30,137 nt of DNA from a virus (IMGVR_UViG_3300047678_000834:1-30137); one strand, 5' to 3'; positions 1 through 30,137 are shown, counted from the first letter of the stretch. Notes: a model not told the origin generated them from the letters alone. Made by a program: numbers and translations.

Positions 1-621
1 TTATAATCTCGAAATCTTTCCCCTTATTTGAAACAGGTGTTTTATAGTTGACCTGCTGATCGTCATATCGTCGTATTCTGGGTTAGCTGCCTTTAATAAA
101 AATGTCCTCTTCGGGTCCGACGGGTTCTTCCTTAAAATCCTAACAAGGCGCTGCTCCTCGGTAATAATTAGGTAGTGGTCTCCCAGCGGTGCCGTCTCCA
201 AGTTTGTAATTTTCTTAATGGCGATTATATCGGTCGGCTTCAGTGTTGGGGTCATCGCTTCATCGGGTACCATAACAGCGGCGAAGCAATCGTTAAACAT
301 TGGGGCGTCGATATAGTAAGAAACTAGTTCCGAATGGTTAAAGAAGTCTGTCCCTTTTACCGGCTTCAGGGTGAAGTCGTAAACCGGTATTGGATTAAAC
401 GCAGCGACGCCTGCCTTTATACCCTTTTCCTCCTTATTTTTTGCTGCCCTGAGATCAACCGAAAACTCAGCCCGGAACTGCTCCAGGAACTCCCGGGGCG
501 GGTCTGCTTTATCCCTATAGTAATGGTTTACACGCTGAGTTGAAAAACTCAGCCGATCAGCGACTTCTTTCTGAGAAATCCCGGTGTCAATGGTGAACTG
601 TTTTAGTAGCTTTCCGTACAT
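1..621 (-). CDS. Phage repressor, HTH + S24-like domain, catalytic dyad lost
   Basis: This 206-residue protein is complete (ATG at 621, TAA at 3-1). Residues about 1-40 form an HTH (ISQKEVADRLSFSTQRVNHY at 15-34). Residues about 78-200 look like the S24/LexA C-terminal domain, with the usual IPVYD entry at 78-82 and the MTPTLKPTDIIAI stretch at 123-135. In self-cleaving members the residue before that Met is the Ser nucleophile and a Lys sits in the later LVKR strand. Here these are Ala122 (codon GCG) and Arg161. A KAG at 69-71 resembles a cleavage site, but there is no visible dyad to cut it. By position and architecture it is the lysogeny repressor, transcribed leftward away from the early operon and probably acting on the TTTGATTAATCAAA sites. 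Repressor role is inferred; domain assignment is by motif. Confidence 0.85.
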   Translation of the reverse strand: MYGKLLKQFTIDTGISQKEVADRLSFSTQRVNHYYRDKADPPREFLEQFRAEFSVDLRAAKNKEEKGIKAGVAAFNPIPVYDFTLKPVKGTDFFNHSELVSYYIDAPMFNDCFAAVMVPDEAMTPTLKPTDIIAIKKITNLETAPLGDHYLIITEEQRLVRILRKNPSDPKRTFLLKAANPEYDDMTISRSTIKHLFQIRGKISRL

Positions 622-779
622 AGTTGCATTTAGTTTAATCTGAATGGGGGAGTAAAAATATACACAAACTTTGATTAATCAAAGGATTTTCAAAAATAAA
701 TATTGTTCAAATTGTTTGGTTTTGTTCAAAATTGATATACTTTTGATAAATCAATAAAAAACAAACGAAATCAAGCATT
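622..779. promoter_or_regulatory. Divergent early control region with two operators
   Basis: AT-rich gap between the leftward repressor and the rightward early operon. A perfect 16-bp palindrome CTTTGATTAATCAAAG lies at 669-684. A second, imperfect copy TTTGATAAATCAAT lies at 742-755, over and just after the rightward -7 box. Between them the word TTGTTCAAA occurs twice (703-711 and 722-730), 19 bp apart, which could be a site for a second regulator such as the HTH protein at 780. On the leftward strand TATTTTTG (698-691) is a possible -7 box for the repressor, without a convincing -33 partner. Confidence 0.75.
715..745 (+). promoter_or_regulatory. Early rightward promoter (Bacteroidota type)
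   Basis: TTTG at 715-718 and TACTTTTG at 738-745 match the Bacteroidota consensus TTTG / TAnnTTTG with a 19-bp spacer. The predicted start is near 752, about 28 nt before the ATG at 780. The operator at 742-755 overlaps the -7 box and presumptive start site, so repressor binding would block initiation. Confidence 0.7.
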
Positions 780-962
780 ATGGCAAAAACCGCTGAAGAC
801 TTTATCCCCGAGGCTGAAGCAATGACCTTTACTGGTTATAGCAGGACCAGCCTTTACAACTTCCGTATTTCCGGGCGCCTCCGCTGGACAGCCTCCGCAA
901 CAGGTCGAAAAATTCGCTACCATAAAAAAGACCTGGAGAAACTTATCGGCCTCACTAATTAA
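780..962 (+). CDS. Small HTH protein (excisionase/Cro-like)
   Basis: This 60-residue protein is a single helix-turn-helix of the MerR/excisionase-like type: EAMTFTGYSRTSLYNFRISG (13-32) is followed by a basic wing (GRKIRYHKKDLEKLIG). It is the first gene of the early operon, directly opposite the repressor, where Cro- or Xis-like proteins usually sit. It could oppose the repressor, activate downstream promoters or serve as an excisionase. No integrase is visible in the window to support the last option. Confidence 0.75.
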   Translation: MAKTAEDFIPEAEAMTFTGYSRTSLYNFRISGRLRWTASATGRKIRYHKKDLEKLIGLTN

Positions 963-980
963 TAACCAAAAAAATAAACT

Positions 981-1673
981 ATGCAAATCGTAAGACGCGA
1001 GCCGGGCGATCAGTTACCTGATCAGTCGGCCATGAATCCACTCGCTAACGCAACACCTCAAAACATCGAGCAGTTTCTTGCTATGTTGAATGAGGAGCCG
1101 CCAGCTAATGAAATATCAATAAACAAACTCGCCGAAAACTCAAAGTACCAGCCGATAGGTATTATCCAGATGCAACTGGATAAGTTCTTTATGGGCCTTT
1201 GGCACACCGAAAATTTCCGTACAAAGGTTATCGCTAACGAAATTGTCGGAGAGGTTGATCTTGTCTTCTTCCACCCGGTTGCAAAAATCTGGATGCGTCG
1301 CCAGGGAGCAGCGTCTGTAATGATCGGCCAAAAGTCAAAGTCTGAAATTACAGATATGGCAGCGAAGATCAAGAACACGCTAACTAAAGATTACCCTCAC
1401 CTGTTGGCATCTTGTATAACATCTGCGGCTAAAACCCTGGGTAAGAGATTCGGGCGCGATCTTAACCGTAAGGTAGAGGATAATTACGAGCGTTTTTATA
1501 CCGAGATCGGCACGGCTGAAGAAGCGCTTTCGTCTATTGAGTGGGATAAGATCGTCACACTAGAAAATCTAAAATCAGTGTGGGATAGTAACCCTAACCT
1601 CCATGATAACAGTCACTTCAAAAAACAGTTTTCATTCTACAAAGCTAAACTAAAAAAACCATGCGCAGCGTAA
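981..1673 (+). CDS. Probable single-strand annealing protein (Rad52/Sak-like)
   Basis: This 230-residue protein carries the strand pattern GEVDLVFFHPVAKIWMRRQG (89-108) followed by AASVMIGQ. It resembles the core of the Rad52-fold annealing proteins of phages (Sak, Mgm101-type), where beta strands with a His-Pro turn precede W-x-x-R-x-G. A helical segment follows with CITSAAKTLGKRFGRDLNR (144-162), including the small-residue AAKTLGKRFG patch typical of this fold. The exonuclease two genes downstream is the expected partner of such a protein. The exact subfamily cannot be told by eye; Erf- or RecT-type is less likely. Confidence 0.6.
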   Translation: MQIVRREPGDQLPDQSAMNPLANATPQNIEQFLAMLNEEPPANEISINKLAENSKYQPIGIIQMQLDKFFMGLWHTENFRTKVIANEIVGEVDLVFFHPVAKIWMRRQGAASVMIGQKSKSEITDMAAKIKNTLTKDYPHLLASCITSAAKTLGKRFGRDLNRKVEDNYERFYTEIGTAEEALSSIEWDKIVTLENLKSVWDSNPNLHDNSHFKKQFSFYKAKLKKPCAA

Positions 1674-1888
1674 AATTTAACGGCGTTTTATACAACGGAA
1701 CAAACTGCCGCCGATTCGAACAACTCGTTCGCACTCTTCACCCGGAATACAAGGGCCGCCGCGAATGGCTTTACTTAAATGGCCCGAGTATTCAATCCCT
1801 GATACTTCGTATACTCGTTAACGTTGGTATCGTGCCTATCAACAAAACCCTTATCGAAGATAATATCCAGCCGGATTTATTTGCGTAA
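1661..1888 (+). CDS. Small protein ending in a clamp-binding-like QPDLF
   Basis: This 75-residue protein overlaps the annealing-protein gene by 13 nt, so translation is probably coupled. The N-terminal half is basic (NCRRFEQLVRTLHPEYKGRR), and no family is recognised. The last six residues are QPDLFA. QPDLF (70-74) fits the bacterial sliding-clamp binding pentapeptide (Q-x-[SD]-L-F), and a free C-terminus is a common location for it. Placement between a recombinase-like protein and an exonuclease fits a replication or recombination accessory that docks on the host clamp. Its function is not known. Confidence 0.7.
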   Translation: MRSVKFNGVLYNGTNCRRFEQLVRTLHPEYKGRREWLYLNGPSIQSLILRILVNVGIVPINKTLIEDNIQPDLFA

Positions 1889-1918
1889 TTATTTATCGTT
1901 AACATAAAAAAAACAAAC

Positions 1919-2650
1919 ATGGAAGATTTACAAATGACATTCCCGGAGCCTGACCAAATCGAGGGCTTTAATGAAGCAATTACCCAGCAGTGGAAAGAGG
2001 CACGCCTCGGTAAGTTCACCGCTTCGACTAATGCGAAACTACTCGGAAAGGGAACCGGCGGAAAAGAGTTTACGGCTGGCGCCCTTACTATGATCTACAA
2101 AAAGGCCGCAGAGATATTAACGCAGGATGCTAACGAAGTCTCCGGCGCTGCTATCAAGTGGGGCGAAGAACACGAACCTATAGCAGCCAAAAGGTTCACC
2201 GACGCGCTCCGTAAGAATGTAGAATATTACGGAAAAGAAAACCCCGTCTTTATCGACCATCCAGATATCGACGGCGCGGGTGGCTCTCCCGACTTGTGGG
2301 TCCCTGAAGAAGAAGCGGTCGGCGAAATTAAATGCCCGTATGAAAGCGGCTATCACATGGAAGTATTACACCGGGTAAAGACTGGAGCCTTCGATCTGGC
2401 AGAATATGATAAGGACTATTACGGCCAGCTTCAGTTTAACATGAAGTTGAAGAACGCGAAGTTCGGGTACTTTATATCGTTTGACCCGCGTGTCCTGGAT
2501 GCTAAAATGTGCCTTGTATTCGTTCGTGTAGAGCGTAACGACGAATATATTAAAGCAATGGAACCGAAGGTTAAGCGAGCGGTTGAAGTAAGAGACCAGT
2601 ACCTTACTGAAGTAGGTTTCTACAGCGAAGAAAACAAAGCTGCTGCGTAA
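1919..2650 (+). CDS. YqaJ/lambda-type exonuclease
   Basis: This 243-residue protein matches YqaJ-like viral recombinases of the PD-(D/E)XK nuclease superfamily. It shows the N-terminal W-x-x-x-R-x-G (W25, R29, G31), WGEEHEP (81-87), GGSPD with D125, and the GEIKCP box with E136 and K138. These are the expected metal-binding and catalytic positions. Length is usual for the family. It would resect double-stranded ends to single strands for the annealing protein at 981. It ends the early operon, 19 bp before a strong terminator. Confidence 0.88.
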   Translation: MEDLQMTFPEPDQIEGFNEAITQQWKEARLGKFTASTNAKLLGKGTGGKEFTAGALTMIYKKAAEILTQDANEVSGAAIKWGEEHEPIAAKRFTDALRKNVEYYGKENPVFIDHPDIDGAGGSPDLWVPEEEAVGEIKCPYESGYHMEVLHRVKTGAFDLAEYDKDYYGQLQFNMKLKNAKFGYFISFDPRVLDAKMCLVFVRVERNDEYIKAMEPKVKRAVEVRDQYLTEVGFYSEENKAAA

Positions 2651-2658
2651 GGATTTTT

Positions 2659-2671
2659 TTTGATAAATCAA
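2659..2671. promoter_or_regulatory. Operator-like copy TTTGATAAATCAA
   Basis: This 13-bp word is identical to the first 13 bases of the operator at 742-755. It lies right after the exonuclease stop codon and touches the first arm of the terminator. It may be an auxiliary repressor site for the nearby promoter, or chance in AT-rich sequence. Confidence 0.45.
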
Positions 2672-2703
2672 CGCCCCAATTTATAACTGTTGGGGCGTTT
2701 TAT
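2670..2703 (+). terminator. Rho-independent terminator of the early operon
   Basis: AACGCCCCAA (2670-2679) pairs with TTGGGGCGTT (2690-2699) around a 10-nt loop and is followed by a short T-rich tract. Confidence 0.85.
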
Positions 2704-2725
2704 TAAACTTTGGGGATAATTTAAC

Positions 2726-2767
2726 TTTGATAAATTTTGATTAATCAAAGCTATCCTTGTACTTTCG
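2726..2767 (+). promoter_or_regulatory. Replication-operon promoter overlapped by operator
   Basis: The perfect palindrome TTTGATTAATCAAA (2736-2749) contains the TTTG -33 element (2736-2739). After a 20-bp spacer, TACTTTCG (2760-2767) is a one-mismatch -7 box. A half-site, TTTGATAAAT (2726-2735), abuts the palindrome. The predicted start is near 2774, giving a leader of about 40 nt before the ATG at 2814. Confidence 0.7.
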
Positions 2768-2813
2768 TTCCTGTTCATTTCTATAATTCCAACTTAAAAA
2801 AGCTAACAAAACA

Positions 2814-3257
2814 ATGACTAGCAAAACCCCTAACGAACTGCTGGAGATCATCTCTTTGGCTGTGGCTCCATTAACGCCCCCTGGCTTTCAGGCTAAGGTT
2901 ATCCTTATGCCCGATAACCTTCTCGACACACCAACGATTAAAGAGGCAAAAGAAATCCGCCTTCTAGCTTGTGAATTTTTCGGCAAGACGGAAGAGTATA
3001 TACTTACCCGTGGACGGAAGTTCGAAGTTGTTATTATTCGAAAGATGCTTTGTAAACTTCTTAGAAAACACACGACGTTATCACTCCAGAAAATCGCTTC
3101 GATAGTTGGTTACGGTGACGATCATAGCTGTGTATGTCGCGGCATTGAAGCGCTGGAATCTTTGATGTTTACAGAAAAAGAGTTCTCGGAGCAATACGCT
3201 AACCTGGAAGAGTTTATTAAAATCAACCTCGATCATTCACATAAAAAAGCCAGCTAA
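2814..3257 (+). CDS. DnaA domain IV-like DNA-binding protein
   Basis: This 147-residue protein has residues about 50-118 resembling the C-terminal DNA-binding domain of DnaA: a basic RGRKFEVVIIRKMLCKLLRK stretch (66-85), then LSLQKIASIVGYGDDHSCV (89-107), where GDDHS corresponds to the GRDHTT signature that contacts the DnaA box. There is no AAA+ ATPase domain; the N-terminal 45 residues are unrecognised. As first gene of an operon with a nuclease and a primase-helicase, it could bind the phage origin or modulate host initiation. Its stop overlaps the next start. Confidence 0.75.
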   Translation: MTSKTPNELLEIISLAVAPLTPPGFQAKVILMPDNLLDTPTIKEAKEIRLLACEFFGKTEEYILTRGRKFEVVIIRKMLCKLLRKHTTLSLQKIASIVGYGDDHSCVCRGIEALESLMFTEKEFSEQYANLEEFIKINLDHSHKKAS

Positions 3258-3772
3258 TGAAAAAAACCTACAACCTTATAACTGAGGTAAATAATCTTCC
3301 ATCTTCATTAATCTGTAGTGAGTGGAGTGTGCTTGTAGAAGTTTATTTTGAAACCACCGGTAACCCCGCGCAGCTTCCTAATATTGAAGTACGGTCCTAC
3401 AGATTTTTAGATAGGCCTGCCGCAAAGAATTTTATAAAAAGCTTTGAACACCATAAAAATAAATTGGATTCGTACGGCTATACTATTGTTCACGGCAAAA
3501 GCCAGCCTAATCAATCCAATGACTTTAATACTATCCTCTCCAGTATCGGCGAAGTGTTAACTGAGAAGAACAAACGCTACGGCGGAAGCGCCCTGAATCC
3601 AATATCTGTTTTTGCCGGTAAGTCGAAAGTCGGCCAACGCGCTGACGACAAAGTGAGCCGGATAAAAAACAGCGATGTTCTTCGTAAGAACGATGTCGCT
3701 GACTTGATCGGTTACCTGGTTCTTATGTGCCAGGAGAATGGATGGCATGACTTTAAAGATCAGATCGACTAA
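3257..3772 (+). CDS. NTP-PPase/Nmad1 (DUF1599)-like protein
   Basis: This 171-residue protein has two parts. Residues 1-85 are unrecognised. Residues about 92-162 have the helical pattern IGEVLTEKNKRYGGSALNP, F119, RADDKVSRI (128-136) and NDVADLIGYL (145-154). This is typical of phage proteins related to DUF1599/Nmad1 and the all-alpha NTP pyrophosphohydrolases, with acidic residues as likely metal ligands. Such proteins are thought to act on nucleotides, but the substrate cannot be deduced. It overlaps the genes on both sides by one base, so the operon is tightly coupled. Confidence 0.6.
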   Translation: MKKTYNLITEVNNLPSSLICSEWSVLVEVYFETTGNPAQLPNIEVRSYRFLDRPAAKNFIKSFEHHKNKLDSYGYTIVHGKSQPNQSNDFNTILSSIGEVLTEKNKRYGGSALNPISVFAGKSKVGQRADDKVSRIKNSDVLRKNDVADLIGYLVLMCQENGWHDFKDQID

Positions 3773-4074
3773 TGACGCCACTAAATAAATGCCCGCAATG
3801 GTGGCAGGATATGGCGGCTGAATTTCCTAACGTTGAATTGCTAAGGACCCGGTTAGAATTGACGGCGCAACGATTTCCAATACTTCAAGGAAACGAAGCG
3901 CAATGTCAACCAGCGGAGAAACTACAACCCGAAAAACCAAACCTTTCAAACACGCATGGCAGCAATCAATCCAGGACGCAAAAGACGCCTGGACAATTAA
4001 ACACTTCCCCAGCTTTGCAGCGGCTTCGGAACCGCTGCGCGGAAAATGGAACGACGAAACCGCTAACGGTTTAA
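3772..4074 (+). CDS. Hypothetical protein overlapping the nuclease gene
   Basis: This 100-residue frame starts at an ATG sharing its A with the previous stop (TAATG), which argues that it is translated. Residues 1-44 (KCPQWWQDMAAEFPNVELL) look like ordinary protein. From residue about 45 the reading becomes rich in Q, N, T and P, because 172 nt are shared with the VRR-NUC gene in another frame. Either the overlap is real or the functional product is the N-terminal part. No family recognised. Confidence 0.5.
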   Translation: MTPLNKCPQWWQDMAAEFPNVELLRTRLELTAQRFPILQGNEAQCQPAEKLQPEKPNLSNTHGSNQSRTQKTPGQLNTSPALQRLRNRCAENGTTKPLTV

Positions 4075-4391
4075 CTAAGTGCGTAATTGATTACCTGAAA
4101 TTTATCGGCGGAAACTTTACCCGGGTGAACGTAATGGGTACACCCAGGAAAGATAAAAAAACGGGTAGAACCTTCTTTACCCCATCAACAACTAAGAAGG
4201 GTACAGCTGATATCGTCGGCGTATTCCGCGGGCGATATACGGCTATTGAGGTTAAGATCGGGGCAGATATACAAAGTAAATTTCAGATACAGGAGCAGAG
4301 GGACGTAACCGAAGCCGGTGGCGTTTATATCATTGCCCGAAATTTTCCCGACTTCCTTAATGAGTTCAAAACCATATTTAAACTAAACTAA
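3903..4391 (+). CDS. VRR-NUC domain nuclease
   Basis: This 162-residue protein has its nuclease core at about 75-145: KKGTADIVGVFRGRYTAIEV contains D103 of the T-A-D-[IL] motif and the E-x-K pair (E116, K118), followed by Q130. This is the VRR-NUC/Holliday-junction-resolvase branch of PD-(D/E)XK nucleases, frequent in phage replication modules. The ATG at 3903 is the first in this frame after the stop at 3834, with AAGGAAA upstream. It may process branched replication or recombination intermediates. Confidence 0.82.
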   Translation: MSTSGETTTRKTKPFKHAWQQSIQDAKDAWTIKHFPSFAAASEPLRGKWNDETANGLTKCVIDYLKFIGGNFTRVNVMGTPRKDKKTGRTFFTPSTTKKGTADIVGVFRGRYTAIEVKIGADIQSKFQIQEQRDVTEAGGVYIIARNFPDFLNEFKTIFKLN

Positions 4392-4394
4392 CAA

Positions 4395-6812
4395 ATGACA
4401 CGACCCGAATTTTTAATACAGGCAGCTAACACGTTAATGCTGGATGGCCTTAACGTTATTGCTGTTGATAAAAGTAAGAAAGCTATTTACTCATGGAAGG
4501 AATTCACAATTGACAAAATTTCTACTGCTCACCTGACAGAGCAGATTAATAACGATAAAGCTGCTGGTATTGCTGTTATATGCGGTGCCATTTCTGGCGG
4601 CCTGGAGGTTATCGACTTTGATCTTAAATACGATCTTACCGGTACTCTTATGCAGCGTTATAAGGCGCTCGTACCTGCTGAGATAATTAAAAAGCTTCGA
4701 ATCGTACGAACGAAATCGGGAGGCTTTCATTTTTACTATCGTTGCGAGGTTATCGAGGGTAACAAGAAACTGGCTTCGCGTCCTCCGACACCTGAAGAGA
4801 AGAAGGATACACCACACCTGAAGCAGTTGGTACTTATCGAGACCCGGGGAGAGAATGGTTATGTAGTGGCTCCTCCGTCTGATGGTTACGAGGTTGTGCA
4901 GCCTAACGATATTCCACTCCTCACTATTGAGGAGCGAGATATTTTACTCGATGCCGCCCGGTCGTTTATGGAAGTTCATACCGAAGAGCGCGCCCGTTTT
5001 ACAAGTACCGGCACTCAGTTTGTGATCTCCCCTTTCGATGACTACAATAACAAAGCCGACACTGTGGCCCTGCTCCTTCGTAACGGCTGGACCGTAGACG
5101 AAGAGAATGCAACAAAGGTTTTCCTGAAGCGCCCAGGTAATACCTCAGCTAAAAACTCCGGCAACTACCACAAAGAGAAGAAACTCTTTTATGTATGGAC
5201 AACCTCAACAGAGTTTTATCCGGAGAAAGCATATAGTCCCGCCGCGGTTTACGCAACGCTTATGCACAATGGCGATTTCAGCGAAGCCAGCAAGCAATTA
5301 ATCCGTGAAGGATATGGAACTAGGAAGACCGCAGAATCGGTACGCGAAGCGCTACAGAAACCCCTGGAGGTTGATTTTAAATTTTGGGAAGTAGTTGAGA
5401 CAAAGAAAGGCGGTACCAAGATCGAAGTAAGTCTTACAAAGCTGGTTAACTTCATTCATGTAAAAGGCGGGTTCAGCGGATACAGGTATAACGAAGCCAG
5501 CGAAAATATTATCGTTCGGGTACAGGATGGGCTGGTTAAGGAGGTTGAGATTTACGATATTAAGCAGTTCTTAAAAAACCACATTGAAACACTCCCCGAC
5601 ACATTCGACGGCATTACCCCCGACGATCTGCTGGAAGTTGTATACCGCGAGTATACGCAATATCTTAGCAAGGGGTTTATGGACTTCCTGGCCGTTAAGA
5701 AGTTGGACTTCCTAAAGGATACACCGGATAAGGCGTACTTCCCGTTTAAGAATGGAATTGTAGAGGTTTCAAAAGCTGGGGTTAAATTCCATAAGTACGG
5801 AGAGTTTAATAAAGTGATCTGGCGTTCTCAAATGATCGACAGGAATATCGACCTTATGGATGATCTTGCTAACTCCCTGGATTACGATAATATCGACTAT
5901 TGTAAATTCGTCGAACTGGCTGCGGGTCAAAGCCAGGAAAAGTTTGAGTACTTTATCTCGATCATTGGCTATATGCTGCACAAGTACAAAGACCCGAAGA
6001 GATCATTCGCGGTTATCCTGGCCGAAGAAGCGGAGAACGAAGCGGACGGCGGCGGTACCGGTAAGGGATTGTTTGTAAAGGGCGTGAAGGAACTGATACC
6101 TACCGAAATATTTGACGGCAAGCAATTCAGCGCTGGGAAGACCTTCGCCTTCCAGCGGGTAAGCCTCGACACTAAACTGATCGCAATTGAGGATGCGAAG
6201 CGCTCCTTCCGTTTCGAGGAGTTGTATAGCTTTATCACTGAAGGGTTGCCGGTTGAGAAGAAGAACCAAAAAGAATTTTTCATCCCTTACGAAGACAGCC
6301 CGAAGATCGTGGTATCAACAAATTATGTTATCTCCGACGAAGGCAACCACGCAAAGCGCCGCCAGAAGGTGCTGGAGTTTTCGAACTACTTCAAACCGGA
6401 CCATACACCTTTCGACGAGTTTGGCCGGATGCTGTTTAAGGACTGGGATAATGAGGAGTGGAACAGGTTCTATAATTTTATGTTTTGGTGTTGCCAGGTT
6501 TACCTGGAAGGCGGTATACTCCAGGCCAGCCAGTCCGATACAAACAAGATCAAAAACATAAAGCTGAAGTTCACCGAAGACCTGTACTTATGGTATAACG
6601 GGTTTCTCGAATCAGATGCCGGTGAGGAGAAACTTACAAAGGAAATTCACCAGGGGTTTTTATCTGCTTACGGAATGACCGGTAAGGATTTTGATAAGAG
6701 GCGGTTCATGGCTGGAATCCGGTACATAGCCAACACCCTGGGGCATAAACTGGAGGAAGGAACAAAGCGAGTTGAAGGAACAGTTCAAAAGTTCATCAAA
6801 GTAACAAGGTAG
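4395..6812 (+). CDS. Primase-polymerase/SF3 helicase replication protein
   Basis: This 805-residue protein combines an N-terminal PrimPol-like domain with a C-terminal superfamily 3 (D5/P4-type) helicase. The PrimPol domain shows VIDFDLKYD (73-81, D74/D76 metal ligands) and RTKSGGFHFYY (105-115). The helicase has the Walker A GGGTGKG (552-558), a following acidic strand LIAIED, and the sensor/finger region VVSTNYV...HAKRRQKVLEF. It would synthesise primers and unwind the phage origin, so replication is largely self-contained apart from host polymerase. The gene ends the replication operon, directly before a terminator and the candidate origin. Confidence 0.9.
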   Translation: MTRPEFLIQAANTLMLDGLNVIAVDKSKKAIYSWKEFTIDKISTAHLTEQINNDKAAGIAVICGAISGGLEVIDFDLKYDLTGTLMQRYKALVPAEIIKKLRIVRTKSGGFHFYYRCEVIEGNKKLASRPPTPEEKKDTPHLKQLVLIETRGENGYVVAPPSDGYEVVQPNDIPLLTIEERDILLDAARSFMEVHTEERARFTSTGTQFVISPFDDYNNKADTVALLLRNGWTVDEENATKVFLKRPGNTSAKNSGNYHKEKKLFYVWTTSTEFYPEKAYSPAAVYATLMHNGDFSEASKQLIREGYGTRKTAESVREALQKPLEVDFKFWEVVETKKGGTKIEVSLTKLVNFIHVKGGFSGYRYNEASENIIVRVQDGLVKEVEIYDIKQFLKNHIETLPDTFDGITPDDLLEVVYREYTQYLSKGFMDFLAVKKLDFLKDTPDKAYFPFKNGIVEVSKAGVKFHKYGEFNKVIWRSQMIDRNIDLMDDLANSLDYDNIDYCKFVELAAGQSQEKFEYFISIIGYMLHKYKDPKRSFAVILAEEAENEADGGGTGKGLFVKGVKELIPTEIFDGKQFSAGKTFAFQRVSLDTKLIAIEDAKRSFRFEELYSFITEGLPVEKKNQKEFFIPYEDSPKIVVSTNYVISDEGNHAKRRQKVLEFSNYFKPDHTPFDEFGRMLFKDWDNEEWNRFYNFMFWCCQVYLEGGILQASQSDTNKIKNIKLKFTEDLYLWYNGFLESDAGEEKLTKEIHQGFLSAYGMTGKDFDKRRFMAGIRYIANTLGHKLEEGTKRVEGTVQKFIKVTR

Positions 6813-6855
6813 GAAGGCTCAATACTGAGCGGTCCGAATCCGAAACAATAATCCG

Positions 6856-6887
6856 AAGCCGTATACTTCAATGTGTACGGCTTTTTT
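6856..6887 (+). terminator. Rho-independent terminator after the helicase gene
   Basis: AAGCCGTA (6856-6863) pairs with TACGGCTT (6876-6883) around a 12-nt loop; the last stem bases merge into a run of six T (6882-6887). Confidence 0.85.
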
Positions 6888-7603
6888 GCATTTTCTCATG
6901 TTGTTAGTTTTAGTTTAGTTTGTCCGGGTTTTTCCAGGCCTGGACTGTTTTTAAAATCTCCGTCGTACGATATACAAAAATACACCGTAACCGGTGTAAC
7001 CTGATGTAACTGTAAGCCAGTTACACTTTACTATTTGATATACAGGAACTTATAAGACTGTAACTGTGTTACTATTGTCTTTTATATACGTATAAAGAAA
7101 AAATAAACTCGTATAGAAAGTAATAGAACGGGTTTTTATCGTTACGCACACTGATATATTCCACTGGAATCCTTTACTGTATTATGTTACCAACTGTTAC
7201 CGACCTAAAAAGAGACTGGTTACATTTCAGTTACGAAATGGTGATTTTTTTAAGAAAGCCAACGAATTACCGACTATTATGTACCTGGAAGGGTGATACT
7301 TCCTTCCTGAGCCTCAGAAACGCCCCTTCCTTGCCTTATCTCCAGTTACGCAATACCAATAACCGCCCGCCTGGGATATAGCCCGTTTACGGGCGCGAAA
7401 ATTGATTTATCAATTGCGGCGGTTTGATCGGCGGTAATGAATCGTACGGCGGACCGAAAACACCAGCTAATCAACCCCCAGGCCGACCCCTAAATGCCTT
7501 AGCCTTCCCGAAACAATTACCAGTACTGCGTCTCGATGATTATTACCGTGTCCTAAATGGGACACTTTTAGATATATGCTGTGGGTAAGTGTGTGTAATA
7601 TAA
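6888..7603. other. Non-coding region, candidate replication origin
   Basis: About 715 bp without a convincing gene. Between 6987 and 7349 the words GTAAC/GTTAC occur 12 times (starts 6987, 6996, 7006, 7020, 7060, 7068, 7141, 7186, 7196, 7219, 7230, 7345), against fewer than one expected by chance in that length. Several are 9-11 bp apart. A perfect inverted repeat, GTAACTG-TAAGC-CAGTTAC? reads here as GTAACTG (7006-7012) and CAGTTAC (7018-7024) with a 5-nt spacer. ACACCG/CGGTGT (6982-6987 and 6992-6997) forms another. AT-rich sequence at 7073-7140 could be an unwinding element. The position right after the primase-helicase fits an origin. Further along are GCCCG-TTTA-CGGGC (7381-7394) and GTGTCC/GGACAC (7548-7565). 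Confidence 0.55.
7401..7414. promoter_or_regulatory. Isolated operator-like site ATTGATTTATCAAT
   Basis: Core TTGATTTATCAA differs by one base from the perfect operator core and is identical to the core of the second site at 7616-7629. It lies about 200 bp upstream of the SSB-gene promoter without an obvious promoter of its own, so it may be an auxiliary site. Confidence 0.45.
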
Positions 7604-7647
7604 TTTGATTAATCAATTGATTTATCAAAGATCGGTTCGTACATTTG
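7604..7647 (+). promoter_or_regulatory. Promoter of the SSB operon with tandem operators
   Basis: Two overlapping operators, TTTGATTAATCAAT (7604-7617) and ATTGATTTATCAAA (7616-7629), have centres 12 bp apart. The second supplies a one-mismatch -33 element (ATTG, 7616-7619). After a 20-bp spacer comes a perfect -7 box TACATTTG (7640-7647). The predicted start near 7654 gives a leader of about 26 nt before the ATG at 7680. Confidence 0.72.
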
Positions 7648-7679
7648 CTTACAATCATTTTTTCATCAAACCCAATTTT

Positions 7680-7997
7680 ATGGCAGTTCAAAAAGAACAG
7701 GTATTCCCGGGCGGGGTACGCTTATTTAACCCGCACCCGTCGGCCCCCGACTTTGTTAAAGGCACGATGGTTATCACTATTAACGAACTTGTAAAATTCT
7801 GTAAGGAAAACGAACAATACCTTACCGATTACAACGGTCAAAAACAATTGCGCCTCCAGCAACTCCAGTCCAGCAACGGTAACCTTTACGCCGTCGTAGA
7901 CACCTACCGAAAAGAAGACGCGAAGCCAGCAACAAAACCCGCCACGGCAACCGGTAAGCAACCCGCCCCCGACGCTGTAGACGATCTCCCATTCTAA
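7680..7997 (+). CDS. SSB-like protein with acidic C-terminal tip
   Basis: This 105-residue protein starts at the ATG at 7680; an in-frame TTG at 7605 lies inside the operators and upstream of the predicted transcription start. Residues 8-78 (FPGGVRLFNPHPSAPDFVKG, then VITINELVKF) form a compact beta-rich domain. Residues 79-98 are a K/P/A/T-rich linker. The end DAVDDLPF matches the acidic, Phe-terminated tip through which SSB proteins recruit partners. It probably coats single-stranded DNA for replication and recombination, although the core is not a standard OB-fold SSB sequence by eye. Confidence 0.65.
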   Translation: MAVQKEQVFPGGVRLFNPHPSAPDFVKGTMVITINELVKFCKENEQYLTDYNGQKQLRLQQLQSSNGNLYAVVDTYRKEDAKPATKPATATGKQPAPDAVDDLPF

Positions 7998-8008
7998 ACC
8001 CCGGCACC

Positions 8009-8131
8009 ATGTACATACTAACCGAAGAAGAAGCCGAGGTTATAGCAGCCGTCACCTTTAGCGACGATCTACCATACAACGACGAAGACTTAAAGCCCTT
8101 CGTCAATGTACAACCCAAAGGAACAAGATAA
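8009..8131 (+). CDS. 40-residue acidic hypothetical protein
   Basis: A short frame begins MYILTEEEAEVIAA and ends PKGTR. It starts 12 nt after the SSB-like stop and ends 7 nt before a GC-rich hairpin. Composition is strongly acidic in the first two thirds. Position between two operon genes and coding-like codon use favour a real gene; no function is recognised. Confidence 0.5.
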   Translation: MYILTEEEAEVIAAVTFSDDLPYNDEDLKPFVNVQPKGTR

Positions 8132-8138
8132 TAAACCG

Positions 8139-8168
8139 GGGCGCCGTAATCCCGCGGCGCCCTTCTTA
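8139..8168 (+). terminator. GC-rich hairpin, terminator or attenuator
   Basis: GGGCGCCG (8139-8146) pairs with CGGCGCCC (8155-8162), followed by TTCTTAAAT. The stem is strong but the T-tract is broken, so partial read-through into the sigma-like gene at 8180 is likely. Confidence 0.6.
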
Positions 8169-8179
8169 AATCTTCAGCT

Positions 8180-8770
8180 ATGACCCGCGAACTAATCATT
8201 CAGGAATTTACCGACAACATTAAAGACTTTAAGCGTATGGCGCTTAACGTATCAAACCGACAGGACGCCGACGATCTATTCCAGGAGTGTGCCGTTATGC
8301 TTCTGGAGTTTTCAGAGGAGCGCCTTATCAGCTACTACAATCCTAACCACGGGCTAAAGCCTATATGGTTGCGGATACTCGTTAACCAGTACAAAAGTAA
8401 GACGTCCAGATTTCATAAACAGTACCGGAAGCAGGAACAGTTCATCCAGGATAAAGGCGCTGACATAGTCTACAATGATCAGTCCACAGAGTTGGACGAC
8501 TTCACCGTGGATATGTCCGAACTCAACACAGCCCGTGACAACGTTCACCGCCTTAACGGCGAGATGTTTCCTTCAGAACTTGAGGAAATGGTATTCGCCT
8601 TGTATGTTGATACTGGCAGTCTTCGCAAGACCCTTGCCGCCATCGACCCGGAAGAGGTTAAGAAACTCAGCGGGAAAAAATCCGTTGAACTTTTCGACCT
8701 GAAGACGGTACACGAGATCGTAAAAAAATACCGTAGAACAATACGCGCCTTCGTTAGCGCCGCCGCTTAA
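8180..8770 (+). CDS. Sigma-70-like (ECF-type) phage factor
   Basis: This 196-residue protein has its N-terminal half resembling sigma region 2: a helix with VSNRQDADDLFQECAVMLLE (24-43) corresponds to the D-AEDLxQE motif, followed by PIWLRILVNQYKSKTSR (61-77) like region 2.4. The C-terminal half has helices ending in a basic stretch KKYRRTIRAF that could be a degenerate region 4. Phages of Bacteroidota often carry such factors. It sits in the middle region, before the late genes, and could direct host polymerase to late promoters (see WATACT-N7-ATG). This role is inferred. Confidence 0.65.
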   Translation: MTRELIIQEFTDNIKDFKRMALNVSNRQDADDLFQECAVMLLEFSEERLISYYNPNHGLKPIWLRILVNQYKSKTSRFHKQYRKQEQFIQDKGADIVYNDQSTELDDFTVDMSELNTARDNVHRLNGEMFPSELEEMVFALYVDTGSLRKTLAAIDPEEVKKLSGKKSVELFDLKTVHEIVKKYRRTIRAFVSAAA

Positions 8771-8799
8771 TCATATTCTCCACAATCAAAACTCACACA

Positions 8800-9111
8800 A
8801 TGAAAAGACCTTTCAAATCTTTACTGTCCCTGGCCGCCGCAATGGTAGGTTTCGGCTCGGCTTCTACCGCCGTGGCCATGGCTAACAATGTTATCGACAC
8901 AGCCAACAAAAGCGCAGAAGAGTTTAAGGAAACCTTAGCTGCGGCCAGCGCCTTGCCCGCCGATATTCCAGCGGTTCCTAAGCCTACGTTTTTGTATAAG
9001 CAATCATCCGGCGTTATCCCTGCCCGCCTTCTCAATCAAAGGCAGTACCGTAAGCGGTGCGCTCAAAACCCATGGCTGCGCAAATCCAAAAAGCACAGGT
9101 CCGGTAAGTAA
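8800..9111 (+). CDS. Hypothetical protein with N-terminal hydrophobic segment
   Basis: This 103-residue protein starts MKRPFKSLLSLAAAMVGFGS, with an Ala-rich hydrophobic segment at about 8-30 that could be a signal or membrane anchor. The end is very basic (RQYRKRCAQNPWLRKSKKHR). No family recognised. Its stop shares a base with the start of the next small gene (TAATG), indicating coupled translation. Confidence 0.6.
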   Translation: MKRPFKSLLSLAAAMVGFGSASTAVAMANNVIDTANKSAEEFKETLAAASALPADIPAVPKPTFLYKQSSGVIPARLLNQRQYRKRCAQNPWLRKSKKHRSGK

Positions 9112-9275
9112 TGGCCGTAAAGAAGAAACGTCAGGCGGTTGTCGTATCGGCGCCGCCTGTTCCATACCAACCGCGTAGGAGATATCACTTAATGAAAAGG
9201 ACGCGGGAGCAGATACTAAAAGTTTGGCCTGTTCCCTGGGTATTTAAAAACCAAGAACCGGGAAGCCTTTTATAA
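9111..9275 (+). CDS. 54-residue very basic hypothetical protein
   Basis: The frame begins MAVKKKRQAVVVSAPPVPYQ and continues through PRRRYHLMKRTREQ to a Trp-rich end (KVWPVPWVFKN). It overlaps the preceding stop by one base. The high Lys/Arg content suggests nucleic-acid contact, but no family is recognised. A short hairpin (GCCTTT/AAAGGC, about 9265-9279) covers its stop codon. Confidence 0.5.
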   Translation: MAVKKKRQAVVVSAPPVPYQPRRRYHLMKRTREQILKVWPVPWVFKNQEPGSLL

Positions 9276-9300
9276 AGGCCGGTTCGTAACAAAAATCAAC

Positions 9301-9714
9301 ATGGCAAATAAAGAAGAATCAAGATTACTTAAACACGCATTATCAAGATACGGACTGAAGGCCCAGGTAATGCAGACAATGGAAGAAGTTGGAGAATTAC
9401 TCCAGGCTCTTAATAAGGTAATGCGTAATCCTGATACAGGTAACCACTATCGTCTTGCTGAAGAGATCGCAGACGTTGAGATTATTCTGGAGCAAATGAA
9501 GGTAGGCTTCCGCCTCGATGGTATTGCAGAAAAGATAAGGGGGCAAAAGCTGCTTCGTCTGGCTGAGAATCTAAAGGCCAATTACTACCCCAGCGAGGAA
9601 GTTCAGTCGTACGACGGACCTAGTGCGGTAGTGGTTCCAATGATAAGGCCGACCCACATCCCGACCCCTAATAACTGTACAGCAACCGGAAGCCGCTCCT
9701 ATGAATGCTTATAA
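9301..9714 (+). CDS. MazG-like NTP pyrophosphohydrolase
   Basis: This 137-residue protein carries the MazG-type all-alpha signature: MEEVGELLQAL gives E-E-x-x-E (E28, E29, E32) and AEEIADVEIIL gives E-x-x-D (E55, D58), the Mg-binding residues. These enzymes hydrolyse nucleoside triphosphates to monophosphates. Phage versions are proposed to clean the nucleotide pool or lower the host alarmone ppGpp. The last 40 residues are Pro-rich and unstructured-looking. The gene overlaps the next by 14 nt. Confidence 0.82.
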   Translation: MANKEESRLLKHALSRYGLKAQVMQTMEEVGELLQALNKVMRNPDTGNHYRLAEEIADVEIILEQMKVGFRLDGIAEKIRGQKLLRLAENLKANYYPSEEVQSYDGPSAVVVPMIRPTHIPTPNNCTATGSRSYECL

Positions 9715-10075
9715 AGGAAATGTCTGTGTCCCAGTTCGGACACTACACGAAGAAACCGGGCAATTTCGCCCGGCTTTTTCGTGTCCTCCTTACGAACTAC
9801 GCCGCGACGAGTTTAACCATTACCGAGAATTGCACCGACCCGACGGTAACGGACAGCAGGTATTAACCAGGGGAGCCTTCAATAAGCTGAAGCAACACCT
9901 AACGGTAATGGCCTGGCTGTCCTTCGATGTACACGGCTGGTTATTTCGGAAGGCGTGTAACGGTGACGAGGAAGCGCTTTTCAAACTCAACCACTGTTAC
10001 GATCTATACGAAGAGGTTATCACCAAAGCCATGGAGGAAGTCCCTGGCTATTCCGGCCCGTCGGATTATCAATAA
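9701..10075 (+). CDS. Hypothetical protein with a long hairpin in its 5' end
   Basis: This 124-residue frame starts within the end of the MazG-like gene. Residues 33-115 (RRDEFNHYRELHRPDGNGQQ, KLKQHLTVMAWLSFDVHGWL) look like a compact alpha-helical protein; no family is recognised. Codons about 15-28 overlap a long, terminator-like hairpin (9745-9784), so the early residues may be constrained by RNA structure. No better ATG was found between the hairpin and the conserved-looking part. Confidence 0.6.
   Translation: MNAYKGNVCVPVRTLHEETGQFRPAFSCPPYELRRDEFNHYRELHRPDGNGQQVLTRGAFNKLKQHLTVMAWLSFDVHGWLFRKACNGDEEALFKLNHCYDLYEEVITKAMEEVPGYSGPSDYQ
9745..9784 (+). terminator. Long terminator-like hairpin inside a reading frame
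   Basis: ACACGAAGAA (9745-9754) pairs with TTTTTCGTGT (9775-9784, one G-U) and CCGGGC (9756-9761) with GCCCGG (9768-9773) around AATTTC, with a single A/C mismatch between. It includes five T after the inner GC stem, as in a rho-independent terminator. It begins 31 nt after the MazG-like stop but lies within the frame 9701-10075. Confidence 0.6.
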
Positions 10076-10080
10076 AGAAA

Positions 10081-10314
10081 ATGAATGTCATGCAAAGTAA
10101 AAATGAAGTAGAGTTCTTAACCTGGTTCCATGTTATTCAGGAAGGTGTGCCAGCCTGGGGGTTCGCAGCTGATGACGAAGGTATAATTCTGAAGTGTTGC
10201 CCTACTCAGCGTTGGATGCTGGGCGAGGAACTGAAGGATGTACGCGACTATTTCCTTAACACGAAAGCAACCGTCATAAATCTATTTCCTAACGTCGTAA
10301 AGGTTATGCCATGA
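10081..10314 (+). CDS. 77-residue hypothetical protein
   Basis: The product reads as a small mixed alpha/beta protein (EVEFLTWFHVIQEGVPAWGF, then VRDYFLNTKATVINLFPNVV). No motif or family is recognised. It lies 5 nt after the preceding gene and its stop overlaps the next start as ATGA, so it is part of a coupled string of small middle genes. Confidence 0.6.
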   Translation: MNVMQSKNEVEFLTWFHVIQEGVPAWGFAADDEGIILKCCPTQRWMLGEELKDVRDYFLNTKATVINLFPNVVKVMP

Positions 10315-10529
10315 ATACGTTATTCGATCTCGAACTCTCTCCGCCGCCGCCGCCGCCTCCTCCGTCCGGTATACGGTGCAGGAACTGCCTCTTCTGTTAC
10401 AAACATCAGTACAACAATACTCGTTACTGCATGAAGCAACGCCAGCGAAGAACGTCTTACGGCCATAAGAAAATAAAAGCCCTGGACCATTCCTGTCCGA
10501 TGTTTCAGTCTAATACTATTTCCAAATAA
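10311..10529 (+). CDS. Small Cys-rich zinc-ribbon-like protein with poly-Pro
   Basis: This 72-residue protein has eight consecutive prolines (11-18, CCG/CCT codons), then IRCRNCLFCYKHQYNNTRYC (21-40) with Cys 23, 26, 29 and 40, a basic stretch KQRQRRTSYGHKKIK and Cys62. The Cys spacing suggests a bound metal ion. Similar small Cys-rich proteins are common in Bacteroidota phages; function unknown. The proline run would need elongation factor P for efficient translation. The start overlaps the previous stop by 4 nt. Confidence 0.65.
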   Translation: MNTLFDLELSPPPPPPPPSGIRCRNCLFCYKHQYNNTRYCMKQRQRRTSYGHKKIKALDHSCPMFQSNTISK

Positions 10530-10541
10530 AAAAAATCAACA

Positions 10542-10802
10542 ATGAAAATCTTAGTTATCATGCTTGCCGGTTTTTTCTTCGGTGAAGCATTCCCTACCTG
10601 GGCGCGCCCTGTAATTGAAAAAGTGAAGACCCGATTCGGCTGGCGCCGCCTGAAGCCATTCGATTGTGAGGCCTGTTTGTCTTTCTGGTTTACACTGGTT
10701 GTCGGCATATTCGGCCTGGGTTATTTTTGGGCGCCGCTGGTTGCCTGGGTTGTCTTCAAGTTGACAGCTGCTTATCAGTTTAAAAAAATCACTGGCAAAT
10801 GA
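10542..10802 (+). CDS. Small membrane protein with CxxC-x-FW motif
   Basis: This 86-residue protein has a hydrophobic N-terminus (ILVIMLAGFFFGEAF, 3-17), a basic middle (KTRFGWRRLK), the motif FDCEACLSFWF (40-50) and one or two C-terminal membrane helices (52-78). The Cys-x-x-Cys-x-x-Phe-Trp pattern recalls small DUF1360-like inner-membrane proteins; this assignment is tentative. It could be a superinfection or lysis accessory, but nothing shows this. Its stop overlaps the next start (ATGA). Confidence 0.62.
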   Translation: MKILVIMLAGFFFGEAFPTWARPVIEKVKTRFGWRRLKPFDCEACLSFWFTLVVGIFGLGYFWAPLVAWVVFKLTAAYQFKKITGK

Positions 10803-11176
10803 TAGCGAACTTTCTCCCTGAACATATCGAAATCCTGGACAGGAACCGGCATTACTATACCTCATTAAAGAAAAGCGGCACAATAAATAAGTTATCGTCT
10901 GTGACCGTAATTGAATTTGTAAAGGTATACAGCGAGGTGATATCCTCCAGGCCGGTATCCTTGTATTGTTCCGCCTGTGTAGTTGAGGTTATTGAACTGT
11001 GTTACCTGAATTACGATAAATACCTGATCGAAAATGAGCCAGAACCAGAACCAACAGCGGACGCCGGACCCGAACAGATCGGCAACGCATCCGGACTACC
11101 CGCACCTGAAAATAAAGGAACGCCTGTTCAAAAGCGTAGACGAACTCCGCGAAAAAATCGACAAGTACTTCGCTGA
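10799..11176 (+). CDS. Hypothetical protein overlapping terminase small subunit
   Basis: This 125-residue protein begins in a 4-nt ATGA overlap with the previous gene. Residues 1-80 (HIEILDRNRHYYTSLKKSGT, VIEFVKVYSEVI) look like a folded helical protein. Residues 80-125 are E/P/A- then K/R-rich and lie in the 143 nt shared with the terminase small subunit in another frame, so that tail may be a by-product of dual coding. No family recognised. Confidence 0.6.
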   Translation: MIANFLPEHIEILDRNRHYYTSLKKSGTINKLSSVTVIEFVKVYSEVISSRPVSLYCSACVVEVIELCYLNYDKYLIENEPEPEPTADAGPEQIGNASGLPAPENKGTPVQKRRRTPRKNRQVLR

Positions 11177-11519
11177 GTTGAAGGATAATAAGAAGCAGGT
11201 AATGTCTGCCAGCGGTCAGGTAAAGAATATCGACGACCCGCTTATCCCTACTATTGAAAGTCTTGCCTCTTACCTGGGCTTTAAGTCCGTGAAGTCATTG
11301 TATAACTATGCAGAGAATCCAGATTATGCAGACTTCCACGATGTAGTAGCAGAAGCGAAAGCGAAGATACTCGGGTTGAAAACCCTGGGGCTTGTCAATG
11401 GTAAAGGCTCGTCTGCCGGTTTAATATTCGACCTTGTCAATAACCATGGCTACAAAAACAAGTCAGAGGTAGAAAGTGAGGGTAAGTTAGAAACTACTAT
11501 CAAAGTAGTATACGAATAG
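11034..11519 (+). CDS. terS: Terminase small subunit (P22 gp3-like)
   Basis: This 161-residue protein resembles the gp3-like DNA-packaging family: a helix ELREKIDKYFAEL (37-49), then PTIESLASYLGFKSVKSLYN (72-91) as the HTH-like part, a helix FHDVVAEAKAKI (101-112) and the closing motif GLIFDLVNNHGYKNK (129-143), the equivalent of the family's A-x-F-x-L-K-N-x-G-W-K-D end. It would bind the packaging site and recruit the large subunit. It is separated from the large subunit by 1.4 kb holding five small genes. A strong terminator follows. Confidence 0.82.
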   Translation: MSQNQNQQRTPDPNRSATHPDYPHLKIKERLFKSVDELREKIDKYFAELKDNKKQVMSASGQVKNIDDPLIPTIESLASYLGFKSVKSLYNYAENPDYADFHDVVAEAKAKILGLKTLGLVNGKGSSAGLIFDLVNNHGYKNKSEVESEGKLETTIKVVYE

Positions 11520-11574
11520 AATCGAATAAAGATCAATATAGGTTACTTGTGAATGCCTTATCAGGCTTGAAGTC

Positions 11575-11610
11575 CCGGCTGCAATCCCGCAGCCGGTTTT
11601 CTATTTTTTA
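11575..11610 (+). terminator. Rho-independent terminator after terS
   Basis: CCGGCTGC (11575-11582) pairs with GCAGCCGG (11589-11596) around a 6-nt loop, followed by TTTTCTATTTTTT. Confidence 0.9.
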
Positions 11611-11630
11611 AAAAAAAAAGTTCGAAATTG

Positions 11631-11670
11631 TTTGTTTTTGATTTTCTTTGATTATCTTTGATATATCAAA
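11631..11670 (+). promoter_or_regulatory. Promoter with operator over the -7 box
   Basis: TTTG (11631-11634), an 18-bp spacer and TATCTTTG (11653-11660) match the Bacteroidota promoter. The 14-bp palindrome TTTGATATATCAAA (11657-11670) starts inside the -7 box and covers the predicted start. The centre is AT rather than TA, so it is a variant of the other operators. The ATG follows at 11683. Confidence 0.7.
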
Positions 11671-11682
11671 ACGCAATAAGCC

Positions 11683-11904
11683 ATGAATAATACGGCAAAA
11701 ATCGAAAGCATCACAAGGTACATGAAAAGAAAAGAAGAGGAAATCGGCATTCAAACTAAGCATATCCTGAAGATCGGTGAAGATAAAGTCGGTACTGCCT
11801 ACATGAAAGACTACTACAATAACCTTGACTTGTGGGATGAAGCAAATAACCAGCGCCGCGCCCTCATCGTGTTAATGTCATCATCTCCAGTACCAAGGGC
11901 TTAA
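11683..11904 (+). CDS. 73-residue hypothetical protein
   Basis: A charged, helical small protein (RYMKRKEEEIGIQTKHILKI, then KDYYNNLDLWDEANNQRRAL). No family recognised. It is the first gene behind an operator-controlled promoter, which argues for expression early or under repressor control, unlike the late genes that follow. Confidence 0.6.
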   Translation: MNNTAKIESITRYMKRKEEEIGIQTKHILKIGEDKVGTAYMKDYYNNLDLWDEANNQRRALIVLMSSSPVPRA

Positions 11905-11935
11905 CTAGTACTTAAACAAAAAAACATAACAAACT

Positions 11936-12157
11936 ATGAGCGAATCCCCATCCACGTATGAAGTAGGCGGCTTCTTCTTTAAGAGAAGCCTGGACCCCGA
12001 TTACTATGACTGTTACGACGTATTCCTTTGTAATATGAAGGTTGCATCCCTTGACGCATTAACTTCCGAACTGCGTTTTAAAGACGATGTTAGCTTTACG
12101 GTTACGGGTTTGTCTGACCTTATTAATGCAACTCAACACCTATCACAATTTTTTTAA
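11936..12157 (+). CDS. 73-residue hypothetical protein, paralogue A
   Basis: The product shares a spaced pattern with the next gene: Y-x-x-G-x-x-x-F-x-x-x-L-D, then L-D-A-x-x-x-E and a final L-x-x-A-x-x-x-L-S-x-F-F. The two are probably diverged tandem duplicates. It starts after an A-rich leader (AAAAAAACATAACAAACT). No known family. Confidence 0.62.
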   Translation: MSESPSTYEVGGFFFKRSLDPDYYDCYDVFLCNMKVASLDALTSELRFKDDVSFTVTGLSDLINATQHLSQFF

Positions 12158-12174
12158 CAATTAAAAAATCAATA

Positions 12175-12420
12175 ATGGCAACGAAAAAAAGAAAGACAAC
12201 AGCCCCCGAAAGTTACACCTGCGGTAATTTAAGATTCATGCAGCTAGACGCAGGGAAGTGCTGCAGCCTGTATTCTGTGCATAAGTATTCGACCGCGCTC
12301 GGTACCCTGGATGCTGAATTTAAAGAGTTCATTCCTGTAGGCCCGTCTGGCAATATATCGTATCACGATATGGGCTGTCTTCAAACTGCCGCTTCTGATC
12401 TCAGTAAGTTCTTCAACTAA
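12175..12420 (+). CDS. 81-residue hypothetical protein, paralogue B
   Basis: The product has a basic N-terminus (ATKKRKTT) and then the same scaffold as the gene at 11936 (YTCGNLRFMQLDAGKC, LGTLDAEFKEF, CLQTAASDLSKFF). Four cysteines are absent from the sister protein except for its own different Cys positions. The pair lie 17 nt apart in the same operon. Function unknown. Confidence 0.62.
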   Translation: MATKKRKTTAPESYTCGNLRFMQLDAGKCCSLYSVHKYSTALGTLDAEFKEFIPVGPSGNISYHDMGCLQTAASDLSKFFN

Positions 12421-12434
12421 AACAATCTAAACCT

Positions 12435-12635
12435 ATGGCACAAAGGACAACATTCACGGCCAATGTAACGTACGACGTAATTATCCCCGATGACGTTGAC
12501 CATGCGGAAATAATACGCAAAAACGGTATCGCCAACACATTGGTATCTATGATGCTGGGTAAGGTAATCGAAGGCGCACAGTCATTTGGCGCCGTTATTG
12601 ATAACGTAAAAGTAGAACACAATGGCAACAACTAA
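12435..12635 (+). CDS. 66-residue hypothetical protein
   Basis: A small protein with a beta-like first half (TTFTANVTYDVIIPDDVDHA) and a C-terminal strand (GAVIDNVKVEHN). No family recognised. It overlaps the next gene by 14 nt, so both are probably translated together. Confidence 0.58.
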   Translation: MAQRTTFTANVTYDVIIPDDVDHAEIIRKNGIANTLVSMMLGKVIEGAQSFGAVIDNVKVEHNGNN

Positions 12636-12831
12636 GACAAGCGGTAAACGTTATTCGAGCAAACCGCCAGACGTTGTAAAATTCTACACCAGTAAAGGCA
12701 AGGCCAGCGGCCAGCCCTGGGAGTACTGCATAATTTTGGAGTATCCTGACGGTAAGCATCAGCGTATTTGCTTCAACGAAGAAGAGATTACTCGAATGCG
12801 TGAACACCTGGTGCCAAACGGGAAACTTTAA
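12622..12831 (+). CDS. 69-residue basic hypothetical protein
   Basis: The product is basic at the N-terminus (TTKTSGKRYSSKPPDVVKFY) and continues with EYCIILEYPDGKHQRICFNE, which reads as two beta strands joined by a turn. It is the last gene before the terminator that separates this small-gene operon from the large terminase gene. Function unknown. Confidence 0.58.
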   Translation: MATTKTSGKRYSSKPPDVVKFYTSKGKASGQPWEYCIILEYPDGKHQRICFNEEEITRMREHLVPNGKL

Positions 12832-12852
12832 TATCAACACCTAAGCACATCA

Positions 12853-12878
12853 GGGCCGGAACTACCGGCCCTTTTTTT
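12853..12878 (+). terminator. Rho-independent terminator before terL
   Basis: GGGCCGG (12853-12859), loop AACTA, CCGGCCC (12865-12871), then seven T. The T-tract runs straight into TATACT of the putative late promoter. Confidence 0.92.
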
Positions 12879-12893
12879 ATACTCCAATGTATG
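12878..12893 (+). promoter_or_regulatory. Putative late promoter of terL (TATACT-N7-ATG)
   Basis: TATACT (12878-12883) lies exactly 7 nt before the terL ATG, so transcription would begin at or next to the start codon. The same spacing is found at 14859, 17983 and 25251. No shared -35 element was seen. Confidence 0.42.
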
Positions 12894-14066
12894 GCTAAGG
12901 AGTACAAGATAAGACTAAAGCGTCCGCACGTAAACCAAAAGCGTGTACTGGATTGTGTAGCCCGTTTTATTGTTTTGATGTGTGGCCGACGCTGGGGTAA
13001 ATCTGTGATATCCCAAACTATTGGCGTCCAGGATGCCCTTGCAGGTAAGCAGGTGGCCTATATAACCCCGACGTACAAACTAGCGAAGAAGTTCTTCAAA
13101 GAGTACGTACGGAACCTTCCGCCGTCCGTCGCTGAGTTTAATAAAACGGACCTTACAATCGAGTTTATTACTGGCGGCCTTATTCAGTTCTTCACTGGTG
13201 AGGCCCTGGACAATTTGCGCGGCTCTTCCTTCGATCTTGTCATCATTGATGAGGCTAGTTATATATCGAACCTTAAAGCCGACTGGGACGCCTCTATACG
13301 TCCTACGCTTACTGATAGGAAAGGCCGGGCGATCTTCCTTTCTACTCCCCGCGGCAAAAATGACTTCTATAAGTTCTCACTGAATGAACACAGTAGCGAT
13401 AACTGGAAAACGTTTAAGTTTTCGTCGTACGATAACCCACATATTCCACCTGAAGAGATTGACGCCGCCCGCTCAGAGTTGCCGGAAGCTACTTTCGAGC
13501 AGGAGTATATGGCGAATCCAATGGAAAACGCCGACAATCCCTTCGGCTATGCCTGTATAAAAAGGAATATTCGAATAATATCGAATAAGCGCCCGGTTGT
13601 TTATGGCATTGATCTGGCGAAGTCGTACGACTTTACGGTGATCACCGGCCTGGATGAAGACGGAAATGTGTGTCACTCAGAAAGATTTCAAAGGCCGTGG
13701 CCCGAAACGATAGCGGCGATACTTGCGCTACCTGATGTACCTACTCTTATTGACAGTACTGGCGTAGGTGACCCGGTTGTAGACGCTGTTCAGCGGGTAA
13801 GGAATTACACTGAAGGCCTGAAGTTTACTAGCGCAACAAAACAGGACTTGATTTTAGGCCTCGTTACTGCTGTTCAACAGGGAATAATAGGCTACCCTGA
13901 AGGCGTGTATACCTCTGAAATGGAGATTTTCGAATACACATACACAAAGACCGGTGTAAAGTATAGCGCGCCCTCTGGAATGCACGACGATGCTGTCGTT
14001 AGTTTAGCCCTGGCCCGTAAGTGTTTTGTTGAGCATGGGACGGCTGGAGTTTACCATATACTTTAA
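12891..14066 (+). CDS. terL: Terminase large subunit
   Basis: This 391-residue protein has the packaging ATPase with Walker A CGRRWGKS (31-38), Walker B LVIIDEA (116-122, E121 catalytic) and the coupling motif STPRG (151-155). The C-terminal nuclease has RNase H-like acidic positions: YGIDLAKS (D241), LIDSTGVGD (D288) and MHDDAVV (D366/D367). It drives DNA into the prohead and cuts the concatemer. It directly follows a terminator and is the first late gene. The start has no leader with Shine-Dalgarno and may be leaderless. Confidence 0.95.
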   Translation: MAKEYKIRLKRPHVNQKRVLDCVARFIVLMCGRRWGKSVISQTIGVQDALAGKQVAYITPTYKLAKKFFKEYVRNLPPSVAEFNKTDLTIEFITGGLIQFFTGEALDNLRGSSFDLVIIDEASYISNLKADWDASIRPTLTDRKGRAIFLSTPRGKNDFYKFSLNEHSSDNWKTFKFSSYDNPHIPPEEIDAARSELPEATFEQEYMANPMENADNPFGYACIKRNIRIISNKRPVVYGIDLAKSYDFTVITGLDEDGNVCHSERFQRPWPETIAAILALPDVPTLIDSTGVGDPVVDAVQRVRNYTEGLKFTSATKQDLILGLVTAVQQGIIGYPEGVYTSEMEIFEYTYTKTGVKYSAPSGMHDDAVVSLALARKCFVEHGTAGVYHIL

Positions 14067-14069
14067 TTC

Positions 14070-14501
14070 ATGGAACTATACCTTACGCGTGTTGAACGCA
14101 CAGACAAAAGTACAATCGGAAACCTTACCGATGCTAAAGGGGTACATATCGCTTTCATCCTGGAAGATAAAGACCGCGGCCTTCATAGCGGAATGAGCCT
14201 TTCGGAGATTGCCGGTATTAAGGTACACGGAAAGACCGCAATCCCTACAGGCCGGTATCGTATCGTTAAGACAATGAGCAACCGATTTAAGCGAATGTTA
14301 CCGCTGCTCGAAAATGTCCCTGGCTATGCTGGCATACGCATCCACGCGGGTAATAAGGCAGAAGATACTGAAGGGTGTTTACTCCCTGGCAGAATTAAAA
14401 GCCTTGACTTTGTCGGCGAGAGCCGCCCTGCCTTTACTGAGGTTGATGCCTGGATAGATTCGGCACTGAAGAAAGGTGACGTTTTTATTACTGTTCGCTG
14501 A
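14070..14501 (+). CDS. DUF5675-like protein, possible endolysin
   Basis: This 143-residue protein matches the DUF5675 pattern: LTRVERTDKSTIGNL, FILEDKDRGL (29-38), then IPTGRYRIV (58-66) and IRIHAGNKAEDTEGCLLPG (89-107) with His92 and Cys103, spaced as in L,D-transpeptidase-like folds. Such proteins occur in phages next to structural or lysis genes and may act on peptidoglycan. A role as lysis enzyme is possible but not shown; no separate holin adjoins it. It follows terL by 3 nt and is ended by a strong terminator. Confidence 0.75.
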   Translation: MELYLTRVERTDKSTIGNLTDAKGVHIAFILEDKDRGLHSGMSLSEIAGIKVHGKTAIPTGRYRIVKTMSNRFKRMLPLLENVPGYAGIRIHAGNKAEDTEGCLLPGRIKSLDFVGESRPAFTEVDAWIDSALKKGDVFITVR

Positions 14502-14507
14502 TTGATG

Positions 14508-14538
14508 GCCCCGGAATAATCCCCGGGGCTTTTCTTTG
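14508..14538 (+). terminator. Rho-independent terminator after the DUF5675-like gene
   Basis: GCCCCGG (14508-14514) pairs with CCGGGGC (14523-14529) with an 8-nt loop, followed by TTTTCTTTG. Confidence 0.9.
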
Positions 14539-14597
14539 TTAAAAAATTGGGTGGTTAACCTCATTATTGTAATTTTCCTTCTTTGTATTATTGCCCT

Positions 14598-14834
14598 ATG
14601 AGTAAATTACCCCTTATACAGAAAGCACTAGAAATAGTAAAGAACGATTCCCGTGACGCTTCAGTCGGAGATTTAAAGGCTCTGTCCTCTAATCATTACT
14701 ACTTTTTCTTAGTCCTATTCCACGCCTCTAAGCTGTCCATTGATAGGCCGGAAACAAAACCTATAATAGCCGCCCTAGTCGGTGATGACTTATTACAAAC
14801 TGCTACAGATATTTTCTTTACTCCATCCCCTTAG
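14598..14834 (+). CDS. 78-residue hypothetical protein
   Basis: The ATG at 14598 is preferred over an in-frame TTG at 14583. The product is helical (SKLPLIQKALEIVKNDSRDA, then NHYYFFLVLFHASKL) and lies directly before the tail assembly chaperone. It has no recognised family. It could be a small tail or chaperone accessory. A weak promoter-like pair (TTGG 14547-14550, TAATTTTC 14570-14577) lies upstream. Confidence 0.55.
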   Translation: MSKLPLIQKALEIVKNDSRDASVGDLKALSSNHYYFFLVLFHASKLSIDRPETKPIIAALVGDDLLQTATDIFFTPSP

Positions 14835-14858
14835 TTACTGAACGTGTTGGCTTTGTTG

Positions 14859-14874
14859 AATACTTACCAGTATG
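14859..14874 (+). promoter_or_regulatory. Putative late promoter of the tail chaperone gene
   Basis: AATACT (14859-14864) is 7 nt before the ATG at 14872; the following ACCAGT closely matches ACCTGT in the copy at 25251. Confidence 0.42.
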
Positions 14875-15534
14875 AGACTAAAAGACCTGACAGTAAAAAA
14901 GTTTATTGAGTTGAGCGATATAGCCAGCGCCGATTTTTTCGATACTGAAGTAGATCGGGAAATTGCGTTACTCGTTAGCTTGACCGGCAATACAAAAAAA
15001 TTCTACGAAGGCATGGATATGCCGGAATTTCGTAAGCACTCGGAAGGCCTGGGCTTTCTTAATCGTTTGCACGCCGAATCAAAGCCAGCAGCCCAGCCTT
15101 TTATTAAGGCTAACGGTAAAGTTTACGCGCCTGTTTATGAGTTCGGAAAGCTGACTGCTGGGCAGTTCGTTGACGCTGTGCATTTTTTTAAGGACCGGGA
15201 TAATATCATTAGTAATCTTCCTAAAATACTTGCTTCTATTTGTGTTCCTACGAAGCGGGGTGTCATGGGACGCCGGTTGTTACGTTACGGTTCCGTAAGT
15301 CATGCGGAAGTGGCCGCCGATATGGAAAGCGCCAGTATTATGGATGCTTATGCGATATCGGTTTTTTTTTGGGATGTTTGGAACGCTTTTTTAAGAGATA
15401 CCGGGGCTTATATGGTAACAAAGATTCTGGAAGCGAAGAAGGAGAAGGGGGAGGAGATAACTCCGACGGAGGAGAAGATTATATTAAGCATTTTAGAGGT
15501 GTATGGGGATGGCATAACAGCGCCGAAGAGATAG
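14872..15534 (+). CDS. Tail assembly chaperone, short form (gpG-like)
   Basis: This 220-residue protein lies upstream of the tail genes and tape measure, as expected for a gpG-type chaperone. Residues 1-175 are a mostly helical domain (LKDLTVKKFIELSDI, TAGQFVDAVHFFKDRDNI). Its last 46 residues change character (EAKKEKGEEITPTEEK). The adjacent -1 frame is open from before 15363 to 15683 and encodes a different, protein-like C-terminus, so this appears to be the short product of a programmed frameshift pair. Chaperone assignment rests on this arrangement and position. Confidence 0.72.
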   Translation: MRLKDLTVKKFIELSDIASADFFDTEVDREIALLVSLTGNTKKFYEGMDMPEFRKHSEGLGFLNRLHAESKPAAQPFIKANGKVYAPVYEFGKLTAGQFVDAVHFFKDRDNIISNLPKILASICVPTKRGVMGRRLLRYGSVSHAEVAADMESASIMDAYAISVFFWDVWNAFLRDTGAYMVTKILEAKKEKGEEITPTEEKIILSILEVYGDGITAPKR

Positions 15535-15683
15535 CCGCCATATACCGGGTTCCGCTTAAAGAAGTGTATTCGTTTAGCGCTATCGAGTTTATGAATGGGA
15601 TATCCTACATAAAGGCGAAATCCCTTTATCAAAACGAAATTAACGAACGCTGGAGGCGTAAGCATCAATTCTCAAAGTTATAG
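14872..15683 (+). CDS. Tail assembly chaperone, -1 frameshift product (gpGT-like)
   Basis: A -1 shift at T-TTT-TTA (15387-15393) or T-TTT-TTT (15363-15369) in the upstream frame would join residues 1-174 or 1-166 to the frame ending at 15683, making about 270 residues. The new tail has a Gly/Asp/Glu linker (GSEEGEGGGDNSDGGED) and then a folded-looking segment, NSAEEIAAIYRVPLKEVYSF, followed by AIEFMNGISYIKAKSL. This layout matches the gpG/gpGT pair of lambda-like phages, where the extended form recruits tail tube protein to the tape measure. Frame analysis is direct; function is inferred. Confidence 0.65.
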
Positions 15684-15685
15684 TA

Positions 15686-16327
15686 ATGCCGGTTAGTGAA
15701 TTTACAAAGCAAAATAGGCAACACGCGGCTAATACTCGCTCGATGCTTAAATCCGGTTTCCTGGATAGCATCGGTACGGCTCAAAGCTATGTGAATAACG
15801 ACCTTGTTTTCGAATCTGTCGAATCTGTATTATTGCAGTATGGAGAACTTTTTGTTCGCGGGTTCAGTGAGGAGTTGGATAAGGCTAATGCAAACGCCAC
15901 CGGTTCGACTGACGCTTCGATAAGATTCGAGTTTAGTAGAACTGGTAAGCTGTATGAAGCTAGTTTTTATATGAGTGACACGGCAAAATTCACTGATCTT
16001 GGGGTACAGGGTGCGGGTGCCTCTTCTGTTAATACCAGTTCGCCGTATAAATTCAAGTTCTTATACCCGTCGGCTAAACACATTGCCGCTCTGGAGAAGT
16101 GGATAACGGCTAAAAACGTTACCGCTATAATCACAGTGCCAAAAGGAATAGCGTCTAAGGCGACAAATAATAAAGGGTTAGCGTACGCGATGGGGTATTC
16201 TATAAAAAGGCGAGGCCTTCGCGCCACCTACTTTAAAAAGAAGACAGTCGAGAGGCTTATCGACGATTTTAAACGCGACGTAATTAAGGCCGCTGGTGAT
16301 GACATGAAAATTAATATTTTGTTTTAA
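15686..16327 (+). CDS. Putative neck/tail completion protein
   Basis: This 213-residue protein begins 2 nt after the frameshifted frame ends. It is a mixed protein: a helical N-terminus (SVLLQYGELFVRGFSEELDK), a beta region (IRFEFSRTGKLYEASFYMSD), a Gly/Ser-rich turn and a C-terminal basic helix (VERLIDDFKRDVIKAAGDDM). The ending resembles HK97 gp10-type connector or tail-completion proteins, where a helix follows beta strands. Similar proteins occur near tail genes of Bacteroidota phages. Assignment is by layout and is uncertain. Confidence 0.45.
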   Translation: MPVSEFTKQNRQHAANTRSMLKSGFLDSIGTAQSYVNNDLVFESVESVLLQYGELFVRGFSEELDKANANATGSTDASIRFEFSRTGKLYEASFYMSDTAKFTDLGVQGAGASSVNTSSPYKFKFLYPSAKHIAALEKWITAKNVTAIITVPKGIASKATNNKGLAYAMGYSIKRRGLRATYFKKKTVERLIDDFKRDVIKAAGDDMKINILF

Positions 16328-17530
16328 ATGATAACTATCTTAACACAGCCTTCGAAGGTTTCACCTGCATTTAATCAGCTAATGATCTCTGTAACGAGTG
16401 ACGAGCAAACCAGGGCCGATTTCAAGTACATTATACAGGTAAAAGACGGGGCCGGTAATACTATCTCTACCTTAAAAAAGGTAGGCGGTAGTTCCGTAGA
16501 TTATGTAACGGAAATTAACGTTTCCGATATCCTAGCGAGGATACAGTTTTATGACGCCTGGAGGTATTCGGTAACTGGGACTGAGTACATATACTTTGAT
16601 TCTAAATTCAGGCCCGGCTATAATGTTGTAATCTCTGAATATTACGACGCCTCAACACAGGACACGGAAACAGTAACCGACCTATTTACTATACCAGCGG
16701 CATTGCATGAAATTAAGTTTCCATTCTATAACTATGAGGCAATAAGTAATGCCGGTAAGTGGTTGACTAATTTTGAAAGTATTCGATTACGTGCAAATGA
16801 CAAGGTAACAGTATCATTCCTTCAGCCAACTACAGCGCCCGAACAATATGAGCTTTGGTTTTACGATAACTCAGGAACTCAGATAGCGAATGTAAGTAAA
16901 GTTAACCCGTTCGAAGATAAGCCGGAAGACGTTATCCACTTCCATGCGGGTCTTCCTGAGTTGGCGGCCTTTCTTTCGCTTTCCCCTTCTATTGTTGATG
17001 ATGTTGCTTATTACATATTGAAGCCAAAACCTGTGGGTATTATTGATCTTACCCCTCGACTACGTTTCGATATAGTAAACCAGTCATGTAAATTCCCAGG
17101 GGCCAGGCTTCACTATTTGAATGAGTGGGGCGCTGTAGATAGCTTTCTTTTTGGTCTTGCACACAGAAGAGGAACTTCAATAGAAAAAAAGAAGGCGAAG
17201 TTATTGATTGGAGGCTCTCAGCTGCGGTCCCGCGTGTATGGGGCTGGCTCTACTCCTTACATGGTGAGTTTCACGGATGAAATGAAACTAAATTCGGACT
17301 ACATTACAGACAATGACAGTAATACCCTTCTGGAGTTGTTTACGTCTCCTATTGTAAGCCTGGAGATCAGGGCGGATATATTCGTACCAGGGGCGCCGGA
17401 AGTAATGATCGTTTTGCCTTGTGATATTGACTTATCGAAGTACGATATTAAGCAAAGTAGAATTGAAAAACTGTTTAACCTGGATGTAGACGTAAAAATA
17501 TCAGTCGATAACCAACGCCAGTTATTATAA
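16328..17530 (+). CDS. Putative tail protein, beta-rich
   Basis: This 400-residue protein starts at the base after the preceding stop. It is dominated by beta-strand patterns (PAFNQLMISVTSDEQ, KYIIQVKDGAGNTISTL, YELWFYDNSG) with repeated immunoglobulin-like features. No family is recognised with confidence. Its place between the tail chaperone and tape measure suggests a distal tail or baseplate part. It ends just before a bidirectional terminator. Confidence 0.55.
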   Translation: MITILTQPSKVSPAFNQLMISVTSDEQTRADFKYIIQVKDGAGNTISTLKKVGGSSVDYVTEINVSDILARIQFYDAWRYSVTGTEYIYFDSKFRPGYNVVISEYYDASTQDTETVTDLFTIPAALHEIKFPFYNYEAISNAGKWLTNFESIRLRANDKVTVSFLQPTTAPEQYELWFYDNSGTQIANVSKVNPFEDKPEDVIHFHAGLPELAAFLSLSPSIVDDVAYYILKPKPVGIIDLTPRLRFDIVNQSCKFPGARLHYLNEWGAVDSFLFGLAHRRGTSIEKKKAKLLIGGSQLRSRVYGAGSTPYMVSFTDEMKLNSDYITDNDSNTLLELFTSPIVSLEIRADIFVPGAPEVMIVLPCDIDLSKYDIKQSRIEKLFNLDVDVKISVDNQRQLL

Positions 17531-17534
17531 AGCA

Positions 17535-17559
17535 AAAGCCCCGGTCATTCCGGGGCTTT
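17535..17559. terminator. Bidirectional terminator
   Basis: AAAGCCCCGG (17535-17544) pairs perfectly with CCGGGGCTTT (17550-17559) around TCATT. T-rich sequence follows on the + strand and AAAGC/TTTATAATAAC on the - strand, so it can end both the tail operon and the opposite-strand gene at 17564. Confidence 0.9.
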
Positions 17560-17563
17560 ATTG

Positions 17564-17926
17564 TTATTTCGCTATTATTTCCTTCTTATCTACCGCGCCC
17601 TCCAGGTCAATACTCAGCGGATACTGTTCATTTTGAATCACCAAGGCGACCTTTACCGTGTTTTTGGACACGTAAACCCTGGATATTGTACCTGTTTGCT
17701 TTGATAACTCAGCCGGGCAATTAACCAGGTTCATTTTTCCGTCTACTTTCTTAACAAAAGTGAACGTATTATTAACGCCGGAGCCGTATCCGGTCCTTAT
17801 TTCCTGCCCTTTATAGTACTTATTCCCTGCATAGTATGCCGTATCCCCCTCCACTTTTGCAATATCCTGCGAATACCCAGCGAAGAAAACTGTTGTTGCG
17901 GCAATGGTTGTGTAAAGTCGTTTCAT
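17564..17926 (-). CDS. Secreted hypothetical protein, opposite-strand cargo gene
   Basis: This 120-residue protein starts MKRLYTTIAATTVFFAGYSQ, a typical Sec signal peptide with likely cleavage after YSQ or GYS. The mature part is a small beta-rich domain (KVEGDTAYYAGNKYYKGQEI, TFTFVKKVDGKMNLV, KVALVIQNEQY) without cysteines that would suggest disulfides except one. It is the only leftward gene in the late region and has a shared terminator at its 3' end, so it looks like a moron expressed from the prophage. It could alter the host surface or be a host-derived periplasmic protein; no family is recognised. Confidence 0.75.
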   Translation of the reverse strand: MKRLYTTIAATTVFFAGYSQDIAKVEGDTAYYAGNKYYKGQEIRTGYGSGVNNTFTFVKKVDGKMNLVNCPAELSKQTGTISRVYVSKNTVKVALVIQNEQYPLSIDLEGAVDKKEIIAK

Positions 17927-17982
17927 TTTATATCCTTTATGTGTAGAATTAATGCCGCCGAAGGTATAAAAAAAGGGAATAT

Positions 17983-17998
17983 TATACTTGTTTTCATG
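17983..17998 (+). promoter_or_regulatory. Putative late promoter (TATACT-N7-ATG)
   Basis: TATACT (17983-17988) lies 7 nt before the ATG at 17996. Read as TATACTTG it is also one mismatch from the host TAnnTTTG box. It would restart rightward transcription after the terminator at 17535 and the leftward gene. Confidence 0.42.
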
Positions 17999-20164
17999 GC
18001 AGATAATTTAAAATTGATCATCGAAGGCATACCTGCCGACTTGTCGAAGGATATTTCCGCTGATATAACCTACTCCCTGGCTGATATTCGTACGCCGGAC
18101 AAAAGGCAGGTTAACTATTCCAGGACAATACAGCTAAACGGAACAGCGACTAATAACTATATTTTCGGTAATATATTCAATATCGACGTAGAAAATGATA
18201 TTGACCCTCTTTTACCAAATGTCGGCGTAAACTATAGCCCTAAAAAATTGGCTAAGGCTATGTTATTGCGGGATAATGTCCAGGTGTTCGACGGAACTCT
18301 TCGCTTATGGAAGATCGTAAGTAAAAAAGGCGTTATTACATACGAGTGCAGCCTTTTCGGAAAGTTGTTTGACTTGTTCGGCTCATTAGGTGAGGCGAAG
18401 TTAGTCGATCTAGACTTTAGCGACCTTAATCATGCCGTTTCCTGGGATAACATAAAACTAACCTGGGAAGATTCATTTGCCGGTGGCTTCCGGTACCCGC
18501 TTATTGATTATGGCGGGAATGTCGGCGATTCCCAGGGCCGTATCACTACGTTAAAATTTGGTTCGCTGGTTCCGGCTATTCGATACGTCGTATACTTTGA
18601 TAAAATCTTCTCTTCTGTCGGAGCGAACTACACCTTAAATTTTTCTGATCGGACGGTATTGGACCAAATGCTTGTTACGCCCCCTAAAGGGGAGATAGTC
18701 GGAAGTCCTCGTTTATTTTCTGGAAAAAGTACGGTACCAACGCCCCCAACTTTTCCAGTTTACGAAGATATAATGGTCGGACTGGAATCGTCTATGTCCT
18801 GGCTTAGTCCTCGGATACTGGATTCGGTTCTTTACAATAATATTTTCACGATAACCGACGGAACCGGAAGCTGGTATAATCCATACACAGATGATTATGT
18901 TTACTGGGATGACAGGAAGATCTACTTTAACCGTGATGTAGAAACTAGCTTCAGGCTGGATATTAAGGCTGAGATATGGAGAGAGATAGAGCCGGGCGCT
19001 GGTGCTGTATGGGTTGAGGCATATACGACCCGGAGCGGTGTCTTGCACACTTATTTAGGCCGCTTTGAAATGGTAGCTGATTCGTTTGCTCACAATACAA
19101 TAACTGGAGCCATTGAGATACCTCGTAAGTCTTATTTAAACGGAGATCAGTTTATTGTAAACCTGATTACAGACCCATACTGCCGCGCCTTACTTGTTGA
19201 AGGAACGAAACTGGAGGCTGTTAGTCCTAACGATATCTCTAGCTATCCTCTTCTTACTGACGATATTTACGAAATGAATAAGAGTGTGCCGCCGGATATT
19301 AAGCAGGTAGATTTTCTAAAGGACTTTATTAAGTACTTCAATGTGTTTGCAACACAGGACCGAGATAATCCACTTATTTACATTTTTACTCCGCAGGTAG
19401 ATTTTTACAACAAGGAAAAATCCCTGGCGATTGATTGGTCCGGAAAGATTGATTACAGCGAGAAGATCGAGCAAACTCCGATCAGCCAGTTAACAGCTAA
19501 GGAATACCTGTTTACATGGAAGCAGGATAAAGACTACTACAATGATTTTTATTTCACCAGGAATAAAGAAGTATATGGGCAGGTAACCTATATAACCGAC
19601 ACTGACGTAGTTACTAAGAAGGAAAAGATTGAGTTTCTTTTTAGCCCCGCCTGTATGACAAGGTTTACAAACTCAAACATTATTTGCCCGGCCATTTATA
19701 AAGTGGAAATGGTTAGCGGAGTGCCGACAAAAAAGGTAGACAAATTTAATAGCAGGTTACTAATTTGGGGCGGGACGTTTGACGCGGGCCATAATATAGC
19801 CTTATTAAATCCAAATGGAACTACATACGAGACAATTACAGTTTATCCCTATGCCGGTCACATCAACCACCCAACAGCGCCGACCTATGACCTTAACTTC
19901 GGAAACACTAACAGCGATTTACCGACTTCTTCCGTAAACCAATTTTCAAAGTACTGGGGGCGGTCATTAAGGGAGGCGAACCATAAGGACGGTAAATTGA
20001 TAGAGTGTGTTATGTTATTGACACCTGAAGATATCGAGAGCCTTGACTTTTCCGCCTTATACAAGATCGGCGACCGCTTCTTCAGGCTCAATAAAATTGA
20101 CGGATATAACCCTTTTGAGTTGGCTACCTGTGACGTAGAATTGATAAAGGTAATTGACCTGTAA
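17996..20164 (+). CDS. Large tail/baseplate protein
   Basis: The ATG at 17996 gives 722 residues; an in-frame ATG 57 nt upstream lies in the likely promoter and adds only a cargo-gene-proximal leader. The N-terminus (LKLIIEGIPADLSKDISADI, then IRTPDKRQVNYSRTIQLNGT) and the long alternation of strands suggest a beta-rich structural protein. The central part carries aromatic-rich strands with Trp and Tyr typical of tail-tip or fibre modules. It lies before the tape measure and may be a baseplate hub or host-contact protein. No family recognised. Confidence 0.6.
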   Translation: MADNLKLIIEGIPADLSKDISADITYSLADIRTPDKRQVNYSRTIQLNGTATNNYIFGNIFNIDVENDIDPLLPNVGVNYSPKKLAKAMLLRDNVQVFDGTLRLWKIVSKKGVITYECSLFGKLFDLFGSLGEAKLVDLDFSDLNHAVSWDNIKLTWEDSFAGGFRYPLIDYGGNVGDSQGRITTLKFGSLVPAIRYVVYFDKIFSSVGANYTLNFSDRTVLDQMLVTPPKGEIVGSPRLFSGKSTVPTPPTFPVYEDIMVGLESSMSWLSPRILDSVLYNNIFTITDGTGSWYNPYTDDYVYWDDRKIYFNRDVETSFRLDIKAEIWREIEPGAGAVWVEAYTTRSGVLHTYLGRFEMVADSFAHNTITGAIEIPRKSYLNGDQFIVNLITDPYCRALLVEGTKLEAVSPNDISSYPLLTDDIYEMNKSVPPDIKQVDFLKDFIKYFNVFATQDRDNPLIYIFTPQVDFYNKEKSLAIDWSGKIDYSEKIEQTPISQLTAKEYLFTWKQDKDYYNDFYFTRNKEVYGQVTYITDTDVVTKKEKIEFLFSPACMTRFTNSNIICPAIYKVEMVSGVPTKKVDKFNSRLLIWGGTFDAGHNIALLNPNGTTYETITVYPYAGHINHPTAPTYDLNFGNTNSDLPTSSVNQFSKYWGRSLREANHKDGKLIECVMLLTPEDIESLDFSALYKIGDRFFRLNKIDGYNPFELATCDVELIKVIDL

Positions 20165-20176
20165 CACAGCAACATA

Positions 20177-20253
20177 ATCGCATACTTCAGGTTATGCGAT
20201 GGTAAAAAAATAATTAAACGCTTTCTGGCCGTTGGCTAGTGGCGTTTTTTTTT
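20177..20253 (+). terminator. Two hairpins and T-tract before the tape measure gene
   Basis: ATCGCATA (20177-20184) pairs with TATGCGAT (20193-20200). A second, imperfect structure joins AACGC (20217-20221) to GCGTT (20242-20246) with an inner GCC/GGC, followed by nine T (20245-20253). The second is a credible terminator that could be partly read through. Confidence 0.7.
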
Positions 20254-20274
20254 ACCCGCTGGTAAATCTTTTTT

Positions 20275-22374
20275 ATGTCTGAAGAATTAGGGTTTAAGCT
20301 AACGGTTGATGAGGGTAACGCGGCCAAATCTGTGAAGTCTTTTAAGCAGGAATTAAAAGAAGCCACTGTCCACGCTCTTGAAATGTCCAGGGAGTTCGGC
20401 GAACTCAGTCCGCAGGCAATTGCGGCGACTAAGGCGCTCGGGAAACTGAAGGAGGAAATGGCCGATGTTCAGGAGTTAACCGCAGCCGTTACTGATGAAA
20501 AGAGATTTACGGCCTTTGCAAACTTCGCCGGAAGTCTTGCCGGTGGATTTTCTGCCGCCCAGGGCGCCATCGGTTTAGTGTCTGGCGAGAGTGAGGAGTT
20601 GGAGGCTGTGTTGTTGCGTGTTCAATCTGCTATGGCTCTTTCGCAGGGGTTGTCCCAGGTTGCCGACCTGGGCCGTCAGTGGGGAGTTGCGAAGGCTGCC
20701 TTAAATTCTTTTACTGTCGTTCAGAAAGCGAATGAACTAGCTACGAAAGCCGCCGCCGTTGTTCAAAAATTATTTACTGGCGCTGTAGATACTACCAGCG
20801 GAGGGTTTAACCGCCTTAAAGTTGCGATTATAGGCACCGGCATAGGCGCCCTGGTAGTTGCAATTGGATATGTCGTTGCCAACTTCGATAAGCTGAAGAA
20901 AATGATTTTCGACCTGATTCCAGGCTTGGAAGCAGTTGCGGATTTCATAGGTGGAATCATTGACGCAGTTACCGACTTCGTTGGCGCTACAAGCGACGCC
21001 ACCAGGGAGGCGGATAGTTTACGCGATGGGTTAGAAAGGCAAAATGAAGAGTACGAGAATCAAATAAAACTCCTCGAAGCACAAGGGGCGACTTCTAAAC
21101 AAGTTAGGGCGCTCAAAAACGCAATGTATGAGGATGAACTTTCGAAGTTGAGGAGAATAATGGCGCTTACTGGCGAGTTAAGCGAGGCTGAATTAAAGCG
21201 ATTCAGGGAATTGAAAATCGGCCAGCAAGTTATTGACGCCGAGAATAAGAAAGAAGACAGGGATAACGCGGAAAAGGAAAAGAAAAAGCAAGAAGAGGAA
21301 ACAAAAAAGCAAGTAGAGGCTCAACGGCAAAGGGCTAAGAAGCTGGCTGAAGAGAGAAAGAGGTATCAGGAAAAGCAGATCGAGGAAGAGCGTAAGAAAG
21401 ATAACGAAATACAGGAGCAGTACGAGAAGGAGCAGGAGAAATTAATATCTGACATGAAAGAGCGCCACGCTTTTCAGTTGGAATTAATGAAGATTCAGGG
21501 TGAAGATACCCGGGGTGTTCGGGAGCAGCAGATCGATGAAGAGATACAGCAATTAAAAGAAAGCGGCGGTAGGTTCCTCGAAGGGATAGCCGAACTGGAA
21601 AGGGAAAAGGTACTGGTAGCTGCCCAGGCAAAGGCTGACGCCATGGCTGAACAAAAGGAAATTGACGATAAAAACGCCGAAGAGCAGAAGGAAGTTGAAG
21701 AGCAGCTAAAGGAAGAGGCCGACGCGCTCAGGGAAGAATCAGAAGCAAACGACTTGCTTCGGGTTCAGGAAAAATACGATAGGCTTCGGGAACTCGTACA
21801 CGGCAATGAATCGTTGATGACGCAGATCGTTGCTGCTGAGGCTGAGGCAAAGGCCGGTGTTGAGAAAAAATGGGATGATATACGCTTACAACAGAAGCGG
21901 GAAAATATGAGTGCGCTCGGCGGCTTGCTGGGCGGTGCCTCTAATCTTATTGGTAAGAACACAGCCGTAGGTAAAGGTCTGGCCGTAGCTGAAGCCACCG
22001 TCCAGACCTACCTGGGCGCAACTAAAGCGCTTTCAGCCTCCTCGTCTATTCCTATTGTCGGTACGGCCCTGGGTATCGCTAACGCGGCTCTAATTGTCGC
22101 TAGTGGTATTAAGTCTGTCACTACAATTCTAAAAACAAAAGTACCCGGTCAAGCTGACGCCGGTGGCGCTCCTCCCGTAACCCCGCTACCTGCTGAGGGT
22201 TCCAGCCCTTCAGTGTCTACCGCTCCAAGTATGGACGGCATTCAGTCCACGCTGCTGGACCAAACGAAAAAAATCGCAGAAGGAAAGGATAGCCTGAAGG
22301 CCTATGTAGTAGAAAGCGAGATCACACAGAAGCAGGAAAGAGCCAACGCAATAACACAAACCGCAAATTTTTAA
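20275..22374 (+). CDS. Tail tape measure protein
   Basis: This 699-residue protein has the usual tape-measure layout: an N-terminal helical repeat region (KLTVDEGNAAKSVKSFKQEL, 7-26), a hydrophobic segment at about 185-240 (AIIGTGIGALVVAIGYVVAN), a long Lys/Glu-rich coiled coil at about 250-540 and a Gly/Ala-rich membrane-like C-terminus (GGLLGGASNLIGKNTAVGKG). Tape measures fix tail length and help DNA entry. With about 1.5 angstrom per residue, the tail would be near 100 nm (an estimate from length alone). Confidence 0.88.
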   Translation: MSEELGFKLTVDEGNAAKSVKSFKQELKEATVHALEMSREFGELSPQAIAATKALGKLKEEMADVQELTAAVTDEKRFTAFANFAGSLAGGFSAAQGAIGLVSGESEELEAVLLRVQSAMALSQGLSQVADLGRQWGVAKAALNSFTVVQKANELATKAAAVVQKLFTGAVDTTSGGFNRLKVAIIGTGIGALVVAIGYVVANFDKLKKMIFDLIPGLEAVADFIGGIIDAVTDFVGATSDATREADSLRDGLERQNEEYENQIKLLEAQGATSKQVRALKNAMYEDELSKLRRIMALTGELSEAELKRFRELKIGQQVIDAENKKEDRDNAEKEKKKQEEETKKQVEAQRQRAKKLAEERKRYQEKQIEEERKKDNEIQEQYEKEQEKLISDMKERHAFQLELMKIQGEDTRGVREQQIDEEIQQLKESGGRFLEGIAELEREKVLVAAQAKADAMAEQKEIDDKNAEEQKEVEEQLKEEADALREESEANDLLRVQEKYDRLRELVHGNESLMTQIVAAEAEAKAGVEKKWDDIRLQQKRENMSALGGLLGGASNLIGKNTAVGKGLAVAEATVQTYLGATKALSASSSIPIVGTALGIANAALIVASGIKSVTTILKTKVPGQADAGGAPPVTPLPAEGSSPSVSTAPSMDGIQSTLLDQTKKIAEGKDSLKAYVVESEITQKQERANAITQTANF

Positions 22375-22376
22375 TT

Positions 22377-22988
22377 ATGAGTAACAAACTCCCGCTTTAT
22401 CGTGCCACTATTGTCGAAGACGACAATAACACATTCGAAGTACGATTTATCTCACTCGTACACGACCCCGCAATCGAAGTTAATTTCCTTGCATTTGATA
22501 ACCAGCAACCCAGGTCTTTACAGTTTGCAACAAACGAGGAGGAGCGGGTTATTACCGGCCTCGCAATGATAGCCGACGAGCCGATTTACAGAAGGGATAA
22601 AGAAGGTGAATTTTATGTTTACTACGATGCGGCGGGCATATCGCAGATAGTAAAAAAATTCTTTCGTAAGAAATACAACTTCAACCTTAACCTGAACCAT
22701 AAACCCGATTTAAAAACTGGAGACGGTGTTTATGTTTTTGAAAGCTGGATAGTAGACCGGGAAAAAGGAAAATTCCCAATGAAGCAATTTTCGGATGTCC
22801 CTAATGGTTCGTGGATTATTTCAGCTAAGGTAGACGACCCAGCTATATGGGAAGATATAAAAAACGGAGTGTTCCGGGGGTTCAGTATTGAAGGATTTTT
22901 CAAAATGGAGCGCATCAATGATCTGGATATAACGGAAGAACAATTTGACGCAGAGGTCGAAAAACTGATACGAGAATACACTCCTTAA
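22377..22988 (+). CDS. XkdF-like prohead protease
   Basis: This 203-residue protein matches the XkdF-like serine protease family of phage prohead maturation proteases. Conserved pieces are VITGLAMIADEPIYRRD (58-74), FYVYYD (79-84), the NH at 107-108 (candidate catalytic His), VFESWIVD (120-127), GSWI (144-147) and GFSIEGFF (168-175, candidate Ser). It follows the tape measure by 2 nt and precedes the scaffold and capsid genes, as expected for a protease that cleaves scaffold or capsid. Confidence 0.78.
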   Translation: MSNKLPLYRATIVEDDNNTFEVRFISLVHDPAIEVNFLAFDNQQPRSLQFATNEEERVITGLAMIADEPIYRRDKEGEFYVYYDAAGISQIVKKFFRKKYNFNLNLNHKPDLKTGDGVYVFESWIVDREKGKFPMKQFSDVPNGSWIISAKVDDPAIWEDIKNGVFRGFSIEGFFKMERINDLDITEEQFDAEVEKLIREYTP

Positions 22989-23029
22989 TACTTTATTCCG
23001 AAATCATTAATCACAATTAAAAATTCAAA

Positions 23030-23599
23030 ATGAAGAAAGACTTTAAAACTGCTTTGGCAACATTTAAGGCTCTTCTGTTCGATGCGCAAACTCCGGAAGA
23101 GGAAGGTAATCCTACCGGTGTAGAGGTTAAGGCGAAGGACGGTAAGACTTATAAGGTTGCAAAAATTGAAAAGGGCGAGGCTATCGAAGTTTCTGGTGAA
23201 TCTGGCGATTACGCCGCGGCTCCAGACGGTAGCGTAGAACTGGAGGACGGTACAATCCTGACCGTAAAGGATGGCAAGATCGAGGAGGTGAAGGTTATGG
23301 AGCAGATGGCGGCGGCTGATGAGGCTGTTGCCGGTGTTTCAAAGGAGGATTTTGACGCATTGAAGGCTCAGTTTGACGAACTGAAAAAGTTTGTTGCTGA
23401 TTCCCTGAGTAAAGCCGCGGAAGCTGGTAATGTAAAATTTGCGGCTATGCTGGATGTTGTCCAGGCAGTCAGTGAAGAGCCGGAAGCTAACCCTACTGGT
23501 GTGGTAAAAAATACGGCCTTCTCAAAAGCTGTCACTGATAAGGACGCGGCTCTGGCAAAGGTTCGTGATGCTTTTGCGGCGGCTGCTTCAAAAAAATAG
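23030..23599 (+). CDS. Probable capsid scaffold protein
   Basis: This 189-residue, strongly charged protein lies between the protease and the major capsid gene, the usual scaffold position. The middle has short beta-like repeats (VEVKAKDGKTYKVAKIEKGE; ELEDGTILTVKDGKIEEVKV), then a coiled-coil stretch (KEDFDALKAQFDELKKFVAD) and an Ala/Lys-rich end (DAFAAAASKK), typical of a capsid-binding C-terminus. AATACT at 22987-22992 may be a promoter with a leader of about 30 nt. Confidence 0.65.
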   Translation: MKKDFKTALATFKALLFDAQTPEEEGNPTGVEVKAKDGKTYKVAKIEKGEAIEVSGESGDYAAAPDGSVELEDGTILTVKDGKIEEVKVMEQMAAADEAVAGVSKEDFDALKAQFDELKKFVADSLSKAAEAGNVKFAAMLDVVQAVSEEPEANPTGVVKNTAFSKAVTDKDAALAKVRDAFAAAASKK

Positions 23600-23658
23600 C
23601 ACGATTGCCCGGTTTCTGATACTTATTTTTTTTAAACAATAAAATCAAATAAACGCTT

Positions 23659-24606
23659 ATGGCTTATGATGTTTCTGCATTGGGTTCGTATACGCAGCCT
23701 AATGAAAAAACGGTCCTGGTAAAAACTGTACTGGGTCCTAAAACGATTGCAAAAATCGAATCTGTTGGTAATGTTCTTACTGGTGTTAAAAGTAAAATCC
23801 AGCTTCCTAATCTGGATACTGACGCCGTATTCCAGGATGGAAGCGCGTGCGGCTTTACTGCTGCTGGTACCACTAAGGTGACAACGCGCGAACTCGAAGT
23901 AGGCAATATTAAGGTAAATGAGTCTCTTTGCCCTAAGGACTTTGAAAAGACTTACGAGCAGCTGAATCTTACAAAAGGCTCCGAATATACCGAGGCTCTT
24001 CATGCTGAAGAGTATATCGGCCTTAAAGGTAAAAAGATCGCAAAGGCCCTGGAAGTTGCCGTTTGGAAAGGCGATAAGGCCAGCGCTAACGCTCAGTTGA
24101 AAAGGTTCGACGGTTTTATCAAGATCATCGACACTGACGGTACTGCCGTTGACGGTAACACTGGTGGCGTTACTGTTGCTACAGGTATCTCTAAGGCGAA
24201 TATCGAGGCTATTCTCGATGCGATGTACGAGGCTATTACTGAAGACCTGATCGAAAACGATGACAATTATATCGCCTGTGGCTCTGAAGTGTTCCGGGCC
24301 TATATTATGGCGATGAGGGATAAGAACTACTTCAAGGACTACAAGGTTGACGGCGAAAGCGGCCAGGTTACAATCGTGGGTACTAACGTTACTCTGATGT
24401 CAACCCCAGGGCTGAATAACACCAAAAGGCTTTTTGGCTTCAGCTGGTCTAATATGTGGTTCGGTACTGATATGCTGGAAGAAACCGAAGCTATGAATCT
24501 GTCTTACGCTCCCGAAGCTGAACAGGTAAGGTTTAAGGCCAACTTCAAGGCCGGTGTTCAGGTTGCATTCCCTGAAGAGATCGTACAGTTTACCCTGGTT
24601 CCGTAG
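23659..24606 (+). CDS. Major capsid protein
   Basis: This 315-residue protein has the composition of an HK97-fold capsid protein: an N-arm, an extended middle (VKSKIQLPNLDTDAVFQDGS), an E-loop-like segment (TTRELEVGNIKVNESLCPKD), a long helix (ALHAEEYIGLKGKKIAKAL) and an A-domain with ENDDNYIACGSEVFRAYIMA followed by the closing strands near GVQVAFPEEIVQFTLV. Position after protease and scaffold supports this. GATACT (23618-23623) may be a late promoter, leaving a leader of about 28 nt. Confidence 0.82.
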   Translation: MAYDVSALGSYTQPNEKTVLVKTVLGPKTIAKIESVGNVLTGVKSKIQLPNLDTDAVFQDGSACGFTAAGTTKVTTRELEVGNIKVNESLCPKDFEKTYEQLNLTKGSEYTEALHAEEYIGLKGKKIAKALEVAVWKGDKASANAQLKRFDGFIKIIDTDGTAVDGNTGGVTVATGISKANIEAILDAMYEAITEDLIENDDNYIACGSEVFRAYIMAMRDKNYFKDYKVDGESGQVTIVGTNVTLMSTPGLNNTKRLFGFSWSNMWFGTDMLEETEAMNLSYAPEAEQVRFKANFKAGVQVAFPEEIVQFTLVP

Positions 24607-24627
24607 TACTACCTGCTGCAATTTAAT

Positions 24628-24656
24628 GGCGCGTTATAATGGCGCGCCTATTTTTT
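24628..24656 (+). terminator. Rho-independent terminator after the capsid gene
   Basis: GGCGCG (24628-24633) pairs with CGCGCC (24643-24648); the sequence continues TATTTTTT. Confidence 0.75.
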
Positions 24657-24675
24657 AACTACTTAATTTTTAAAA

Positions 24676-25197
24676 ATGGCTTGTGCAACTATCGAGGATT
24701 ACGAAATCGACTGTAATAAGGATAGCCTAGGCGGTCTGGAGGTAATTTATATCGCTATCCGTGGAGATATTGAAGGTTATACCGAAACGGCTGGCGCTAT
24801 CTCCGCCGTAAATATGAAGACTGGGAAGAAGTTTTTCAAGTTCGATCTGGTAAAAAGTACTTCCAACTTCACGAACACGCTTACTGCCAACGCTCAAACT
24901 GGCACCTTCTTTTATGCTCAGGCGGCTACCCTGGTAATGAATAAGCTGAAGGCGGCTACTTCCGCCCTGGTTGATGGCCTGGCTCAGAATTCCCTGGTAA
25001 TGATCACCAAAGACAGGAACGGAGAATTTATTATGCTGGGACGCGAAAACGGCCTTGATGTATCAGGCGGCACCGCCGGTTCCGGCACCGCCAGCGGCGA
25101 CCGTTCAGGATATGAAATTCAATTCACCGGAGAAGAAAAGAAAATGTCACACGTTAGCCCTGCTATCATTGACGACCTGCTGATTCCTGCGGCGTAA
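24676..25197 (+). CDS. Probable major tail tube protein
   Basis: This 173-residue protein starts MACATIEDYEIDCNKDSLGG. It has a barrel-like strand sequence (GLEVIYIAIRGDIEGYTE, AVNMKTGKKFFKFDLVKST) and later NSLVMITKDRNGEFIMLGRE with a Gly/Ser-rich loop before GYEIQFTGEEKK. The order of strands around a DRNGEFxxLG turn is typical of tail-tube proteins of Bacteroidota siphophages. It sits among head genes, not with the other tail genes. A minor head decoration protein is the alternative. Confidence 0.65.
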   Translation: MACATIEDYEIDCNKDSLGGLEVIYIAIRGDIEGYTETAGAISAVNMKTGKKFFKFDLVKSTSNFTNTLTANAQTGTFFYAQAATLVMNKLKAATSALVDGLAQNSLVMITKDRNGEFIMLGRENGLDVSGGTAGSGTASGDRSGYEIQFTGEEKKMSHVSPAIIDDLLIPAA

Positions 25198-25216
25198 GAA
25201 TTATGATGCAATTATT

Positions 25217-25252
25217 AACGGCCCCTGTTTAATACGGGGGCCGTTTCTTTTA
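25217..25252 (+). terminator. Rho-independent terminator after the tail tube gene
   Basis: AACGGCCCC (25217-25225) pairs with GGGGCCGTT (25237-25245), followed by TCTTTTATA, whose end is the start of TATACT. Confidence 0.9.
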
Positions 25253-25266
25253 TACTTACCTGTATG
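25251..25266 (+). promoter_or_regulatory. Putative late promoter (TATACT-N7-ATG)
   Basis: TATACT (25251-25256) follows the terminator tract directly and lies 7 nt before the ATG at 25264; TACTTACC-[AT]-GTATGA is shared with the copy at 14861-14876. Confidence 0.45.
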
Positions 25267-25722
25267 ATACGATTAAACAGGGTAGATAATGGGCAGCGTT
25301 TCGCCGTTACCGTTTCAGAGTTGACTACAATACCCGACCCTGTTTACTTATTCCATTTTATACATGATTCAACAAATAAGGAATCCGTTGTTATCCTGGC
25401 CGATATAAGCCCTAATAAAGCGCGTTGTAATATATTCCAGATAGATGGCTCGTTATTTAGTATGGACGGCTGGTATAGCTACAGAATACACCAGCAAAAC
25501 AGCGCTACTAATACTGATGTTTTCTCTTCTGGCGATATCGTCGAACGCGGTCGCCTTTATGTTGAGGCTTTGGGCGCTTTCAATTTTATTGAGCCGTCCG
25601 ACGGTCCAGGTGAGTTTATAGAGTTTGAGCCTGGAGATACTTCCCCTGATATAAATACAATTCGAACTACCGAAGACGGTGGTACCCGAATAACTGAGGG
25701 CGGGCTAATAATTATTTCCTAA
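25264..25722 (+). CDS. Beta-rich structural protein
   Basis: This 152-residue protein begins MIRLNRVDNGQRFAVTVSEL and continues through strands (VYLFHFIHDSTNKESVVIL, WYSYRIHQQNSATN) to a Thr/Gly-rich tail (NTIRTTEDGGTRITEGGLII). No family can be named. It precedes the fibre-like gene by 18 nt and is first behind a terminator, so it may be a decoration or fibre-attachment protein. Confidence 0.5.
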   Translation: MIRLNRVDNGQRFAVTVSELTTIPDPVYLFHFIHDSTNKESVVILADISPNKARCNIFQIDGSLFSMDGWYSYRIHQQNSATNTDVFSSGDIVERGRLYVEALGAFNFIEPSDGPGEFIEFEPGDTSPDINTIRTTEDGGTRITEGGLIIIS

Positions 25723-25740
25723 CCAATAAAATAAAAAAGA

Positions 25741-26733
25741 ATGCCTTTTGTAAAAATCTCCGAGTTGCCCCAGGCGAACACGCTGGAGGGGGCTGAGTTG
25801 GTTGAAGTTGTTCAGGATGGCTTTAGCCGAAAAACAACTTTGGCCGCTATTGCTTCGCAGTTATCTGCTGAAGTTGGTACGCTTCAATCTGTGTCTGATC
25901 AGGGCCGCGTTACGACGAATACCCTGTCTTATCTTTCCGGTTCTGTTGAACTGACTGACAAGATTGTACCTGCTGAAACAAACGAGGTTCAGCTTGCAAT
26001 TTCAAAGCCCTCTATCATTCTGCAGTCGGGGTCTACCATTGAAGTTTATACTGAATCCGGTACGTTTATCCGTGTAATCGACAACGCTTTCCAGTCTGAA
26101 ACCGTCGCTTATTACATTTTTAACGAGCCTCTTCCGCTCGGCTCGGTTGTTGTTGCGGTTATTGGTGACGTGACAAAGACTTCGTTTGTCTTGGACGATC
26201 TTATCTCTAAGCGCGGCGTTGAATCTATGATTCAGGCGGCTACTGAAGTACTCCCTACCGATCTCCAGGCAATAACCGATAATGGCAGCGATACAGATAA
26301 AACTATCTCTTACCTGCCCGGTTCTATCGACTTAAAAGATGGCGCCGTTTCCTTTGGTGATTACAGCCTCCTCGTAAATTCATTTTACACTGGTGGCCTG
26401 TCAATCGGAAATGTTATTTCCGTAACTCTGAAGGAGGACCGTCGCCCGCCGTCCGATTTTCCGGAAACCTTTTTCGAAGCGATTATCGTTAACATCGAAA
26501 ATGAATTCGAGCCAGGTTTTACAATGCTCACTCTTTCTGAGCCTTTCCCAGTTGGCTATCCAATATTAACCGCCTGTGTTGCCTCTGTTCCAAAAACGGA
26601 GTTTTCCGACAATGACCTGGTGCCTAAATCTTATGTATCAAAAATGATTCAGGATGCGCTTATCGCAGCGGGGTTAATCCCGGCTGGTCCCGAAGAAAGG
26701 GGCGGCGGTATTGAGGGGCCTCTCTCTGCTTAA
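25741..26733 (+). CDS. Tail fibre-like protein with internal duplication
   Basis: This 330-residue protein has an N-terminal segment VKISELPQANTLEGAELVEV (4-23) that is the well-known attachment-like start of many phage fibre proteins. Two related units follow, residues about 48-166 and 175-307. Both begin L-x-x-x-[ST]-D-x-G with SYL-x-GS and end EP-x-P-x-G, K-T-x-F-x-x-x-D-L-x-x-K and MIQ-x-A. It ends in a short Gly-rich tail. Likely role is receptor contact or capsid decoration; it is unusually placed between head genes and portal. Confidence 0.65.
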   Translation: MPFVKISELPQANTLEGAELVEVVQDGFSRKTTLAAIASQLSAEVGTLQSVSDQGRVTTNTLSYLSGSVELTDKIVPAETNEVQLAISKPSIILQSGSTIEVYTESGTFIRVIDNAFQSETVAYYIFNEPLPLGSVVVAVIGDVTKTSFVLDDLISKRGVESMIQAATEVLPTDLQAITDNGSDTDKTISYLPGSIDLKDGAVSFGDYSLLVNSFYTGGLSIGNVISVTLKEDRRPPSDFPETFFEAIIVNIENEFEPGFTMLTLSEPFPVGYPILTACVASVPKTEFSDNDLVPKSYVSKMIQDALIAAGLIPAGPEERGGGIEGPLSA

Positions 26734-26749
26734 AAATCAAAAATAAACT

Positions 26750-28630
26750 ATGCCTGAAGAAAAAAACAGTGTAGAGCAGATTATGCTTCTGAAGTTTGAA
26801 GATATTAAGCCTGTAGTCTACAAGGAAAATAAGGTAAGGGGCTGGTTCTCTTATGGGGAAAAAAACGATTACCCCGCCTATCTTCTGGACCTATTCGACA
26901 AGTCCGGAAAACACGGCGCTATTGTAAGGGGGAAAACCGACTTTATTATAGGTAATGGCTTCGGGTTCGTTGACGACAACCTGCTGACTGATACGAATGC
27001 GAAAACCATTATTGACCGGTGCAATAGTAATGGTGAAAGCCTGGAGGATGTGACTAAAAAGGTCGCTATGGATGTTGAAATTTTTGGTGGTGGTTATTTC
27101 CAGGTTATCTATAACAGAAAAAAGAAAATTTCTGAAATATATCACCTTGATTTTTCTAATGTCCGCACAAATAAAGCGAGATCAAAATTTTGGTTTTCTG
27201 AAGAGTGGATAAAGATCGACGCTAACGGCAATGTATCAGAAACCAGAAACCCGGAGGTTAAGGAATTGGAGCCTTTTAATCCTGCAAAGCCTGGAGGTGA
27301 GCAAGTTCTTTATATTGGAGAATATACACCCGGTAACACGCCATATCCTAAGCCTAATTACAATGCAGCTATTCGGTATATTCAAATTGATATTTGCATA
27401 GGTGAATACCATTTGAATGGGATAACTAACGGTATGTTTGCTTCGAAGATGATTAACTTCAATAGCGGAGTTCCCGGCCTCCCTGAGCAGAAGGAGATTG
27501 AAAATAAGGTTAACCGTAAGTTTGCAGGTTCAAAAAATGCGGGCAAGATCATGCTCTCATTTAATAAAGACGCCGCCAATTCACCGACTGTTACCGACCT
27601 ATCCGGCACTGAACTGGATAAGCATTTTGATCTGCTTAATGAGACGACTGAAACACAAATTTTCAGCAGTCACCGGGTAACCAGTGGGTCACTTTTTGGC
27701 ATCAAAAGCAAGGGCGTTGTTTTTGCAAATAATAATGAGTTGCGCCAGGCTTTCGAATTGTTTCAAAACACATACTGTAACGCAAAGCGCAAATTACTGG
27801 AGAAGAGCGTTAACCTCATACTCAGTATTAACGACGTGCCTACCGTTTACCTGCAACGTAGCGAGCCGGTTGGTGTTCAATTCTCAGAAGCCACAATCGC
27901 TAAGGCTCTTACCGAAGACGAAATACGCGAAACCCTGGGGCGTAAACCAAAAACCCAGGAACAAAGTAAAGAGACCCCCGCAGCTAATGCGGAGGTCTCT
28001 CTTTCTAAACTCGATGACGAACGAGATATTACGGTGTTTGCGAAATTTGGCGCCAGTAAAACCGGATTCGAGGTTTTGAATAGCGAAAAAGTTGTTTTTA
28101 CAAATGACTTCCAATTCTCCCGCCACTACTTCGACGCTGTTGGTAGTTTGACTAAGAACCAGCGCGCTATTATTGATCTTCTGAATGGGAATAAGAGTAT
28201 TGATGTTAAGGGGATATCCGACGTACTCGAAGTTTCTGAAGATGTTATCAAAGGCTTATTAAAATCAATGGAATCGGACGGCCTCATAAAAGTGTCAACC
28301 TCCAGCGGCTCTATAGAGCGCACCCCCACAGCTGAGGCTATTGATATCTTAAACCGCCGTGGCAATGCTGGAGAAGGGGATAAAACCAGCGTTAAGGTAA
28401 TGTACTCGTACGAAGGTGTTAAAGACGACCGAAACCGTCCATTTTGTGCTAAGATGCTGGAACTCGATAGGTTTTATACCCGCGAAGATATCGAGGCTAT
28501 AAGTGAGCAGCTGGGTTATAGTGTCTGGCATCGAAGAGGCGGCTGGTATAAGCCGAAAGGGGAAACTGAGGCGCGCCCTTACTGTCGTCACTACTGGCAA
28601 ACAAATACCGTTATCACAAAATCAACCTAA
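26750..28630 (+). CDS. Portal protein fused to winged helix and Cys/His domain
   Basis: This 626-residue protein has an N-terminal portal domain (residues about 1-400): FSYGEKNDYPAYLLDLFDKS, AIVRGKTDFIIGNGFGF and later SLFGIKSKGVVFANNNELRQ. A linker at 400-420 is followed by a winged-helix-like segment at about 467-516 (LTKNQRAIIDLLNG, VSEDVIKGLLKSMESDGLIK). The C-terminus from about 545 has YSYEGVKDDRNRPFCAKMLE (Cys566), RGGWY and PYCRHYW (Cys612-Arg-His614), a pattern like MuF/head-morphogenesis proteins. It forms the DNA entry ring; the added parts may replace a separate minor head protein. Confidence 0.85.
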   Translation: MPEEKNSVEQIMLLKFEDIKPVVYKENKVRGWFSYGEKNDYPAYLLDLFDKSGKHGAIVRGKTDFIIGNGFGFVDDNLLTDTNAKTIIDRCNSNGESLEDVTKKVAMDVEIFGGGYFQVIYNRKKKISEIYHLDFSNVRTNKARSKFWFSEEWIKIDANGNVSETRNPEVKELEPFNPAKPGGEQVLYIGEYTPGNTPYPKPNYNAAIRYIQIDICIGEYHLNGITNGMFASKMINFNSGVPGLPEQKEIENKVNRKFAGSKNAGKIMLSFNKDAANSPTVTDLSGTELDKHFDLLNETTETQIFSSHRVTSGSLFGIKSKGVVFANNNELRQAFELFQNTYCNAKRKLLEKSVNLILSINDVPTVYLQRSEPVGVQFSEATIAKALTEDEIRETLGRKPKTQEQSKETPAANAEVSLSKLDDERDITVFAKFGASKTGFEVLNSEKVVFTNDFQFSRHYFDAVGSLTKNQRAIIDLLNGNKSIDVKGISDVLEVSEDVIKGLLKSMESDGLIKVSTSSGSIERTPTAEAIDILNRRGNAGEGDKTSVKVMYSYEGVKDDRNRPFCAKMLELDRFYTREDIEAISEQLGYSVWHRRGGWYKPKGETEARPYCRHYWQTNTVITKST

Positions 28631-29133
28631 TGGACAACGTACTTTTAATTTCATACGCAACTCTGACAAAGGTTAGCGAGTTGAACGAGAATATTGACAC
28701 AAAAATCCTAACGCCATTAGTGGCAGAGGTTCAAAAAACAATTATCAGGCCGGTACTCGGGACAACTCTGTACAACGCTTTGTTAATTGCGGTAGCAACC
28801 GATACCCTCAGCGCCGATCAGTTGAAATTGCTTACCGATTATATTCGCCCAGCGCTAATTAACGGAATCCTTACTGACCTGCCTTTCAAATTGAACTACC
28901 GGTTTACTAATACCGGCATGACAACCAGGACCAGCGAACACGCAAAGGCTCCAGAGTATAAGGATATTCAAAAGTTATCCGATTACTACAAAGCAAAGGC
29001 AGTACGCGATTGCGGCGAGTTAACAAAGTTCCTTTGCGCTAACGTTGACAAGTACCCGGAGTACCGTGAAACAACTACCGCAGGAGATCGCCCGGTAAAG
29101 GAACAATACGATACCGGCGTATACCTTGATTAG
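28630..29133 (+). CDS. DUF6712-like head-tail connector
   Basis: This 167-residue helical protein resembles the DUF6712 family: LLISYATLTKVSELNENIDT, LVAEVQKTIIRPVLGTTLYN, LLTDYIRPALINGILTDLPF and a central Phe/Asn-Gly turn. Such proteins are found directly after portals in Bacteroidota phages and are probable adaptors. The ATG overlaps the portal stop (TAATG), supporting coupled translation. Confidence 0.75.
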   Translation: MDNVLLISYATLTKVSELNENIDTKILTPLVAEVQKTIIRPVLGTTLYNALLIAVATDTLSADQLKLLTDYIRPALINGILTDLPFKLNYRFTNTGMTTRTSEHAKAPEYKDIQKLSDYYKAKAVRDCGELTKFLCANVDKYPEYRETTTAGDRPVKEQYDTGVYLD

Positions 29134-29134
29134 T

Positions 29135-29569
29135 ATGACACTTAACGGTATAGTGAATAGAGTTATAAAGCCAATAGCCGAAGAGCATTTACAGTTAAAT
29201 GACTTCGGCTTTGGTGATTTAGCCAACTACGCAGCTAGTAACACAATAAAGTATCCAATTCTGTGGACCTCTTTTAAGAACGTTCGATATTCAGGTAAGC
29301 AATTCCGGTATACTTTGGCGTTTGTATTTGCGGATATCTGTAAGGATGATCTCGCTAACGAACTGGAAATTCAATCTGATATGATACAGGTGGCGGCAGA
29401 TGTTGCTGCCGAGATTAATAACTCCGGATTTAAGGATGTTGAGTTCTTGGAGGAATTTACTTTAATCCCTTTCGTTGAGCGCTTTACTGATCTTACCGCT
29501 GGTGTTGTTATGGAAGTTGTTATACTTTCTGATAAGCTGCTTGACCCCTGCGAAGTACCAAAAAAATAA
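29135..29569 (+). CDS. Probable head-tail or tail completion protein
   Basis: The ATG at 29135, one base after the preceding stop, is preferred over an in-frame TTG at 29126. The 144-residue product is mixed: a helix (GIVNRVIKPIAEEHLQLNDF), beta strands (KNVRYSGKQFRYTLAFVFAD) and helices (LANELEIQSDMIQVAADVAA). No exact family is recognised. Its place after portal and connector suggests a neck or tail terminator part. Confidence 0.55.
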   Translation: MTLNGIVNRVIKPIAEEHLQLNDFGFGDLANYAASNTIKYPILWTSFKNVRYSGKQFRYTLAFVFADICKDDLANELEIQSDMIQVAADVAAEINNSGFKDVEFLEEFTLIPFVERFTDLTAGVVMEVVILSDKLLDPCEVPKK

Positions 29570-29576
29570 TAATACT

Positions 29577-29903
29577 ATGAGTTTAGTCTTTTTTATCATC
29601 GCTGCTGTTGGGGCGGCCGCCGGTGACCGGCTATTGAAGGACCGTTACAGCGATTCGATTTTTGGAAGTTTGAACCCCCGGTTCTGGAATATGGAGGTAA
29701 GTAGAAAGTACCTGAAGACATTTGCCGGTTATCCTGTTGACGCCTGGTTCTGTGTACAGGCTGTAAAGATAATTATGGTCAGCCTTTCTATCGTTTCTTA
29801 TTCTCCTATAACTGTTCCCGCTGTTGATCTCTTTTTATACGCTGGTGTATGGGCCTTTGTTTATGATGTGTTTTTTTGCACCATACTAAAGAAAAGGGGT
29901 TAA
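29577..29903 (+). CDS. Small membrane protein, possible holin
   Basis: The ATG at 29577 gives 108 residues; an in-frame earlier start at 29475 lies wholly within the previous gene. The product begins with a hydrophobic helix (LVFFIIAAVGAAAG, 3-16), has a basic middle and two further hydrophobic stretches (VKIIMVSLSIVSYSPI; LFLYAGVWAFVYDVFFC), ending KKRG. Three membrane segments and position at the end of the structural genes fit a holin or other membrane lysis protein, but no family was recognised. Confidence 0.6.
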   Translation: MSLVFFIIAAVGAAAGDRLLKDRYSDSIFGSLNPRFWNMEVSRKYLKTFAGYPVDAWFCVQAVKIIMVSLSIVSYSPITVPAVDLFLYAGVWAFVYDVFFCTILKKRG

Positions 29904-29923
29904 GAATCACCCGCAATAATTAC

Positions 29924-29960
29924 AGCCGCTTTCTATTTATACTTAATGGAAAGCGGCTTT
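29924..29960 (+). terminator. Hairpin after the small membrane protein gene
   Basis: AGCCGCTTTC (29924-29933) pairs with GAAAGCGGCT (29949-29958) around a 15-nt loop that contains TATACTT (29938-29944); only three T follow. It may be a weak terminator with the promoter-like motif in its loop. Confidence 0.6.
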
Positions 29961-29963
29961 ATC

Positions 29964-30137
29964 ATGTCAAATATCTGTTACCTGCTCTCTGCTTTCGGAT
30001 TAATGCTATTTGCCGGTCTATCTCCGTATGTGAGTGAAACGTTTATACTGTTAGCTTTTGGATACGTTGGTATACTTACGCACTATGTAAAAAAGTGGAG
30101 CGAAAAGGTAGAGCGTGACGAGCGTTTTAATTTGCGG
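29964..30137 (+). CDS. Small membrane protein, cut by the window end
   Basis: The frame is open to the window end. The ATG at 29964, after the hairpin, is preferred; another in frame at 29946 lies in the hairpin. It reads MSNICYLLSAFGLMLFAGLS, then SETFILLAFGYVGILTHYV and a charged end KKWSEKVERDERFNLR. Two hydrophobic helices and a charged tail are consistent with a phage membrane protein such as a holin or spanin component, but the gene is incomplete. Confidence 0.55.
   Translation, partial: MSNICYLLSAFGLMLFAGLSPYVSETFILLAFGYVGILTHYVKKWSEKVERDERFNLR

Follow-up and report, generated by a model that had tools for sequence, protein, structure and literature searches.

Eight intergenic palindromes, most of them at predicted Bacteroidota-type promoters, are candidate operators of a phage HTH-S24 repressor

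The window analysed here is a complete IMG/VR record of 30,137 bases, of which genes occupy 91% and intergenic DNA 8.6%. Its left part carries a candidate repressor gene on the minus strand and, diverging from it, four transcription units on the plus strand, each closed by a predicted terminator:

1-621, minus strand: candidate repressor of 206 aa, with an N-terminal XRE-type HTH and a C-terminal LexA/CI-like S24 domain
780-2650, plus strand: unit 1, encoding an HTH_17 (Xis/Cox/Cro-like) protein, a 230-aa protein, a small protein and a YqaJ exonuclease
2659-2707, plus strand: unit 1 terminator, GC-rich stem at about 2670-2698 (RNA fold -22 kcal/mol, z -5.7)
2814-6812, plus strand: unit 2, replication (profile matches)
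6855-6884, plus strand: unit 2 terminator, predicted hairpin (z -5.6)
7680-11519, plus strand: unit 3 (profile matches and a tail motif)
11575-11596, plus strand: unit 3 terminator, predicted hairpin (z -4.8)
11683-12831, plus strand: unit 4, open reading frames for five small proteins of unknown function
12852-12872, plus strand: unit 4 terminator (z -4.6), separating unit 4 from the large terminase and structural genes

The first early gene (780-962) encodes the HTH_17 protein of 60 aa, which matches the HTH_17 domain (8e-7) and PHROG 66, excisionase/regulator (1e-4). Unit 2 encodes a DnaA C-terminal-domain protein, two proteins of unknown function, a possible nuclease and a Prim-Pol/helicase-like protein. 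Unit 3 comprises the genes of an SSB-like protein, a weakly sigma-factor-like protein (8180-8770; weak NCBIfam match, E 1e-4), a MazG-like pyrophosphohydrolase and the small terminase subunit (11034-11519); the SSB-like naming rests on a C-terminal DDLPF and on gene context, the structure model being uninformative (pLDDT 42). No family match was obtained for the four unit 4 proteins that were scanned. The unit-closing hairpins carry U tracts, and their z scores range from -4.6 to -5.7 across the four units. Since the units are separated by these terminators, each needs its own promoter and, for silencing, its own operator. Regarding the lifestyle of the phage, no match to PF00589 (tyrosine integrase) was found in the record, but this linear contig breaks off at the repressor gene's stop codon.

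An earlier note on this DNA had described a dispersed family of 14-bp operator-like sites, all of which were recovered by pattern search. They share a core, TTGATWWATCAA, of which eight exact copies are present in the record (starts 671, 743, 2660, 2737, 7402, 7605, 7617 and 11658), where chance would give 0.018 in intergenic DNA (order-2 Markov model) or 0.06 in the whole window (order-3 Markov model). All eight are intergenic and are grouped in four control regions:

669-684, unstranded: operator 1, perfect 16-bp palindrome (14-bp site at 670-683)
742-755, unstranded: operator 2 (pattern search, weight matrix and promoter search)
2659-2672, unstranded: operator 3, auxiliary, directly after unit 1 at the foot of its terminator
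2736-2749, unstranded: operator 4, perfect palindrome
7401-7414, unstranded: operator 5, auxiliary, within the non-coding DNA that precedes unit 3
7604-7617, unstranded: operator 6, upstream partner in a tandem pair with a 12-bp step
7616-7629, unstranded: operator 7, downstream partner in the tandem pair with operator 6
11657-11670, unstranded: operator 8, fused to an exact -7 box

Operator 3 had been given as 2659-2671; the site stands, with a length of 14 bases. No copy of TTGATWWATCAA occurs in the coding DNA of the window, so that a coding density similar to that of the sites, a possibility raised earlier, is not seen, and the right-hand 18.4 kb, beyond 11,670, are free of it too. After the eight copies, the core is matched best, with one mismatch, inside a gene at 25,055. 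Other dyads of 5+5 bases with a 2-base gap never exceed three occurrences in the window. In a leave-one-out weight-matrix scan of the record, the left-out operators scored 16.5-20.5 bits and were clearly separated from the best non-site, at 11.7-12.4 bits. A looser search for the 14-mer with up to three mismatches gave only a mild enrichment (8 observed against 3.3). The strength of the signal thus lies in the exact core and its position rather than in a mismatch-tolerant count, and on these grounds the operator family is real and far above chance.

To relate the sites to transcription, we searched for the Bacteroidota -7 box, whose consensus is TAnnTTTG (PMC9723704), with a TTG -33 box located 17-23 nt upstream. 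Only three intergenic promoters of the window match this pattern exactly (738, 7640 and 11653), and each of them is fused to an operator, as are the near-consensus promoters, with one mismatch, at 2760 and at 662/660. Two of the predicted promoters are given here:

716-745, plus strand: predicted early promoter, TTG at 716-718, N19, TACTTTTG at 738-745
11653-11660, plus strand: -7 box of the predicted unit 4 promoter, TATCTTTG, exact match (fusion with operator 8 spanning 11653-11670)

It had been proposed that the promoter-associated sites overlap -33 or -7 boxes, and indeed the overlaps fall into two fixed registers. At 742 and 11657 the operator opens with the four bases that double as the TTTG of the -7 box. 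At 2736 and 7616 it is operator positions 2-4, TTG, that form the -33 box, and exactly 20 nt separate it from the TA of the -7 box: operator 4 provides TTG at 2737-2739, followed by N20 and the near-consensus TACTTTCG at 2760-2767, and operator 7 provides TTG at 7617-7619, followed by N20 and the exact TACATTTG at 7640-7647. Operator 1 contributes, on the minus strand, the -33 TTG of the predicted promoter of the repressor gene, read either as TTG-N17-TATATTTT (662) or with N19 and TATTTTTA (660). The four promoters listed before, those of the early, replication, SSB-like and small-gene units, are therefore joined by a fifth, the repressor's own. Six of the eight operators, all symmetric palindromes, lie at or beside promoters. 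No recognisable promoter was found at operators 3 (2659) and 5 (7401), which look like auxiliary sites; the centre of operator 3 lies 77 bp from that of operator 4, and its T/A tracts lengthen the predicted stem of the unit 1 terminator.

Outside the eight palindromes, just seven plus-strand TTGAT pentamers occur in the intergenic DNA, and three of them (732, 2727 and 11648) sit 10-11 bp upstream of a lytic promoter-operator: 11 bp before operator 2 for the pentamer at 732 and 10 bp before operator 4 for that at 2727. Operator 8 is preceded by a tandem of pentamers in 10-bp steps, the one at 11638 lying two turns upstream, and operator 7 has, in place of a lone half-site, the complete operator 6 (7604) 12 bp upstream. 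All four lytic promoter-operators thus have a half-site roughly one helical turn (10-12 bp) upstream, and no TTGAT half-site was found upstream of the repressor promoter. None of 200,000 Markov-simulated sets held four such half-sites; it should be noted that the pattern was tested post hoc, which makes this phasing a strong hint rather than proof.

The candidate repressor matches Pfam PF00717 (4e-8, above the cut-off), HTH_31 (1.5e-4) and PHROG 4, transcriptional repressor (1.4e-12). Its AlphaFold model (mean pLDDT 75) has LexA as best fold match (E 7e-6), with phage 186 CI also listed, and its N-terminus matches SinR-type HTH domains. The protein therefore has the HTH and S24 domains and the fold of the self-cleaving LexA / lambda CI class. 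However, where Bacteroidales homologues show SGDSM, VK and an Ala-Gly linker, the alignment places PDEAM, VR and no Ala-Gly in the repressor, leaving it without the catalytic Ser-Lys pair and the cleavage site. Since these residues are missing, self-cleavage is unlikely and release would probably proceed through an antirepressor, as in the Gifsy phages and phage 186, whose non-cleavable repressors are relieved by antirepressors (PMC3121763). Encoded divergently, this HTH and S24 protein is the likely binder of the operators, a pairing that rests on position and protein family, no relative that keeps both having been found.

Close relatives of the repressor were not found in viral contigs, nor, beyond one Ferruginibacter homologue, in 396 Chitinophagaceae genomes. 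That homologue (62%) is chromosomal and isolated, with histidine-kinase-like and dehydrogenase-like genes at its flanks and no phage genes around; it keeps the Ser and has lost the Lys. No exact TTGATNNATCAA lies within 10 kb on either side of it, and a weaker, degenerate palindrome, TTTAATTAATAAAA, stands directly before its start codon, at a -7-like TATCTTTA. In this genome as a whole (5.4 Mb) the operator is rare, with eight places at one mismatch or less, mostly off promoters. The operator family was not found among the relatives of the large terminase (80 loci; 59% identity) or in 20 chromosomal regions reached through the primase, and in the 35 regions compared, taken from viral contigs or chromosomes, no 5+5 intergenic dyad occurred three times or more. 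Scans for the operator joined to a promoter, or for the tandem pair, likewise gave no stretch with at least three sites among those retrieved, and no relative bearing the same operator set was found in these comparisons. The spacing preference seen in the operator-plus-promoter scan was considered as the mark of an operator common to many phages; this candidate was dropped, the contexts pointing mainly to the -33/-7 spacing. From its promoter type and homologues, the phage probably infects Bacteroidota, perhaps Chitinophagaceae.

Taken together, these results lead us to consider it probable that the eight palindromes serve as operators for the HTH-S24 repressor encoded by the phage itself, and that this protein would block RNA polymerase through shared promoter bases. 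A repressor dimer would bind TTTGATWWATCAAA (candidate operator TTTGATTAATCAAA), the outer TTTG of one arm serving as the -33 box of a Bacteroidota sigma-A promoter or as the final four nucleotides of its -7 box, and the block would be direct because operator and promoter share bases. The TTGAT half-sites one turn upstream of the four lytic promoters may allow cooperative binding of a second subunit or dimer, so that these promoters would be held more tightly than the repressor promoter, where one palindrome alone would provide autoregulation. Because terminators close the operon ends, control from a single divergent region would be insufficient in a putative lysogen, and every unit carries its own operator. 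Behind the last terminator, the genes of the large terminase and of the structural proteins (from 12,891) have neither an operator nor an exact intergenic sigma-A promoter, which makes an indirect cascade likely: they may be kept silent indirectly, since their activator, for which the sigma-like protein of unit 3 is a possible candidate, would not be produced. With the S24 cleavage residues lost, an antirepressor or some other signal would be required for derepression.

Another protein of the phage might also recognise these sites. Cox-type proteins recognise helix-phased direct repeats, and the HTH_17 protein, whose gene adjoins operators 1 and 2 and whose domain and PHROG 66 matches (8e-7 and 1e-4) are those of an excisionase/regulator, could use the tandem TTGAT repeats in 10-12 bp steps to turn down the early and repressor promoters later in infection. 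We regard this as unlikely, since the core is palindromic, as expected for a dimeric HTH-S24 repressor, whereas winged-helix proteins of 60 aa like HTH_17 are usually confined to direct repeats close to att or the switch region. The sites might conceivably be shared by the two proteins, like those of lambda CI and Cro. The binder could instead belong to the host, the phage exploiting the targets of a host regulator so that its transcription tracks the host state; a TTTGATWWATCAAA-like palindrome followed 9 nt on by TAnnTTTG indeed recurs in many unrelated viral contigs (the 9-nt spacing accounts for 59 of 97 matches). Yet these matches nearly always amount to one site per stretch, are largely due to the TTTG within the -33 box and seldom adjoin an XRE gene, and the scarcity of the site in the Ferruginibacter genome and its place there mostly off promoters also argue against such a regulator, which we find distinctly improbable.

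Operators 3 and 5, intergenic and without a promoter, the former at the foot of a terminator, raise the question of whether the bound repressor also halts elongating polymerase, as at the stoperators of L5-type mycobacteriophages. With only two promoterless sites, none of them in genes or in the late region, and with symmetric sequences instead of asymmetric, monomer-bound ones (PMC9283540), this seems very improbable, and it is simpler to read the two as auxiliary sites that serve cooperative binding or looping. That the palindromes are AT-rich promoter sequence or chance, with no regulator involved, is hardly credible: TTTG in both promoter boxes makes some overlap with TTTGAT expected, but the promoter consensus does not require the second, inverted arm, eight exact dyads stand against about 0.05 expected, two of them lie at no promoter, and the comparison regions (0 of 35) show no such repetition of a dyad.

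Under the repressor-operator reading, the early promoters of this genome are linked through a single predicted DNA site, which offers a concrete, testable regulon for a Bacteroidota phage: one repressor could silence the early genes at several points simultaneously. The TTTG in the Bacteroidota consensus allows the operator to double as part of the promoter, which suggests a simple origin route for dispersed operators in the phylum.

The earlier note had set this arrangement against lambda-type control from a single divergent region; the contrast is fair, but dispersed-operator immunity is already known from P1 C1 and the L5-type stoperators. In phages of this kind several operator copies lie at separate units, and here eight sites lie in four regions. 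Phage P1 has 22 dispersed C1 sites (PMC8546580), and there, likewise, one immunity repressor acts on many scattered operators at separate transcription units; C1 is inactivated by the antirepressor Coi, and antirepressor release is what we propose here. The P1 operator is however a 17-bp asymmetric sequence, whereas the present phage has a 14-bp palindrome, fewer sites and Bacteroidota-type promoter boxes. The system would thus work like P1 immunity, with a palindromic operator and Bacteroidota promoters. The L5-type (cluster A) mycobacteriophages also have repressor sites outside a single switch region. Their stoperators are dispersed and asymmetric and are bound by a monomer that stops elongation (PMC9283540), and many lie in transcribed regions off promoters, whereas the present sites are symmetric and centred on promoters, only two lacking one. 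Non-canonical LexA proteins of Bacteroidetes (HTH_3 + S24) bind fixed-spacer palindromes, GGA-N5-TCC or CTAA-N5-TTAG (PMC8565304); they resemble the present protein in domain order, in such palindromes and in serving several operons per regulator, but keep the self-cleavage residues that it lacks and differ in sites, here TTTGATWWATCAAA. The repressors of phage 186 (CI, relieved by Tum) and Gifsy are, for their part, antirepressor-relieved without self-cleavage (PMC3121763), as proposed here. A literature search for Bacteroidota phages returned no described switch of the dispersed-operator type. The operators of phage 186 and Gifsy lie at the immunity region. The present phage would join a non-cleaving LexA-like repressor to operators in two registers with helix-phased half-sites at the lytic promoters only, so that geometry alone would separate lytic from repressor promoters, and we suggest, tentatively, that this could be the first dispersed-operator immunity described in the phylum.

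The features considered here are as follows, in window coordinates except for the last:

2814-3257, stand-alone protein carrying the DNA-binding C-terminal domain of DnaA (PF08299, 2e-9)
6900-7230, non-coding DNA in which GTAAC/GTTAC recurs as several inverted repeats, among them TGTAACTGTAAGCCAGTTACA (7005-7025)
7490-7502, CTAAATGCCTTAG, match to CTAA-N5-TTAG, non-coding, between operators 5 and 6
8180-8770, sigma-factor-like protein of 196 aa; its resemblance to sigma factors of RNA polymerase is weak (NCBIfam, E 1e-4)
12852-12872, 14507-14530 and 17535-17559, strong terminator-like hairpins breaking up the late region
L184 10001-10621, orphan gene on a Ferruginibacter chromosome, homologue of the phage repressor (full-length identity 62%)

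No exact sigma-A promoters were recognisable downstream of the late-region hairpins, suggesting that this region relies on antitermination or on promoters of a different type. The sigma-like protein is proposed as a candidate late-gene activator; its gene sits within the operator-controlled unit 3. The replication unit (unit 2) opens with the DnaA-domain protein as its first gene. The repeat stretch is possibly a replication origin, and it adjoins the Prim-Pol gene.

In unrelated viral contigs (L088-L183, from a pattern scan for operator plus promoter), TTTGATWWATCAAA preferentially preceded the TAnnTTTG -7 box by a 9-nt gap (59/97), the next being 10 nt (20), a preference that probably reflects the -33/-7 spacing. 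A few of these sites (L096, L100, L157) adjoin divergent XRE-like genes.

No phage genes surrounded the Ferruginibacter repressor homologue, and a search found it in none of the other 395 Chitinophagaceae genomes.

Besides the intergenic CTAA-N5-TTAG match, two more fall inside genes of the window, so that the intergenic occurrence may be due to chance. CTAA-N5-TTAG is the SOS motif for some LexA-like regulators in Bacteroidetes (PMC8565304).
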